Source: a virus. Taken from it: a DNA stretch of 58,038 nt. The stretch is from positions 1 to 58,038 of the IMG/VR virus record IMGVR_UViG_3300018428_000023; one strand, 5' to 3'. This document shows positions 1 through 58,038 of this stretch, in pieces. The notes under the pieces were generated by a model, which saw nothing but the letters and a program-made list of their open reading frames with translations, was not told where the DNA came from and did not search any database. Each line of letters begins with the position of its first letter. Within the stretch, counting starts at the first letter, position 1. The translations under genes and the position numbers were made by a program.

Positions 1-1
1 A

Positions 2-220
2 ATCTTAGAGTTTAATCTACCAGAAGACCAATCTGACTTTGATTTAGCGGTCAATGGTGCTAAAGCACAAGTAGCCCTTTGGGAAATGGACCAATGGTTA
101 CGAGCACAGTATAAGTATATGTCTGACGATGAATACAGTAAGGACAAATACGAAACATTTGAGAAGTGTAGAGAACAGCTCCGTGAGATTATGTTTGAGA
201 ATGGATTAAAATTTGACTAA
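2..220 (+). CDS. 3' end of a small acidic phage protein (5' end outside window)
   Basis: The frame is open from base 2 to a TAA at 218-220, giving 72 residues with no start inside the window, so the gene begins upstream. The visible part is acidic and probably helical (LEFNLPEDQSDFDLAVNG, then WEMDQWLRAQYKYMSDDEYS, ending MFENGLKFD). I recall similar short proteins in many tailed phages near replication genes, but know no function. It is followed after 12 nt by the next plus-strand gene, so it probably belongs to the same early operon. Coding is supported by sustained non-random composition and the clean junction. Confidence 0.75.
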   Translation: MLEFNLPEDQSDFDLAVNGAKAQVALWEMDQWLRAQYKYMSDDEYSKDKYETFEKCREQLREIMFENGLKFD

Positions 221-232
221 CACCAAAGAGAG

Positions 233-463
233 ATGGGACAGAAATCAAAGTTAATGCTTGATAATAGAACAGGCTTTAACAATAATATAGTTACTGGACG
301 GGGAAAAAAAGAACCTTTTAGAATTACAGATAATGTTATGAAATGGGGTAAGTATAGAGGAAAAAAACTTTCTGAAGTTCCTCGTTCTTACTTAGAATGG
401 ATGCTTAAAGAAATGGATTTGTCCACTACAAGAATTAGAGCAATTAAAGATGTTTTAAAATGA
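233..463 (+). CDS. DUF3820-like small protein
   Basis: 76 residues, basic. The core (MKWGKYRGKKLSEVPRSYLEW, about residues 36-56) matches the pattern of DUF3820 proteins: a G-K-Y/H-K/R-G-K turn followed by a V-P-x-x-Y-L-x-W helix. This family is seen in phages and bacteria, and its relatives are sometimes linked to exonuclease-like proteins, without a proven role. The first 35 residues look unstructured. The stop overlaps the start of the next tiny ORF (ATGA, 460-463), which suggests translational coupling. Family recognition is from memory of the motif; the function is unknown. Confidence 0.7.
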   Translation: MGQKSKLMLDNRTGFNNNIVTGRGKKEPFRITDNVMKWGKYRGKKLSEVPRSYLEWMLKEMDLSTTRIRAIKDVLK

Positions 464-552
464 TTAATTTTAAATGGATTATAATAATACTGACTTATCT
501 ATTGGCAGTGTATTTTATTTACTTAACTGGTAAAGAAGACAATAAAAAATGA
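460..552 (+). CDS. 30-residue single-pass membrane peptide
   Basis: Read directly from the sequence: ATG at 460, stop TGA at 550-552, 30 codons. The product is a short N-terminus (MINFKW), a hydrophobic helix (IIIILTYLLAVYFIYL) and a charged tail (TGKEDNKK), a typical small membrane peptide. It overlaps the stop of the gene before it and the start of the lipoprotein gene after it (both by ATGA), so all three look translationally coupled. No homologue is recognised. The tight double overlap is the main evidence that it is translated. Confidence 0.6.
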   Translation: MINFKWIIIILTYLLAVYFIYLTGKEDNKK

Positions 553-836
553 AAAAGTTATTATTCGTCACAATTATTGGAATATTTGTGACATCATGTA
601 CTGGTACTCTAATAGCATTAGAGGCCAATCCTGGAGATTTTCAGGCTAAATCTGAATTAGTTCTTGCTTCTGTTAATGATAGCATACTACTAATTAAAGA
701 TAATGATGTTGGTCATCACCTTTATGAAACCTGGTTAACAGGTGCTTGGGGTAATGACCATGTTGTTATCCTTATGGATACATTGTATTTTAATAAAATT
801 TATGAAGAATTATATATGGTTAATAAAACCAATTAA
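549..836 (+). CDS. predicted lipoprotein
   Basis: 95 residues. The N-terminus is a lipoprotein signal: MKK, a hydrophobic stretch, then a lipobox ending VTSC at Cys17, followed by TGTL. The mature part is about 78 residues, mixed alpha/beta, without recognised domains. Because the residue after the cysteine is not a retention Asp, an outer-membrane location is possible. It sits between a single-pass membrane peptide and a membrane-anchored DUF2459-like protein, forming a small envelope-directed group next to replication genes. Such groups can act in superinfection exclusion or host envelope modification; that is inference only. Confidence 0.72.
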   Translation: MKKLLFVTIIGIFVTSCTGTLIALEANPGDFQAKSELVLASVNDSILLIKDNDVGHHLYETWLTGAWGNDHVVILMDTLYFNKIYEELYMVNKTN

Positions 837-1401
837 AAAAGTACTAAAGATTACCGGTATAATTATGACAATATTTATAGCAACATTGCTTTCATTGCAT
901 TTTATACCGGTAAACTCTTACAGTGAATCAACTGAAGCAGAATTTTACCTAATGGATAATGGTCAACACATTGATATAATCCTGTATGAAGATTCTGTTT
1001 ACAAAGCCTATGGTTGGGGGTCAAAAATATTTTTTACTGAAGTAAATAATTTTGAAGATCTAACCATTAAAACAGCAATACAATCGTTGTTTACAGAGCC
1101 AGCTTCTTTAATGAGAGTGCTAGAATATAAAACAGTTAATCCCAGATGGCATAGAGTTAATTGTAGTAATGAACAGTATAATATTATACGTAATTATATA
1201 CATAACTCTTATTACCATAACCTTAAATACAATGATAAATTTTATCATGCTAAAGGTAATTACAATGCGTTGAACACATGTAACACTTGGGTAAATACTG
1301 GTTTAAAGAAAGCAGGTTTAAAGGCTGTAATGTATACTTTAACAAGTAGTCCAATATCAAAACTTTATGAAGAATCATATACATCTAGAAGCAGTAATTA
1401 A
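802..1401 (+). CDS. membrane-anchored DUF2459-like protein
   Basis: I place the start at ATG 802 rather than 742: the protein then begins MKNYIWLIKPIKK followed by a clear transmembrane helix (IIMTIFIATLLSLHFIPV), and overlaps the lipoprotein gene by only 35 nt. The rest matches the DUF2459/TIGR02117 pattern: a beta strand leading to GQHIDIILY, then KAYGWGSKIFF, a stretch with SLMRVLEYK, a C-x(n)-SNEQYNIIRNYI helix, FYHAKGNYNALNTCNTWVN, and a second Cys/Asn-rich motif. The NTCNTW motif is characteristic. Family members are found in bacteria and some phages; no biochemical role is established. About 199 residues, a normal length. Confidence 0.75.
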   Translation: MKNYIWLIKPIKKVLKITGIIMTIFIATLLSLHFIPVNSYSESTEAEFYLMDNGQHIDIILYEDSVYKAYGWGSKIFFTEVNNFEDLTIKTAIQSLFTEPASLMRVLEYKTVNPRWHRVNCSNEQYNIIRNYIHNSYYHNLKYNDKFYHAKGNYNALNTCNTWVNTGLKKAGLKAVMYTLTSSPISKLYEESYTSRSSN

Positions 1402-1753
1402 GGACGGTAAGTTTAGTTATCCTATATCGGCTAATGAATCTAGATTAAAGAACTTTTTAGCTAATGCTCCAGAAGGTGCAAAAGTTGAAATGTTTATTAG
1501 TGTATCTGATGAAAAGAAAGGCAGCAATGCTCAGCTGGCAAGAATCCATGCTATGTGTAGGGAGATTGCAAATGAGCTAGGTTATACATTTGAGGAGATA
1601 AAACTCCAGGTAAAGAGACAAGCAGGACTCTGTTTTATGAAAAATAATTCAGAGTACTGCAAGTCCTTTGCTACCTGTGACAGGGCGGAGTTAAATCTTG
1701 CTATACAAGCATGTATAGAAATAGGAGACTTTAACAATATGAACCTAAGATGA
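1367..1753 (+). CDS. NinB-like phage recombination/replication accessory protein (tentative)
   Basis: 128 residues; overlaps the preceding gene by 35 nt. The central segment (KGSNAQLARIHAMCREIANE, then LGYTFEEIKLQVKRQAG) resembles the S-x-x-Q-N/L-x-x-I/L-H-x-x-x-x-I/L pattern of NinB and related phage proteins that modulate recombination. An N-terminal beta-hairpin (VIKDGKFSYPISANESR, then GAKVEMFISV) also fits. The C-terminus carries CDRAELNLAIQACIEIG, a helix. It lies just upstream of uracil-DNA glycosylase and replication genes, consistent with DNA metabolism. The NinB link rests on pattern similarity only; it could equally be an uncharacterised family. Confidence 0.6.
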   Translation: MKNHIHLEAVIKDGKFSYPISANESRLKNFLANAPEGAKVEMFISVSDEKKGSNAQLARIHAMCREIANELGYTFEEIKLQVKRQAGLCFMKNNSEYCKSFATCDRAELNLAIQACIEIGDFNNMNLR

Positions 1754-2167
1754 TTTGGGTGTGATGAGCTCGGCTATTTTTTGTAGCTTCTCATCTGCCT
1801 TACCATCTTCGTTTATAACAGATCTCATATACTCTGTAACTTGTTCTTTTGTTACTTTGGTTTCAACTGGAATCTCAAGATTCTGTTCTTTAGCTTTTGC
1901 TTTAAGTAATTGTTGAAGAGCAAACAGAGTATATAACTGTCTTTCTATATAATCTAATTCAATAGAATTATCATCAGTAGCTTCACCTTTAATGATTGCT
2001 TCAAACTTTTTAAAAGTTGATGGTAATGTAGTTGGATCCTCAATAATGTTTCCTATGTAATACATTAGGATGCTATCTAAACCAAGAATAAAACCGGTAT
2101 TGATTTCAATATCTTTAATATTTTTTGTTAGATCGTATGTATGAGTTGCCTTTAGATAATCAGCCAT
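1745..2167 (-). CDS. hypothetical protein, opposite strand to early block
   Basis: I choose ATG at 2167 (MADYLKATHTYDL), because the longer form would add a hydrophobic Ile/Phe-rich leader that overlaps the divergent UNG gene. 140 residues: an N-terminal beta/alpha part with a predicted buried segment (FILGLDSILMYYIGNII), then a long charged helical region rich in Glu, Lys and Gln. No family recognised. It is one of only two minus-strand genes in the first 23 kb, meets the preceding gene tail to tail with a 9-nt overlap, and is divergent from UNG. A promoter-like box lies 20 nt upstream (2187-2194). Confidence 0.65.
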   Translation of the reverse strand: MADYLKATHTYDLTKNIKDIEINTGFILGLDSILMYYIGNIIEDPTTLPSTFKKFEAIIKGEATDDNSIELDYIERQLYTLFALQQLLKAKAKEQNLEIPVETKVTKEQVTEYMRSVINEDGKADEKLQKIAELITPKSS

Positions 2168-2186
2168 AATAAAATTGTTTAATACA

Positions 2187-2194
2187 CAAATATA
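2187..2194 (-). promoter_or_regulatory. possible Bacteroidota -7 box for the divergent gene
   Basis: On the minus strand this reads TATATTTG, an exact TAnnTTTG box of the Bacteroidota sigma factor, 20 nt upstream of the start at 2167. A correctly spaced -33 TTG is not evident (nearest TTG gives a 14-nt spacer), so this may be a chance match. Confidence 0.35.
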
Positions 2195-2201
2195 ATAAAA
2201 A

Positions 2202-2897
2202 ATGAACACAATCATTATACCTGATAAGATAGAAGCGTTAAAAGAAAAATTAAAAGGTACAGGTTGGGAATCTATTATATATCCATATTTAGATTCAGAA
2301 AACTTTTATAGTACTTTAAAAAAACTTGTAGGTTTTGTTCAGGATGGTAAAAGGTTTACACCTAAAATGAAAGACTGGTTTAGAACATTTGAAACCTGTT
2401 ATTATAGTAACTTGAAAGTTATTTTTATAGGTCAGGATCCCTATCCTCAACTTGGCGTTGCAGATGGTATCTCATTTAGTTGTAGTCATACAATGAAAGA
2501 ACAGCCCTCTCTTAGACACATCTTCAACTCTTTAGAGAAACAGTATCCAGGATATGAACGCAATCCAGATCTTACCAGATGGTCAGAGCAGGGTGTTCTT
2601 ATGCTTAATACTGCACTAACTGTAGAAGTAAACAAGATTGGTTCACACTATTCACTATGGAGAGCATTTACTGAACACTTATTGCAAAAAATAAGTAATG
2701 ACAAATCACATTTAGTTGTGGTTTTGCTTGGTAAGAAAGCTCAAGAGTGGAAGAAGTATCTTAAGAATCAAACTATAATAGAGGTTGAACATCCAGCGGC
2801 AGCTGCTTATAAAGGTGGTGTTTGGAATGACAAAGACCTTTTTATAAACGTAAATAAACTACTAGAAAGTCAAGGTAAAGCTTTGATAAACTGGTAA
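2202..2897 (+). CDS. ung: uracil-DNA glycosylase (family 1)
   Basis: 231 residues, full length for UNG. The water-activating motif is VIFIGQDPYPQLGVADG (Asp and Tyr kept; the usual H of GQDPYH is P), followed by the uracil-stacking Phe in ISFSC. The uracil-contacting Asn is in LMLNTALTV. The catalytic His is in the loop EHPAAAAYKGG, where the usual HPSPLS with its intercalating Leu is replaced by small residues. The C-terminus (FINVNKLLESQGKALINW) is canonical. It removes uracil from DNA, leaving an abasic site; in a phage it may protect its own genome, act on host DNA, or scavenge. It is followed closely by a DnaA-like gene with its own promoter. Confidence 0.93.
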   Translation: MNTIIIPDKIEALKEKLKGTGWESIIYPYLDSENFYSTLKKLVGFVQDGKRFTPKMKDWFRTFETCYYSNLKVIFIGQDPYPQLGVADGISFSCSHTMKEQPSLRHIFNSLEKQYPGYERNPDLTRWSEQGVLMLNTALTVEVNKIGSHYSLWRAFTEHLLQKISNDKSHLVVVLLGKKAQEWKKYLKNQTIIEVEHPAAAAYKGGVWNDKDLFINVNKLLESQGKALINW

Positions 2898-2912
2898 AAT
2901 ATCTTATCTTTG
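2882..2912 (+). promoter_or_regulatory. Bacteroidota-type promoter (TTTG-N19-TATCTTTG)
   Basis: TTTG at 2882-2885, a 19-nt spacer, then TATCTTTG at 2905-2912. This fits the Bacteroidota primary-sigma consensus (-33 TTG/TTTG, -7 TAnnTTTG). It lies across the end of ung, 15 nt before ATG 2928, implying a start close to the ATG and little or no leader. Confidence 0.72.
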
Positions 2913-2927
2913 AAAGAATATAAACTA

Positions 2928-3458
2928 ATGAAAAATACTGTAAATCAAGAAGTTACATTACAACAGGAGTTAAAAGACTTTAAGAAAAAGGTTCTTGATA
3001 AATACAAAGTTGAGTTACATACATATGTAAGAAACTCAAAAATATTAAGACCTTCTTATGAACAAATAGAAAAAGCATGTTTGCTTGCTTTGTATAATCT
3101 TTTCCCTGAATATAGAGATGTAAAAACACTTAAAGTGGTTGTTAAAAACCGACCAATTGTTATAATGAGGCAGATCTTTGCATACTTGTCTGTAAATGAC
3201 TTTGGATATGGTGTAACAGAAACAAGTAGATACTTGGTTAAGAACCATGCTACTATACTGCACTCTATAAAAGCTTGTAACAATTACATATTTACAAAGG
3301 ATAAATTATTTCAAAACTCTATAAACCAAGTAAAAATTCATTTAGGAAAATATGTGGGAACTATTCCAGAAAATATTAGCGGAGAAGATAACTCCCAATC
3401 AAATGCTTCTACTTTATGGGATGAAGGAAAAAATCCAAATTGGCTCATTGAAGTCTGA
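2928..3458 (+). CDS. DnaA domain IV-like DNA-binding protein
   Basis: Start taken at ATG 2928; an upstream in-frame TTG at 2910 lies inside the promoter -7 box and is unlikely. 176 residues. Residues of about 85-130 (RPIVIMRQIFAYLSVNDFGY, then a segment ending NHATILHSIKACNNY) follow the DnaA C-terminal HTH pattern: an R-Q-x-x-x-Y-L helix and the signature (D/N)-H-(A/T)-T-(I/V)-L-H. There is no AAA+ ATPase domain, so this is only the origin-binding part, with an alpha-helical N-terminus. It is probably an initiator or origin-recognition protein for phage replication, or a DNA-binding regulator. It overlaps the next gene by about 107 nt. Confidence 0.75.
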   Translation: MKNTVNQEVTLQQELKDFKKKVLDKYKVELHTYVRNSKILRPSYEQIEKACLLALYNLFPEYRDVKTLKVVVKNRPIVIMRQIFAYLSVNDFGYGVTETSRYLVKNHATILHSIKACNNYIFTKDKLFQNSINQVKIHLGKYVGTIPENISGEDNSQSNASTLWDEGKNPNWLIEV

Positions 3459-3945
3459 GGATGAACTACCTGGTCTTATATCAGAAGGATTTATTGAAAA
3501 GCAAGAATCTTCTTATATACTAACACCTAAAGCTAAGGCATTAATAACCAAGCTTGATAACTATTTTGTTAAAGCAAAGAAGAAAACTAATATCCAGTTG
3601 ATGGGTAAAGAGTTTAATGACAAGATAGAGGAGTATAGAAATATATTTCCTGCAGGTAAACTACCTTCGGGTAGTCCAGCAAGACAGAATGTAAAAGCCT
3701 TGACAGAATCTTTTAGATGGTTCTTTGAGACTTATGATCATAACTGGGATGTAATTATAAAAGCAACCAAGATGTATGTAAATGAGTACAGAGCAACTAA
3801 CTATAAGTACATGAAGACAAGTCAATACTTTGTAGCTAAACAAGATAAACACAGAGTAAAGCATTCAGAACTTGCAGATTATTGTGATATGATTAATGAT
3901 GGCGTTCAAACAGAAGTCCATCACTTTAAAGAGAGAGTTGTATAA
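3352..3945 (+). CDS. winged-helix protein, probable replication accessory
   Basis: 197 residues; ATG at 3352 overlaps the 3' end of the DnaA-like gene in another frame. Residues 1-75 look like a small winged helix (TPNQMLLLYGMKE, then ELPGLISEGFIEKQESSYIL, TPKAKALI). The remainder is helical with FRWFFETYDHNWDVIIKAT and YMKTSQYFVAKQD. This HTH-plus-helical arrangement, between an initiator-like gene and a DnaB helicase, suggests a replisome organiser or helicase loader. That is positional inference; I do not recognise a family. No ATP-binding motif is visible. Confidence 0.65.
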   Translation: MWELFQKILAEKITPNQMLLLYGMKEKIQIGSLKSEDELPGLISEGFIEKQESSYILTPKAKALITKLDNYFVKAKKKTNIQLMGKEFNDKIEEYRNIFPAGKLPSGSPARQNVKALTESFRWFFETYDHNWDVIIKATKMYVNEYRATNYKYMKTSQYFVAKQDKHRVKHSELADYCDMINDGVQTEVHHFKERVV

Positions 3946-4097
3946 TGGCAGGTACAGTAGAAGTATTAGAAAAGTTGAATTTAGTCTTGGAAGATTTGCA
4001 AATGCTTAGAGATGAAACTTGGGTCCCTGATGAATCAAGTTGTGAAGCAAGTATTGAAAATCTGCAAGACGCTATATATATTTTAGAACATGAGTAA
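3945..4097 (+). CDS. 50-residue acidic helical protein
   Basis: Read directly: ATG at 3945 (overlapping the previous TAA), stop TAA 4095-4097, 50 codons. The product is acidic and helical (VEVLEKLNLVLEDLQMLRDE, then SSCEASIENLQDAIYILEHE), probably two short helices. It overlaps both neighbours (1 nt upstream, 8 nt into the helicase gene). Tight packing between two replication genes supports real translation; function unknown. Confidence 0.65.
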   Translation: MAGTVEVLEKLNLVLEDLQMLRDETWVPDESSCEASIENLQDAIYILEHE

Positions 4098-5046
4098 ACC
4101 AACAGAAGAGTGGGTTGGACAATATGCGTCCTTTAATGATGCCCTTAAATACATGGTTAAACGTGCTAATGGTGAAGAGAAATCTATTTACACACCTTGG
4201 CCTAAGTTTAATGATGCTACTACTGATGGTTTAGAATGGAATACACTTACTGTAATGGGTGGAAGACCTGGTTCAGGTAAAACACTTATTAAAGATCAGA
4301 TCATAAGAGAATCTTTTGCATTAAATCCTAATGATGACTTTAGAGTTCTTGAGTTTCAGTTTGAGATGGTTGGTAGAACCTCAGCATTGCGTGAGTTCTC
4401 ATCCATAACAGGTAAAACTTATAAAGAACTATGTAGTGCTGGTAGTGTATTAACTACAGATGTACTAAACTCTTGTCATCAATATGCAAAAGAACGTGTA
4501 AAGTATCCAGTTGATATTGTATCAAGACCTATGACTGTTAACCAAATGCGTGAACAAATAGACATGTATATGGAAAAACATAAGGGTAAGAAAACAATTA
4601 TTACATTGGATCATACCATGCTTGTAAAGAGAGCACCATATCAGAATAGTAGTTTAGATATGCTATTTGAATTAGGTGAGTTCTTTACACAAACCAAAAG
4701 GGAGTATCCCTGTATGTTTATTGCATTGTCACAGCTTAATAGAAATATTGATAATCCAGAACGTGCACAACAAGGTAAGTATGGGAACTATGTACTTGAA
4801 TCAGATATCTTTGGTTCAGATGCTATGTTACAACATGCTGATACTTTGATTGGTATTAACCGTCCTGCTAAACAGAAGATTAGATTGTATGGTCCAGACA
4901 GGTATATTATAGAAGATGATAGAACTCTTGTTCTTCACTTCTTAAAAGCTCGTAATGGTGATACAAGAATGAGTTTCTTTAAAGCACAATTTGAACGGAT
5001 GGAGATTGCTGAAATGGCAACACCACCACAAGAAGCACCAAGATGA
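4090..5046 (+). CDS. replicative DNA helicase, DnaB/RecA-fold
   Basis: 318 residues, corresponding to the C-terminal RecA-type domain of DnaB without the N-terminal primase-interacting domain. Walker A is GGRPGSGKT (residues 57-65). Walker B lies in KKTIITLDHTML. An H3/sensor-like motif FIALSQLNRN follows, and a late LHFLKARNGD matches the DnaB arginine-finger/H4 region. The protein unwinds DNA at the phage fork as a hexamer, using ATP. Gene order (initiator-like, helix protein, helicase, Sak4, SSB, primase) is a compact replication module. The stop overlaps the next start (ATGA). Confidence 0.9.
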   Translation: MSKPTEEWVGQYASFNDALKYMVKRANGEEKSIYTPWPKFNDATTDGLEWNTLTVMGGRPGSGKTLIKDQIIRESFALNPNDDFRVLEFQFEMVGRTSALREFSSITGKTYKELCSAGSVLTTDVLNSCHQYAKERVKYPVDIVSRPMTVNQMREQIDMYMEKHKGKKTIITLDHTMLVKRAPYQNSSLDMLFELGEFFTQTKREYPCMFIALSQLNRNIDNPERAQQGKYGNYVLESDIFGSDAMLQHADTLIGINRPAKQKIRLYGPDRYIIEDDRTLVLHFLKARNGDTRMSFFKAQFERMEIAEMATPPQEAPR

Positions 5047-5579
5047 TAACAACAAAAATGTATGAAGTAAAAAATTTAAAAATGACTCCTGAAGAAAGAA
5101 AACAAAAGGTAGCAGATTTAAAAAGACAGCATGAGGAGTATTTCAACTCAAATGAATTACAAGATGCTGCCTATATACCTAAAATGGCTTATAGACCACC
5201 GGGTAAAGATGACTTACATGTCAGCTTTTTTCCAAGTGAGCTAGAAAGAAATAAAGATATTTACACAGAGTTTGTAAGTATTGACTATGATGCAGAAGAT
5301 CCTAAAAGAACTTTGTATCTACATAAATACAACCCTCACTGGAAGGAAGAATATGAAATGATTGAAAGCAGTAGTGGTTTTCAAAGACATATTATTCCTG
5401 TATCAGAATTAAAAGTTGTAAGTGATGCTGTGTCAAAGCAAGGGAAAAGTAATATATTTGATCTTGATGACTTGACAGATTTACCAAACCCAGATGAAAC
5501 ATATTCATTTAGAGGTGTGGTTGAAGCACTCAATAAGATAGCAGAGACTTTAAGTAGAATAGAAAATAAATTAAAATAG
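5043..5579 (+). CDS. hypothetical protein in replication module
   Basis: 178 residues. The N-terminus is charged and helical (TPEERKQKVADLKRQHEEYF). A beta-rich middle follows (DLHVSFFPSELERNKDIYTE, then FVSIDYDAEDPKRTLYLHKY). The C-terminal helix (YSFRGVVEALNKIAETLSRIE) is coiled-coil-like and could mediate oligomerisation. No family recognised. It lies between helicase and the Sak4-like ATPase with a 4-nt upstream overlap and zero spacing downstream; its TAG stop is directly followed by the next ATG. It probably works in replication or recombination; inference from position only. Confidence 0.62.
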   Translation: MITTKMYEVKNLKMTPEERKQKVADLKRQHEEYFNSNELQDAAYIPKMAYRPPGKDDLHVSFFPSELERNKDIYTEFVSIDYDAEDPKRTLYLHKYNPHWKEEYEMIESSSGFQRHIIPVSELKVVSDAVSKQGKSNIFDLDDLTDLPNPDETYSFRGVVEALNKIAETLSRIENKLK

Positions 5580-6266
5580 ATGGCACAAAGTGTTTTAGTA
5601 ATTGCTGAGTCAGGCTCAGGTAAATCAACGTCTATTAGGAATCTTAATCCTAAAGAGACAGTAATCATTAACATTGCTAACAAACCTTTACCTTTTAAAG
5701 GTTGGAAAAGCAAATACACTCCTTTGGATAAAGCAAATCCAGATGGCAATTTGATTAGCGTATCAAGCGGTCCAGGAGTTTATAAAGCCATGCAGCATGT
5801 AAGTGAAAAGATGCCGCATATCAAAAACTTAGTTATTGATGATTGGCAATATATGTCAAGCTTTGAGTACTTTGATAAAGCTACTGAGAAAGGCTATGAT
5901 AAATTTACCCAGATTGCAGCTAACTTAGCTCAGGTTGCTAAGCTTCCTAAAGACCTGAGAGATGATCTGTATGTCTTCTTCTTGACACACTCAGAAGAAT
6001 CCACAGATATTAATGGTCATCGTAAGGTTAAAGCTAAGACTGTAGGTAAAATGATTGACAATGCTCTTACATTAGAAGGTTTGTTCTCTATTGTATTGTT
6101 TGGCAAAGTCCGCAAAGAAGATGATGGTAGTCTTCACTATGGTTTTGAAACACAAAACAACGGTGAGAATACCTGTAAGTCACCAATGGGCATGTTTGAA
6201 GAGGAGTTTATTACAAATGACCTTCAATATGTCAAGGATGCAATCTATGCATACGAAAATGAATAA
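5580..6266 (+). CDS. Sak4-like RecA-fold ATPase (AAA_24)
   Basis: 228 residues. Walker A AESGSGKST (residues 9-17) is close to the N-terminus, as in phage Sak4/AAA_24 proteins. Walker B is NLVIDDWQY (Asp87/88). A VFFLTHSEE segment fits the sensor region, and the order matches short RecA-like single-strand annealing ATPases. Such proteins stimulate homologous pairing together with the phage SSB, and the next gene here encodes a probable SSB, which is the expected partnership. It begins immediately after the TAG of the preceding gene. An alternative is a generic P-loop ATPase involved in packaging or replication. Confidence 0.8.
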   Translation: MAQSVLVIAESGSGKSTSIRNLNPKETVIINIANKPLPFKGWKSKYTPLDKANPDGNLISVSSGPGVYKAMQHVSEKMPHIKNLVIDDWQYMSSFEYFDKATEKGYDKFTQIAANLAQVAKLPKDLRDDLYVFFLTHSEESTDINGHRKVKAKTVGKMIDNALTLEGLFSIVLFGKVRKEDDGSLHYGFETQNNGENTCKSPMGMFEEEFITNDLQYVKDAIYAYENE

Positions 6267-6295
6267 TTAAAAGTTAAATTTTAAATCAACAAGAA

Positions 6296-6973
6296 ATGTT
6301 AAGTACTAAAGACATGTCCGCTGGTAGCGGCAAGATCAAGCCGGTAATTGATGCTGGTAACCAGGAATTGAAAATTAATTCTATCACTCTACACACTCCA
6401 CCTTATGATCAGAACGCATATGATCTACAACTTAATGTAGAATCACACCCTGTTGGTGGTGAATTTGAAGGTTTCCTTCTTGATGTGAATAATCCAAATG
6501 GTCCACGTTATCAAGGTCAAGTTGGTAGAGTATCTTTCCAACGTTATGCATTCTCTGACACAACTTTACCTAGCGGTAGAGAAATTAACCGTGATGCAGA
6601 AATCATGAAATCTTTGATCTTGCTTGCTGAAATGCAAGGTAAGCGTAGTGAACTTGATTCTATTCAAGCACAAACTATTGAAGGCTTTGTGCAGTCAGCA
6701 GATGCTATTCTTAGCGGAGATACTTACTACAACTTCTGTATTGCAGGACGTGAGTGGGAAAACAAAGAAGGTTACATTAACCTTCAGTTGTTCTTACCTA
6801 AGCGTACTGGTACAGGTGTTCCTTTTGAATCTCTTGATGTAGATAATTCTAGATTGATTGAATTCAGTAGAGATGAGCACATTGTTCCTGTAAAGACTAG
6901 AACAACGCAAAACACAACTCAAAGCTTTGAACCAGTAGCAGGTACTGTATCTGGGGATGATTTTGATTTGTAA
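6296..6973 (+). CDS. putative single-stranded DNA-binding protein
   Basis: 225 residues. The N-terminal two-thirds are beta-rich (KINSITLHTPPYDQNAYDLQ, then GYINLQLFLPKR), compatible with an OB fold. The last 25 residues form a disordered linker ending in an acidic tip, SGDDFDL, like the acidic-aromatic C-terminal tip of SSBs that recruits partner proteins. It is placed directly after a Sak4-like ATPase and before primase, and is closed by a strong terminator, consistent with an abundant early protein. No fold was computed; assignment rests on tail, composition and context. Confidence 0.68.
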   Translation: MLSTKDMSAGSGKIKPVIDAGNQELKINSITLHTPPYDQNAYDLQLNVESHPVGGEFEGFLLDVNNPNGPRYQGQVGRVSFQRYAFSDTTLPSGREINRDAEIMKSLILLAEMQGKRSELDSIQAQTIEGFVQSADAILSGDTYYNFCIAGREWENKEGYINLQLFLPKRTGTGVPFESLDVDNSRLIEFSRDEHIVPVKTRTTQNTTQSFEPVAGTVSGDDFDL

Positions 6974-6981
6974 ATAAATAT

Positions 6982-7008
6982 GGAGGGGGCTGCGGCCCCT
7001 TCCTTTTT
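6982..7008 (+). terminator. intrinsic terminator after SSB-like gene
   Basis: GGAGGGGG (6982-6989) pairs with CCCCTTCC (6996-7003), 8 bp with one G-T pair and a 6-nt loop, followed by TTTTT. Its GC content is far above the surrounding sequence. It ends the replication operon just before the primase gene. Confidence 0.88.
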
Positions 7009-7011
7009 ATT

Positions 7012-7986
7012 ATGTTAAGTAGCAAGAATTTAGTAATAGACATAGCAGATGTCCCAAGTTATTGGGTGTTTCAATATTATCTGGAACTGCCTGAGAAACT
7101 CACAGGACAAGATGTTAAAATCAAATCTATTTTTAATCCAACAGAACGCACACCAAGCTTCTGTATATATGTAGATAAGTCAATACAACAATATAAGTTT
7201 AAAGATTTTTCTACTGGTGTTTCTGGTAGTAAGATTGATGTAGTCCGTAAGTTATTTAATCTCAACTTTACCCAAGCCGTTAATCAAATTATAGAAGACT
7301 ATAATGATTATGTTGGCAACGGTGAGGTTGAATTAATTACACTAAAAGCGGATGCTAAATGGACTCTTGATTATGTTCACACAAGAGAGTGGAACCAACA
7401 AGATGCTGATTTCTGGCTGTCATTTAGAATTGGCAGCTCACTACTCAACGAGTATAATGTAAAACCTATAGAATATTTTACCCTCATAAAAGATCAGGAT
7501 GGTAAAATTGAAAAAGCTAAGTTTAGAAAACCCATGGCATATGGTTACTTTACTAAAGATGGTGCTGTGTATAAGATATACCAGCCTCATGATAGCTTTA
7601 AGTTCTACAATGTAGTGTCCCACTTACAGGGATATGATCAACTTAAGTATGATAAACCATACCTGGCAATCTGCTCTTCATTAAAAGATGCAATGACTCT
7701 AAAGGGTATGGGTTATAACTTAGAGGTTATAGCACCTAACAGTGAGAACACAATGATCAAGCCTTATATGATTAATAATCTAAAAACAAAATATAAGAAG
7801 ATCATTACTTTGTTTGACAATGATGATGCAGGTAGGAATGCCATCCAATCATATGCAAAAGCATATAATATTCAAGGATGTTGCCTTTCTATATGCAAAG
7901 ACATATCAGATGCTATAAGAGAACACGGTTTTGAAACAGTTCATAAGGAACTAAAACCTTTATTACAAAGAACACTAAAATTATAG
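7012..7986 (+). CDS. DNA primase, DnaG/Toprim type
   Basis: 324 residues. The first 110 residues resemble the DnaG N-terminal fold (KIKSIFNPTERTPSFCIYVD, then YKFKDFSTGVSGSKIDVV) but lack zinc-binding Cys/His clusters. The Toprim domain follows: LAICSSLKDAMTLKGMGY (nucleotidyl-transfer Glu position is Ser/Lys-rich), NSENTM, and the metal-binding LFDNDDAGRNAI (Asp269, 271, 272). It synthesises RNA primers for the phage fork together with the DnaB-type helicase. The gene begins only 4 nt after the terminator T-run, so transcription presumably reads through partly or starts within it. Ends with TAG. Confidence 0.85.
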   Translation: MLSSKNLVIDIADVPSYWVFQYYLELPEKLTGQDVKIKSIFNPTERTPSFCIYVDKSIQQYKFKDFSTGVSGSKIDVVRKLFNLNFTQAVNQIIEDYNDYVGNGEVELITLKADAKWTLDYVHTREWNQQDADFWLSFRIGSSLLNEYNVKPIEYFTLIKDQDGKIEKAKFRKPMAYGYFTKDGAVYKIYQPHDSFKFYNVVSHLQGYDQLKYDKPYLAICSSLKDAMTLKGMGYNLEVIAPNSENTMIKPYMINNLKTKYKKIITLFDNDDAGRNAIQSYAKAYNIQGCCLSICKDISDAIREHGFETVHKELKPLLQRTLKL

Positions 7987-7987
7987 T

Positions 7988-8446
7988 ATGAAGTGGTTTA
8001 TACCAGGAAATGTACCCAGCTCAAAGAATGGGCGTAGATGGACAGGGAAGTATTTCATAGCAAGTAAAACTGTTGTGAACTACCGTAAGAATACTAAAGA
8101 GTATTATCAGAAATATACTAAAGAGTTTAGAGATGAACTCAAAAAGTATAAACTTCCAGTCAAGATAGGGTTTACATTTGTTAGGGGTACACGTCATAAG
8201 TTTGACTATATTAATCCTGCACAAACAGTGCAAGATGATATGGTGTCTCACCATTGGATTGATGATGACAATGCTGAAAACATACTGCCAGTATTTTATC
8301 AGTATACATATGACAAAATTAATCCAGGTGTCTACATAGAAATATTGAAAGATAATGAATTAAAAGATGGAAAAGAAACAACAAGACAGACTAAGACAAC
8401 TACTAGCTCTAACAAATCTAAAAGACCTAGGGGTAAAAAACGTTGA
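7988..8446 (+). CDS. RusA-like Holliday junction resolvase
   Basis: 152 residues. The start KWFIPGNVPSSKNGRRW fits the RusA N-terminus (G-x-P-x-x-K-N). The acidic catalytic cluster is in FDYINPAQTVQDDMVSHHWI followed by DDDNAENI, which corresponds to RusA D-x-x-N/D ... D-x-L/M ... I-x-D-D-D. The last strand NPGVYIEIL is typical. The C-terminal 30 residues are basic and disordered. It resolves recombination intermediates as a dimer, consistent with nearby Sak4, SSB and nucleases. Its 3' end overlaps the next gene by 80 nt in another frame. Confidence 0.82.
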   Translation: MKWFIPGNVPSSKNGRRWTGKYFIASKTVVNYRKNTKEYYQKYTKEFRDELKKYKLPVKIGFTFVRGTRHKFDYINPAQTVQDDMVSHHWIDDDNAENILPVFYQYTYDKINPGVYIEILKDNELKDGKETTRQTKTTTSSNKSKRPRGKKR

Positions 8447-8756
8447 CATAAATTTCTCAGGGTCAGGAGACTCAGGAGATATAGATGAAGTAGAGTTCAG
8501 ATCATGGGATGATGCCTACTGTACATCTACAGTTATAGAGCAATTTGCTTTAAAGAGTATTAAAATAGATGAACTATTTGCAGATTTAGCTTGGGATATT
8601 ATATCAGACAAAGTTGATCCAATTGGAGATTGGGTTAACAATGAAGGTGGGTATGGTAGTATTAGAATTGATGTAGAAGAACAAAGATATGACCTTGATT
8701 ATCATCAGCGTACAACTGATGATTATGATTGGTCAGATGAAATTCTATTTATATAA
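8367..8756 (+). CDS. acidic DUF6878-like protein
   Basis: 129 residues, acidic after a basic N-terminal helix (EKKQQDRLRQLLALTNLKDL). The pattern INFSGSGDSGDIDEVEF, then WVNNEGGYGSIRIDVEE, reminds me of the DUF6878 family (GDSG motif, then N-x-G-x-Y-G strand), found in phages and plasmids with unknown role. The start at 8367 overlaps the basic tail of the resolvase, which is acceptable given the dense packing. The end overlaps the next ATG by 1 nt. Family assignment is tentative. Confidence 0.62.
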   Translation: MEKKQQDRLRQLLALTNLKDLGVKNVDINFSGSGDSGDIDEVEFRSWDDAYCTSTVIEQFALKSIKIDELFADLAWDIISDKVDPIGDWVNNEGGYGSIRIDVEEQRYDLDYHQRTTDDYDWSDEILFI

Positions 8757-9103
8757 TGGCACATCCAATAGCTCATGCTAAAAGTTCAGTAAGAAAGTGG
8801 GGTGGAACAGTTGAAGACTATCAACATATTCATGATTGGTTTGATCAAACCAAAGGTTGGATTGGACATAGTATTCATAGAATGTTCCGTCATCACTCTG
8901 AAGGAATCTTTGAAGCAGAAAAAATATTTGGTAAGAGTTTTACTAATTCAGATGGTAGAACTGTATTTACAAGGTATGTTGGAGAACAACATGTAAAAGA
9001 AGATTGCAATGGGTATATCCCTACAGCAAAAGAGTGGTTAGTTCACATGAATAAAGAGAAAAAACCACAGTGGATGACAAAGACTTTAAAAGTAGAAGAT
9101 TAA
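8756..9103 (+). CDS. DUF6915-like conserved phage protein
   Basis: 115 residues. MAHPIAHAKSSVRKWGG, a tract reading IHDWFDQTKGWIGHSIHRMF, RHHSEGIFEAEKIFG, and the ending TRYVGEQHVKEDC with IPTAKEWLVHM match a small, highly conserved protein common in phages and bacteria (as I recall, DUF6915). The several conserved His/Glu/Asp residues could bind a metal, but no activity is known. It starts on the stop of the gene before and is followed after 1 nt by the next gene. Confidence 0.75.
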   Translation: MAHPIAHAKSSVRKWGGTVEDYQHIHDWFDQTKGWIGHSIHRMFRHHSEGIFEAEKIFGKSFTNSDGRTVFTRYVGEQHVKEDCNGYIPTAKEWLVHMNKEKKPQWMTKTLKVED

Positions 9104-9104
9104 A

Positions 9105-9542
9105 ATGGAAGTATTAAACAAAATTCTGCCTAGTGAATACATTTCACTAAAAAAAATGCTTGGTTCTTCAAGTGAAGATCAAAGCATATGTGTTGAAAAC
9201 ATAAAGAATCTAAATCTAGATCCTATTTACATTGTATTTCTTGCAAAGACTGCTTGCTCATTAAACTATAGAGAAGAGTTTTTAAGCAACTTTAAAGATA
9301 TTTTTGAAGAAGAGCCTTGGCTCTCTACAAAAAAGGTTATACGCAGCAGATGGGGCAATGACTCTACTGTATTTGATTTCTCTTGGGAAATGATTCATAG
9401 CATTATAAAGAAGCATTATTCTAATGATTCTTTTGTTATCAGGTTATTTACCACAGAGTTTAATAATCAAGTATCAAATGAGATAATTGCAAATACAACT
9501 TGGAAATTTGTATCAAAGGTTAATTGTGAAATTATATGGTAA
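9105..9542 (+). CDS. hypothetical protein
   Basis: 145 residues, mostly helical, no recognised motif. It begins MEVLNKILPSEYISLKKML and has a central EEEPWLSTKKVIRSRWGNDS stretch and a C-terminal helix pair. It precedes and overlaps (by 7 nt) the metallopeptidase-VWA gene, so it may be translationally coupled to that system and act with it. Codon use and packing look like its neighbours. Function unknown. Confidence 0.6.
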   Translation: MEVLNKILPSEYISLKKMLGSSSEDQSICVENIKNLNLDPIYIVFLAKTACSLNYREEFLSNFKDIFEEEPWLSTKKVIRSRWGNDSTVFDFSWEMIHSIIKKHYSNDSFVIRLFTTEFNNQVSNEIIANTTWKFVSKVNCEIIW

Positions 9543-10699
9543 ACATATCTGACCTGCTTGCTAAGGCAAGTAAGACATTAATACTAGAGGAGCCCTTTTA
9601 CGGGCTCTTTTTAGTTGGTCTAAACAAAACATTTAGAAAAGATATCCCAACAGCCGGTGTGAGCAAACATGGTATTGGAGTACAGCTTGCTGTTAATCCT
9701 GATTTCTTTCAAGCATTGAGTCTTGAGCACAGAATTGGATTGGTTAAGCATGAATTACTCCATATTAGTTTTGGACACTTGACTATCAGGGATTTATATG
9801 CTGATAAAAAACTATTTAATATTGCAGCAGACTTGGAGATTAATCAGTACATAGCTTCTGATTACTTGCCAGAAGGCGGTCTAACATTGAATAGTTTTCC
9901 AGAGCTAAAGCTTCCTGTTAAAGCAGGTACTAAAGAGTACTATGATTTATTACAGCAAGCAAAAGAAGAAGGTACATCTCCATCTCTTGATGATCTATTA
10001 GATCAAATGAATGGTGATAGTCCTTATGATCATATGACTTGGGATGAGTTTGATGAACTATCTGAAGCAGATAAAAAGCTGATTCAGAAGCAAGTAGAAC
10101 ATCAACTTAAAGAAGTTGCAGATCAAACAGAGAAAAGATGCGGCAGTATTCCTGGAGAATTAGCTGATCTTATCTCTAGACTTAGACATGTAGAACCAGC
10201 CAAGTTTGATTGGAAAGGTTATCTCAGACGCTTTGTTGGAAACTCTTCTATCATCTATACTAAGAAGCTTAGAAGAAAATACAACAAGAGATATGTTGAG
10301 AACCCTGGTTTGAAAATTAAGTTTAAGAATCACATTCTTGTTGGTATAGACACATCTGGTTCTGTATCAAGGGATGAGTTAAAGGAATTTATGAATGAAC
10401 TCGTGCATATGCACAAGACCGGACATAAAATTACTGTAGCTCAGTGTGATACAAACTTAAATTCAGTAGAAGAGTTTAACCCAAAGAAGGATTGGGAGAT
10501 CAAAGGTAGAGGTGGTACTAGTTTCCAACCTGTCATTGATCATTTTAATGAAAAGAAGGGGCATTATACTGCCTTGATATATTTAACAGATGGTGAAGCA
10601 TGGAACCCTGAGAACTGTCCAGCTAATACTTTATGGGTATTAAGCAGCAGATCGCAGATGAACAATGAGTTACCCGGAAAAGTAATACAGTTAAACTAA
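9536..10699 (+). CDS. zinc metallopeptidase-VWA protein (DUF2201 type)
   Basis: 387 residues. The N-terminal domain carries HELLHISFGH (His72, Glu73, His76, His81), a zincin HExxHxxxGH motif, after the LILEEPFYGLFLVG stretch typical of DUF2201 N-termini. A long acidic helical linker follows. The C-terminal VWA-like domain starts VGIDTSGSVS (Asp272, Ser274, Ser276), an intact MIDAS, with GRGGTSFQP and YLTDGEA completing it. Such proteins pair with MoxR-type AAA+ ATPases, encoded next. The role is probably chaperone-like remodelling or metal-dependent processing of a partner. A terminator-like hairpin lies inside the first 80 nt of the gene. Confidence 0.88.
   Translation: MVNISDLLAKASKTLILEEPFYGLFLVGLNKTFRKDIPTAGVSKHGIGVQLAVNPDFFQALSLEHRIGLVKHELLHISFGHLTIRDLYADKKLFNIAADLEINQYIASDYLPEGGLTLNSFPELKLPVKAGTKEYYDLLQQAKEEGTSPSLDDLLDQMNGDSPYDHMTWDEFDELSEADKKLIQKQVEHQLKEVADQTEKRCGSIPGELADLISRLRHVEPAKFDWKGYLRRFVGNSSIIYTKKLRRKYNKRYVENPGLKIKFKNHILVGIDTSGSVSRDELKEFMNELVHMHKTGHKITVAQCDTNLNSVEEFNPKKDWEIKGRGGTSFQPVIDHFNEKKGHYTALIYLTDGEAWNPENCPANTLWVLSSRSQMNNELPGKVIQLN
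9590..9612 (+). terminator. intragenic terminator-like hairpin
   Basis: GAGCCC (9590-9595) pairs perfectly with GGGCTC (9602-9607) around a 6-nt loop and is followed by TTTTT. It lies about 55 nt inside the start of the metallopeptidase-VWA gene, in a part that encodes conserved residues. It could attenuate transcription into the MoxR cluster. Confidence 0.6.
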
Positions 10700-10705
10700 A
10701 GAATT

Positions 10706-11971
10706 ATGGCACAAGTAAATTTAAACATTGATGAAGTAAAAGGTTTTGTAAACCATATCATCAACAACAACAGATTCTTGCAAGAGCAAGGTAAACCACC
10801 AGTAGCAATTGAGGTTGTTGGTGAATCAGGTATTGGTAAAACATCTACGGTTGTAGAACTTGCAAAGGATAATAATTTAAACTTTGTTAAGTTAAACTTG
10901 GCTCAGATAGAAGAGCTTGGTGACTTAGTTGGTTTTCCTGTACGTCAATTCCAGATGTATAAGGAGAAAACAATTAAGAAAGTAGATGATCTTAACTATA
11001 CTACAGCACAGAGAAATGCTGCAGCAGGTGATCTTGCTAATATTAGCGGTACCGTGACCAAGAAAGTTGGTCAGTGGGTTGATGAGCTTGCTGTTGCAGA
11101 ATACTTGAAGAATGGTTATAAGATGACAGGTAAGAATAGAATGTCTTACTGTGCACCAGAATGGATTGCTGATAAGAAAGATGGTGGTATTCTATTGCTA
11201 GATGACTGGAATCGTGCTGATGTACGTTTCATTCAGGCAGTTATGGAATTAATTGACCGTCAGACTTACATCTCTTGGACTTTACCTAAAGATTGGCACA
11301 TCATTCTAACATCAAATCCTGATAACGGTGATTATATGGTTAACTCTGTGGATGCTGCACAGAAGACCAGATATATTACCGCCAATCTAAAGTTTGATGT
11401 AAATGTATGGGCACGCTGGGCAGAAGAAGCAGGAATTGATACTCGCTGTATCAACTTTTTGCTTCTCCACCCAGAGCTTGTAACACAAGAGACTAATGCA
11501 AGATCTATTACTACATTCTTTAATGCCATCTCTAGCTTTGATAGCTTTGAAGACAACCTAACCATGATTCAAATGATTGGTGAAGGTTCTGTTGGTGATG
11601 CGTTTGCTAGTATGTTTACCACTTTTATTAATAATAAACTTGATAAGCTTGTGACTCCTAAAGATTTATTGACTCATGAAAATGAATCATACATCTTAGG
11701 TGAGCTTAGAGGTTGTATTGGTAAAGATGATGCATACCGTGCAGACATTGCATCTACTCTTGCAACTCGTTTGGCTAACTTCTCAGTAGTATATTCTAAA
11801 GAAAATACAATTACTCAGAAGCTTACAGATCGTTTGATTGCATTGTGCACTAAAGATTATTTCACTAATGACTTGAAGTATTTAATTGTACGTACAATCT
11901 TCAACGGTAATAAACAGAAGTTTAATAAAATGATGATGAATCCAGAAATCATCAAAATGACAATGAAGTAA
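10706..11971 (+). CDS. MoxR-type AAA+ ATPase
   Basis: 421 residues. Walker A GESGIGKTS (39-47), Walker B GGILLLDDWNRA (near residue 165), sensor 1 HIILTSNPDNGDYM, and an arginine-bearing AQKTRY helix are all present. The order and the N-R-A after Walker B are typical of MoxR/AAA_5 proteins. It follows the metallopeptidase-VWA gene by 6 nt: MoxR ATPases and VWA proteins usually act together to remodel or activate a target protein. The substrate in the phage is unknown. The stop overlaps the next start. Confidence 0.88.
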   Translation: MAQVNLNIDEVKGFVNHIINNNRFLQEQGKPPVAIEVVGESGIGKTSTVVELAKDNNLNFVKLNLAQIEELGDLVGFPVRQFQMYKEKTIKKVDDLNYTTAQRNAAAGDLANISGTVTKKVGQWVDELAVAEYLKNGYKMTGKNRMSYCAPEWIADKKDGGILLLDDWNRADVRFIQAVMELIDRQTYISWTLPKDWHIILTSNPDNGDYMVNSVDAAQKTRYITANLKFDVNVWARWAEEAGIDTRCINFLLLHPELVTQETNARSITTFFNAISSFDSFEDNLTMIQMIGEGSVGDAFASMFTTFINNKLDKLVTPKDLLTHENESYILGELRGCIGKDDAYRADIASTLATRLANFSVVYSKENTITQKLTDRLIALCTKDYFTNDLKYLIVRTIFNGNKQKFNKMMMNPEIIKMTMK

Positions 11972-13014
11972 TGGCAAGTAAATCAGTATATCAAGAATAT
12001 AATACTGATGCACTAGATCACTTTGGATTAGAGACAGCCTCATACTATGGGGTTGTCTCATCCAGTGGTGTAGACACAGTATTGTTTACAGATTCAGAAA
12101 CAACATATGATAAGGTTAAGGATCTTCTTAAAACTAACACCTTAAGTGGTACTAGCTTTAAAAATAAGAAAAAGGCTTTCTTATTACCTAAGAGTCCTGT
12201 ATCTCTAGACAGAGTAAGAGCTGCATGTAAAGAGCATAAAATTACAATAACAAATGATTATGAAGCAGCTGATTTAATTATATCTCATAGTGATTTCTCA
12301 CAAAGATTTGAGCACGGTGAAACTATTAAATCAACAGTAATGATGGGTAAGTTTTGGAACTATCATACTGCAGTTGATAGTGGAGGTCCCTCAAAAAACT
12401 TTGTAGATGAGTATTTTGAAACAACAGGCTATGAAATTTTAATTGATACAAAGTCTGAAGATCATATACGTATATATGGTTGTAGTAATGGTGAATCTTT
12501 ATATGATTCTTGGATGATCACCGGTATGGCTCTTGATTTAGCTTATAAAATAGATTTAGGTGAGCTTGATATTATTGATGTAGATACTGTAGTATCAGAA
12601 TCTGCAAATAAACAAGAGTTAACTGAAGATCTAATGAGAACTTTAATTACTCAGGTTAGTTCATACAATGAAGAAGATCAGTCAATGGCTGCTATGGTTC
12701 TTCCTACAATTGATTATACTAAAAATCATCATTTACTTTGGCAATTTGCTCAGGAGTGTGGTCATAAGATGTATAATTTCAACAGGAACAAAGACGTCCA
12801 ATATTGGTTAAGTGCTTCTAATTTTATGAAGATGCATAATATGAATGCTCAATCTATGATACAATGGCTTGAGAAAAAGGAGTTACTTAGCTCTGAAAAC
12901 TTTAGATATTTAGAACCTATTGTAAGAAAAGAAATCACCATTTACAATAGAGACCTATATGTATTTAAAGTTGAAGTTAAACCGGAGTATAGAAAATATT
13001 TAAAAAAATTATGA
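11971..13014 (+). CDS. hypothetical protein, paralogue A of MoxR cluster
   Basis: 347 residues, no known domain. After an N-terminal region there is a segment FLLPKSPVSLDRVRAACKEH, then KITITNDYEAADLIISHS, that resembles LTLPRMKVDLLKEK, then ANITITRSKDTADYKII in the next gene. A later block (MVLPTIDYTKNHHLLWQFAQ) also aligns with the next gene at a similar distance. The two genes therefore look like a diverged tandem duplication. It is coupled to the MoxR gene by a 1-nt overlap and to its paralogue by ATGA, so it is probably a partner or substrate adaptor of the ATPase-VWA pair. Confidence 0.7.
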   Translation: MASKSVYQEYNTDALDHFGLETASYYGVVSSSGVDTVLFTDSETTYDKVKDLLKTNTLSGTSFKNKKKAFLLPKSPVSLDRVRAACKEHKITITNDYEAADLIISHSDFSQRFEHGETIKSTVMMGKFWNYHTAVDSGGPSKNFVDEYFETTGYEILIDTKSEDHIRIYGCSNGESLYDSWMITGMALDLAYKIDLGELDIIDVDTVVSESANKQELTEDLMRTLITQVSSYNEEDQSMAAMVLPTIDYTKNHHLLWQFAQECGHKMYNFNRNKDVQYWLSASNFMKMHNMNAQSMIQWLEKKELLSSENFRYLEPIVRKEITIYNRDLYVFKVEVKPEYRKYLKKL

Positions 13015-14126
13015 CAAATTCAATTAACGTAAGGCAAATAAGATTAACGGATAATAATGGTCTATATAGTGGTGTTAAAGAAGAAGAAATTAGAGAGTTT
13101 CTCTCTGGTGAAAATTCTAACTCAGGTATTAATCAATTTAATATAATACTACCTGAACCTACACTAGCATCTATAAAAGATAAAAGTTTCTATAGATATC
13201 CAAAGCTTACTTTGCCAAGAATGAAAGTAGATTTGCTAAAAGAAAAAGCAAATATTACTATCACAAGAAGTAAAGATACTGCTGATTATAAAATTATATC
13301 AGAAAGATATCTTAATTCTCTGAGTGATTATAGCTGGTCAAAGCTTTATACAACAGAAAGCATTTTAGAAGAGTTAAATAACAATTCTAATAACTTCACA
13401 CATGATTGTATTACTGAGTTTAAAAGTCTTTTAAATGCGTATCCTGATGATTATTGGGATATAAAACAAGGTTGGTATTATAACAGTGTCTATAGACTTA
13501 CGGATAATTTAGAATGTGCTTATCATAACTATAAGTATATAAAAGAATCAGATGTTTCAACCTTTAATGAAATATTAAATTCAAACAATCTTTTATTAGA
13601 TACTCAGTTAAATACTATTATATATGAAGACATGCATGTTCTTACAAAAGAAGAGTATCTTAATGCAAGAAACATGATTAAATCAGATGATAAGGAAAAT
13701 ACAGCATTGGCATTAGAATTATTGTCTAACTGTAATCTAAATGAATCTTTTGATTATGTTGCTTTGTTATTTTACTTTTATCATGATCATTTAAAAGAAG
13801 CAAGAAATTGGAATAGTATTAATGTAAAAACTTTGAGAAATACTATGTCTGATTTTGTAGCAAATAGTAATGCATCTTATGGTTATTATTATAACAACTT
13901 CTTGCAAAAGTTAATTCATCATGATAAACTGACGGAATTTGCATTTAAAGAAGTTGCTAGATATGCATTTCACAATGTTGTAAAAAGATCATTAGGATTA
14001 TCTGATGAATCTGTATTTACTGTTAATCTTGATGCAATTAAAATCAATCCTAAATACAAAGATAAGATTAAATCAAATCAGGATTTTTTTATAACTGATC
14101 TTGAAAAAGCAGTTGCAAAATTTTAA
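13011..14126 (+). CDS. hypothetical protein, paralogue B of MoxR cluster
   Basis: 371 residues, Asn-, Ser- and Tyr-rich, AT-rich codon use. It shares the KANITITRSKDTADYKIIS block (residues about 80-100) and a later ELLSNCNLNESFDYVALLFY helical block with the preceding protein. The C-terminal half is helical. Last gene of the four-gene MoxR cluster; the following 80 nt contain a strong hairpin. No known domain; role inferred only from association. Confidence 0.68.
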   Translation: MTNSINVRQIRLTDNNGLYSGVKEEEIREFLSGENSNSGINQFNIILPEPTLASIKDKSFYRYPKLTLPRMKVDLLKEKANITITRSKDTADYKIISERYLNSLSDYSWSKLYTTESILEELNNNSNNFTHDCITEFKSLLNAYPDDYWDIKQGWYYNSVYRLTDNLECAYHNYKYIKESDVSTFNEILNSNNLLLDTQLNTIIYEDMHVLTKEEYLNARNMIKSDDKENTALALELLSNCNLNESFDYVALLFYFYHDHLKEARNWNSINVKTLRNTMSDFVANSNASYGYYYNNFLQKLIHHDKLTEFAFKEVARYAFHNVVKRSLGLSDESVFTVNLDAIKINPKYKDKIKSNQDFFITDLEKAVAKF

Positions 14127-14146
14127 GGAGAATTAGCCATAATTGT

Positions 14147-14187
14147 GGGGGATTCTTGATTCGCGTATTGCAAATTGAGATCCCCCC
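14147..14187 (+). terminator. GC-rich hairpin closing the MoxR cluster
   Basis: GGGGGAT (14147-14153) pairs with ATCCCCC (14180-14186); an inner TCTTGAT/ATTGAGA-type stem with wobble pairs extends it. The following sequence is CTCCTTATTTAAT, a weak U-tract. A terminator is the simplest reading; it could also be a 5' structure for the nuclease gene at 14210. Confidence 0.6.
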
Positions 14188-14209
14188 TCCTTATTTAATG
14201 TATTAATAA

Positions 14210-15187
14210 ATGGACAAAAACGCACTAGATAGTTTTTATAATGAAACATTTCAGTTTAGTTACTCATCACTAAACAAGTTATTGTTTTCACCATCCTTGT
14301 TTTACAAGGACTATATATTGAAAGATAGAGAACTAAAGACAGACAAATATCTTATAGAAGGTAAGCTTGTACACTGTTTAGTATTTGAACCAGAGAATCT
14401 AAAAGAAAAGTTTAAGATTGTCCCCGATAAAACACCAACTGATAGCGTAAGAAAAATTCTACACAAAGTTCATGATAAAGATAAGAGTGTAGATATTATG
14501 ACTGCAGATGATCTTATACTTGAAACTCTTCGTGAAGAAAATTTATATCAGACATTAAAAGAAGACTCTGCTAGGCTTGCAAAGATTCAAACAGAAGAAT
14601 CTAAAATCTACTGGAAGTTCATTGCAAACCCAATGGTTGATGTAATAGATCAGGATACCCTGGCTAAGTGTACAGACTATGCAGAAATAATCAAAGCTAA
14701 TACAGATGTAATGGCTTTATTTAGTTCTACCTCCACTGATTTTGATCTTGATCCTGTTCAAACATATGCAGAGAAGCCTCTTAATTGTGAGCTTAAGGAT
14801 AAACCATTTGGTTTGAAAGGCATCATTGACTTCTATAAAGTAGATGATGATGAAGAGTTGGTCACAATTTGTGATCTCAAGACAACCAGCAAATCAATAT
14901 CTGACTTTAAAGAAACAGTGGAGTTCTATAATTACTGGTTGCAAGCGGCAATATATTGTAAACTAGTTTTTGAAAATCTTGATGAGTCACAACAGGATTA
15001 CAATTTTATTTATAAATTTGTAGTGATTGATAATTACAAGCAGGTCTATGTCTTTGATGTATCACCTGAAACTTTATCAATGTGGACGCAAGGTTTAGAA
15101 GAAACATTAAAGGTTGCAGACTATCATTACACTCAGAGAGATTTTTCCTTGCCCTATGAATTTTTAGTAGAAAAGGTTATCTTATAA
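14210..15187 (+). CDS. PD-(D/E)XK nuclease, exonuclease VIII/RecB type
   Basis: 325 residues. The start SYSSLNKLLFSPSLFYKDYI and EGKLVHCLVFEP match the helical entry of RecB-like/DUF3799 phage exonucleases. Catalytic core: GLKGIIDFYKVDDDEELVTI, then CDLKTTSK, giving Asp in GIIDF and Asp-x-Lys in CDLKT; then the Q-A-A-I-Y motif (NYWLQAAIYCKLV). It probably degrades or processes double-stranded DNA ends for recombination with the Sak4-like protein. Complete length. It stands after a hairpin and before unknown genes and polymerase. Confidence 0.85.
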   Translation: MDKNALDSFYNETFQFSYSSLNKLLFSPSLFYKDYILKDRELKTDKYLIEGKLVHCLVFEPENLKEKFKIVPDKTPTDSVRKILHKVHDKDKSVDIMTADDLILETLREENLYQTLKEDSARLAKIQTEESKIYWKFIANPMVDVIDQDTLAKCTDYAEIIKANTDVMALFSSTSTDFDLDPVQTYAEKPLNCELKDKPFGLKGIIDFYKVDDDEELVTICDLKTTSKSISDFKETVEFYNYWLQAAIYCKLVFENLDESQQDYNFIYKFVVIDNYKQVYVFDVSPETLSMWTQGLEETLKVADYHYTQRDFSLPYEFLVEKVIL

Positions 15188-15188
15188 T

Positions 15189-15770
15189 ATGATGGGTGTA
15201 TACACACAATATTTTCAAAAGAGTAAAGTATTTCTTTATCCGCTTTTAAAGCTGAAAAAAGGAATAGCTTTTGTCCCAGAACAAACATACATTGCCTGGG
15301 ACAAACTTTACTCTCCTGATGATATGAAATTAATGTGTTTATACAATGCAGAATCATCAACAAAATACTTAAGCTTTGAAACAAGATATCTTAAATCACA
15401 CCCACTTTTAGAAGCATACTTTCAAATAGATGAGAATAAGCATGTATATGTATTTGATATGTCAGAATATAAGTATGATCATAAAGCTTTTGTAAAGGGT
15501 AAGTATTCTAAATTTAGTTTACGTTCTAAAGATATAATTAAAGAATTCTTTGGAACTGTAGGAAATATATCAGACTATGTAGTTAGTTTCCTACGCCCTG
15601 ATGAATATCATGAATTATACGCAGATGCTTTAGGTGTTGATCTTGATCTCATAAAAAATGTTTATGAGTTATGTTCACCACCAGACCTTGAGAAAGAAAC
15701 AATTTTTGAGAATATTCCACAGGAGATTGAAATTTTTGGAAACAATTCAATATCTTTGGATAAATTTTAA
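15189..15770 (+). CDS. hypothetical protein between nuclease and polymerase
   Basis: 193 residues; start at 15189 (ATGATG; 15192 is equally possible), 1 nt after the nuclease stop. Beta-rich first half (FVPEQTYIAWDKLYSPDDMK, then HVYVFDMSEYKYD) and helical second half. No domain recognised. Close spacing on both sides suggests co-expression with nuclease and DNA polymerase. Confidence 0.62.
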   Translation: MMGVYTQYFQKSKVFLYPLLKLKKGIAFVPEQTYIAWDKLYSPDDMKLMCLYNAESSTKYLSFETRYLKSHPLLEAYFQIDENKHVYVFDMSEYKYDHKAFVKGKYSKFSLRSKDIIKEFFGTVGNISDYVVSFLRPDEYHELYADALGVDLDLIKNVYELCSPPDLEKETIFENIPQEIEIFGNNSISLDKF

Positions 15771-15775
15771 AACCA

Positions 15776-16198
15776 ATGGCAAATACATTAGGTAACAACA
15801 TGATGCTTGTACACTCTGTTTTCAGAAATGCAAGATCTTTTAGTTTGATTCCGGTGAGTAATGATTCACCATACGTTGAAGCTATGTTTGATCCAGCATC
15901 AAGCATTTTAGCAGTAATTACAAAAGATAGAAAACAATCATTCCATATGATGCCTCGTCTGGATGATAATGGTCAACCCCAAAGACTAAAGACTCCTAAC
16001 ATGGAGACAGGGAAGACCGTTAAAGAACAAAGAGTTCAGATTGATACATTCAATGAGTTCTATCTAAATGAAAAAGCAGATATAGAAACCTTTGTTGAAC
16101 TATTTGCAATCAATGCATCCTCTTTTGATTATAAAAGCTTCTTGGATGTAGATGTAAAGGAAACAAAAGTTTCAAACATCATAATGCCGGGTCAGTAA
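15776..16198 (+). CDS. conserved-looking hypothetical protein upstream of polymerase
   Basis: 140 residues. Begins MANTLGNNMMLVHSVFRNAR, then a beta-rich domain (EAMFDPASSILAVITKDRK, SFHMMPRLDDNGQP) and an acidic helix (EKADIETFVELFAIN). It resembles a small single-domain structural or binding protein. No family recognised. It is the last gene before an intrinsic terminator and DNA polymerase. Confidence 0.62.
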   Translation: MANTLGNNMMLVHSVFRNARSFSLIPVSNDSPYVEAMFDPASSILAVITKDRKQSFHMMPRLDDNGQPQRLKTPNMETGKTVKEQRVQIDTFNEFYLNEKADIETFVELFAINASSFDYKSFLDVDVKETKVSNIIMPGQ

Positions 16199-16222
16199 GC
16201 TTACACTCACCCAAACAAAGAG

Positions 16223-16243
16223 AGCCCCTTGTGGGCTTTTTTT
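16223..16243 (+). terminator. intrinsic terminator before DNA polymerase
   Basis: AGCCC (16223-16227), 5-nt loop, GGGCT (16233-16237), then seven T. Compact, with a canonical U-tract. It separates the 140-residue gene from DNA polymerase. Confidence 0.82.
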
Positions 16244-16265
16244 GGCACCTATAAAAAATGCAGAT

Positions 16266-18257
16266 ATGAATCACTGGGTAATGGACTATGAGACATTATC
16301 AAATTGCTTTACGGCAGTATTTGAACACTATAAGACTACAGAAACAAAAGTCTTTGTTGTTCATGATCTTCGTAATGACTTTGATGATTTCATAGATTTC
16401 TTAAAACAAAATACGGATAACCGGGAGTGGCATATTTCTTACAATGGTTTAGCGTTTGATGCACAAATCACACACTATATCATTGAGAACTATGAACTCT
16501 GGGAAAATCTGAGTGCTGGTGATATAGCTGGTATTATATATGAATATGCTGGTAAGTGTATAGCTCGTAGTGATGCTAAAGACTTTCATGACTACCCACA
16601 ATGGAAAATGTGTATAGGTCAGATTGATCTTTTTAAGATGCATCACTGGGACAACCCAGCAAAAAGATCTAGTCTTAAGTGGATACAGTATAGTATGGAC
16701 TGGGATAACATGCTTGACATGCCTATAGACCATTCTGTTAATATAACCACAATAGAGCAGATTGAAACAATTCTGGATTACAATATCAATGATGTGAAGT
16801 CTACTAAAGAAATTTTTAATAGATCTCATGAGTTGATTAAATTAAGAAAGGAATTGACTAATACGTATAGTATTAATCTATACAGTGCATCTGAGCCTCG
16901 TATAAGTAAAGAGCTTTTTGCTTATTACATGTCAGAAAAACTAAACATCCCAAAAAGAGACCTTAAGCAATTAAGAACTTACAGGAATGTTGTTAGGGTT
17001 AAAGATATTATCTTACCCTATATAAAGTTTGTATCTCCTGAATTCAAGAGTTTACTTGATAGATTTAACGCCTTGGAAATTAATCCAGAATCATTAAAAG
17101 GTGTTTTTAAATATTCTGTTACATACAAGAATGTTAAAACAGACTTTGGTATTGGTGGTGTTCATGGTGCAAATAAATCAGGAGTGTATGTATCTGATGA
17201 TGAGTATGTTATAATGTCTTCAGACGTTACATCATTCTATCCTAATTTGGTTATTAGAAACAAATGGTCACCGGGGCATTTCCCTGCAGAACAATTTTGT
17301 GATCAGTATGAATGGTTCTTTGAAGAGAGAAAGAAGATACCTAAGAGTAATCCAATGAACTATGTTTACAAGATTATTCTTAACTCAACCTTCGGTCTTA
17401 GTAATGATAGGAACAGTTTCTTTTATGATCCAGAATTAACTATGAGAATTACAATTAACGGTCAGCTTAGTCTAATGTTATTGTATGAGATGATTATGGA
17501 ACGTATACCAAATGCATTAGCAATTATGCATAATACAGATGGTTTAGAAACTAAGATACCAAGAGAGCATGTAGATACTTATATGGAGATTTGTAAAGAG
17601 TGGGAACAGATAACTAATTTACAGTTAGAACATGATGAATATCAAAAACTCGTTGTTGGTGATGTCAACAATTATATTGGCCTCAACAACTACAAAGAAG
17701 TTGATCTTACTACCTGGAGAGAAGTTAAAAGAAAAAACCCTCATTACAAATTCAAAATAGAAAGAGACAAGTTCTACTTTGCTCCAGCTAAACTAAAGGG
17801 TAGATTTGATTTCTATGGATTACAACTACATAAGAATAAGTCTAAGCTAGTGATACCCAAGGCAATATATAATTATTTTATACATGATATTATACCGCAG
17901 GATTATCTAGATCAAAACAAAAACATATTAGACTATTGTATTGGTGGTAAATCTAAAGGAGATTGGAAACAAGTAGCAAAGTATATAAAGGATCAGAAAT
18001 ATCAAGAAGAGGATCTTCAGAAGATTAATCGTTATTATATTTCTAACTCAGGGATCAAGATCATTAAAGTAAATAAGTCAGATGGCCGGGAGATTCAACT
18101 TGAATCTGGACAGTGGTTGCAGACTGTATTCAACAAGATGAAAATTGAACCCAAGTGGGAGAACTATAATATTAACAGAGCGTATTATCTAGAAGCTATA
18201 GAGCAAGAGATAGATAATATTACTAATGTGAGCAGTAATCAGCTTACTTTATTTTAA
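16266..18257 (+). CDS. family B DNA polymerase with 3'-5' exonuclease
   Basis: I choose ATG 16266 (MNHWVMDYET); the longer frame opens with TTG inside the terminator. 663 residues. Exonuclease motifs: DYET (Asp7, Glu9), SYNGLAFD (Asn60, Asp65), YNINDVKS (Tyr172, Asp176). Polymerase motif A SSDVTSFYPN (Asp320), motif B KIILNSTFGLS (Lys369), motif C HNTDGL (Asn423-Thr424-Asp425). In motif C the first Asp of the usual DTD is Asn, while the catalytic second Asp is kept. This is the replicative polymerase of the phage. It is short for the family and lacks an obvious N-terminal domain, resembling minimal phage B polymerases. Confidence 0.92.
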   Translation: MNHWVMDYETLSNCFTAVFEHYKTTETKVFVVHDLRNDFDDFIDFLKQNTDNREWHISYNGLAFDAQITHYIIENYELWENLSAGDIAGIIYEYAGKCIARSDAKDFHDYPQWKMCIGQIDLFKMHHWDNPAKRSSLKWIQYSMDWDNMLDMPIDHSVNITTIEQIETILDYNINDVKSTKEIFNRSHELIKLRKELTNTYSINLYSASEPRISKELFAYYMSEKLNIPKRDLKQLRTYRNVVRVKDIILPYIKFVSPEFKSLLDRFNALEINPESLKGVFKYSVTYKNVKTDFGIGGVHGANKSGVYVSDDEYVIMSSDVTSFYPNLVIRNKWSPGHFPAEQFCDQYEWFFEERKKIPKSNPMNYVYKIILNSTFGLSNDRNSFFYDPELTMRITINGQLSLMLLYEMIMERIPNALAIMHNTDGLETKIPREHVDTYMEICKEWEQITNLQLEHDEYQKLVVGDVNNYIGLNNYKEVDLTTWREVKRKNPHYKFKIERDKFYFAPAKLKGRFDFYGLQLHKNKSKLVIPKAIYNYFIHDIIPQDYLDQNKNILDYCIGGKSKGDWKQVAKYIKDQKYQEEDLQKINRYYISNSGIKIIKVNKSDGREIQLESGQWLQTVFNKMKIEPKWENYNINRAYYLEAIEQEIDNITNVSSNQLTLF

Positions 18258-18258
18258 T

Positions 18259-18432
18259 ATGCAAAATTGGGTTGCAAGAATAGCATGGAAGGACATGTCT
18301 GATGCAGGTGTTAATCATACATTATTTTGTGATTGGCAATACTGTAAAGAATTTGTTCTTCCTTTAAATAAAAAACTTGGTCTTCATAAGATCAATAAAG
18401 AAGATAACATTAAAAATATACCAGGAAGATGA
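18259..18432 (+). CDS. 57-residue hypothetical protein
   Basis: Read directly: ATG at 18259, 1 nt after the polymerase stop, ending TGA 18430-18432. It contains WVARIAWKDMSDAGVNHTLF, then CDWQYCKEFVLPLNKKLG; two Cys and Trp/Tyr residues suggest a small folded domain. Its stop overlaps the start of the MazG-like gene (ATGA). Function unknown. Confidence 0.68.
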   Translation: MQNWVARIAWKDMSDAGVNHTLFCDWQYCKEFVLPLNKKLGLHKINKEDNIKNIPGR

Positions 18433-18731
18433 ATTATTCAGAATTAGAAATTGCTGTAGAGCAATGGGCTGCAGACAAGGGAATCTTGTCTAAAGCCACT
18501 CCAATGGCGCAAGCTCTTAAAACACTAGAAGAAACAACAGAGCTATGTACCTCTGTTAATGCTGATGATAGAGCAGAAATCATTGACGCTATGGGTGACA
18601 TTATGGTTACCCTGATCATTCAGGCTAAGATGCAAGGACTCAAATTAGAAGAGTGTCTTGAATCAGCTTATAATGTAATTGCTAAACGTACAGGTAAAAT
18701 GGTTAATGGTCAATTTGTAAAAGATGCATAA
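18429..18731 (+). CDS. MazG-like nucleotide pyrophosphohydrolase
   Basis: 100 residues. The MazG-type all-alpha NTP-PPase signature is visible: ALKTLEETTELC (E-E-x-x-E-L) in the first helix, then DDRAEIIDAMGDIMVTLII (D-x-x-G-D-x-x-V) in the second, with a closing helix. Such phage enzymes hydrolyse (d)NTPs or alarmones to monophosphates and may affect host stringent signalling or nucleotide pools. Length fits the single-domain phage class. It is placed with DUF1599-like and RNR genes elsewhere in the window. Confidence 0.82.
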   Translation: MNYSELEIAVEQWAADKGILSKATPMAQALKTLEETTELCTSVNADDRAEIIDAMGDIMVTLIIQAKMQGLKLEECLESAYNVIAKRTGKMVNGQFVKDA

Positions 18732-18946
18732 TGGAACTATATAACGTACCCAAAAACTCAAGAATTAAAGTCATTGGTGATATTAAAGTACCACCAGGAG
18801 CTCCTGAAATTAAATCTGGAGATGAATTGAACTTTAGAAGTATTGATGGAATGTATTCTTATTGTACAACAGATACAGGAGAAGTAGTACACTTAGTTGC
18901 CTGGGCTGAAGTAGAAATAATAGATGATCAAGGTTCAAAAGACTAA
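18731..18946 (+). CDS. small beta-rich hypothetical protein
   Basis: 71 residues, predicted as a small beta barrel (NSRIKVIGDIKVPPGAP, then MYSYCTTDTGEVVHLVAWAE). It resembles short conserved phage proteins that I have seen near replication genes, possibly SH3-like. Overlaps the preceding stop by 1 nt and the following radical-SAM gene by 23 nt. Confidence 0.66.
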   Translation: MELYNVPKNSRIKVIGDIKVPPGAPEIKSGDELNFRSIDGMYSYCTTDTGEVVHLVAWAEVEIIDDQGSKD

Positions 18947-19757
18947 GACTCTAATTACTAAGGACAATGACAATAGTGCTAATTGCATTGCACCAAACGT
19001 TATTTATGGATGTTTTGGTGGATGTGTTAGCACTTATTGTTATATGTCTAGGTATAATGGAGACCGAGTCTTTGTAAACAGCAATGTTGATCAGATATTT
19101 GAGTCTGTTGTTGAATGGGAAAAAGACTATGTCAAAGTACCAGATCAACAGGATCCTATATACACTATGGTAGATGTGGCCTGTAACAGTGATTTAGTAC
19201 TGATGCAGAAACATATGCCTGAACCCCTGATAGACTATCTTAAAAGATACGATGATCATCCTAGACTTAATAGTACTATGGCTACTAAGTATCCTGATTT
19301 GTTGAAGCTAGATGTAAACCACTTCAATAAGAAACCTAGGGTACGTGTAAGTCTTATGCCCCAAGTATATTCTGACATCTTAGAGCCTAAAATGTCAAGT
19401 ATTTTGCGCAGAATACATGACATTAACCGCCTTAAAGAGTTAGGTTGGGAGGTACATATAAACTATAGTCCTCTGATCTTTTATCATGGCTGGAAAGAAG
19501 AGTATGATAATCTGTTTAAAACAGTAAAAGATATTGCTGGTGAAAATAAATGTGAGGTAATTGCACTCACTAATCATGCTAATCAAATGGCAAGATCTTC
19601 AGAATCAGCTCAGGAGTTGATGAAATATAGCTCAGAAATTAAAAACAAGCAGGGTATAATGAGATATCCTCTGAGCCACAAATCAAGATTGTTAAATGAA
19701 TTCAAGGAGATATATTCAAAATATTTCAACCTTGATACTATCAGATATATATTTTAA
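18924..19757 (+). CDS. radical-SAM-like protein (SPL-type, tentative)
   Basis: 277 residues. The N-terminus has PNVIYGCFGGCVSTYCYMSR, a three-Cys cluster CX3CX4C followed by an aromatic and Met. This is the position and context (G-C-x-G-G-C...Y-C-Y) of radical-SAM proteins of the spore photoproduct lyase type, where CX3CX2C is usual. Later strands fit a TIM-barrel: RVRVSLMPQVYSDILEP, GWEVHINYSPLIFYHGW, KCEVIALTNHAN. If active it would bind a 4Fe-4S cluster and SAM. The role could be DNA lesion repair or RNA/protein modification. The spacing deviation makes function uncertain. It ends an operon; a new promoter follows. Confidence 0.68.
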   Translation: MIKVQKTKTLITKDNDNSANCIAPNVIYGCFGGCVSTYCYMSRYNGDRVFVNSNVDQIFESVVEWEKDYVKVPDQQDPIYTMVDVACNSDLVLMQKHMPEPLIDYLKRYDDHPRLNSTMATKYPDLLKLDVNHFNKKPRVRVSLMPQVYSDILEPKMSSILRRIHDINRLKELGWEVHINYSPLIFYHGWKEEYDNLFKTVKDIAGENKCEVIALTNHANQMARSSESAQELMKYSSEIKNKQGIMRYPLSHKSRLLNEFKEIYSKYFNLDTIRYIF

Positions 19758-19788
19758 TTGTATTGATCCAACTTAATTTGTATATTTG
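19758..19788 (+). promoter_or_regulatory. Bacteroidota-type promoter (TTG-N20-TATATTTG)
   Basis: TTG at 19758-19760, 20-nt spacer, TATATTTG at 19781-19788, a full TAnnTTTG match. It lies in the 50-nt gap before ATG 19808 and is the only promoter expected for the DUF932 gene. Confidence 0.7.
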
Positions 19789-19807
19789 AAACTAAATAAG
19801 TTTAAAC

Positions 19808-20653
19808 ATGGGATATTCACGTCCAAAAGAAACAACAAAGTCTTACTTGGAGAACGCTCCGCTACCATCTCACGGTGATACTTATACAGTAATACCACAT
19901 AGAGATGTAATTGAAAACACTCTTAACATGTTGAATGCCAGTGGCTTCACGGTTACCAGAGAACTCTACAGAGCAAATGTAAATGCTAATGTAGCTCAGG
20001 GTATTTATCATATTATACCCTCAAATCCAATTGATCCTGCTGTTAAATCAGAGACTGAACTAGGAATGATGTTTGCTTGGACCAACTCTTATGACAAAAG
20101 CACCCGCTTCCAATGTGCTATTGGTGGCTATGTAATGGTTTGTTATAATGGTATGGTTGCAGGTGATATGATGTCGTTTGCTAGAAAGCATACAGGATCT
20201 GCAGATTATGAGATTAGAATGCAGATCTCTAATCAGATTAAAAATGCTGAGAAGTATTACAAGAGAATTATAGATGACAGAAACAATCTAAGAACTGTAA
20301 CACTCTCAGTAAAAGAACAGGCAGAACTTTTAGGACGCTTGTATGCTCAAGAAGAAATTCTTGATGTCAATCAAGTTGTTACTGTAAAACAAGAGATGTC
20401 TAAACCTTCTTATGATTATCAGGCGGACCAAGAAAACGCCTGGGCTTTCTACAATCATGTTACACATGCTCTTAAAAAGTCACACCCACGTTCTTGGTTA
20501 AGTGACTCTCAGAAGTTTCATGACTTTATCGTTGCAGATCTACTGGGTCAAATGGGTATTCAAACAAAAGATGTTGTAGAAGATCCAAATCAAACTACAA
20601 TGTTTGATGAAGTTGAGTTGGTTGAAGAAGAACAATATACTTTTGATTTATGA
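19808..20653 (+). CDS. DUF932-like phage/plasmid protein
   Basis: 281 residues. The pattern RFQCAIGGYVMVCYNGMVAG followed by a His-containing helix (FARKHTGSADYEIRMQ) matches DUF932/TIGR03299 proteins, common in phages and plasmids, often near anti-restriction or replication genes; biochemical role unknown. The C-terminus is acidic and ends TFDL, similar in style to the DFDL tip of the SSB-like protein. It has its own promoter, so it is probably expressed strongly and early. The stop overlaps the next start (ATGA). Confidence 0.78.
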   Translation: MGYSRPKETTKSYLENAPLPSHGDTYTVIPHRDVIENTLNMLNASGFTVTRELYRANVNANVAQGIYHIIPSNPIDPAVKSETELGMMFAWTNSYDKSTRFQCAIGGYVMVCYNGMVAGDMMSFARKHTGSADYEIRMQISNQIKNAEKYYKRIIDDRNNLRTVTLSVKEQAELLGRLYAQEEILDVNQVVTVKQEMSKPSYDYQADQENAWAFYNHVTHALKKSHPRSWLSDSQKFHDFIVADLLGQMGIQTKDVVEDPNQTTMFDEVELVEEEQYTFDL

Positions 20654-21003
20654 AACAGGTAGATATAAAAACAGAGTTTGCAGACTTATTAAAGCATGCA
20701 GCATCTGTTCTTAAAGGTGAAGGTATTCTTGTTAAAAATGAATACAATTCAGATCTACCTTATATAAGCTCTTCCTTTATTAATGGAAGAGAAGGTATAT
20801 ACTTTAAAGTTGATCAACGTGATTTCTTATCAGATGATCAAGAAGAAACCATTAATAGGATTTTTCCAATCAAATTTAAAAATGATGAAGGTTATTATAG
20901 ACTAAATCTTTTAAGTATTTATGATTATGAATGGGATGATGATAGATCATGGGAACCATCAATAGCTATGGAAATAATTCATAATGGTAAGATGGTTATA
21001 TGA
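20650..21003 (+). CDS. hypothetical protein
   Basis: 117 residues; mixed alpha/beta (FADLLKHAASVLKGEGILVK, then INRIFPIKFKNDEGYYRLNL, a strand ending MEIIHNGKMVI). It has no recognised family. It is translationally coupled to DUF932 by ATGA and to a tiny membrane peptide after it, forming one transcript that ends at the terminator at 21078-21128. Confidence 0.64.
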   Translation: MKQVDIKTEFADLLKHAASVLKGEGILVKNEYNSDLPYISSSFINGREGIYFKVDQRDFLSDDQEETINRIFPIKFKNDEGYYRLNLLSIYDYEWDDDRSWEPSIAMEIIHNGKMVI

Positions 21004-21071
21004 TAAAGACAGTTTTAATATTATTATTAGGACTAGGTTTAATAATCATGGCATCAGCTAATAATGATTAA
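21000..21071 (+). CDS. 23-residue membrane peptide
   Basis: Read directly: ATG at 21000 overlapping the preceding TGA, TAA at 21069-21071. The product is MIKTVLILLLGLGLIIMASA plus NND, almost all hydrophobic, so a minimal membrane helix or signal-like peptide. ATGA coupling to the gene before it and the terminator after it support translation. Confidence 0.5.
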   Translation: MIKTVLILLLGLGLIIMASANND

Positions 21072-21077
21072 TCATAG

Positions 21078-21128
21078 GAAGGGCAACCAATCCGCAGGTT
21101 TTGCATTTCCTGCGGGCCCTTCTTCTTT
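21078..21128 (+). terminator. long two-part intrinsic terminator
   Basis: Outer stem GAAGGGC (21078-21084) with GCCCTTC (21116-21122); inner stem CCGCAGG (21092-21098) with CCTGCGG (21109-21115); 10-nt loop; a 7-nt bulge on the left; then TTCTTTT. A very stable structure in AT-rich surroundings. Confidence 0.85.
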
Positions 21129-21140
21129 TAAAATAAAATT

Positions 21141-21437
21141 ATGAAACAACAAATATTTGTAGACGGAAAACATGATTATGATTTTGAAGAGATAACCACA
21201 TCAGAGGGTATACTCTATATATTATCACGTAGTGATTCTGAAGAATGGTCAGATGATGTTAAAGGTAAAATTATCTACTCTGTTCTAAATACAGGAGATG
21301 GCTTTGAGTTTGAACAAAAGATCCACAGAAAAATGGATTACCATGATGCATTCTCTTTAAGTGTCATTCTTAAAAAGATATCCTTTAATGAATCTACTGT
21401 AGAAATTACACAGATTCCTAAGATAGAGTTACTGTAA
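21141..21437 (+). CDS. hypothetical protein
   Basis: 98 residues, beta-rich (QIFVDGKHDYDFEEITTSEG, then KGKIIYSVLNTGDGFEFEQK). It begins shortly after a terminator, so it must be transcribed by read-through or a promoter in the short gap that I cannot identify. Stop overlaps next start by 1 nt. No family recognised. Confidence 0.63.
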   Translation: MKQQIFVDGKHDYDFEEITTSEGILYILSRSDSEEWSDDVKGKIIYSVLNTGDGFEFEQKIHRKMDYHDAFSLSVILKKISFNESTVEITQIPKIELL

Positions 21438-21646
21438 TGCCAGAAGGAAAAGTGCAAGCTCAAGAAATCCTAAATAAATTAGGAGTAGATGATGGTAAAA
21501 AGCATATAACACAATTGTTATATTTTGCAGAAGGAGTTGGTTCAAATGAACTAATAACTTATTGGAAGAAAGTAGAAAAAGAATTTAATGATGCAGTTAA
21601 TAACAACACACCCAATAAAAAAATCAGACCTTGGCTTCCACGCTAA
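21437..21646 (+). CDS. small hypothetical protein
   Basis: 69 residues, helical (VQAQEILNKLGV, then HITQLLYFAEGVGSNELITY) with a basic Pro-rich C-terminus (NKKIRPWLPR). Overlaps the thioesterase frame by 59 nt. No recognised family. It may be a regulatory or binding partner of its neighbours. Confidence 0.6.
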   Translation: MPEGKVQAQEILNKLGVDDGKKHITQLLYFAEGVGSNELITYWKKVEKEFNDAVNNNTPNKKIRPWLPR

Positions 21647-21995
21647 TCTCTTTGGAGGTAAGTTACTTGCTTGGTTAGACGCTGCTGGTGCCGCATACGC
21701 TATGGAAGTATGTGATACTCCGCGTATGGTAACAGTAATGATAGATAAATGTATCTTTAAGAAGCCTGCAAAAGAAGGACAGCTCATAAAGATATACGGC
21801 AAGGTTGTACATATAGGTAATACTAGTATAACCTTTTACTTAGAAGCACGAGCACATAATGTTTATTCTGGTAACCAGACTGTAGTTTTACAAACAAACA
21901 TTAGATTTGTAAGGATAGATGAAAATGGGGACCCCGTCCCTATTGCAGATAGAGTAAAAGACAAGTATGAACAAGAAGGATTGGAACAAGTGTAA
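21588..21995 (+). CDS. hot-dog fold acyl-CoA thioesterase
   Basis: About 135 residues (ATG at 21588 or 21591). HANLFGGKLLAWLDAAGAAY, with the catalytic-type Asp in LDAAGA, then RMVTVMIDKCIFKKPAKEGQ, IKIYGKVVHIGNTSITFYLE and the final strand VVLQTNIRFVRID reproduce the YciA-like acyl-CoA thioesterase domain in order. The enzyme hydrolyses acyl-CoA to free acid and CoA. In a phage it is an auxiliary metabolic gene, perhaps altering host lipid metabolism during lysis. It overlaps the genes on both sides, so it is part of the phage operon and not a stray host insertion. Confidence 0.83.
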   Translation: MMQLITTHPIKKSDLGFHANLFGGKLLAWLDAAGAAYAMEVCDTPRMVTVMIDKCIFKKPAKEGQLIKIYGKVVHIGNTSITFYLEARAHNVYSGNQTVVLQTNIRFVRIDENGDPVPIADRVKDKYEQEGLEQV

Positions 21996-22083
21996 ACTCT
22001 GCGGAGATCCTATTCCGCCAGGATTAAGAATGACAAAAATTTGTCCCTTGTGTTTAATTAAAAAACCAAAGAAAAATGATTGA
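21967..22083 (+). CDS. 38-residue zinc-ribbon protein
   Basis: Read directly: ATG at 21967, TGA 22081-22083. Two CXXC knuckles, CKLC and CPLC, 17 residues between knuckles, with basic flanks (MNKKDWNK and KKPKKND), make a minimal zinc ribbon likely to bind nucleic acid or a partner. Overlaps the thioesterase end by 29 nt and the next tiny gene by 8 nt. Function unknown. Confidence 0.68.
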   Translation: MNKKDWNKCKLCGDPIPPGLRMTKICPLCLIKKPKKND

Positions 22084-22171
22084 CTGGATTATAGTTATAT
22101 TTATTACTGTAGCATTTTTTAGCTACCTTACTTATAAAATGATTAAAGATGACAGAACAACAAATACATAA
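22076..22171 (+). CDS. 31-residue membrane peptide
   Basis: Read directly: ATG at 22076, TAA 22169-22171. A single hydrophobic helix (WIIVIFITVAFFSYLTY) followed by a polar tail (KMIKDDRTTNT). It overlaps both neighbours (8 and 23 nt), which is the main support. Several similar single-pass peptides occur in this window. Confidence 0.55.
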   Translation: MIDWIIVIFITVAFFSYLTYKMIKDDRTTNT

Positions 22172-22466
22172 ACTTATGGAGGTCCAATACTTAAAGGGCC
22201 GAATTGATGAGCTGCATAAAGCTTTTCCCACTATCACTAATATGGATAGAAGTAGAAAGATTGATATGCGGCTCGCTAAATACTATGAGAAGTTAAAGAA
22301 TACTTCAGAGGAAGCTTACCATCTTTTCCAGGTAGAAAGAGTTAATTATCAAATCTCAAAGAAAAAGTCTAAGACGTTCATGAAAGAACTACTTGAGGAG
22401 CTGGTCCCATATATACAGGATGAAGAGCTTTTACAGAAACTCTCTAGACAAATAAATAAATATTAA
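22149..22466 (+). CDS. helical hypothetical protein
   Basis: 105 residues, almost entirely helical and charged (QQIHKLMEVQYLKGRIDELH, then KLKNTSEEAYHLFQVERVNY, SKTFMKELLEELVPYIQDEE), so probably a helical bundle. No family recognised. Two nt separate it from the DUF1599-like gene. Confidence 0.66.
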   Translation: MTEQQIHKLMEVQYLKGRIDELHKAFPTITNMDRSRKIDMRLAKYYEKLKNTSEEAYHLFQVERVNYQISKKKSKTFMKELLEELVPYIQDEELLQKLSRQINKY

Positions 22467-22467
22467 T

Positions 22468-22881
22468 ATGAATGATCCATTTGGAAATCACTTTGAAGAG
22501 CACCCGGACTCTGCAGATTCTTTAAAAGATGAGCAGAGCCCCCAATACGGAGACCCTGTCGCCATCTGTGAAGCAAAATATCCTGAGACAACTGCCGAGT
22601 TTAAAAAGATCCAGCAGGTACAGTATGAATTGTTTTGTAAGAAACAACTAGACTACGGTCCGGAGAATATCACTCTTGGTAAAGACACAGAGAAATCTGA
22701 GAACCGTAAGTTGAGTTTGATGGGTTTATGGTTTAGAATGAATGACAAGATCCAACGCATCTTGAATATCGTCAACAACCATGTTAAACCTAACAATGAG
22801 AGTCTTGAAGATTCGTGGATTGATCTATCCAACTATTCAATCATCTCTATCTTAGTACACCGTGGAAAGTGGGCTAAGTAA
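22468..22881 (+). CDS. DUF1599 / nucleotide-modification-associated domain protein
   Basis: 137 residues. The region ELFCKKQLDYGPENITLG, then RKLSLMGLWFRMNDKIQRIL, ending SWIDLSNYSIISILVHRGKW matches DUF1599 (nucleotide modification associated domain 1): K-x-x-D-Y-G, a G-x-x-x-R-M-x-D-K-I/x-R helix and a D-L-x-N-Y-x-I-I helix. Family members are found in phages with modified bases. The function here is uncertain: supply or modification of nucleotides. It is the last gene of the plus-strand early block before a minus-strand lipoprotein gene. Confidence 0.8.
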   Translation: MNDPFGNHFEEHPDSADSLKDEQSPQYGDPVAICEAKYPETTAEFKKIQQVQYELFCKKQLDYGPENITLGKDTEKSENRKLSLMGLWFRMNDKIQRILNIVNNHVKPNNESLEDSWIDLSNYSIISILVHRGKWAK

Positions 22882-22884
22882 TCG

Positions 22885-23034
22885 TTAATCAATAAACGTG
22901 ATGTGGTGATGAATAGATGTAACTGTACAGTCTTCTACACCACATTGATTAAACGTGGGCTCGTAAGTAATTGCTTCTGAGCTTGCACAAGACGCTAAAA
23001 GAATTAGCGCAAAAAAAGAAAGTAACTTTTTCAT
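22885..23034 (-). CDS. 49-residue lipoprotein on the opposite strand
   Basis: Found by reading the minus strand: ATG at 23034, stop TAA at 22887-22885. MKKLLSFFALILLASC is a perfect lipoprotein signal (LASC lipobox, Cys16) followed by ASSEA. The mature part of about 33 residues has two more Cys (CGVEDC) and a His triplet (IHHHITF). It lies inside a stretch that a plus-strand ORF would otherwise fill, but the signal is far stronger than that alternative. It may be a superinfection-exclusion or lysis-related lipoprotein; inference. Confidence 0.72.
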   Translation of the reverse strand: MKKLLSFFALILLASCASSEAITYEPTFNQCGVEDCTVTSIHHHITFID

Positions 23035-23093
23035 CTTATGTAAATTTATGGTTACTATACTATAAAAATACGGTTAATAAAAATGAAATCAAA

Positions 23094-23243
23094 ATGAAAG
23101 TAGAAATCTACAGTATGGATAGGTGGTATATAACACCCGCAATCGTACATTATAATGACTTTGACTGGCATGGCTATACTAGTATAGACCTTGTCTGGTT
23201 GAAATGGGGTATTGGTATTATATGGAATAAAAAAGGGGAGTAA
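23094..23243 (+). CDS. 49-residue Trp-rich small protein
   Basis: Start set at ATG 23094; the upstream part of the longer frame is antisense to the lipoprotein gene. MKVEIYSMDRWYITPAIVHY, then FDWHGYTSIDLVWLKWGIG and IIWNKKGE. Rich in Trp/Tyr. The LVWLKWGIGIIW end resembles the FFIKFEYANIIW end of the small gene at 29991, possibly a related family. Ends at a bidirectional terminator. Confidence 0.65.
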   Translation: MKVEIYSMDRWYITPAIVHYNDFDWHGYTSIDLVWLKWGIGIIWNKKGE

Positions 23244-23257
23244 TTAAACTCCCCTTT
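23232..23257. terminator. bidirectional terminator at strand switch
   Basis: AAAGGGGAGT (23232-23241) and ACTCCCCTTT (23248-23257) form a perfect 10-bp stem around AATTAA. Read on the minus strand it is followed by a run of T (TTTTTT), so it stops the minus-strand fibre block; on the plus strand the U-tract is short. Confidence 0.82.
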
Positions 23258-23291
23258 CCAATCAAACTAGATAATAATTATTATTATACTC

Positions 23292-23600
23292 TTATCCTTT
23301 TTTCCATTTAGTGCTACTAGACTTTGTTTTACTAGGAGACCATTTTACTTTATCAGCCCAGTAAGCAGCACTCATTTTACCTTTTTTAATATTTTTAGCA
23401 TGTCTGCTTTTAAATGCCTTACGTTGTCCTACAGTTTGATTTGTTTTAACACCCTGTTGTCCAAAGCGGATAGTTTTAACTTTATCTCCTTCTTTAGCCA
23501 CAACTATGTGTGACTTAGTAGGATGAGATGGGGTTCTCTTAGGTTTATTATACCCAGAGACCCCAGCTCTTGTTAATCTACTATCTTTTTTATCAGCCAT
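23292..23600 (-). CDS. small basic DUF6321-like protein
   Basis: 102 residues, about a quarter Lys/Arg. Begins ADKKDSRLTRAGVSGYNKPK, with later TVGQRKAFKSRHAKNIKKGK and MSAAYWADKVKW. I recall almost this pattern in a widespread family of small marine-phage proteins (DUF6321); its function is unknown, though the charge and the adjacency to structural genes suggest a DNA-bound or virion component. It follows the fibre gene by 6 nt on the same strand. Confidence 0.75.
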   Translation of the reverse strand: MADKKDSRLTRAGVSGYNKPKRTPSHPTKSHIVVAKEGDKVKTIRFGQQGVKTNQTVGQRKAFKSRHAKNIKKGKMSAAYWADKVKWSPSKTKSSSTKWKKG

Positions 23601-23606
23601 ACTTTA

Positions 23607-26600
23607 TTAAGCTCTAACAGCTCCTTCACCGTAATTGGCACTAACACACTCTGTTACAGTTATATTCATATTTGCTTGTAAAAGCGTAAAGTCAGGTGCA
23701 ATAGCAGTAGGTTTAGCAATTTGAGCAATAACCATTTCTTGATCAGGTAATTCAATATAACCAGTATAAGTTCTTGTTACAGGATATTCAGCACTTAAGC
23801 TTTGACTATCTTGCCAAGTAACTACAGTAGCAATTGAGTTACCACCTTGATCAAAATGCTCTAAACGAGTATTCCAGCCGTGTGAACCACCACCACCAAT
23901 ATCTTCAAGCATAATTGTCCATGACACAACTAAGTTTAATGCCTTACCTGATACATTTCTGTAACCAAGTGAGACTCCACCGCTACCATCAATATCATTA
24001 AAAGTAGTTGTATTAATTGTTCTTGAACCAATCCATAAATCATTATAGAAACAAGCAGTAGCTGGATTTGGTAATGTTATTGTTTTAACATTTACAGCAT
24101 CAACGTGTCCTGTTGCATTTGTTGATACATCATCAACAACAGTAAAGGTTTGTCCATGACCAGGTGCAGCAGCTGAAGTAGTATCAGTTCTAGAAGTTGC
24201 ATCATGATTAACAGTACCACTTGTTTCTGTTAAGTAAGTACCAAATGTATAACTACTGCCACCACCTGTAGCATCAATTGTAATTCCATTTACTCCATTG
24301 GCTGTTAAACTAATATTATTACCTGCAACCAATGTAACTATACTGTCAACTCCGTTAGAATCAGTTAAAACAATATCAGCATCATTAGCATTTTGTGCAT
24401 TTGATATAGTGTATGTTGTATCTGTATCATCTAAGAAACTACTCAAGTCAATACTACCACCAAAGGCATTACCAACACCTGTAAAGTCTAAATTAGTGCC
24501 ATTAAGTACTACATCACTTACATAATCAATATCATTTGTATTAGTTATAGTAGATGCAATTGCAATAGTATTAGTGCTTAAGTTTTCTGTAACAGTAATA
24601 CCTGAACCACCAGCAATAGTAAACTGACTATCAGCACCACCACCAGCACCAGTTAATTTAACAACCGTGTCATTTGAACCACTAGCAACTAAACCTAAAC
24701 TATAAGTGGCATTAGTATCATCTAAGAAGCTGCTTAAATCAACACTACCGGCAAAAGCGTTACCAACTGAAGTAAAGTCTAAGTTAGTACCATTTAAAAC
24801 TACATCGCTGATATAGTCAATATCATTAGTATCAGTTACAGTATTAGTAATAAATACTTTTTTCTGAACAGTATTTGTTTGCAATTGAATTCCAGTACCC
24901 GCAACAAATTCTAATGTATCTGTTGTAGTATTAGCTGTAATTGTTTGTTGACCTGCAACAGCAATGTTAGCCCATAAGTTTTGATCTGGATTATCATAGT
25001 CAGATAAATCAACATTAGTTACATTACCGTTCTCATCCGTATAAAGAAGCAAATCATTACTTCTTGATAATGATGTAAGTGTCTCTGTAGTTGCTAAAGA
25101 AGCAAGGTTAATACTACCATTAAATCCACCATTAGATCCAGTAAAGTCTAATACACTAGTGTTAGAATCAAAAGTTACATTTGTAATAACACCATCAGCT
25201 CCAGTTCCTGAAGTAGGAAGAGTAACAGACTTAACGTTTACTGCAGTTACTTGACCTTTAGCATTTGTAGTAATATCATCAATTACAGTAAAGGTTCCCG
25301 AATGTGTAGGGCTTGCTGTGCTAGAACTATTAGTTCTTGAAACATCTGTTAAACTAAATTCATTGGCATTAAGATCTAAACCAGCACCTGCAGTATAATT
25401 TCCGCCAGATGACAAAGGCATTGTAAAGGTTCTTGTGTCATAACCTGTAATGTGACCATATGCATCATGAGTAACATCAACAATGGCATCAAACGTAGCA
25501 CCATATGTTAAACTTTGAGTACTTGTAGTTGGTGTTGTTGTAGTTGTTTGGTGAGAAACAGTTACTGTTCCCGCACTACCGTTAACACTTACATTAATTT
25601 TATCACCAGCAACAATATCAGATAGTGCCATACCGCCACCACCTAATGAGGCAAGACTTACTGTTCCAGAGAATCCATTATTTACCCCAGTAAATTGAAG
25701 ATCTGTACCTATAAGTTGTACATCAGAAATATAATCAATATCGTTTGTATCATTAGCATCTATTTCAATAACACCTCCTACTGGGTCTACGCTAAGGACA
25801 ACATTTTGTCCAGGATTAATTGAAATAGCATCAAGAGTACCATTAGATCCTACTAATCTAATCTGACCTCCTTGAGCAATATTATTTGCTAATTCTAAAT
25901 CATAAGTAACATCTAAGTCACTTAAATCTACAGGACCTGTGAAAGCATTTCCAACACCTGTAAATTCAAGTTGAAATCCATTAAACTGAACATCTGATAC
26001 ATAATCAATATCGTTTGTATTAGCAGCACTTATTTCAATTACACGTCCCGGTTCATTTACAGCAAGTGTAACATTTGATCCAGGATTAATTGAAACAAGA
26101 TCAATTGTGCCATTAGATCCTAATAACCTAAGATCACCACCATTCAAACCATTATTTCTTACATCGTAACCATAGAGTGTATCAGTGTTATCTAGGTATT
26201 TAGATAAATTAACTGTTCCTGAGAATGCAGCACCTACTCCGGTAAATTGAAGATCATCTCCTATAAGTTGTACATCAACTACATAAGCACCAGCTTGACT
26301 ATCAACATAATCTTTAATAGCCGCAACTGTTGCTAAAGATTCATCATTATCATTTGATGCTAAACCTTCTGCTTCATTAACAACATTCACTAGGTTTTCA
26401 CCATCCATTCTAAGTGCACCAGAAATATTGGCATCTCGTGTGGCCATATCTTCACCAAAAGTTGACCACAAACCGCGTGCATTATCCCATGCCCAAGTTT
26501 TAATACCTGCAGGAACAACTACTTCAATACCAGAATCAAGAGGAGCACCAGTAGAGTTAATACGGAAAATGTTATCAGCCACCTGTACTACAGTTGACTC

Positions 26601-26993
26601 AACAATAGTTTGAGTACCTAATACTAATAAATCACCTTCAAGTACGGTGTTACCACTAACTCTAAAGTCACCACTTACCAAACCTTCACTTGCTGCGGGA
26701 TCTTGACTGAAAATTGAATCAACAATTGTTTGAACACTACAGTTATTTTCATTGACTGTAGACCACATTGGTAATGTGTGTTCAGTTCCAGTTCCCTCTA
26801 CAAGACCAGAAATAATGTTACACTTAAGATCATCATATCTGATCGCATGAGGGGTCATTTTAGGAGAGTATGCTGGCGTAGCCAATCTGCTGGTCTTTGT
26901 TCTCCCAAACTCAAACCAGTCTCTCGTGAGTTCTAATTTATCTTTATCCTGCTTTCTTACTAACAGGTTCAAGACTTCTTGTACAAAGTTCAT
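23607..26993 (-). CDS. repetitive tail fibre-like protein, 1128 residues
   Basis: N-terminus (about 60 residues, FVQEVLNLLVRKQDKDKLEL, then GRTKTSRLATPAYSP) resembles that of the fibre-like protein at 27465-28436 and is probably a virion-docking module. The middle contains at least six copies of a beta repeat (consensus about DYxSDVxLxGTxLxFTG, then NAFxGSVDLSSF) and three copies of a motif ending GxVxxVNxKxxTLP, both typical of trimeric phage fibres. The C-terminal 150 residues, starting CFYNDLWIGSRTINTTT, look like a jelly-roll head, the likely receptor-binding part. No peptidase or glycosidase motif is visible. It probably determines host adsorption. Confidence 0.82.
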   Translation of the reverse strand: MNFVQEVLNLLVRKQDKDKLELTRDWFEFGRTKTSRLATPAYSPKMTPHAIRYDDLKCNIISGLVEGTGTEHTLPMWSTVNENNCSVQTIVDSIFSQDPAASEGLVSGDFRVSGNTVLEGDLLVLGTQTIVESTVVQVADNIFRINSTGAPLDSGIEVVVPAGIKTWAWDNARGLWSTFGEDMATRDANISGALRMDGENLVNVVNEAEGLASNDNDESLATVAAIKDYVDSQAGAYVVDVQLIGDDLQFTGVGAAFSGTVNLSKYLDNTDTLYGYDVRNNGLNGGDLRLLGSNGTIDLVSINPGSNVTLAVNEPGRVIEISAANTNDIDYVSDVQFNGFQLEFTGVGNAFTGPVDLSDLDVTYDLELANNIAQGGQIRLVGSNGTLDAISINPGQNVVLSVDPVGGVIEIDANDTNDIDYISDVQLIGTDLQFTGVNNGFSGTVSLASLGGGGMALSDIVAGDKINVSVNGSAGTVTVSHQTTTTTPTTSTQSLTYGATFDAIVDVTHDAYGHITGYDTRTFTMPLSSGGNYTAGAGLDLNANEFSLTDVSRTNSSSTASPTHSGTFTVIDDITTNAKGQVTAVNVKSVTLPTSGTGADGVITNVTFDSNTSVLDFTGSNGGFNGSINLASLATTETLTSLSRSNDLLLYTDENGNVTNVDLSDYDNPDQNLWANIAVAGQQTITANTTTDTLEFVAGTGIQLQTNTVQKKVFITNTVTDTNDIDYISDVVLNGTNLDFTSVGNAFAGSVDLSSFLDDTNATYSLGLVASGSNDTVVKLTGAGGGADSQFTIAGGSGITVTENLSTNTIAIASTITNTNDIDYVSDVVLNGTNLDFTGVGNAFGGSIDLSSFLDDTDTTYTISNAQNANDADIVLTDSNGVDSIVTLVAGNNISLTANGVNGITIDATGGGSSYTFGTYLTETSGTVNHDATSRTDTTSAAAPGHGQTFTVVDDVSTNATGHVDAVNVKTITLPNPATACFYNDLWIGSRTINTTTFNDIDGSGGVSLGYRNVSGKALNLVVSWTIMLEDIGGGGSHGWNTRLEHFDQGGNSIATVVTWQDSQSLSAEYPVTRTYTGYIELPDQEMVIAQIAKPTAIAPDFTLLQANMNITVTECVSANYGEGAVRA
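24400..26283 (-). repeat. in-gene repeats of the fibre protein
   Basis: Six copies of a beta repeat of about 35-45 codons: near 26168-26283, 25895-26010, 25635-25745, 25090-25195, 24695-24830 and 24400-24535. The last two are the most alike; both encode SDVVLNGTNLDFT and GSVDLSSFLDD or GSIDLSSFLDD, and are about 300 bp apart, suggesting a recent duplication. Repeats with preserved frame offer a substrate for recombination that changes fibre length. Confidence 0.78.
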
Positions 26994-27016
26994 AATTATC
27001 TAGTTTTAATTTTTAT

Positions 27017-27259
27017 TTATCGTTTTTTGCCTTTATGTAATCCATGACTAGCATGTTGTTTACCTTTTTTAGTTGCAGCTCTTTTCTTTTTATTTGCTGC
27101 TGCTAATTTTTTTCTACCCGCTGCAGTACTCTTAAGCTTAGATATTGTTTTAGATGGAGCATAGACTTCACCAGTTTCTGAAGACTTTTTACCAGAAGGA
27201 GTTCTCCACTTCTGTTTAGTCCATCTATCTAAACTTTTTTGTCTTTTGGTTTTAGCCAT
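27017..27259 (-). CDS. small lysine-rich DUF5872-like protein
   Basis: 80 residues, about 40% Lys/Arg. KRQKSLDRWTKQKWRTPSGK, then SETGEVYAPSKTISKLKST and a basic tail. The W-T-K-Q-K-W-R-T-x-S-G-K core matches, in my memory, DUF5872 proteins of phages and giant viruses. Probably DNA- or virion-associated; function unproven. Overlaps the next basic gene by 1 nt. Confidence 0.75.
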   Translation of the reverse strand: MAKTKRQKSLDRWTKQKWRTPSGKKSSETGEVYAPSKTISKLKSTAAGRKKLAAANKKKRAATKKGKQHASHGLHKGKKR

Positions 27260-27462
27260 TACTTTTTAGTTTTATAACCTCCACCTTTTGCTTTATACTG
27301 TTTAGCAAGCATTTGTGCTTTACGTGCTGACCATTGACCAGGACGTCCACCCTTACTACCGGCTTTAATTCTTTCAAATAAAGCTTTACGCATACTGGGT
27401 TTTGTATAATTACCAGATGCATTAACAGTACTTTTTTTAGTTTTTGTCTTTTTTGCAGGCAT
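27259..27462 (-). CDS. small lysine/glycine-rich protein
   Basis: 67 residues: MPAKKTKTKKSTVNASGNYT, then RKALFERIKAGSKGGRPGQW, SARKAQMLAKQYKAKGGGYK. The I-K/M-A-G-S-K-G-G-x-P-G-Q-W-S-A-R-K-A-Q motif recurs in small virus proteins of many large phages and giant viruses. Role unknown; strong positive charge suggests nucleic-acid contact. It is tightly packed with its basic neighbour and 2 nt from the second fibre gene. Confidence 0.75.
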   Translation of the reverse strand: MPAKKTKTKKSTVNASGNYTKPSMRKALFERIKAGSKGGRPGQWSARKAQMLAKQYKAKGGGYKTKK

Positions 27463-27464
27463 AC

Positions 27465-28436
27465 TTACTTTAGTTCATTTATAAAATAAATAACATCTCC
27501 TACAAAAACAGAACCTCCATCTGCTCCAATATTTACTTGCAAACCCCAATCAATTAAATCTTGATCTACATAAAATTGAAACATTTCATGAAAGTTTTGA
27601 ACTGTTCCATTTCCTTTATAGAAACCAATGCTTTTACCAAGTCTAGAATAATCTCCTTGAGCTGTAAATGCAATATCTATATGAGTTTGATTTGCATTTG
27701 GTGCAGATGCTTTAAATACAACAGTAAGCGTGTACACCTTATTTTTATCACTTTGACTAAACTCAAATCTTCCATTAGTATAATGAAAAGGATTAAACCC
27801 ACTCATAATAGTACTATATAGAACATTTATTGGTTGAAAAAAAGCTCCATCATTGATAGTGAACTGTGTACCGTTGTCAAAGGATTCATAGAAATCATAT
27901 CTAGCCCAAGCCGGAGGACCTGACGGTGCTGATATTTGATTAACACTTAAATCTATTTCTGTTACACTTTGTTGAATTTGAACAGAACCATCACTGGATG
28001 TGATAGATCTAAATCTTAAATCTTCACCAGACTTGTTTACAAAGACACCGGCTCCTTCTCCTAGATTACTAGCAGTGTTTGGTTCACCGGTTGTAGAAAT
28101 CTCAATTTCATTATTGTTTAGAGTAACAGATAAATTGTTACCCGTACTGCACAAGCTTCTAAGATTAACAGAAGCCGGTGCTGTAGTAGTGTTTTTATAA
28201 ATACCTACAGGATTAGTTCCTGTTCCATTATTAATGTTGGTATATGTAACATTACTAGAGGCGTCAATAAGGTCTTTAACCTTAATTAACTTAGCACTCT
28301 TATAAGGAATAGGAGATGCAACACCCAACATATCAGGTTCTTCATGTCTACCAAGTACAACAAGATCATCCGGAGTTGCTTCCGTTACAAATTGTTTTCT
28401 CTTAAAGAGGCTTAATATGTCAGTTAGTATTTGCAT
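27465..28436 (-). CDS. second fibre/head-decoration-like protein
   Basis: 323 residues. Its N-terminus (MQILTDILSLFKRKQ, later VVLGRHEEPDMLGVASPIPY) shares the R-K-Q, G-R and A-x-P-x-x-Y spacing with the 1128-residue fibre, indicating a common docking module. The middle is beta-rich; the C-terminal 150 residues (WARYDFYESFDNGTQFTIND ... VFVGDVIYFINEL) look like a jelly-roll, C1q/TNF-like. Likely a short fibre or receptor-binding protein that attaches to the same site as the large fibre or assembles with it. Confidence 0.72.
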   Translation of the reverse strand: MQILTDILSLFKRKQFVTEATPDDLVVLGRHEEPDMLGVASPIPYKSAKLIKVKDLIDASSNVTYTNINNGTGTNPVGIYKNTTTAPASVNLRSLCSTGNNLSVTLNNNEIEISTTGEPNTASNLGEGAGVFVNKSGEDLRFRSITSSDGSVQIQQSVTEIDLSVNQISAPSGPPAWARYDFYESFDNGTQFTINDGAFFQPINVLYSTIMSGFNPFHYTNGRFEFSQSDKNKVYTLTVVFKASAPNANQTHIDIAFTAQGDYSRLGKSIGFYKGNGTVQNFHEMFQFYVDQDLIDWGLQVNIGADGGSVFVGDVIYFINELK

Positions 28437-28712
28437 TTACTTCTTTCTTTTTGTAGGTCCTGAGTATGTATTTCTACCTGATGTACCGCCTATTTTCATT
28501 TTTTTCATTTTTTCTTTGCCGTAACCATATTTCTCTGCACCATATCTCATTTTATCTGCAGCCATTTCAGCAAAGTCTAACATACCGCCAGCTTTCATAA
28601 GTAGTTTTTCACCACCAGCTTTCATATAACCCATTTTGTTACGTACTGCAGTTGAAAGACTTCTTAGGCCATTGTATTTTTTACCTGCTGGTACTTTTTT
28701 CATATTTCCCAT
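28437..28712 (-). CDS. basic Gly/Lys/Met-rich small protein
   Basis: 91 residues: GNMKKVPAGKKYNGLRSLST, then MGYMKAGGEKLLMKAGGMLD, MADKMRYGAEKYGYGKEKMK, ending in KRKK. Lys, Gly and Met dominate. The charge and its place in the run of basic genes suggest a virion-internal or DNA-associated protein. No family recognised. Spacing of 1-2 nt to the tiny gene upstream. Confidence 0.68.
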   Translation of the reverse strand: MGNMKKVPAGKKYNGLRSLSTAVRNKMGYMKAGGEKLLMKAGGMLDFAEMAADKMRYGAEKYGYGKEKMKKMKIGGTSGRNTYSGPTKRKK

Positions 28713-28713
28713 T

Positions 28714-28860
28714 TTATTCTATATCTAATGTTAGTGTCATAATAAATAAATACAACTTAATGGTTGTATAATTAAAGTCTTCATTTGGTCTCATATAATC
28801 CCAACCAAGAGCAAGTCTATCATGGGGCCAGTGAAACGCTATTTCTAGTTGCCAATTCAT
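28714..28860 (-). CDS. 48-residue hypothetical protein
   Basis: Read directly on the minus strand: ATG at 28860, TAA at 28716-28714. NWQLEIAFHWPHDRLALGWD, then MRPNEDFNYTTIKLYLFIMT, ending LTLDIE. It has an amphipathic start and a beta-rich centre. It overlaps the upstream basic gene (ATGA) and is 1 nt before the next gene, so it is translationally coupled. A small, conserved-looking protein; function unknown. Confidence 0.66.
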   Translation of the reverse strand: MNWQLEIAFHWPHDRLALGWDYMRPNEDFNYTTIKLYLFIMTLTLDIE

Positions 28861-28991
28861 TTTCCTTGACCTCTATATCTTTTTTTATAATTAGTGCTGT
28901 TCTTGCTTTTACTAGATTTAGTCTTTGCATGAACACCAGGTCTTTTGGTTTTAGGTTTTCTTTCATAAACCCCGCCTACTAGCTTTGCCAT
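28857..28991 (-). CDS. 44-residue very basic protein
   Basis: Read directly on the minus strand: ATG at 28991, TGA at 28859-28857. MAKLVGGVYERKPKTKRPGV, then HAKTKSSKSKNSTNYKKRYR, GQGK; more than a third Lys/Arg. Coupled to both neighbours by overlaps (TAATG and ATGA). It belongs to the group of basic mini-proteins in this block. Confidence 0.68.
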   Translation of the reverse strand: MAKLVGGVYERKPKTKRPGVHAKTKSSKSKNSTNYKKRYRGQGK

Positions 28992-29236
28992 TACTCTTGA
29001 TCTTTTTTATTACCCCAAATCTTATCCACAGAAGCAAGACCTAAAGTACCAAAGGCTAAAGCCGCAACTGCATTTATTAAAATAGGAGAAGGAGCAATAT
29101 GCTCCTCAGTAAATTGGTTAGCAAATAATGTAACACACAAAGAAATCCCAGATAGGATTCCAATAAATCTCTTAGAAGATGGGGTTCCCTTCTCATCTTT
29201 AAGAAGACCGCTCAACCAACTTATAATCTTTTTCAT
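28991..29236 (-). CDS. holin-like two-helix membrane protein
   Basis: 81 residues. MKKIISWLSGLLKDEKGTPS is amphipathic; then two transmembrane helices, FIGILSGISLCVTLFANQF and ILINAVAALAFGTLGLASV, with a short exposed loop between and a charged C-terminus (DKIWGNKKDQE). This is the layout of class II holins and of small membrane proteins common in Bacteroidota phages. Next to a coiled-coil membrane protein, it is a plausible holin, although no endolysin is seen in this window. Overlaps the upstream gene by 4 nt. Confidence 0.7.
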   Translation of the reverse strand: MKKIISWLSGLLKDEKGTPSSKRFIGILSGISLCVTLFANQFTEEHIAPSPILINAVAALAFGTLGLASVDKIWGNKKDQE

Positions 29237-29487
29237 TGTTTCTTTTTTCTTGGTCTACCTTTACGTTTGTTGCCTTTAGCTGCATCTACAACATCTTTGC
29301 TTTGCTCTACAGCTTCTTTAACAGCTTCTTTAACATCTGCCAATTCTTCTTTAACTCTTTTGGCTCTCTGTTTAACTTCTTTTACAGCTTCAATAGCTTG
29401 TTCATCAACAGTAGTCTTAGACCAGATCCAATCCCAACCTTTTTTAAGTGAAAAATTCCAGATGCTGTTTAATACTTTTTTAATCAT
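29233..29487 (-). CDS. amphipathic coiled-coil protein with basic tail
   Basis: 84 residues. An N-terminal amphipathic helix (KKVLNSIWNFSLKKGWDWIW), then a long charged heptad-rich helix (EAVKEVKQRAKRVKEELADV, then KEAVKEAVEQSKDVVDAAK) and a very basic C-terminus. Likely membrane-peripheral, perhaps lysis-related with the holin-like gene that follows (4-nt overlap). No family recognised. Confidence 0.65.
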   Translation of the reverse strand: MIKKVLNSIWNFSLKKGWDWIWSKTTVDEQAIEAVKEVKQRAKRVKEELADVKEAVKEAVEQSKDVVDAAKGNKRKGRPRKKKQ

Positions 29488-29551
29488 TTTATTATATTAA
29501 TGGTTACTCTATAAATATAAGAAATTTTTAAATCATTTCAAAATCACAGAG

Positions 29552-29860
29552 TTACAGGTTCTTTAGTCTTTCATTTTCTTTTTCTAAAAATTCCACCTTA
29601 ACCCTTAAGGAGTGGACTTCCGCAGTCAACGCTAATACTTGCTCTCTCATCTCATCTTTCTCTTGTGAAGACTTAGACAAGAGCTCTTCAAGATTGCGGA
29701 CTCTATGTTTTAGGTCATCTCTATATTGCACACCGTCACTATTTATATGGTCAAATTTTTCTTTTTCTTTATTTTCTTTATATCGTGTTGATATGAATTG
29801 CCATATTCCCGTTGAACCAGCAACAGTTATGACCGTGATAATTATTTCTGTGAAATCCAT
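29552..29860 (-). CDS. spanin-like membrane/coiled-coil protein
   Basis: 102 residues. Short N-terminus, then a transmembrane helix (EIIITVITVAGSTGIWQFIS), then a long coiled coil (RNLEELLSKSSQEKDEMREQ, then SLRVKVEFLEKENERLKN). N-anchor plus extended coil resembles inner-membrane spanin or Rz-like proteins. First gene of the minus-strand fibre/lysis block; no clear promoter is visible upstream in the 130-nt gap to 29991. Confidence 0.68.
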   Translation of the reverse strand: MDFTEIIITVITVAGSTGIWQFISTRYKENKEKEKFDHINSDGVQYRDDLKHRVRNLEELLSKSSQEKDEMREQVLALTAEVHSLRVKVEFLEKENERLKNL

Positions 29861-29990
29861 TTGTCAAATACTTATAAATAAAAAAAGATAGGGAGTACAA
29901 AATCATTATATTTGTACACTATCTACATATAATATACAAAATCTACAGCAGATTTTGAAACCTTAAACTCAGAAACTTTAAATTTTAAAT

Positions 29991-30179
29991 ATGAAACCAA
30001 CAAACGTATCATTTAACCACAAAACAATGTGGACCATTTTACCAGGTCAACCCATGCTTGGATTTCAAATCATCAACAATGAAGTGCTTTGTGAAGATGA
30101 TCAATGGAGACGCATGTATGGAATTGTTATAGGTTTATTTTTTATCAAGTTTGAATACGCCAACATTATCTGGAAATAA
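29991..30179 (+). CDS. small hypothetical protein, strand-switch region
   Basis: 62 residues: KPTNVSFNHKTMWTILPGQP, then MLGFQIINNEVLCEDDQWRR, a hydrophobic GIVIGLFFIKFEY and ANIIWK. The C-terminal FFIKFEYANIIW resembles the end of the gene at 23094, so they may be a small family. It lies in the divergent region between the lysis block and nrdB; a TATATTTG box lies at 29907-29914 but lacks a recognisable -33. Two hairpins follow its stop. Confidence 0.6.
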   Translation: MKPTNVSFNHKTMWTILPGQPMLGFQIINNEVLCEDDQWRRMYGIVIGLFFIKFEYANIIWK

Positions 30180-30184
30180 TCAAA

Positions 30185-30220
30185 CTTCCTTTAGGAAGCC
30201 TCATCAATTTTTTGTAAATT
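30185..30220 (+). terminator. hairpin pair after the small 62-residue gene
   Basis: CTTCC (30185-30189) TTTA GGAAG (30194-30198) is a compact hairpin 5 nt after the stop, followed by CCTCATCAATTTTTT; the ATCAATTT/AAATTGAT pair forms an additional AT-rich stem. Likely a weak terminator. Confidence 0.55.
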
Positions 30221-30235
30221 GATTATACATTAACC

Positions 30236-30279
30236 GCTATGCAGAAAGCCTTATTGGTAACACTGCATAGCTTTTTTTT
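30236..30279 (+). terminator. intrinsic terminator upstream of nrdB
   Basis: GCTATGCAG (30236-30244) pairs perfectly with CTGCATAGC (30263-30271) around an 18-nt loop, followed by eight T. It ends transcription of the upstream gene or, as a leader structure, could regulate nrdAB, whose start lies 27 nt downstream. Confidence 0.78.
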
Positions 30280-30306
30280 CTCTAACTGATTTTAAATAAG
30301 AACATT

Positions 30307-31287
30307 ATGACAAGAAACATTTTTATGGCCAGGGAAAACATCCTTCCCTATGAATATCCCAGTCTGTTAGAATATAAGGACGCTATTAGACATTCTTACT
30401 GGATTGACACAGAATATAACTTTACTACAGATATAGATGATTTTAAAATTAAAGTGTCTGATGAGGAGCGTGAAGTAATTAAAAGAACCATGCTTGCAAT
30501 TGCTCAAATTGAGGTTAATGTGAAAACTTTTTGGGCAGACCTTTATAAGAGGATGCCAATTACAGAGATTGGAGATGTAGGAATGACCTTTGCAGAATCT
30601 GAGGTCCGCCATAAAGATGCATATGCTAGACTATTAAGAATCTTAGGATTGGAGGAAGAGTTTAAAACTGTAGTTGAAATTCCTGCAATCAAAGGTAGAA
30701 TTAGCTACCTTAAAAAGTATCTTGATGGATCTCGCAGTAGAGATAATAGAATGTATACTAAGTCCGTTCTTTTATTCTCACTGTTTATAGAGCATGTTAG
30801 TTTGTTTAGCCAGTTTTTAATCATGATGTCTTTTAACAAAGAGAAGAATATCTTTAAAGGTATCTCTAATGTTGTTGAAGCAACAAGTAAAGAAGAAGAC
30901 ATTCATGGTAACTTTGGTGTAGAGATTATTAATATTATCAAATCTGAGAACCCAGATTGGTTTGATGAAGAGTTTGATCATATTATTTACTCTGCTTGTA
31001 ACAAAGCATACATTGCTGAGTGTGGTATCTTAGATTGGATCTTTGAAGAAGGTGAGCTTGAGTTCTTACCAAAAGAAACAATTAAACATTTTATCATGAA
31101 CCGTTTTAATAACTCACTAAAGAAGATTGGTATGGAGCCTTTCTTTGAGGTTGATGCTGATTTGTTAGCTTCAACAAAATGGTTTGATGTTGAGATTACT
31201 GCTACCAAAGAAGGAGATTTCTTTTACAAAAAGCAAATTGATTACAACAAGAAAAGTAAAAGCATAACCGTTGATGATTTATTCTAA
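30307..31287 (+). CDS. nrdB: ribonucleotide reductase class I, small subunit
   Basis: 326 residues (an internal ATG at 30325 is an alternative start). Metal ligands appear in order: Glu69 in QIEVNVKTFW, ESEVRH with Glu99 and His102, a Glu in LFIEHVSLF, and Glu197/His200 in KEEDIHGNFG. The radical Tyr is at position 106, four residues after the first His, as in E. coli NrdB. Forms the diferric-tyrosyl cofactor that starts catalysis in NrdA. The reading runs into nrdA with a short gap. Enables dNTP production for phage DNA. Full length for a phage-type subunit. Confidence 0.93.
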   Translation: MTRNIFMARENILPYEYPSLLEYKDAIRHSYWIDTEYNFTTDIDDFKIKVSDEEREVIKRTMLAIAQIEVNVKTFWADLYKRMPITEIGDVGMTFAESEVRHKDAYARLLRILGLEEEFKTVVEIPAIKGRISYLKKYLDGSRSRDNRMYTKSVLLFSLFIEHVSLFSQFLIMMSFNKEKNIFKGISNVVEATSKEEDIHGNFGVEIINIIKSENPDWFDEEFDHIIYSACNKAYIAECGILDWIFEEGELEFLPKETIKHFIMNRFNNSLKKIGMEPFFEVDADLLASTKWFDVEITATKEGDFFYKKQIDYNKKSKSITVDDLF

Positions 31288-31291
31288 GAAA

Positions 31292-32917
31292 ATGAGTTAT
31301 AAGAAATACTATTGGCTTAATGAGGAGAGCCGCACCTTTTTATCAAGAGGTTATATAAATGAAAGTCCTGAACAAAGAATTAAAGACATTGCAAACACAG
31401 CTGAAAAGTATCTTAAAATTGAGGGTTTTGCTCAGAAGTTTGAAGATTACATGGCTCGTGGTTTTTACAGTTTGTCTACTCCTGTATGGATTAACTTCGG
31501 TAAGCAAAAAGGTTTACCTATTAGTTGCTATGGTTCTAATGTGGATGATACTTTAGATAGCATCCTTAATGCTGGTCGTGAGATTGGTATGATGTCTAAA
31601 TATGGTGGAGGCACTAGTGTATTTCTAGGAAACATTAGAGAGCGTGGTGCTACTATATCAACCGGTGGTACTGCAGATGGACCAGTTCACTATGCTAGAA
31701 TCTATGATACTGTTGTTGATGTGTGTAAACAATCAGAAGCAAGACGCGGTGCTTGTGCTGCTTGGTTGCCAGTAGAACATCCAGATATCTTAGAGTTCTT
31801 AGATATTGGTAGTGAGGGTAATCCTATTCAAAACTTACAGTATGGTATTACAGTAGGTGATGCTTGGTTACAAGAAATGAAAGAAGGAGATGCTGACAAA
31901 CGTAAAGTATGGGCAAAGATTATTCAGAGGCGTAATGAGTTTGGGTTTCCTTACATTATGTTTAAAGATAACTCTAACAATAACTCTCCTTATAAAGAGT
32001 TAGGTCTAGAGATTACAGCATCTAATTTATGCTCTGAAATCCAGTTGCCTACAGATAGTTACAATTCATTTGTATGCTGTCTTGGTTCTTTAAACCTATT
32101 ACACTGGGAGGAGATTAAGGAGACTGATGCCATTGAAATCTATGTAATGTTCTTGAATGCTGTTATGGATGAGTTTATTACAAAATCTTCTACATTACCA
32201 GGATTAAAAAGAGCTTATAGATTTGCTAGTCAACACAGAGCTATTGGTCTTGGTGTTCTTGGTTATCATTCTTTCTTACAATCTAACCTGATTGAGTTTG
32301 AATCTCTAGAGGCTAAGATGTGGAATAACCAAATCTTTAAGATTATTAAAGATAAAAGTGATGAAACATCTAAGTGGCTACATGAGTATAAAGGTTACAC
32401 ATCTTTGAGAGACGGTTATGCAAATACAACGTTGCTTGCAATTGCACCAACTAAATCAAGCTCATTTATTCATGGTCAAGTGTCTATGGGTATTGAACCT
32501 ATTAAATCTAACTACTTTATAAAAGATCTTGCCAAGAGTAAGACAGTATATAAAAATCCATTCTTGGAAGCTGAGTTAGAAAAACATGGTTTGAATACTG
32601 AAGAAACTTGGGATAGCATTCTAAAGAAAGATGGTTCAGTCCAACACTTAAACTTTCCAACTAAGGAAGTGTTTAAATCATTTATTGAAATCACACCAAA
32701 AGAGATTATTCTCCAGGCAGCTCAGAGACAAAAGTATATTGATCAGGCACAGTCATTAAACTTAATGATTCATCCTAGCGTACCTGCAAAAGATATTAAT
32801 CAATTGTATTTGTACGCCCATGAGATGGGTGTTAAAACACTATACTATCAATTTAGTCAAAGCTCTGCCCAGGCATTCTCTAGAAATATTTTAGAGTGTG
32901 CAAGCTGTGAAGGATAA
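31292..32917 (+). CDS. nrdA: ribonucleotide reductase class I, large subunit
   Basis: I choose ATG 31292 (MSYKKYYWLNEESR) rather than 31271, which overlaps nrdB. 541 residues, short because the N-terminal ATP-cone is missing. Active-site residues: Cys79 in PISCYGSNV, Asn245-Cys247-Glu249 in NLCSEI, Cys262/263 in FVCCLGSLNL, and a C-terminal CASCEG thioredoxin-type Cys pair. A Tyr pair (YYQFS) near the end fits radical transfer. Without the ATP-cone, dATP inhibition is expected to be lost, useful for a replicating phage. Ends at a strong terminator. Confidence 0.93.
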   Translation: MSYKKYYWLNEESRTFLSRGYINESPEQRIKDIANTAEKYLKIEGFAQKFEDYMARGFYSLSTPVWINFGKQKGLPISCYGSNVDDTLDSILNAGREIGMMSKYGGGTSVFLGNIRERGATISTGGTADGPVHYARIYDTVVDVCKQSEARRGACAAWLPVEHPDILEFLDIGSEGNPIQNLQYGITVGDAWLQEMKEGDADKRKVWAKIIQRRNEFGFPYIMFKDNSNNNSPYKELGLEITASNLCSEIQLPTDSYNSFVCCLGSLNLLHWEEIKETDAIEIYVMFLNAVMDEFITKSSTLPGLKRAYRFASQHRAIGLGVLGYHSFLQSNLIEFESLEAKMWNNQIFKIIKDKSDETSKWLHEYKGYTSLRDGYANTTLLAIAPTKSSSFIHGQVSMGIEPIKSNYFIKDLAKSKTVYKNPFLEAELEKHGLNTEETWDSILKKDGSVQHLNFPTKEVFKSFIEITPKEIILQAAQRQKYIDQAQSLNLMIHPSVPAKDINQLYLYAHEMGVKTLYYQFSQSSAQAFSRNILECASCEG

Positions 32918-32923
32918 AAGTAA

Positions 32924-32956
32924 GGGGAGAGCCTTATAACTCTCCCCCCTTTTTTT
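32924..32956. terminator. terminator between convergent nrdA and the exported protein gene
   Basis: GGGGAGAG (32924-32931) pairs with CTCTCCCC (32940-32947), 8 bp, followed by T-run from 32950. Separates nrdA (plus) from the gene at 32955 (minus). Confidence 0.85.
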
Positions 32957-33437
32957 ATATTATTTTTCTAAAGGAAAGTTGGATTAATTCTCTACTAGAT
33001 GATGTAATTGAAGGTTCAAATGAAAATTCTTCTTTTAATTGAATATGGGCATAAATTGTTGTAGGTGTCTTGTAATATCCGTTTTTTGGAAGGGGACCTA
33101 ATAACCAAAGCGGAGCAATTCCTACTCTAATTTTATCGTTTAATTGATATTCTACTTGAACTAATCTAAGTCTGAATTGAGTATTCATTTGATATGTAGA
33201 ATCCCCACCCTTATAACTTTCAGTAGTAAATAAATTCACTAACTCAGCTCGGGGGCCAAATTTAAATTTACCATAAGTAAATTCTTTTTCTATACTAATA
33301 GATAGAGAATTGTAGTATGAAACATTTACTGCCATCTCTACAAAAACACCTTCAGATTTAGGAATTGTATCTTTTTCTTTTGCAGAAACAAATAATGAAG
33401 AGAATAACACAAAGCATGAAAGGATAAAATATTTCAT
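32955..33437 (-). CDS. exported beta-rich protein (outer-membrane-like)
   Basis: 160 residues. N-terminal signal peptide MKYFILSCFVLFSSLFVSA, then a beta-rich body with alternating strands (GVFVEMAVNVSYYNSLSISI, then EYGKFKFGP-like segments, FRLRLVQVEYQLNDKIRVG, and a final LIQLSFRKII). This resembles small outer-membrane beta-barrels. It contains a Cys in the hydrophobic part but no lipobox. Possibly a phage-encoded receptor-modifying or lysis protein; function unknown. It is alone on the minus strand between two plus-strand cassettes, as a moron-like gene would be. Confidence 0.68.
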   Translation of the reverse strand: MKYFILSCFVLFSSLFVSAKEKDTIPKSEGVFVEMAVNVSYYNSLSISIEKEFTYGKFKFGPRAELVNLFTTESYKGGDSTYQMNTQFRLRLVQVEYQLNDKIRVGIAPLWLLGPLPKNGYYKTPTTIYAHIQLKEEFSFEPSITSSSRELIQLSFRKII

Positions 33438-33567
33438 AATAGAGAGATTTATATATATATAATATATGTATAAGTAAGGGTAGTTTATCCATTACATTTG
33501 TCAAAAACCAGTCAAATAAGCGGCTGACCCTTCTTGTTTTGCAAGCTTAAAAATTGTATATTATTAT

Positions 33568-33678
33568 ATGGATGCATATGAATACTTTAAAACAAAAGAA
33601 TTTAAATCTTTAGGCTTGCCTAAAAAAATATGGTTACGCTTGCAGGTTGCATTCTTTGAAACTATACAAATGTTATGA
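33568..33678 (+). CDS. 36-residue leader-gene of the signalling cassette
   Basis: Read directly: ATG at 33568, TGA 33676-33678. DAYEYFKTKEFKSLGLPKKI, then WLRLQVAFFETIQML. Amphipathic and basic in the middle. Its stop overlaps the next ATG (ATGA), so it starts the coupled set with the membrane protein, histidine kinase and regulator. Confidence 0.58.
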   Translation: MDAYEYFKTKEFKSLGLPKKIWLRLQVAFFETIQML

Positions 33679-33863
33679 AAAACTTTTCTTCTATAAGAGC
33701 AGTGTACCTATTGATGTCTTTAGTTCTATTGATGGGTTTATTGCTTAAAAATTGGTATGTAATATTATTTGTAGTTGTTATGCTACAAGTGGGTGTGTGG
33801 ACAAAGTTTTGTCCCAGCAAATGGCTTTTTGAAAAACTTGGTTTCCGTAAGAGTGATTTGTAA
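33675..33863 (+). CDS. DUF2892-like small membrane protein
   Basis: 62 residues. Two hydrophobic helices (AVYLLMSLVLLMGLLL and WYVILFVVVMLQVGVWT) followed by KFCPSKWLFEKLGFRK, the C-P-S/x-W-L-x-x-x-L-G ending typical of YgaP/DUF2892-type inner-membrane proteins. Stop overlaps the kinase start by 1 nt (TAATG), so it is likely co-expressed. It might be a membrane partner of the kinase. Confidence 0.7.
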   Translation: MKNFSSIRAVYLLMSLVLLMGLLLKNWYVILFVVVMLQVGVWTKFCPSKWLFEKLGFRKSDL

Positions 33864-34768
33864 TGGGTGCTTTACAGGGTATATCAAAAAAGAGTAGAAT
33901 ATCTTTACTTATTGCTGTCATTATTATGATAGCGTTTTTTGGTGTAGAAACTTGTATTGTATTTGGTCTTTGTGAACCCAGTTATTTTTTAGCCGGTTTT
34001 GGATATGCTTGTATTATTGGTTTTATGCCACCCTTTTTTATAGTAGTAGTTGAATTTTTACAACAAAAAAAAGCAACACTGTCAAGCTTATCACAAAAAA
34101 ATATATACCTAGAACATGCAGCAAAAATCATTAGACATGATATGCACAGTGGTATCAATACTTACCTACCGAGAGGAATCAAGTCCCTTAACCGCAGACT
34201 TACTGAAGAAAATATTGAAGAACTCAGAATCAAAGCACCGCTGCAATTAATTACAGATGGTTTACATCATGCTCAAAAAGTGTATGCTGGTGTATATGAG
34301 TTTACAAATTTGGTAAAAGAGAACGCTGTCTTAAACACAGAAACTTGCAATCCAAAAAAAATATTAATTGACTATCTTAGGTTAACTGCTTATAAAAATC
34401 AAGTAATATTAGATGACAGTTTACCAGAATCATTAGAATTAAATGAAGCATTGTTTTGTACTGCTATAGATAATTTAATTCGTAATGGTCTTAAGTATAA
34501 TGATAGCCCAACTAAATGGGTTAAAATATATCATGAAGGATCTTACCATACTGGTTCATTTATTGTGGTGGAAGATAACGGTCGTGGTATAACACAAGAA
34601 GAATTTATAGAATTAAGTAGACCTTATGCCAGAAAAGAAGGCCAACAAGAACAAGGCACAGGGTTGGGCTTAAACATATGTATTGAAATATTAAAAGAAC
34701 ATGGATTTAAAATATCCGCAGAAAAGAAATTAAAAGAAACTGGAACCAAAATAAAAATTGAATTATGA
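33863..34768 (+). CDS. membrane histidine kinase
   Basis: 301 residues. Two transmembrane helices (about 13-36 and 41-66) with almost no exposed loop, so signal sensing must be within the membrane or via partners. H-box: IIRHDMHSGIN, with phospho-His92. ATP-binding domain: N-box AIDNLIRNGLKYN (Asn204, Asn208), G1 VVEDNGRGI (Asp238, Gly240, Gly242), G2 GTGLGLNIC (265-271). All catalytic residues are present, so it should be active. The next gene is its cognate-looking receiver; four-base overlap. Phage-encoded complete two-component pairs are rare. Confidence 0.88.
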   Translation: MGALQGISKKSRISLLIAVIIMIAFFGVETCIVFGLCEPSYFLAGFGYACIIGFMPPFFIVVVEFLQQKKATLSSLSQKNIYLEHAAKIIRHDMHSGINTYLPRGIKSLNRRLTEENIEELRIKAPLQLITDGLHHAQKVYAGVYEFTNLVKENAVLNTETCNPKKILIDYLRLTAYKNQVILDDSLPESLELNEALFCTAIDNLIRNGLKYNDSPTKWVKIYHEGSYHTGSFIVVEDNGRGITQEEFIELSRPYARKEGQQEQGTGLGLNICIEILKEHGFKISAEKKLKETGTKIKIEL

Positions 34769-35202
34769 TTAATACATTAATGTTAATTGATGATGAGAAT
34801 CTATTCCACCTAGTATTTGAGGATGCGTGCTCTCTACTAGATATGGCCTTATCTATTGAAGCCCTTGATAGCTCTGATGAAGCAGATGCTAAATTTAAAA
34901 AATGGTTTCCTGATGATCCTGATCATGAAAGACCTGAGTGTGTGTTTGTTGATCTTAATATCATTGGGTCTTCTTATGATGGTATTGAAATGATTAGAAA
35001 GGTAAACCATGAGTATGGTAATGGTTGCGTTATTGGCATTATCTCCTCTTCTTCTGATACACAAGAGATTGAGAAAGCCAAAAAGGTAGGCGCACAATTC
35101 TGGATTATTAAGTCTGATGACATTGAACCACGTCTTGAAGAGTTTATGAAAGACTATGATGGATATGTTAAAAAGACAGCACCTTTTAAAATATATAAGT
35201 GA
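34765..35202 (+). CDS. receiver-only response regulator
   Basis: 145 residues. Receiver fold with Asp9/Asp10 (LMLIDDEN), phospho-acceptor Asp63 (VFVDLN), switch Ser in IISSSSD (Ser94-97), conserved Lys116 (WIIKSDD). No output domain follows. It is CheY- or Spo0F-like, so phosphorylation probably acts through a protein partner. The coupled neighbours (kinase before; coiled-coil membrane protein after, by GTGA overlap) suggest such a partner is encoded here. Insertions around 47-56 (WFPDDPDHERPEC) are unusual. Confidence 0.86.
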   Translation: MINTLMLIDDENLFHLVFEDACSLLDMALSIEALDSSDEADAKFKKWFPDDPDHERPECVFVDLNIIGSSYDGIEMIRKVNHEYGNGCVIGIISSSSDTQEIEKAKKVGAQFWIIKSDDIEPRLEEFMKDYDGYVKKTAPFKIYK

Positions 35203-35780
35203 TTGAAATAACTGAACATACAAGGAACGTACTATTAGAGGTTGCCAAAAAGAAAAAGATATATGTTGAAGGCAGCTTTCTAAAACTATTACGTGCACCC
35301 AAAGATGATCAGGAATTTGCAGATTACTTAGAGCTTTGTAAAAAAAAGGATACAGATGCTCGTAGAAAAAGACTTCAAGTAACAAAACAAGTACAGGCTC
35401 AGAATAAAGAGCTTGAAGCTAAACAAAAGGAAAATGAAACCTTAATGATTGAACTTGAAGCAGCTTTAGAAGAGGCACAAAAATTAAAAGAACAAGCTGA
35501 AGCCGGAATGGATAAAGCACTAGAGGATTTGGATCTAATGCAAAAGCGTAGTCAGTTTGAGCTTATAGGTACTATTGTGAGAGTAGCACTAGTTATAATT
35601 GTAGGTGTAGGTGTTCTTACTACTGTAATGTATGGTCTTGCTTTAGTGTCGGGTACTGATACTCAGATAATTGGGAGTACCTGGTCTAACATGTTTGGTA
35701 TATTATTAACCAACGCGTTTAGTATTGTAGGTACTATAATGGGTGTAAAGTATGCAACAGAAAAATCAGAAGACAAATGA
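35199..35780 (+). CDS. coiled-coil protein with two transmembrane helices
   Basis: 193 residues; starts with GTG at 35199, overlapping the regulator stop (GTGA). Residues about 55-115 form a long charged coiled coil (KRLQVTKQVQAQNKELEAKQ, then ETLMIELEAALEEAQKLKEQ). Then two transmembrane segments: FELIGTIVRVALVIIVGVGV, continuing into TTVMYGLAL, and MFGILLTNAFSIVGTIMGVK. Similar coiled-coil membrane proteins may act as output partners for the receiver. No family recognised. Coupled to the following gene by ATGA. Confidence 0.72.
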   Translation: MIEITEHTRNVLLEVAKKKKIYVEGSFLKLLRAPKDDQEFADYLELCKKKDTDARRKRLQVTKQVQAQNKELEAKQKENETLMIELEAALEEAQKLKEQAEAGMDKALEDLDLMQKRSQFELIGTIVRVALVIIVGVGVLTTVMYGLALVSGTDTQIIGSTWSNMFGILLTNAFSIVGTIMGVKYATEKSEDK

Positions 35781-36358
35781 AAAAATATTTTACTAGCATA
35801 CAGTCTGTGGCAATAGCTGTATTAATCATTGTTATATTGCTGATGAGGGCTTGTGATAAACAAGATCCTGTAGAACCTGTGATTATCACAAAGATTGAGA
35901 CTGTCTTTGATACTATTACAAAAGAAGTACCCGTTTACGTACCTAAATATGTACAGAAAATAGAGACCGTAATAGATACTATAGTTAAAACTCAACCTGT
36001 TGACACAACAGCAATACTTAGAGATTACTTTGCTACATATGTGTATCAAGATAGACAAGAGTTAGATAGTCTTAATCTAACAATTATAGACTCTGTATCA
36101 CAAAATAAAATCTTTGCACGTACTATATCATATGATTTAATATACCCTACTACAACAATCACAAAAGAGATCTATTTAAATAATAGAGAGCTTTATTGGG
36201 GAATTGGAATGCAAGGTAGAACTGACCAGCTTAACTATGTTGGCGGTGAATTACTTTATAGAAACAGAAAGAAACAAGCATATGGTCTTGGTATAGGTAT
36301 AAACCAAGATCTTCAGCCTGTAGTATCCGGAAAGCTTTATTGGAAAATAGGAAAATAA
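35777..36358 (+). CDS. membrane-anchored periplasmic protein
   Basis: 193 residues. Signal-anchor helix SVAIAVLIIVILLMRAC, then a periplasmic region with an internal repeat (KIETVFDTITK and KIETVIDTIVK) around EVPVYVPKYVQ, and a beta-rich C-terminus (YWGIGMQGRTDQLNYVGGEL). Proteins with this pattern recur in Bacteroidota phages, sometimes listed as DUF6808-like; role unproven, possibly spanin-like or envelope spanning. Last gene of the cassette; a structured RNA region follows directly. Confidence 0.7.
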   Translation: MKKYFTSIQSVAIAVLIIVILLMRACDKQDPVEPVIITKIETVFDTITKEVPVYVPKYVQKIETVIDTIVKTQPVDTTAILRDYFATYVYQDRQELDSLNLTIIDSVSQNKIFARTISYDLIYPTTTITKEIYLNNRELYWGIGMQGRTDQLNYVGGELLYRNRKKQAYGLGIGINQDLQPVVSGKLYWKIGK

Positions 36359-36359
36359 C

Positions 36360-36450
36360 GGCTAGGTTGCTAGAGTTTGGGGCTTTAACCCACTTGGCTT
36401 GTCTCTCCCTCTACAACCCAGCTCAAACTAATCACCGTCTATAGGTGATT
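36360..36450. other. structured convergent intergenic element
   Basis: Outer stem GGCTAGGTTG (36360-36369) with CAACCCAGCT (36414-36423), continued by TAGAG (36371-36375) with CTCTA (36409-36413), giving about 15 bp with one mismatch and one bulge. An internal stem TGGG/CCCA carries a 7-nt loop (36378-36392). A second hairpin AATCACC/GGTGATT (36430-36450) adjoins. This is a strongly folded element between convergent transcripts: a bidirectional terminator or a small RNA. It superficially resembles a tRNA but lacks D- and T-loops. Confidence 0.6.
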
Positions 36451-39400
36451 ATTTAACGTAGAACTCTCTTTCTTGATCAAAGTTCTGCCATCTCTGTATT
36501 GTATATAAGAAAGGCAATACATCATTCCACTCCTTGGACATTTTAAGATCTCCTTTTCTTTTACCTCTTTGATAAACAACCTCTTTGTTTTTTCTAAACT
36601 CTTTATCATCTAAGAACAATCCATATACTGCAGTTTGTCCCGTTGAATATATAGCTTCTGAGAACTGACCAAGAACGTTAGCTGATGCAATAGGGTTCTT
36701 AATTAATTGATAAGCCTGCGGCCAACCAACAACCGGCCAGAAAGCATAGAGTTCTTTTGATGCTCTATCTGCATTGTACTTTAAAAGGTTTTTCAATCTC
36801 TTTTCAATTTCACCATCATCATCATCGGTTGCAAGTACACCACCTAAGAGCTCAGTTAATGCCCATATAGTTAATACTAAACCAATTTCTCCCATTGTAG
36901 TATAAGCACCTGTAATTTTATTTTTGATACGTTGTTCTACGTGACCATAGTTTATACCCTCTTCTCTTGCAAAATCTTCTGCAAGTTTTTCAGCATAAAC
37001 CTTATTTAAGTTTTTGATATCTGATAGATTTTTAAACGCAAACGCAAAGAAACTGGTAAAAGATCTATAACGTCCCTCTACCCAACCTAAGTTCTCATCG
37101 TATTGCTCTCTTCTCATTCTAGATTTGATTGAAGGAGCAACCCATTTTTTAAACTGTACGGCAAGCTTACCAAGAAAATGTGATTGCATAACCATTCTAT
37201 CTGCTCGTGCATAGCTACCATGAATTCTTTTATTAACCTCTCTAATTTGATTGCGTAGCTTATATCTATATTGATCATTCCACTCAACCTCATTACCATT
37301 CATATCATAGATCTTATATTTTGGATCTATAACAATTGTTTGATTTTTACTGTCCCATGTAGATGCTTCATAAAGGTTTACTTCATTTCCGTTTTCATCC
37401 ACTGCTTTATGTGAGGCCACCATTGCCATACCAATTTTAGTTTGAACATTATATTCAAAACTATCATTAAGCAAATAGAACCAGCTACCAGCCTTTTCAA
37501 AGTAACTATCTTGGTCCGTTTCTCTGATCTCTGTTTTCTTATCCATCATACGGAGTACATCAACCCAACCTTCCCATTTAGTCATAGGTTTTTTAGGATC
37601 ATAGTAACCTTTCTTACCATCAAGTATATACCCAGTTCTTCTAACTGATTTTGCCAGCACCTGCTCAACATTAAATTCTTTTTTCATTTGAAGGTATGCC
37701 CTCCTTTTAAAGAACCTACCACCCATAAGTTCAATGGTGTTGTTTAATAAACCAATTGTAAGGTTGTTAATATTACCTAAAGGGTTTGTTGCTACATAGG
37801 CAAAGGAAGAATAACCCATTAGTAAGCCAGACATTTTTTCTAATGCAGTCTGAGTAAGATTTTCATTATCATAGAAAACCATTCTAGCCCATTTTTTTAT
37901 TCTCTTTTGAATATTCTTTTCAAGATCATTTTCTCGTGTACCTACAGGAACCATCTTTCTAGCCTTACTTGCACCAGAAACAATTGCATTTCCCAAAACG
38001 CTAACAACATTATCTGATTTTGCTTCTGGAGCAAGGACTTCTCTTTTATCAGATACCTTAATAAATGAAGTAACAATATCTTCAATCGTAGACATGACTT
38101 CAAAATTCTCAGCCATAGTATTAAACTTAAGAAGGCTTGTTCCAAGATCAGTGTTTAGTGTTTCTCTTGTGGGTTTTTTTCTTAGTCTTTTTTCCTCTAC
38201 ATCTAAGATATCCATCTTATTTCTATATTCTGTTTTAGATATAGCTTTAGAATCTAATCTGGTTTTTAATAGAGTTCTTTTTTCTTCAATCTTTTCAAGA
38301 TCTTTTTCTGTAGCCAAGTTGCCTGTGTAATAAATAGGAAGAGTGTTTGCAATTTCACCTTTTTCATTTACTACAACTCTTCTATAACTACCTGTTTCCT
38401 TAAAGAAGTCACCAACATTTCTCTTCATTTTAGCAAACATCTTAGCTACAACAGGACCTTCTCTTTTAATTTTATTTGCAAGAATTGTTGGTATTCTACC
38501 GGCCATTTGTTCCATTACATTAGGTGGAAGCTTTTTTGTTAGCTCCTCCATTGTCTCAACATAGAATTGATAGAACTCTCTTCTTGCAATAGACAACTCG
38601 TCTTCCACTGCAGGATTCATTATGGCGTCATACTTTTCATTAAGCATGCTAACCTTTTTACCATTTACAGTAGCTTGAGCTTTTGCATATCTATATTTAT
38701 TGTAAGGTACCCAAATTTGACCTGGTGATAAAGTCCCTGTAGGCTCACCATTTTTCTTATCCATAAAGAAAGTTTCTTTGTACTCACCATAAGTTTGTCT
38801 GAACTTTCTCCAAGACTTTGCATCTACAGATCTTTTCTTTTTCCAAATAACAAAACCACTTGCTGTTATTTCAGGTCTTTCATACTTTGCCCTTAGAGTT
38901 TTAAACTCCTCTGTGTATGCATGGTAATCTCCATCTACAATATCACCTTCGCTAGTACCTCTCTCTGCTCTCCAGAATCTAGCATTTTCTTGTTTTAACT
39001 CGTAAAGCTTTTTATTATATGCTAGCTCTTCTGGTGTAGCTTCATCTTCATTAAACTTTTCAATGTATTCCATTCTATTACCATCTTCATCAAATAGTAA
39101 GTCTCTAAGTTCTTTGATCTTATTATAGTATTGAGGACCTAATCTCTGAACAATATATCCAGTTGGTAAACCAGCCTCATCAAACTCTAACATAAAGTTA
39201 TAAAGGTCTTCCGGTTTTGTACTTGGATCTAATTTAGCAAGTTTACCAGCAACAGCTCTAATTTTATTTTCTCTTGCTTGTGCTTTATCTAAGTATTCTT
39301 GCTCTTTATATTTATATATCTTATCCAATACGGCAAGTAGAGTATCTCTATTTGTAGCCATATCACCAGTTTGATATTCAATATCATTAATATCTCTGAC

Positions 39401-42097
39401 AGATGTTAATATTTCATCTAGATCTGCATCTGAAAATTCTGCTGATGATGCAGCTCTAACTGTTTCTTTAACAAAGTTGAAGATTGCCGTATCAACCAAG
39501 CCCGTTTCTGTTTGGCTACCTCTCAATCTTTGTAACTTAGCTTGAAGTTGAAGAACTAGGTTAGCTTGTGTTTTAGATAAAGGTGTATTATCTATAGTTG
39601 ATAGTTCAATCAAACCATTAAAGGTTTGAGCATATCTATCAAAGTTTAATACATAGTTAATATATTCAGGCTTACCTATATTTTCTGAATCTAATATGTA
39701 ATCGGTAAATTGTTGCAAGTCTTTAATACCTTGTCTGATTACACGAGTATACTCTGCTCTAATTGCTTGTGGTCCTTGAGTAACTGCAACTTCTATACTA
39801 GCAATGGTATCATTGATTGCAGATATTGTACCTTCTTTAGTCATGTCAAGTACAAGACCACCTTTTAGTTTTCTTAAAGCATCCCTTCTTTTTACAAGAC
39901 CAGCTGAGTATTCTTCTAAAGCACCAAGGTAGTAATTGACCTCAGCATTAGAATTATTATTGTTTTCAGATTGAGCTTCATCTCCGCTTAGTTCTTCTTC
40001 TGCCATATTGTAATCAGGAGAAGTTTTTCTAGCATCATTGATTCTATCTTGTTGTTCTTGATCAAGGTTCTCTGGAATAATCTTGTCAACAACTTCTTCC
40101 ATTTGAGAAACACTATGACGGTAAATACCTTCTATCTGATAACCACCTTTCCAAACTTTCTTACCTTTTGCATCTTTCTCAATATCAACTTTAATATGGA
40201 AAGTGCTTATTGCATTAGGACCATCGGCTACAGTGTAACCCATGTTCTGTAACATTCTTCTATAGATTGCTATCTGTAGGTTGTGTTGTGCTTTTGTACT
40301 CAGTGCTTCTTTGTCTGATTTTTGTTTTACCAAAGAATCATCTTGCAAAGGATATGGTTTCTCATATCTATCGGGATCTGTCTTTAGATAGTTTTGACTG
40401 GTCTTTAAGTCAAGAACTTTTATTTTACCATCCGGTGTAATTAAAAGTATATCACCAGTACCTGCTATACCCCCATAGGTCTTACCATTGATTTCAATTG
40501 TTTGGTTATCAAACAATACAACTTGCGGTATAGCAACAGAACCATCAGAAGTAAGAGAATCTAAATGAGATTGAAGATCAACATACACTTGTTCAACCTG
40601 CTCTTTAGAAAGTTTAGTTATACCTTCTATATCCTCCACTAAAGTCTTTGATACAACGGCATTTAAGATTGCGTCAAAGTCATTACCCACAGCAAGGTTA
40701 ATTTCATTATCTTCTTTGTTGAGCATCTCTCCTTTGATTGCTCTGGTTGTAGAATAAAACTCTTCACCTGTTTCTATATCATAGTAGGTGTGGTCTTCTT
40801 CATTTAGCACAACCAGGCTTGCAGAATCAAAAAGCTCAGGATTTTTGCTTGCACTAAAACCGGTTATTTCTTTATCGGTTTCTTTAGCTACATTAAGGAG
40901 TTTAGCAATAAGATCTTTTTGAACATCTGTTGTTGCCTGACCCATTGCAACATCCATTGCTGCTTTGGTTTTGTCATCAAGAGAGTATCTTACTTGCCTA
41001 TCTGCTTTAAACTCAAACTTAAATTTAATATCATCTGTGTTTAAAAGCTTTGCAATATCAGAAAGACTTGATGTCTCTTTGATGTCACTTGTCTTAATTG
41101 CAAGATCTCTGTTTGTAATAAACTTATGTAAGTCTTTTAAGATATTAGAAAACCATTCTAAGAACTCTTTCACCTTTTGTAAGAACCCCTTGGTTGGTTG
41201 AGTTTCATACTCTTGTCTAAAGTGTCTTGTTAATGCTTGAGTAACCAGTTCAAGATCTCTATGCATCTGATTAAACCCTCTATCATTACTATAAGCTTGG
41301 TTGATTTGTTGTCTTAACTCACCAAAAGTTTCTTTAGCTTCTCTTAATAGGCCATCAAATAATGCTCTGTTTTCTTTATACATAGCATCTGTAAATGGGT
41401 GTAGCACTTCTTCTATTGCTACATCACCATTAATTCTTTGACCTATAATATATGCTTGACCATTTGCATAAAAAGATTTTACTTCAGAAAAAGGAATTTT
41501 AGCTCTCTGGTCTGCCGGCAAGCTGTTATATATTTTCTCCGCTTCTACTCTAGTTACATTGTTGATTGTAACTTGAGGAAACATTCTATTCAAATGATTT
41601 AGAATTGCTCTAACAGGACCTTTAGCATCTTCACGTGCTTCAGGAATAACATCTCTCATTGTAAACAAGTCTTCATTGATTACAATTTTGTATGTATTAT
41701 CTGTTTCTACAAATTCAACCATCTGCCTTGGACCATAAGAAATATTATTCTGATCAAGGAAAGCTTGTATTCTCTGAATATTATTTTGAGCAATCTTCTT
41801 GTTTGATATTCTAGTTCCCTTTGCTGTATTATTTACATAGATAACATCATTGTATCTACTGGCTCGTCTTGTACCAATAATATTCTTTTCAAGAGCTTCT
41901 CTAAAATCTAATTTCTTTGCAGATAAAGCAGCCTTCTGATCTTTCAGATAGGTTTTAGCTTGAGCAACAGTTGGTATATCCTCTGTATTATTAATCTCCT
42001 GATAAACATTTATAATGTTATCTGTTTTAATATTTGTACCAAACTCTGCTTGTAGAGCTTTATATTCTGCTGTATTTCTATTTGGACACTTAGCCAT
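36449..42097 (-). CDS. giant virion-associated protein with PD-(D/E)XK nuclease
   Basis: 1882 residues from ATG 42097 (AKCPNRNTAEYKAL); a start at 42112 would overlap the giant gene. Early on, residues about 220-240 contain IEEVLHPF, a zincin-like helix whose first His is replaced by Glu (229-233), so catalytically degenerate. A PD-(D/E)XK core follows: GTGDILLI with Asp549, then VLDLKTS with Asp563 and Lys565, then QIAIYRRML. The rest is mostly helical; near the C-terminus a hydrophobic segment (GEIGLVLTIWALTELLGGVL) suggests membrane penetration. In crAss-like phages such giants are packaged and injected. Its role is probably DNA processing on entry or host DNA degradation. Confidence 0.8.
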   Translation of the reverse strand: MAKCPNRNTAEYKALQAEFGTNIKTDNIINVYQEINNTEDIPTVAQAKTYLKDQKAALSAKKLDFREALEKNIIGTRRASRYNDVIYVNNTAKGTRISNKKIAQNNIQRIQAFLDQNNISYGPRQMVEFVETDNTYKIVINEDLFTMRDVIPEAREDAKGPVRAILNHLNRMFPQVTINNVTRVEAEKIYNSLPADQRAKIPFSEVKSFYANGQAYIIGQRINGDVAIEEVLHPFTDAMYKENRALFDGLLREAKETFGELRQQINQAYSNDRGFNQMHRDLELVTQALTRHFRQEYETQPTKGFLQKVKEFLEWFSNILKDLHKFITNRDLAIKTSDIKETSSLSDIAKLLNTDDIKFKFEFKADRQVRYSLDDKTKAAMDVAMGQATTDVQKDLIAKLLNVAKETDKEITGFSASKNPELFDSASLVVLNEEDHTYYDIETGEEFYSTTRAIKGEMLNKEDNEINLAVGNDFDAILNAVVSKTLVEDIEGITKLSKEQVEQVYVDLQSHLDSLTSDGSVAIPQVVLFDNQTIEINGKTYGGIAGTGDILLITPDGKIKVLDLKTSQNYLKTDPDRYEKPYPLQDDSLVKQKSDKEALSTKAQHNLQIAIYRRMLQNMGYTVADGPNAISTFHIKVDIEKDAKGKKVWKGGYQIEGIYRHSVSQMEEVVDKIIPENLDQEQQDRINDARKTSPDYNMAEEELSGDEAQSENNNNSNAEVNYYLGALEEYSAGLVKRRDALRKLKGGLVLDMTKEGTISAINDTIASIEVAVTQGPQAIRAEYTRVIRQGIKDLQQFTDYILDSENIGKPEYINYVLNFDRYAQTFNGLIELSTIDNTPLSKTQANLVLQLQAKLQRLRGSQTETGLVDTAIFNFVKETVRAASSAEFSDADLDEILTSVRDINDIEYQTGDMATNRDTLLAVLDKIYKYKEQEYLDKAQARENKIRAVAGKLAKLDPSTKPEDLYNFMLEFDEAGLPTGYIVQRLGPQYYNKIKELRDLLFDEDGNRMEYIEKFNEDEATPEELAYNKKLYELKQENARFWRAERGTSEGDIVDGDYHAYTEEFKTLRAKYERPEITASGFVIWKKKRSVDAKSWRKFRQTYGEYKETFFMDKKNGEPTGTLSPGQIWVPYNKYRYAKAQATVNGKKVSMLNEKYDAIMNPAVEDELSIARREFYQFYVETMEELTKKLPPNVMEQMAGRIPTILANKIKREGPVVAKMFAKMKRNVGDFFKETGSYRRVVVNEKGEIANTLPIYYTGNLATEKDLEKIEEKRTLLKTRLDSKAISKTEYRNKMDILDVEEKRLRKKPTRETLNTDLGTSLLKFNTMAENFEVMSTIEDIVTSFIKVSDKREVLAPEAKSDNVVSVLGNAIVSGASKARKMVPVGTRENDLEKNIQKRIKKWARMVFYDNENLTQTALEKMSGLLMGYSSFAYVATNPLGNINNLTIGLLNNTIELMGGRFFKRRAYLQMKKEFNVEQVLAKSVRRTGYILDGKKGYYDPKKPMTKWEGWVDVLRMMDKKTEIRETDQDSYFEKAGSWFYLLNDSFEYNVQTKIGMAMVASHKAVDENGNEVNLYEASTWDSKNQTIVIDPKYKIYDMNGNEVEWNDQYRYKLRNQIREVNKRIHGSYARADRMVMQSHFLGKLAVQFKKWVAPSIKSRMRREQYDENLGWVEGRYRSFTSFFAFAFKNLSDIKNLNKVYAEKLAEDFAREEGINYGHVEQRIKNKITGAYTTMGEIGLVLTIWALTELLGGVLATDDDDGEIEKRLKNLLKYNADRASKELYAFWPVVGWPQAYQLIKNPIASANVLGQFSEAIYSTGQTAVYGLFLDDKEFRKNKEVVYQRGKRKGDLKMSKEWNDVLPFLYTIQRWQNFDQEREFYVK

Positions 42098-42099
42098 AA

Positions 42100-45000
42100 T
42101 TACAATATACAAGATTTAATATTATCTAAAAAGTCTTCGTCACTATCATAGATCACATCTGGATCATTTCTTTGAGCAATAAAATCTTCAAGGTCATTTA
42201 TGTTTTGATCACGTAGCTTTTGTCTAGCTTCTGGATTAGTTTGTACATTCTTATCCCAGAAATCAACAATAGCTGGATACTCTTCTTCTAAGTTTGTTTC
42301 TTCAAGTTGATCAAATAAACTTAAACTTACCGGAGGTCTATCTGAAGCATCAACTCCTTGAGAAGTTACATCTGAAGCATCAACTTCTTCAGAAGTTACA
42401 TCGGCTTCAACTCCACCTCCACCGCCTGGACCATATTCATCAAAGTCTTCTGCAGTAGGACCTAAATCATTTTCTTCAAGCATCTCCATTGTTAGATCAG
42501 ATACCTTAACTAAGTTTTTTTCAACGCCTCCTGGAGCAAATGAATTAAGATTAACGTATACAGTATTACCTATGTACTCAATATCATAACCCATAGTTTT
42601 TGCTTTAGATAAAACAGCTTGTTCTGATACAGGTAAAAAACCTTCTTCAAAACCACCTTCTTTTTCTAATTTTTCAACAAAGGTACGGATATCAGTATAA
42701 GCAGGACGTTCAAATCCACCACCATCAAACATAAAACCAATACCATTTTGGTAGTTAGAACCTTTCATCTTAATCTCTTCATATACACCAGCATTACCAA
42801 TAGACATACCCTCTGAAGAGTTAATTATGTTATCCTCCGTTACCGTAACGGGTGTATAGGTTTCTTTAAGTCTAAAATATCTAACCGTTTTATTTTTCTT
42901 GCCAGTAACAACTTTAAGAACTGCAGGTAATTCTACCACAAAGGTACGCTTACCATTTATGATTATATCTTTTTTAATTACAAAGCCTTTTCTTTCTAGT
43001 TCTCTTATGTTTTTTGCAAGTTTCTTAAATTGATTTTCATTAAATCTGTCACCAAACTTTCTAGTGTTTTGAGTATTTCCACTTCTCTTAAATGGTTTTA
43101 CACCTTTATATATATCAACAATTAATACGTTTTCCTCATTTGTCAAGCTCATTGCAATAGGAGCTACGTTGATTGCTCTTTGTGTTGTACTACCCGTTTC
43201 GGTAAGCACCCCTTTTGTAAGAGAGTAACCAAACTCTTGACGTAATTTTTCCTCAATGTAATTGTAAACATCTTTGCTTGCAGACTTTAATTTCTTAAGT
43301 TGCTTTTTGTCTAATAGTTGTTTAGGGAATACAATCGGTTTACCTGACTCTAATATATCATTAACCTCTGTGTCAAAACGCTCAACAAATGAATCAAGAT
43401 CTTCACTATCAAACATTGTGGTAAGATCATACATTAAAGTTAATGGTAATGCGTTTTCCATTCCTCTAACAGTAGAAGATCCAACTGTACCCAATTGTCT
43501 TGCATTATCAACATAAACATATACCTTATCAGGATTTGCTTCTACAATCTTTTTATTAACCTGACCCGGAAGAACTTCTGTTTCTTCAAATATTTGTTTA
43601 TAGAAAGGTATATTGCTTACTCTATTAAGAAGTATATTATTCTTGTTTGACTGCAAGTATCCAAGGACAAAATCATTTAATAGTTCAGGATAGCTCATAC
43701 CAAACTTAGACTCAAACAAATCTAGTCTATCCTTTTTCATCATATCATGGATATCCTCAATACTTGTACTAAATGTGTCAAGCAATGCTGGAGTAACAGC
43801 TTCAAGTAAAGAACCTGCACCAAACTGCAAACCATCTTTAACCATCATGTAATGTATAAGATGTGTTGCCTCTAGTCTATTATTAGAAAAGATTTCAATA
43901 AATGAATTCTGAATTCTAAGCTTATCAATATCACTTCTCTTACCAAACGTGTTTGATTCTGCCTTATGAATACCAGATTTATTATCAAGATCTCTAGCAT
44001 TCTCATTAAACATAAACTCATTTAAGAAGAAGTTATCAGGATAAATCTTTCTTAACTGATCTACCAATCCATTTATATTTAATGCAGCTCCAGATTGAGG
44101 ATATATAAATGCATTATTCAAAGAACCAAGAGACATTTGTGATCCCTTCTTATCTAAAGAATGCATATATGCTTTAATAGTTAAGTAAGAAAGCAAGTCT
44201 TTACCAATCTTATCTTTTTGTTCTGCGTCTAGTACATAATCATTACTAGTTAAGTTGCGTAGAGTAGCAGAAAGCAATCTATCAAATGCAGGAGTCTTAG
44301 AAACAAATACATTAGGAAGAATAACATTACTAAAATGATTTAGTACTTTAACCATGTTTGCTTGCCATGCATCTGATTTGAATATAGGTCTAACATCTAT
44401 AGGTACAGGTGCACCCTTAAACTCTAGATCTGCAAACTCTTTATCAGATAATCCAACACCTAGATTTTTTATCTCTGTAAGTTTTTGATTTACGTCTGCA
44501 AAAGTTCTACCTGGTCCCTTACTAATATTCATAACGCTACTCATATCGGATAAGAAGCTCTTCACGTTATGAGCAGCTATAAATTGTTTGAGTATAGAGT
44601 ATATAGCAGACGCTTCTTCAAAATCCATTTCTGGGTTAACTACTAAATCGTCTCCTTTTCTGATTTGTTCTTTTAACAGTTCATCTGAAACCTGTACGGT
44701 ATTTGTTCTAATTCCAGCATCTGCAAAATCCAATTCTAAAGTTTTAATTATAGATTGAATTCTTGTAGCAATACCAGGATCTGTTGCTCTTCTTTTGTTA
44801 TTAGCAGCAAAGTATTCTTCTCTAATTATAGGATGGTTAACCAAAAGAATAGAAGTCTTAATTGGTACACCTAATTTAGTAAGAGTAGTAACCACAGCAA
44901 GAGCATCTCTATTCAAACCAAGCTTAGCTGCAAGACGTTCTTTAGCGTTATCTGTCATTGCTGTAATCAATGCTGAAATAATAAACTGAGTTCTATTCCC

Positions 45001-48000
45001 TTGCGTTTCTTTACCGTCTTTGGCTAGTCTTTCATATTGCTCATTAAACTTATTGTATCTAACACCATTAAATTCAATTTGAGGAATTGTTTGACCGCCA
45101 ACAACTTTACTACGGATTTCAATATTATATTCTCCTAATAGGTTTAAGTATAAGTTTGGTAGTACGGCAGCACCAATTGCACCGGCACCTTCTTTATTAT
45201 TCTTAAATGCTCTTCCTTTACCAAATAGGTTGTCTACATCTATACCTTCTTCTTCAACCAATTGAGCTAGTTCTGGCAATTCTTTTTGAATATCCTCCCA
45301 TACATCAGTTAATGGTGTAAGTACAGCAGGGTCATAAGCAATAGGATTTTCTCCATCTTTTCTTGCAACCGTATTACCTTCATTACCCCACAAAGCAAAC
45401 TTATAATCTAATAATTGATTGTTTAATGCTGCCTCATATGGATAACCAAACTTATCTCTATAAGCAACAAACTCTTCTACTGTTGTTGGCAAGCCTAAAA
45501 CTTTCAATGAAGTAGTAATTCCTTTACCAATAAGTCTTGCTTGTAAATCAGTATATTGCCCTTCTCGTCTTAATCTTCTCTTACCTTTTTCAAGAGCTTT
45601 TGCATATACAGATGATGGAGAGTTTATTTCTTTTCCAACATAGTGTATGTAGTCATCAAACTGTTCTTGATCAGTTCTTGTGGTATCACCATACTCAATG
45701 AACTTACCATTTTTAATATACCACTGTTTCATTTGAGTGTATACCTTATCAATATCAAAGTCAGCTCCTGATATTTCAATAAGTTCTTTTGAGAATATTG
45801 CAGTGGAACCATATGATGATGGTAAGAAGTCAACAACCTTTGTAGCTAATGCAGAGTGTTTATCCTGTGAAGGAATACGTACAGCAAACATTTTAGCAAA
45901 TGCGTCTGGCATAGGCTTACCTGTTTCCTCTATCATCTCCATAATTTGTTCAGAGAATGCAGGCATAATAGATTCCGTGTATCTTACCCCAGTAAAGTTT
46001 CCATCTTGATCATACTCTTTAAGATTGTGTCTTAGTTCATCTCTAACAATAACACCTTTACCATTTGATCTTTCAATTGCATCTGCTAATCCTACAAGAT
46101 TGCCCTCAGAGTCTATGTCAATTTCTATTGGTAATGGATTGCTATTATAAACTTTATCTCTAATGACTTCAAACTTATCTGGAACACCGTTTTCATCTAC
46201 AGAGAAAACACGTCTTATAACCTTCACACCACTATCAGACATAAGAGCTAAAGCATCTCCGGCTACTTTTTCTGACATTGTTTCTTTGGTAAAGTATGAT
46301 AAGAATAGTTGTTCAAACTTATCAATTACCATAGGGTTATTCAAATCATATTGACCACTTGGATCAAAGAACTCAATGACATTACTAGAGGCCTGACTTG
46401 CTTTAAGACCTTCTTGAGCAAATTGTAAAAAGTCTCTTAACTCTATTGTTAAAGACCCCAGCTTTCTACTATCATCTAATGATCTCATTGCAGTTTCTAA
46501 ACTGAAATCAGCAATAAGATTCACCTTATTATGATATTTAAGATTTAGTCTAGCAGCTGTTCCTCTATTATAGAGTTCTCTTAGTTCACCTAAAGTTTTA
46601 GATACATAACCATCTAAAGTTTTAATCATCACCTCTACGGTATCTACCTGTTCTGAAGTAATTAAACTTCTTAGCTGTGTTGGATCTGTAATCTTTTGTT
46701 TATTAGAAGGGTTCACCAATTGCAATCCAATAAATCTAGCATTAAGCATTGTGTGCGGTAATGCTTGAGCATTAGGATTAAACTGACCAAACGCTGCTTC
46801 ATTGCTAACAACATTTGGTTTCATCATTTTACTTGCACTAGCTGGTGCAGCCATTGCTATTGTTTGATCTCCATCAGCTTCAATCTTTTCAAGCTTCAGC
46901 CTTAAGTTATGTAGCTCTTCATATTGAGCTTTGGCTGTTCCATCTTTTCTTGTCGTAAGTTCTGGAGTTAAAACAACTGCAGACATTTTAAGGAATGTTT
47001 GACCATCACCATAAACAAGTTTTAGTGAGTTAAATACACTTCCTTGTTTGATATGACCACCAGCAGCATAATATTCTTTTGGTGTTACCGTTTCACCTCT
47101 TTCTAATTTATTTAATAGTTCTGCTTTATCTTGTGTAAGCTCTGCAAAACCAAATAGCATATGACGCAATGCTTTGGTAGTAATATAAACCTGAGCATCT
47201 GTTCTCTCACCTTGACCACCAGAATACTTTTTATTAAATAAAGTATCACTAAATGTGACAAGAGATATATTTTCAGTTGCGTGATAAACACCACGACTTT
47301 CATCAATAACAGGTGTGTAAGCACTCTTATATGATGCATTTTGCATCTTAGCTCTTTTAACCTTATCAACAGAATCCTTTAAAGATACAGCTTGATCACC
47401 CAGTAGTAATTGATTAATTGCTTTTGTGTTTAACCAATCATTAAAGAAGATCTGCATTAAGTTATAATCTTCATTATCTCTAACAAGATTTAACTGTTCC
47501 ATTGCAGCATCACCTTGTGCTACACCATTGTCATCAGTAATACCATTTAATATATCTGAAGAAATTAAATCTTTAACACGTAAGTTATCCAGTTCTTGAG
47601 CAAATCTTTCATACTCTGACATCAATCTAGTTTTAAGCAAGTCTTTAAAATCACTTACCGTTACAGATGATTCATTAAGCATTCCAATTGCTTCTTCTAA
47701 TGAAATGTCAGGATTATTTATTGCTATTTGTTCTAACTCTTCTTTAAAATCAAACTCTTGTTGAGTAGCTATTTCTTCTTGGAATTGATCATAAGGAACA
47801 AGTTCATAACCAAATCTGGTCTTTTTCCCTTCCAAGAAATCCTTCATTACTTTAGTCTCAACATATAGTGTAGTGTCACCAACATTTACAGCAAAGTTAA
47901 ATTGTTTGGATTTTTCTAGTTGAACCGCATCCCCCATTGATTTAACAATGTTAGATATATTGGTGCTATCAACTTTTGTTTGACCCAACGCTCTTAAAAC

Positions 48001-51000
48001 AAAAACACCCTCTTGTTTTCCAGATCTAACTGTAACATTTGCTCTTGTGTTTTTTAGCGTTAAACCTATTGTCTTAGCCTGAGCATCACTAACATATACA
48101 GTTTTTTGCGTTCCTTCTAATACTCTATTTCCAATTTCTGAAGTAAACTTGGGATCTTTAGCATCAACTCTGGTTTCTTCTTCTTTTGTTGTTTTGAGTA
48201 AACTTGCTGTATCATTAAACTGATAAGCCCTACCTTCATTATCAGTGAGGACACCATTCTTAGCATTGTATCCTTCTATTGGTACTTTATCTTCATCAGC
48301 TTTGCTTGATTCTCTTTGAATTCTTTCAAACTCTCTTCTAAGTTCTTCAAAGAATAAATTAACAGTAGGTTCTGTAATTGTAACTTGACCACTTGCATCA
48401 AATTCAACAGTCTTAATAATAGGTAAACTAAGTAAATCACCAGTATTAGATGCTTCAATAACTCTAATAAGAACAGGAGCCAATGCAGTTTCTACAACCT
48501 CGTTGTCTTCATTTGTAAATACAACAGTTTTATTCTGTTGTTTAAATGCCTGGTAATTAGCTAAATAGGAATTCACTAAAGTTGCAGTAAACTCTGCACC
48601 AGTTAGACTACCATATGTTTTACCATCTTTATCTAGAGCTACTCCACCATTTTCATCTAATGCGTTTTCATCAGTAGATCCCAATGCGCTTTCTTTTGTA
48701 CCAGCAATTCTAAGAACACTTAACCTTTCTTCTTCTGACAACTGCATAAAAGCAGGACTGTTCAAAAGAATATTGGTTAGATTATATCCTTCCTGACGTT
48801 GTCTTAAATCTTTAAGGAAGCTTGCATCATTTAATTCTTGTACCATTTTTAGATGATACGTTGGCATTTGGTGAGCATAAACAAAATTACCCTCTGCATT
48901 TAAGAATACACTTTGTCCAATTGTCTCATCAAACAAGGCATTATTCTTTGCAAGCAACTGCAATCTAGATTTAATACCGCCTTTTCTTGTAAACAAGTAA
49001 GCTGATTTTCTTCTTGATGTTTTATTTAGCTGTAGTTGTTTTGTAAACTCTACGATTGTATCTTTACTAATACCCTCAGCTTGTTTGTTACTTTCAACTA
49101 AAGATTGTTGATACGGAGTTCTGTTTTGAATGTTCTTAGCAATAGTAAATTCAATGTAAGCGGGAGATAGTTTTATACCTACAGTCTCATATATATCATT
49201 AGATATCTGAGTAGCAACAGATGAAAGCTCAGAGTCTTCCATTTCTTCCATAGTTTCCAAGTAAGGTAATAAGCTTTCAAGAGCATCTACTGCATTGAGC
49301 ATGTCAACTTCACTTTCCTTGATAGCTTTAAATCTTTCATTATGTGACTGTTTCCATACATCAATCTGATTAGCTGCATCGTCTCTATTAGCTGCATTGT
49401 ACAACAATAGTTTTCTACCTTGAACGCCTCTTTTTGTATTAACGTGAGCAAATAAATAATCTACTCTAAAGTTTTCAAGGCCTTTATACAACTCATTGAA
49501 GAATACACGGTTTGTGATGCTATCAAGTATTTCTTCTCTTGTTCCAGTTAATACAATCTCTTCTGATGTACCCAATGTTCTAAAGATCTTATCTACAACA
49601 GCTGCTGTTTGTCTGTTACCTTTAGAAAATGAAAGCATTGCTCTAAGAATACTAATCTCATCTGTTAGATTTTTTACAGACTTAAGAAGACCATTATAAG
49701 CACTCTGATAATCTACAGGAATAAATATTGCACCCTTACCGTCTAGTAATTCTGCATTACCAAACTCATCAGTTGCTTCTATCTTTGTTGTACCTATAAA
49801 TGCTCTAAATGCAACAGGCAAGCTAGAGAAACCACCAATCATTGATTGATCAGTATTCCAATCACCAACACCTCTTAAACCTTGATCATATTCTATTTCC
49901 TCATTTGCGTACTCCTCATCTTTTATTTGTCTATCAAATAAAGAAATATATTGAGCAACTGCATCGTATGTATTTTTCTCATACTCTGCTTTCTTAATTG
50001 TCTTTTCTACGGTTTCTTCACCAATCACACCACCCAATGCAGTGTAAATCTTGATCATCTTTTCAATTTGATCTCCAGACTTATTGCTATTGTGATCTGC
50101 CATAGGATCATAGAGTTCTCTAAAATCCTCAATAACTCTCATAACAAGTTCTTGTCTAGTTTCTTGATCTTCTATTTTACCACCCTGTAGTCTTGTTAAG
50201 TATGTACCGGTCATGGTTCTGATTAAAGTATCAGCTGTATCAGGATCAAGATATTTTTTAGCAACACCTCTCTCTAATTCTATTTCATCATAAGCAAGAA
50301 CCTTAAAAGCTTCTAATGTAACACCAGGTTTGAGACCTTGTGTAAACATATTATTCTGTACACCAGCTGATTTATATTTACCAGCATCAATGTTTCTGAA
50401 TAGCTTTTGCAATTCACTAACGCTATATGTACCAAACACATTCTTAATCCACTCAATAAGCCTATTAAAGAATGACTTAATTACAGAACTGGTTTCTGTT
50501 GATCTAGGATTAGTTTTAAACTTCTCAAACTCATCAGCCAAATATTCTTCATAGTACTCTCTCTTGAGTTGCTTTTCAGACATATTCTGATATTTCTCAG
50601 CAGAGTTTTTGAACTTCTGTAGTTCTTCTGCAAGAGTTTTACCTTCTGCTTTAAGCTTAGCTCTTACTTCATTAGCTGCTATAGCCAAGTATTTAGTTTG
50701 CTCTTCTTCACTAAGTAATAATCTAAACACTGCATGGAAGGCTTCATGGTATCTAAAACCTTTTGAACCTACATATACAGTACCACCTATTTCTAGTTGA
50801 CCAGCAAGATTTCTAAGATGCATAGCAAACAAACCAACAGGTATACCATTAGTTTTTAGTCTTTCTGCTACTTCACTAATATCTCTAATCTGTACAAACT
50901 CAGGTAGATTTTCTGCAGCCCAAGTAATAAATGTATCAATATCTTCAACATCTTCAACTGAAAAGTCTTCATCTACAATCTTAGGAGCAAAGCTACTTAA

Positions 51001-54000
51001 GATTCTTTCTCTTTTCTTAAACTCGTCATTAAGTTCATTGTAAGCTTGATCTACACCTCCAACTAAAATGTTGGTTAAATCTTTATTTGTTAGTTCACCA
51101 GCATCAACTTTTGCTTTTAAATCAGCAACGTAAGCCTCTCTAGCAGCTTTTGCTTTATCATATTCATTCTTAGCTTCAACATAATCATCATCCGCTTTAG
51201 TCTGACTTTTTAATTGAGATGCTTTAAACTCAATCATGTTGGTAAGTACATTATACACTATACCTTCTCTTTCAGAAAGAGCTTCACCAACGGCATAGTT
51301 AGCGGCAATAGCATCTAAGAATTCAGAATCAATACCCTCAAAGTTATTTGCTCTAAGTTCTTCAAACTCTTCTTCACTCAGTTCATCAACAGTGGCTGTA
51401 GACAATTGATTATTTAAGTTGTCTAATGTTTCTTGAGCATTTGAGTTATCTGCAACATCATCATCAGCTACACTATCTAGAGCTCTTTGAGCACCAATAT
51501 ATTCTTCTACAGAAGCTTCATCTACAGAGTAATCTAAGTATACATCATAAAATGCTTCAGGATTAATATTAGTGGTTGTAAGGTATCTAATTGCCTGTGC
51601 TGAAATCTCGGTAGGTATATTCTTTCTAAATGAATCAGAGGTTGCTTTTAACTTCAGACTTTTTACAGTTGCATCTGCATTCATTGCAGCATTCAAAGCA
51701 CTCATTAATTTATCAAAAGAATCAACTTCTGTTGCAGATGGGTCTACAAATGCGGAGAATAGCTTTTTATCATTTACTGTATCAATAAGTACTAGCTCTA
51801 AGGCACCACGAGCACTTACCTTTAGCTGAGCATCATAACCAGATTTCAATGAAATATAAAACTTATCATTGAACTCATCATTAAAGGTGTCGTTGTATCC
51901 CTTAGACTTAACTACTTTTTTACCTTCTACAGTATCAACGTTTTCTTCAGCTGTTTTAGCAGCCCGGTCAAGCATCTCTTGTAAAAGTCCATCCTTGCTT
52001 TCCTGATCAAGAGCTGTTGATTTTAATGGAGCAAATACAATGTTGCCGTTAGGTGTTTTAATTACAGCATGATATCTATCAGTTGTTCTATCACTCTTAA
52101 GGTAATCTAGTAATGATGTACCATTCTGTAATTTTTTATTATTGAGTTCAGCTAAAACTTTATTTCTTAATTCCTTATGTTCTTTAGAACCTTTAGGATA
52201 GTTTGTTTTAACATCTATAATTCTATTTCTCTTCTTAGTCTGAGGATCTAATCTATAACTATAGTCAATTACAACAAATTCTCCATCATAAGTATTGTAT
52301 GGTAAAGATTCTACTGCGGTTTGAGTATCACTATAAAGATTACTGTATCCTTGTCTGACACTCAGCATTTCTACAAAATCAGATAAGAACATGTTTTCAT
52401 AGTCATCTGTTCTATCTAAAATTCTTTTTCTTATTATTTGCTGAGTTGCTAAAGCTCTAATGGCTGCAACAGGATCTGAGAAATATTTTTTTGCTTGTTC
52501 TTTTGAAAGAGTAAATGGATTTACTTCTGAACCATCTTCTGCAAAGAATTTTAAATTACCTGAAGGTAACTGAATATCTACAGAGGTGATAGAACCAGAA
52601 TGTCCATTTTCTTTTAATATATTATTTACTTTATTTCTAACTTCAGGATCAGCTATAACAAGTCTAAAGCTGTGAGATTCTTTAGTATACTTAATTAATG
52701 GATTTACCTTACCCTTGGAATCTTTAAAGTCAAATAAATCAGAAGATTCTTCATTAACATCAGCAAATACTCTAATTTCTTGTAGATCTTCTGCAGAAAG
52801 ATTTTGAAGTAATATGGATAATATTGTCTCACCTTCTTCTCTATCAAGAGTATCTGACATTGGATATACACCTAAGATATTAGGAATACCAACTCTTGGC
52901 ATATCTTTAGTAACAAGAGTTTCTGCAAAGGATTCTTCCAACACAGAGAACTTAGACTTAAACTCATCAGCGGTTACTCTAATAGCTGCCTTTTCTCTTT
53001 GTTTAGTTGTTTTGTATTTCTCTATATCTTCCTCTGGTACTATAAATAGAGTACCGTTAGATTCTACTTTAGCAGGTGTACCTAAAGAAACATATCTCTT
53101 ACCTTTCTTATCTACTACAATATCACCATAGTGAAGGGTTTGTCCCGCAAATTCAAAAGGATCTGTTTCTGGTACTGTGCTTAGCAGTGATCTCCAAACT
53201 TTTTTAGCATCTGAAATCTTAGAGTATGATGCTCTAATTTTGCTTTTGTCTATACCAGCTGCTTCATAAAGTTCATCAGAAATCTCTGCACCGTTAGAAA
53301 GCTCAACAATATATTGATCTACAAGCTTGCCCTCTACCTTAGCTTTAGTTTTTCTAATTCTAACTCCAGCACGCTCTTCAACAATCTTATCTTTGCTATT
53401 TGCAGGAGTAGATTGTTTTTGATCAGAAAGAACTTCAAATGATAAACCAACGCTTTCACCAGCATCTATAACTAGTTCACGCACTTGGTCATTATCTTTA
53501 TTAGCCTGGATCCATTCTTTGAATCCTCTCTCTTCTTTAATTACATCAGCTATATCTGGTTTACTCTGATCTAAAGAAGCAACCCATAATGCTTTTAAAT
53601 CTGTAAGAATAGAAGCAATCTTCTGTCCTTCTTTAGACGCACTATATTGTTCAAGAGATAGTCTTTGCTTACCGGTTGCTGTTCTTGCAGCGTTTACACC
53701 TTTATGTATTCTTCTAAGTATACCTTTTGCAAAAGCATTTACAGACTCGTCATTGTTAATGACCTTTGCCGCTTTATCAGAGTCAGGTGCATCTTCATCA
53801 AGTTCTTCTTCTATATCTTCTGCATCTTGTACTTCTTCTGGTTGAGTTAATTTGATATAGTTATTTTTAATTCTTTCAATTTCTATAACTTTATCTGCGT
53901 CAACTGTTTTTTGAACAAGACCGTTTTCTGTGTAAAAAGTTTGAAGAAACTCTGGATTACCCGTTTCTAAAAATAGTTCTGCTTCAGCCGGATCAGGTAC

Positions 54001-57000
54001 AATACCTAATTCATCCAAGTCTTTTAAAACTTGTGCTGCTTCTTCTTTGTTTATTGCAGCATCAATTCTTTCTCTTACCGCTTTTCTATCTTGCTCATAT
54101 TGCTGCTTAAAGAATGCAGCACCTCTTTCTACAATTGATTCAAAGTTGCCAGGGTTAGCCATAAACTCAACAGCTTTATCATAAGCTCTTGTTCTATATT
54201 GCAGTTCACCATAGTCAACCATCTTCTTTAAGACTTCTTTTACTTTAGCTTTATTTGCATAAGCTCCATTTTCTTCTGCTAAGAATTCAATGTAAGCAAC
54301 AAATGCTTTTTCTAAAGTTGATGTTTCAGTTGCCTTAAGAACCTTTTCTCCATTAACTTCTTCAAGCTCACTTGCAATAGTTGTAAGACTACCAATCTTT
54401 CTTTTATCAAATCTAGTTGCACCGTCTTTGCCTTTAGTTGATATTTGATTCTTGGGATCTGTTAATACTTTACGGTAGTTATTAAGAAGTTTAAGTTTCT
54501 TTTCTTTTTTAGCTAACAACTCTGCATCAGCTTCAGATTCTTTTAATGCTATAATTTCTGCTTGCAACAGAGAAATCTCTCTTGATATAGTATCCGGATC
54601 TAAAAGAGTTGTTAGATCGCTTGCACCTAATTTAGATATATTAATACCACCCTCTGTTCCAGGAACATATACCAAATCACTTGATGATAGTTCATTAGCA
54701 ATTGTTTGCATTCTTTTTAAAGAATCTTCAAATGCTGTTCTGGTAAACATTGCTAGGTATCTTGCATGATTCCAAGCTATCTGTTTGTATAATTCATTAT
54801 TATATTCTCTGGATCCTTTTTTATAAGCACTCGCATCATATGGATTTGGGAACTTATCATTAAGCTCATTATAGTTATCCTCTATCTTATATGACTTATC
54901 CAAGTAATCTTGCAATCTCTTTCTGACCTTCCCACTCTTTGCATCTTTAACTGCATTAGGAAAAGCTTGAGCAAGTTCCTCATCTGACAGATTCATTAAA
55001 TCTTTTAGTTGTTTTCTAAAAGGTTCAATCATATCATTCTGCAGCAAAGATTCTAATTGAGCAAACTCTAAGTAATCTTGGTTATCTTTAAAACCAAGAG
55101 GATCTTGCTCATACGCAGATCTTTGTTGTTCTGCTGCAGCTTGTCTTACCTTAACAAAGTTTAAATTTGCTGTATCAAATAAAGAATTTAGTTCTGCTTG
55201 TTGATCCCATTTTTCATTTGCAGTCTTTACAAGAGTGTTTAAAAGATTTTCTCTATCCTGCTTGTTCTTCTGGAACTCCTCCTTATTAAAGACTCTATTA
55301 TATGTATCTGGTACTGTATTATAGATAAGTTTAGATCCACCGCCTAGGATACCCCCGGTAGCAAACCCAGACATAAAGACTTCAAAACCTTGAGCTGAGT
55401 ATTGACTATCAATAGCTTTATTTAATGCAGCATTAAGTGCAACACGGGTATCTGTTGCTGGATCCTTAAGTAGTTCACTGTAGTAATCTACAACACCAAC
55501 TTGCAAACCTTCTTGATAAAGTTCCTGAACACCTTCTGCAATATTAGCCGCAAAGAATCTTAAAGCACCATGAGCACCTTTCATTACATAATCCCCAAAG
55601 CTATATGCATTTTTTCTTTGTTGTCTACCAGCCTTAGTCCAAATACTTCTCTTTACTTCAAAAGGACTTCTTGATATCTTACCATCAACACCAACAGTTT
55701 TCTTAGTTTTAATTATTTTCCTACCAAGTTTACCAGTACTAGCATCAAGAGCTCTTGCCAATCCTCTACTAAAAGGACTAACAACAGCACCTAAACTAAT
55801 TCTGTTAGTTGCATAGATAACAGGGGCATTTGCCCAAGTTGTTGTTGAACTAGCTTTAACTGCTTCTTTTTGAATTGCTGCAAGTTGAGCATCTGTTAAA
55901 TTTACTTGACCTGTTTTATCTCTTTCAATTTGAATACCGTTGGCAATCATGTTATTGTAGACAAAACCTGCTTCAAGACGGCTTTCATCAAGAGCCAAGT
56001 CAATCATTCTAATATCTCTATAGAAACCACCAAAAGCTGCATAGCCTTTACCAAGTTTATGTATTGCAGTACCTACATCTTTTGTTTTATCAAAGCTTCT
56101 TAGAGCTTGCATTGTTTCAGGTAAGAATATTCTTCCTGCTAGATTTTCTCCTGATTTAATTCCTGTCCAAAAATCACGGGCTTTATCAGCATTTTTTAAA
56201 GCACCAACAATAGATCTCCCACCTTTAAAAACTCTACCAACAGCAAAGGCATCTCCCATTCTTGCAAACATTTTTGAAAGTTTTGCCACATTATAAGCAG
56301 TTCTTGCAGTTGCGGCTGCTCCTGTTGCTGCAGCCGCTGCACCAGATGCACCACCTGTGAAAGGTGTTGCAGCAGCTAGTGCTGCCGTTGCTCCCCACAT
56401 TGCAATTTCTTCTGCTGCAATGCTTGACATAATACCTATACTATATGCGGAGTTCAATGCAAATCTGTTAAATGCTGCACCAAAACCTTCACGAGAATCA
56501 TTACCAATTCTCATAGCTTCTGACATTCTTACAGCAGACTCTGTGTCAGCACTTGCATCAAATAAATCAAATACACCTTGATTGTTATTATCAAACATTG
56601 CATCTGTTAAGCCAAAAAAACTAAAGGCAGGAGAAAAGTTTGCTCCAAATTGACTCATTGCTCTACTAAAGTTATCATACCATGTAGAGTTCTCATTGTA
56701 ATAAGTCTCGTTGTCTCTATATGGATTGAAGCCTAAGTCTGCAAATTTTGGATGAGCATAATATCTATCAAAGTTTGTATCTCTAATACTAAATGCTTGC
56801 CTTGGTTTAATTTCTCTTTGGCTAGGTTCATTAAATGTTTGTTTTACATCAAACCACGTATTAGCAACAGGTGCTTGTTTTTGTTGAGGAACTACTTGCG
56901 CAGATCCTGGAATACCATTCATGTAAGGGCTTATGGTAGTAACCATATCAAGATACTCATCATCTACAGTTTGTAGATAATCAGGATCATACCCCAAATC

Positions 57001-57090
57001 TAAAATATCAACAGGTTCATACTCTTTATTTGCAATTGATGAGTTTGTAAAAGTCTGTTGATCTAGTGGTTTGTTTAAATTATTATCCAT
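42100..57090 (-). CDS. 4996-residue giant virion protein containing RNA polymerase
   Basis: The N-terminus (NTNFDRYYAHPKFADLGF-like region, residues about 90-150) resembles those of crAss-like giants. Residues about 210-270 are Ala/Gly-rich hydrophobic, likely membrane-active. Residues 2115-2119 are HEAFH, a zinc metallopeptidase motif. Residues 3777-3781 are DFDID within SGADFDIDKVY, the catalytic metal-binding motif of crAss-like virion RNA polymerases (two-barrel, single-chain type). A 10-residue tandem repeat (VTSEEVDASD) precedes an acidic C-terminus. Combined RNA polymerase, protease and membrane parts suggest an injected multi-enzyme that transcribes early genes. Among the largest proteins for a phage of this kind. 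Confidence 0.85.
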   Translation of the reverse strand: MDNNLNKPLDQQTFTNSSIANKEYEPVDILDLGYDPDYLQTVDDEYLDMVTTISPYMNGIPGSAQVVPQQKQAPVANTWFDVKQTFNEPSQREIKPRQAFSIRDTNFDRYYAHPKFADLGFNPYRDNETYYNENSTWYDNFSRAMSQFGANFSPAFSFFGLTDAMFDNNNQGVFDLFDASADTESAVRMSEAMRIGNDSREGFGAAFNRFALNSAYSIGIMSSIAAEEIAMWGATAALAAATPFTGGASGAAAAATGAAATARTAYNVAKLSKMFARMGDAFAVGRVFKGGRSIVGALKNADKARDFWTGIKSGENLAGRIFLPETMQALRSFDKTKDVGTAIHKLGKGYAAFGGFYRDIRMIDLALDESRLEAGFVYNNMIANGIQIERDKTGQVNLTDAQLAAIQKEAVKASSTTTWANAPVIYATNRISLGAVVSPFSRGLARALDASTGKLGRKIIKTKKTVGVDGKISRSPFEVKRSIWTKAGRQQRKNAYSFGDYVMKGAHGALRFFAANIAEGVQELYQEGLQVGVVDYYSELLKDPATDTRVALNAALNKAIDSQYSAQGFEVFMSGFATGGILGGGSKLIYNTVPDTYNRVFNKEEFQKNKQDRENLLNTLVKTANEKWDQQAELNSLFDTANLNFVKVRQAAAEQQRSAYEQDPLGFKDNQDYLEFAQLESLLQNDMIEPFRKQLKDLMNLSDEELAQAFPNAVKDAKSGKVRKRLQDYLDKSYKIEDNYNELNDKFPNPYDASAYKKGSREYNNELYKQIAWNHARYLAMFTRTAFEDSLKRMQTIANELSSSDLVYVPGTEGGINISKLGASDLTTLLDPDTISREISLLQAEIIALKESEADAELLAKKEKKLKLLNNYRKVLTDPKNQISTKGKDGATRFDKRKIGSLTTIASELEEVNGEKVLKATETSTLEKAFVAYIEFLAEENGAYANKAKVKEVLKKMVDYGELQYRTRAYDKAVEFMANPGNFESIVERGAAFFKQQYEQDRKAVRERIDAAINKEEAAQVLKDLDELGIVPDPAEAELFLETGNPEFLQTFYTENGLVQKTVDADKVIEIERIKNNYIKLTQPEEVQDAEDIEEELDEDAPDSDKAAKVINNDESVNAFAKGILRRIHKGVNAARTATGKQRLSLEQYSASKEGQKIASILTDLKALWVASLDQSKPDIADVIKEERGFKEWIQANKDNDQVRELVIDAGESVGLSFEVLSDQKQSTPANSKDKIVEERAGVRIRKTKAKVEGKLVDQYIVELSNGAEISDELYEAAGIDKSKIRASYSKISDAKKVWRSLLSTVPETDPFEFAGQTLHYGDIVVDKKGKRYVSLGTPAKVESNGTLFIVPEEDIEKYKTTKQREKAAIRVTADEFKSKFSVLEESFAETLVTKDMPRVGIPNILGVYPMSDTLDREEGETILSILLQNLSAEDLQEIRVFADVNEESSDLFDFKDSKGKVNPLIKYTKESHSFRLVIADPEVRNKVNNILKENGHSGSITSVDIQLPSGNLKFFAEDGSEVNPFTLSKEQAKKYFSDPVAAIRALATQQIIRKRILDRTDDYENMFLSDFVEMLSVRQGYSNLYSDTQTAVESLPYNTYDGEFVVIDYSYRLDPQTKKRNRIIDVKTNYPKGSKEHKELRNKVLAELNNKKLQNGTSLLDYLKSDRTTDRYHAVIKTPNGNIVFAPLKSTALDQESKDGLLQEMLDRAAKTAEENVDTVEGKKVVKSKGYNDTFNDEFNDKFYISLKSGYDAQLKVSARGALELVLIDTVNDKKLFSAFVDPSATEVDSFDKLMSALNAAMNADATVKSLKLKATSDSFRKNIPTEISAQAIRYLTTTNINPEAFYDVYLDYSVDEASVEEYIGAQRALDSVADDDVADNSNAQETLDNLNNQLSTATVDELSEEEFEELRANNFEGIDSEFLDAIAANYAVGEALSEREGIVYNVLTNMIEFKASQLKSQTKADDDYVEAKNEYDKAKAAREAYVADLKAKVDAGELTNKDLTNILVGGVDQAYNELNDEFKKRERILSSFAPKIVDEDFSVEDVEDIDTFITWAAENLPEFVQIRDISEVAERLKTNGIPVGLFAMHLRNLAGQLEIGGTVYVGSKGFRYHEAFHAVFRLLLSEEEQTKYLAIAANEVRAKLKAEGKTLAEELQKFKNSAEKYQNMSEKQLKREYYEEYLADEFEKFKTNPRSTETSSVIKSFFNRLIEWIKNVFGTYSVSELQKLFRNIDAGKYKSAGVQNNMFTQGLKPGVTLEAFKVLAYDEIELERGVAKKYLDPDTADTLIRTMTGTYLTRLQGGKIEDQETRQELVMRVIEDFRELYDPMADHNSNKSGDQIEKMIKIYTALGGVIGEETVEKTIKKAEYEKNTYDAVAQYISLFDRQIKDEEYANEEIEYDQGLRGVGDWNTDQSMIGGFSSLPVAFRAFIGTTKIEATDEFGNAELLDGKGAIFIPVDYQSAYNGLLKSVKNLTDEISILRAMLSFSKGNRQTAAVVDKIFRTLGTSEEIVLTGTREEILDSITNRVFFNELYKGLENFRVDYLFAHVNTKRGVQGRKLLLYNAANRDDAANQIDVWKQSHNERFKAIKESEVDMLNAVDALESLLPYLETMEEMEDSELSSVATQISNDIYETVGIKLSPAYIEFTIAKNIQNRTPYQQSLVESNKQAEGISKDTIVEFTKQLQLNKTSRRKSAYLFTRKGGIKSRLQLLAKNNALFDETIGQSVFLNAEGNFVYAHQMPTYHLKMVQELNDASFLKDLRQRQEGYNLTNILLNSPAFMQLSEEERLSVLRIAGTKESALGSTDENALDENGGVALDKDGKTYGSLTGAEFTATLVNSYLANYQAFKQQNKTVVFTNEDNEVVETALAPVLIRVIEASNTGDLLSLPIIKTVEFDASGQVTITEPTVNLFFEELRREFERIQRESSKADEDKVPIEGYNAKNGVLTDNEGRAYQFNDTASLLKTTKEEETRVDAKDPKFTSEIGNRVLEGTQKTVYVSDAQAKTIGLTLKNTRANVTVRSGKQEGVFVLRALGQTKVDSTNISNIVKSMGDAVQLEKSKQFNFAVNVGDTTLYVETKVMKDFLEGKKTRFGYELVPYDQFQEEIATQQEFDFKEELEQIAINNPDISLEEAIGMLNESSVTVSDFKDLLKTRLMSEYERFAQELDNLRVKDLISSDILNGITDDNGVAQGDAAMEQLNLVRDNEDYNLMQIFFNDWLNTKAINQLLLGDQAVSLKDSVDKVKRAKMQNASYKSAYTPVIDESRGVYHATENISLVTFSDTLFNKKYSGGQGERTDAQVYITTKALRHMLFGFAELTQDKAELLNKLERGETVTPKEYYAAGGHIKQGSVFNSLKLVYGDGQTFLKMSAVVLTPELTTRKDGTAKAQYEELHNLRLKLEKIEADGDQTIAMAAPASASKMMKPNVVSNEAAFGQFNPNAQALPHTMLNARFIGLQLVNPSNKQKITDPTQLRSLITSEQVDTVEVMIKTLDGYVSKTLGELRELYNRGTAARLNLKYHNKVNLIADFSLETAMRSLDDSRKLGSLTIELRDFLQFAQEGLKASQASSNVIEFFDPSGQYDLNNPMVIDKFEQLFLSYFTKETMSEKVAGDALALMSDSGVKVIRRVFSVDENGVPDKFEVIRDKVYNSNPLPIEIDIDSEGNLVGLADAIERSNGKGVIVRDELRHNLKEYDQDGNFTGVRYTESIMPAFSEQIMEMIEETGKPMPDAFAKMFAVRIPSQDKHSALATKVVDFLPSSYGSTAIFSKELIEISGADFDIDKVYTQMKQWYIKNGKFIEYGDTTRTDQEQFDDYIHYVGKEINSPSSVYAKALEKGKRRLRREGQYTDLQARLIGKGITTSLKVLGLPTTVEEFVAYRDKFGYPYEAALNNQLLDYKFALWGNEGNTVARKDGENPIAYDPAVLTPLTDVWEDIQKELPELAQLVEEEGIDVDNLFGKGRAFKNNKEGAGAIGAAVLPNLYLNLLGEYNIEIRSKVVGGQTIPQIEFNGVRYNKFNEQYERLAKDGKETQGNRTQFIISALITAMTDNAKERLAAKLGLNRDALAVVTTLTKLGVPIKTSILLVNHPIIREEYFAANNKRRATDPGIATRIQSIIKTLELDFADAGIRTNTVQVSDELLKEQIRKGDDLVVNPEMDFEEASAIYSILKQFIAAHNVKSFLSDMSSVMNISKGPGRTFADVNQKLTEIKNLGVGLSDKEFADLEFKGAPVPIDVRPIFKSDAWQANMVKVLNHFSNVILPNVFVSKTPAFDRLLSATLRNLTSNDYVLDAEQKDKIGKDLLSYLTIKAYMHSLDKKGSQMSLGSLNNAFIYPQSGAALNINGLVDQLRKIYPDNFFLNEFMFNENARDLDNKSGIHKAESNTFGKRSDIDKLRIQNSFIEIFSNNRLEATHLIHYMMVKDGLQFGAGSLLEAVTPALLDTFSTSIEDIHDMMKKDRLDLFESKFGMSYPELLNDFVLGYLQSNKNNILLNRVSNIPFYKQIFEETEVLPGQVNKKIVEANPDKVYVYVDNARQLGTVGSSTVRGMENALPLTLMYDLTTMFDSEDLDSFVERFDTEVNDILESGKPIVFPKQLLDKKQLKKLKSASKDVYNYIEEKLRQEFGYSLTKGVLTETGSTTQRAINVAPIAMSLTNEENVLIVDIYKGVKPFKRSGNTQNTRKFGDRFNENQFKKLAKNIRELERKGFVIKKDIIINGKRTFVVELPAVLKVVTGKKNKTVRYFRLKETYTPVTVTEDNIINSSEGMSIGNAGVYEEIKMKGSNYQNGIGFMFDGGGFERPAYTDIRTFVEKLEKEGGFEEGFLPVSEQAVLSKAKTMGYDIEYIGNTVYVNLNSFAPGGVEKNLVKVSDLTMEMLEENDLGPTAEDFDEYGPGGGGGVEADVTSEEVDASDVTSQGVDASDRPPVSLSLFDQLEETNLEEEYPAIVDFWDKNVQTNPEARQKLRDQNINDLEDFIAQRNDPDVIYDSDEDFLDNIKSCIL
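42341..42400 (-). repeat. 30-bp tandem repeat in the giant gene
   Basis: Two adjacent 30-bp units (42341-42370 and 42371-42400) differ by two bases and encode VTS(E/Q)(E/G)VDASD twice, in a linker before the C-terminal region after a Gly-rich stretch (GPGGGGGVEAD). An in-frame duplication in a flexible linker. Confidence 0.8.
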
Positions 57091-57108
57091 GCCTAGATAT
57101 TATATTCT

Positions 57109-58038
57109 TTAATTGCTTGCTGTTTTATTGTACAAAGCTTCTGCAGCTTGGTTTTTTTCTAAAATTTGCTGCATTTTCACAAACTCCATATAATCAGCAA
57201 CTTGTTGTATTCCATTTGCTTGAACCGGTTGTCCAGCCAACTCTCCATAAACTGATGGATTATTTGGGTATCTTATAACTTCCATTGGTATGTTTGTGCT
57301 AACATAGTGATCAGCTGTACCAGCTTTTGGATCAAATGTTCTTTCAGTTATACTTGTAAAATACAAACCATTATTTCTCCAAATTTTAAATTCTCCTGCT
57401 CCAGGAACTTCTCTATAGTATTTACCATCAAATTGAATTTGAGTATCTACTTCAGAATAATTATAGTTAGCTTGTGAATAACCGCTTACATCTTCTTCTT
57501 TATTTACAAGAAGTGTAACTGTAGAAAATTTATCTTTTTCCAATTTTGTAAGAATACCATAACCAGGATTATCTGAATCACCTGTTGCTAGTTTCTTTAA
57601 ATAATCTTGATCAAATGTAATTACATATGCTCCTGTTTTTTCAGGAGAATCAACAGCCCCATAAGCATCTATATAACTAACGCTAAATACAGCTTTGTTT
57701 TTCATATTAGAACCTTGACTACCAGCATCAAGATCCATTAAAGCTTGCCCAACAATTCTTTTGGTTTTAGTCCCATAATCTTCAACGTTATCTGTCAAAT
57801 CATCCGTTTCTAGATCTCTAGCATCACCAGCAACATATTGAACACCACCCACTTGAATTTGATTTACAAGATCAACTAAAACATTTTCTTGTTCTACACT
57901 AAGAGAGTTTAAGTTTTGTGGAACAATTACACCACTGTTATATGAGTTAGACATAAAAGCGTTTTCATCTGACATGTTCTTTACAGATTCACCTCTTAAT
58001 ACACTATATACACCAAAGGCTTTAAATGGTCTTTGTGC
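57109..58038 (-). CDS. virion-block protein, 5' end outside the window
   Basis: The frame has no stop from 57109 to the right edge; 63 nt before the first in-window ATG (57975) still read as coding-like sequence (QRPFKAFGVYSVLRGES), so the gene continues beyond 58038. 309 residues are visible: a mixed alpha/beta protein with beta strands (AVFSVSYIDAYGAVDSPE, GAYVITFDQDYLKK, STVTLLVNKEED) and a C-terminal helix (MEFVKMQQILEKNQAAEALY). It lies 18 nt upstream of the giant RNA polymerase gene, so it is probably a co-transcribed virion protein. No family recognised. Confidence 0.7.
   Translation of the reverse strand, partial: AQRPFKAFGVYSVLRGESVKNMSDENAFMSNSYNSGVIVPQNLNSLSVEQENVLVDLVNQIQVGGVQYVAGDARDLETDDLTDNVEDYGTKTKRIVGQALMDLDAGSQGSNMKNKAVFSVSYIDAYGAVDSPEKTGAYVITFDQDYLKKLATGDSDNPGYGILTKLEKDKFSTVTLLVNKEEDVSGYSQANYNYSEVDTQIQFDGKYYREVPGAGEFKIWRNNGLYFTSITERTFDPKAGTADHYVSTNIPMEVIRYPNNPSVYGELAGQPVQANGIQQVADYMEFVKMQQILEKNQAAEALYNKTASN

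What the first reader, a model, noticed from the sequence alone, without database searches (positions are those of the whole stretch)
42100..57090. 4996-residue fusion of virion RNA polymerase and zincin
The DFDID motif (3777-3781) marks a crAss-like virion RNA polymerase; phi14:2 gp66, the studied case, is about 2180 residues. Here the polymerase is part of a chain more than twice as long with an HEAFH metalloprotease motif at 2115-2119 and a hydrophobic Ala/Gly segment at about 210-270. A built-in protease could cut the chain after entry, releasing the polymerase.
Basis: partly seen in the sequence, partly recalled or inferred. Interest (0 to 1): 0.9.

Follow-up and report, generated by a model that had tools for sequence, protein, structure and literature searches.

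The report
Giant phage polymerase fused to protease
This gene of an uncultured environmental crAss-like phage encodes a 4,996-residue protein that joins a protease-bearing entry module to the RNA polymerase such phages carry in their particles; the fusion is real and shared by a whole clade, but close counterparts already sit in databases and nothing yet shows that the protease cuts the polymerase free.

Summary
Confirmed: one uninterrupted 4,996-aa ORF (42100-57090, minus) carries a zincin (HEAFH 2115-2119, conserved Glu 2181/2182) and a crAss-type two-barrel RNA polymerase (DFDID 3777-3781). A profile of window relatives, made without phi14:2, finds phi14:2 gp66 (PDB 6VR4) as its only PDB hit; AlphaFold plus Foldseek agree. 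The chain is a crAss001 gp47-like entry module with zincin (about 1-2290) joined to a gp50/gp66-like polymerase (about 2290-4996).

The fusion is not unique. Zincin and polymerase share one frame in 77 of the 80 nearest environmental loci (HEAFH in all 78 zincins found) and in three gut Suoliviridae (4,491-4,946 aa). Elsewhere in Crassvirales they are separate genes, on opposite strands in crAss001.

Some crAss zincins match the N4 virion-polymerase zincin (PHROGs E 8.6e-8), and the family's weak best PDB hits are podophage ejection proteins. I read it as an entry-linked peptidase module attached to unrelated virion polymerases; its substrate is unknown.

The parts
42100..57090 (-). ORF A, 4,996 aa (about 560 kDa): entry module + zincin + two-barrel virion-type RNA polymerase in one chain
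   Evidence: fused homologues
50941..57090 (-). A residues 1-2050: N-terminal module, homologous in part to crAss001 gp47 / p-crAss gp45 N-terminal regions; weak Ala/Gly hydrophobic stretch near 218-240
   Evidence: hhalign 93.1% to the gp47-type pair and 62.6% to Intestiviridae for A 1-1000; A 1000-2060 without a convincing match; hydropathy
50311..50943 (-). A residues 2050-2260: zincin domain
   Evidence: hhalign 98.1% to the crAss001 gp47/Dulem zincin, 96.4% to cr118_1; with the DFDID region among the best-conserved stretches of the chain
50734..50748 (-). HEAFH, A 2115-2119, zinc-binding/catalytic motif
   Evidence: all five residues invariant in 44 sequences; HEAFH in all 78 zincins found in 80 loci
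50545..50550 (-). E2181-E2182, candidate third zinc ligand (EExxAD)
   Evidence: both invariant in 44 sequences; one Glu column invariant across 15 crAss zincins
50374..50403 (-). A 2230-2239 LFRNIDAGKY: conserved motif at the zincin/polymerase boundary, in a stretch of low AlphaFold confidence
   Evidence: motif in 41 of 44 fused chains at this position, 41 occurrences in all; pLDDT <50 at A 2230-2235 and 2237-2261
42103..50223 (-). A residues 2290-4996: gp66/gp50-like RNA polymerase module
   Evidence: AlphaFold model of A 1990-2960 matches 6VR4, Foldseek E 6.7e-11; hhalign 95.4% to crAss001 gp50-type 286-880, 85-92% for the C-terminal part
44794..47490 (-). A residues 3201-4099: RNA polymerase core
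   Evidence: invariant columns with 12 Crassvirales references; AlphaFold pLDDT 83.4, pTM 0.83 for A 3190-4380; Foldseek 6VR4 E 5.5e-27, then QDE-1
45748..45762 (-). DFDID, A 3777-3781, catalytic Mg-binding motif
   Evidence: DFDxD invariant in 13 Crassvirales polymerases and present in the environmental relatives
43252..43560 (-). A 4511-4613: lineage-specific insertion, weak DUF7831 match
   Evidence: Pfam E 8.2e-5, below the gathering score; column occupancy about 0.2-0.45 across A 4501-4700
36449..42112 (-). ORF B, 1,887 aa, next gene, start overlapping A's stop: counterpart of phi14:2 gp65 and of the C-terminal part of p-crAss gp44
   Evidence: blastp to p-crAss gp44 E 2.9e-18 and cr118_1 gp15 E 4e-15; position next to the polymerase as in phi14:2
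41396..41413 (-). EEVLHP, B 234-239: degenerate zincin motif (first His replaced by Glu)
   Evidence: EExxH at this site in 76 family members, HEYLHP in two; hhalign 67.9% to intact second zincins
40241..40708 (-). B 469-624: PD-(D/E)XK nuclease-like region
   Evidence: Pfam PDDEXK_1 E 0.047, sub-threshold; motif D...LDLKT by eye; such domains reported in large transcription-block proteins of some crAss-like phages (PMC7886860)
36824..36892 (-). B 1741-1763: hydrophobic helix near the C-terminus
   Evidence: similar helix about 100-160 aa before the end of six B-like proteins
57109..58038 (-). ORF C, C-terminal part of the upstream gene, cut by the window end
   Evidence: 76% identical to part of a 1,035-aa ORF in the near relative G001

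Best explanation
A is a virion cargo polypeptide of a crAss-like phage in which two proteins that are separate in crAss001 (gp47 and gp50) and phi14:2 (gp67 and gp66) are one chain: an N-terminal entry module ending in a zincin metallopeptidase, then a two-barrel RNA polymerase. Proposed working: the chain is packed in the capsid and threaded out N-terminus first, the entry module and zincin arrive ahead of the polymerase, and the refolded polymerase transcribes the early genes. The zincin is kept as an active peptidase that works during or just after entry. I think its main substrate is something other than its own link to the polymerase (another cargo protein, an envelope component or a host protein); cutting that link may also occur. 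Shown: the fusion, both domain identities, strong conservation of the zincin site, relatedness of crAss zincins to other phage zincins. Inferred from relatives: packaging and early transcription. Inferred only: N-first entry, timing, substrate.
For: Polymerase: 6VR4 is the only PDB hit of a profile of 44 window-clade sequences, E 2.9e-13; AlphaFold/Foldseek E 5.5e-27. Module map by profile-profile comparison and Foldseek of A 1990-2960. crAss001 gp45, gp46, gp47, gp49 and gp50 are all found in virions (PMC10172136); phi14:2 gp65, gp66 and gp67 are annotated from MS/MS proteomics. Zincin site invariant in 44 diverse sequences and nearly as conserved as the DFDID region. HExxH retained in eight genomes with a separate zincin gene, so its use does not depend on the fusion. 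Some crAss zincins hit the N4 virion RNA polymerase family at its HExxH region in an unbiased search of 38,880 families: phi14:2 gp65 8.6e-8, cr127_1 8.6e-7, cr4_1 gp27 3.7e-6. hhalign 94.2-96.8%, falling to 53-75% with HExxH masked; column shuffles at most 1.3%. The family's two best PDB hits are ejection/internal virion proteins, each weak (E 0.011 and 0.028). The near relative G001 (about 93% identical over the last 24.5 kb of the window) has the crAss order TerL, portal, MCP, IHF, tail tubular, muzzle, cargo, A, B.
Against: No virion proteomics or biochemistry exists for this clade; packaging is inferred from distant relatives. No substrate is known for any of these zincins. The window's own zincin reaches N4 only through the wider crAss family: the set dominated by its own clade gives just 26.5%, and the single window domain was not among the A4 members matching the N4 family as far as the listing shows (3 of 15). 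The AlphaFold zincin lacks a confident beta sheet (pLDDT <50 at A 2082-2112), so the fold rests on motif, helices and homology. A 1000-2060 matched nothing convincingly.
Confidence: 0.55

Rival explanations
1. Self-release: after entry the zincin cuts its own chain near the zincin/polymerase boundary and frees the polymerase.
For: The boundary coincides with natural gene splits in other families and with low-confidence stretches at A 2230-2261 and 2387-2412. A cut near 2330 would give about 261 and 299 kDa, close to the separate crAss001 gp47 (262.5) and gp50 (276.9 kDa; PMC10172136). A conserved motif sits there. phi14:2 vRNAP works as a separate protein (PMC10136315). Proposed in general for such metallopeptidases by PMC5512222.
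Against: HExxH is kept where zincin and polymerase are already separate, including on opposite strands in crAss001. The boundary motif is also present in crAss001 gp47, which has no polymerase to release. Full-length N4 vRNAP, with a related zincin, is packaged unprocessed (PMC5512222) and is active and undegraded when purified (PMC12633501).
Confidence: 0.28
2. Maturation cleavage: the chain is cut before or during packaging, as suggested for phage P1 DdrB, so virions contain two proteins.
For: P1 DdrB, which carries such a domain, is processed before packaging (PMC5512222).
Against: N4 vRNAP is packaged unprocessed (PMC5512222). crAss001 virion bands reach 270 and >300 kDa (PMC6235969), consistent with uncut gp47, although the text read here does not assign each band.
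Confidence: 0.1
3. Structural zincin: the fold is kept for packing, docking to the polymerase or regulating it, not for peptide hydrolysis.
For: The N4 C-terminal region, of which the zincin is the first part, contacts and inhibits the polymerase (PMC12633501) and is needed for encapsidation (PMC5512222). The neighbouring protein B keeps a degenerate EExxH version of the domain in 76 family members.
Against: Both His, the Glu and the presumed third ligand are invariant in the fused clade and HExxH persists across families; a purely structural domain would be expected to lose them, as B has.
Confidence: 0.12
4. Artefact: two genes joined by an assembly or frame error.
For: None; one relative, L046, is split by a frameshift.
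Against: 77 loci from many samples carry the fusion in frame, and gut Suoliviridae genomes do too.
Confidence: 0.01

Closest known systems
cr118_1 gp14, cr50_1 gp59, cr4_1 gp26 (gut Suoliviridae, 'delta' crAss-like phages)
   Same: One chain of 4,946, 4,774 and 4,491 aa with HEAFH followed by DFDID, then a separate B-like gene
   Different: Local blastp identity to the window chain only 22-28% for cr118_1; different clade in the polymerase tree; cr4_1 has 38 in-frame stop codons under the standard code; the RefSeq names (exonuclease V, DNA helicase, hypothetical) hide the architecture
phi14:2 gp66 (PDB 6VR4), the characterised crAss-like virion RNA polymerase
   Same: Two-barrel polymerase, colinear core, DFDID
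   Different: Separate 2,180-aa chain; the upstream gp67 has no detected zincin, and an intact zincin (HEIMH 245) sits instead in the downstream gp65
crAss001 gp47 + gp50 (virion cargo proteins)
   Same: gp47 = entry module plus HEAFH zincin; gp50 = polymerase with DFDVD; both in virions (PMC10172136)
   Different: Two genes on opposite strands; gp47 transcribed late and gp50 in the middle phase (PMC8375218)
p-crAssphage (Carjivirus) gp45 and gp44
   Same: gp45 already annotated 'RNAP associated protein fused to zincin protease'; gp44 carries the polymerase
   Different: The zincin is in a separate gene from the polymerase; the polymerase is fused instead to the B-like protein
N4 virion RNA polymerase gp50 (Schitoviridae)
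   Same: Giant ejected polymerase chain carrying a zincin related to crAss zincins; HExxH kept in 80 of 81 sequences
   Different: The polymerase is of the single-subunit T7-like type and the zincin lies after it, not before it (PMC12633501)

Membership tests
crAss-like two-barrel virion RNA polymerase (phi14:2 gp66 family) | DxDxD motif in a homologous core | tested here: met
   DFDID; core colinear with 12 references; non-circular profile hit to 6VR4, E 2.9e-13
crAss-like two-barrel virion RNA polymerase (phi14:2 gp66 family) | Double-psi beta-barrel polymerase fold | tested here: met
   AlphaFold model matches 6VR4 (E 5.5e-27), then QDE-1 (weak, E about 0.007); the barrels were not traced one by one
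crAss-like two-barrel virion RNA polymerase (phi14:2 gp66 family) | Packaged in the virion; transcribes early genes | not testable with these tools
   Known for relatives only (PMC10172136, PMC10136315)
Zincin metallopeptidase | HExxH plus a third ligand on a later helix | tested here: met
   HEAFH and EE at 2181-2182 invariant in 44 sequences, on two confident helices; the ligand role of the Glu is inferred
Zincin metallopeptidase | Characteristic beta sheet of the zincin fold | tested here: inconclusive
   The stretch before HEAFH was modelled with pLDDT <50; no zincin among the Foldseek hits listed
Zincin metallopeptidase | Zinc binding and peptide hydrolysis | not testable with these tools
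   needs biochemistry
Polyvalent-protein MPTase / N4 vRNAP zincin family (PMC5512222) | Sequence relatedness to the N4 C1 domain | tested here: inconclusive
   Met for some crAss zincins; the window's own copy connects only through them (26.5% for its clade-dominated set)
Self-processing polyprotein | Evidence of cleavage between domains | not testable with these tools
   No proteomics for this clade; relatives argue against constitutive cleavage (PMC5512222, PMC12633501)
N4-type vRNAP (single-subunit T7-like) | T7-like polymerase core | tested here: not met
   The core is the two-barrel type
Crassvirales | crAss gene order and homologous TerL, portal, MCP and IHF | tested here: met
   Found in the near relative G001; I did not identify these genes in the window itself; TerL 24-27% to the listed crAss-like phages

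The most novel reading that the evidence does not exclude
One phage zincin module, linked to crossing the cell envelope rather than to transcription, has become attached to two unrelated giant virion RNA polymerases (N4 type and crAss type) and to podophage ejection proteins, and is switched on by unfolding and refolding during ejection; in the environmental clade it may also release the polymerase.
Probability: 0.3. Interest if true: 0.8.

Novelty: new member of a known kind. Interest (0 to 1): 0.5.

Why it matters
The fusion ties the zincin-bearing cargo protein, whose role in crAss001 is stated to be unclear (PMC8375218), to the polymerase in a fixed one-to-one ratio, which argues that gp47-type proteins work with the polymerase. 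The relatedness of crAss and N4 zincins points to a shared step in how short-tailed phages deliver giant proteins, and it can be tested in N4 and crAss001, both of which are cultured.

Tried and rejected
Pfam and PHROGs scans of whole A: nothing above curated cut-offs. Direct tblastn of the N-terminal 2,863 residues against phages: only cr108_1, E 6e-4. The first PDB profile search was circular, since phi14:2 was in the alignment; it was repeated without it. Calmodulin hits are taken as chance matches. A zincin profile search of phi14:2 gp67 and gp66 gave nothing. A strong membrane helix in A's N-terminus: rejected. Assembly artefact: rejected. Papers on crAss polyproteins with a protease: none found in the library; the founding papers of 2018 and 2021 are not held, so an earlier statement of the idea there cannot be excluded.

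Full report
Observation. The ORF, its length, strand and both motifs are as described. Chance expectation is 0.02 for HExxH and 0.08 for DFDxD in a protein of this composition. The N-terminal hydrophobic segment is weak.

Polymerase. A 3201-4099 aligns end to end with twelve Crassvirales polymerases, with DFDxD and eighteen other columns invariant. A profile of 44 window-clade sequences, without phi14:2, finds phi14:2 gp66 (6VR4) as its only PDB hit at E 2.9e-13. The AlphaFold model of A 3190-4380 (mean pLDDT 83.4, pTM 0.83) matches 6VR4 at E 5.5e-27 and then, weakly, the two-barrel enzyme QDE-1.

Module map. Profile-profile comparison places A 1-1000 on the crAss001 gp47 type, the zincin on the gp47 C-terminus, A 2290-3200 on gp50 before the core, and A 4110-4996 on the polymerase C-terminus. 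Foldseek of A 1990-2960 independently gives 6VR4 at E 6.7e-11. So A corresponds to gp47 plus gp50 of crAss001, or gp67 plus gp66 of phi14:2 by gene order. A 1000-2060 has no convincing match.

How general. The three exceptions are L028 (cut at its 5' end), L042 (no zincin found in its open frames; cause not resolved) and L046 (zincin and polymerase in two frames, while its near relative L047 is intact). All 78 zincins found have HEAFH. The 61 fused ORFs closed at both ends run from 4,285 to 5,223 aa, counted from stop to stop. In a tree of the polymerase core the window and twelve sampled environmental relatives form a clade apart from all named families (100/100, midpoint-rooted only). Suoliviridae have the same fusion. 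cr108_1 (Steigviridae) has zincin plus polymerase up to DxDxD in one ORF and the rest in the next. Intestiviridae, Crevaviridae, crAss001 and Dulem virus 41 keep the zincin in a gene separate from the polymerase: eight genomes, every one with HExxH. phi14:2 has no detected zincin before the polymerase but HEIMH in gp65.

Zincin. In the fused clade both His, the Glu, and two Glu at 2181-2182 are invariant, and A 2101-2150 is among the best-conserved blocks of the chain (0.71, against 0.76 for the DFDID block). That speaks for a working site. AlphaFold gives confident helices for HEAFH and the Glu pair but a poor beta part.

Link to N4. In PHROGs the zincins of phi14:2 gp65, cr127_1 and cr4_1 gp27 hit the N4 virion RNA polymerase family at its HExxH region. 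Profile-profile probability is 94-97%, 53-75% after masking HExxH, at most 1.3% for shuffled columns and at most 9% for reversed columns. The clade-dominated set that includes the window gives only 26.5%, so for the window the link is indirect. The two best PDB hits of the crAss zincin profile are an 'internal virion protein' (9SFN) and the phiM1 ejection protein gp48 (8VB2), E 0.011 and 0.028: suggestive only. The zincin in N4 vRNAP and its possible self-processing were described in 2017 (PMC5512222).

Does it cut itself? For: the boundary coincides with natural gene splits, low-confidence stretches and a conserved motif, and the predicted fragments would have about the masses of the separate crAss001 proteins. 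Against: HExxH persists without fusion; the boundary motif is also in crAss001 gp47; N4 vRNAP is packaged whole (PMC5512222) and is undegraded and active as purified protein (PMC12633501). I therefore give release 0.28 and an entry-linked peptidase with another main substrate somewhat more. These are judgements, not measurements.

Novelty. Giant crAss polymerases of up to about 6,000 aa (PMC10136315), vRNAP fusions to large proteins of unknown function (PMC10770324) and a zincin in p-crAss gp45 are on record, and deposited genomes contain the same architecture. The environmental clade and the crAss-N4 zincin link may be new; I found no paper on either in the library searched, which is not the whole literature.

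Noticed in passing
window 41396-41413 and L025-L104: Protein B, next to A, keeps a degenerate zincin motif EExxH(P) in 76 family members and intact HEYLHP in two (L084, L086); phi14:2 gp65 and cr4_1 gp27 have intact HExxH in the corresponding protein.
   Followed up: partly
window 36824-36892: B and six B-like proteins share a hydrophobic helix about 100-160 residues before the C-terminus, a better membrane-helix candidate than the one noted in A.
   Followed up: partly
L003 6956-21796, L013 6788-21112: RefSeq records call the Suoliviridae fused polymerases 'exonuclease V' and 'DNA helicase'.
   Followed up: yes
L006 27486-34724 and 23434-27483: DFDVD lies in crAss001 gp50, while PMC8375218 calls gp49 the predicted catalytic subunit.
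   Followed up: partly
L015 9188-16711: In cr116_1 a zincin-like stretch (HELIH 635) precedes the polymerase in gp51, while gp47 on the other strand has no match to the zincin profile: the zincin appears to have changed partner.
   Followed up: partly
window 9536-10699: ORF with a DUF2201 putative metallopeptidase domain and a VWA-like domain, a second metallopeptidase-like protein in this genome.
   Followed up: no
window 43252-43560: Insertion with a weak DUF7831 match in the polymerase C-terminal region, absent from most relatives.
   Followed up: no
window 23607-26993: ORF of 1,128 aa without a Pfam match (E up to 0.001); an ORF of 1,422 aa lies at the corresponding place in G001.
   Followed up: no
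window 4090-5046, 7012-7986, 30307-32917: DnaB-type helicase, Toprim primase and ribonucleotide reductase small and large chains: replication and nucleotide genes on the plus strand.
   Followed up: no
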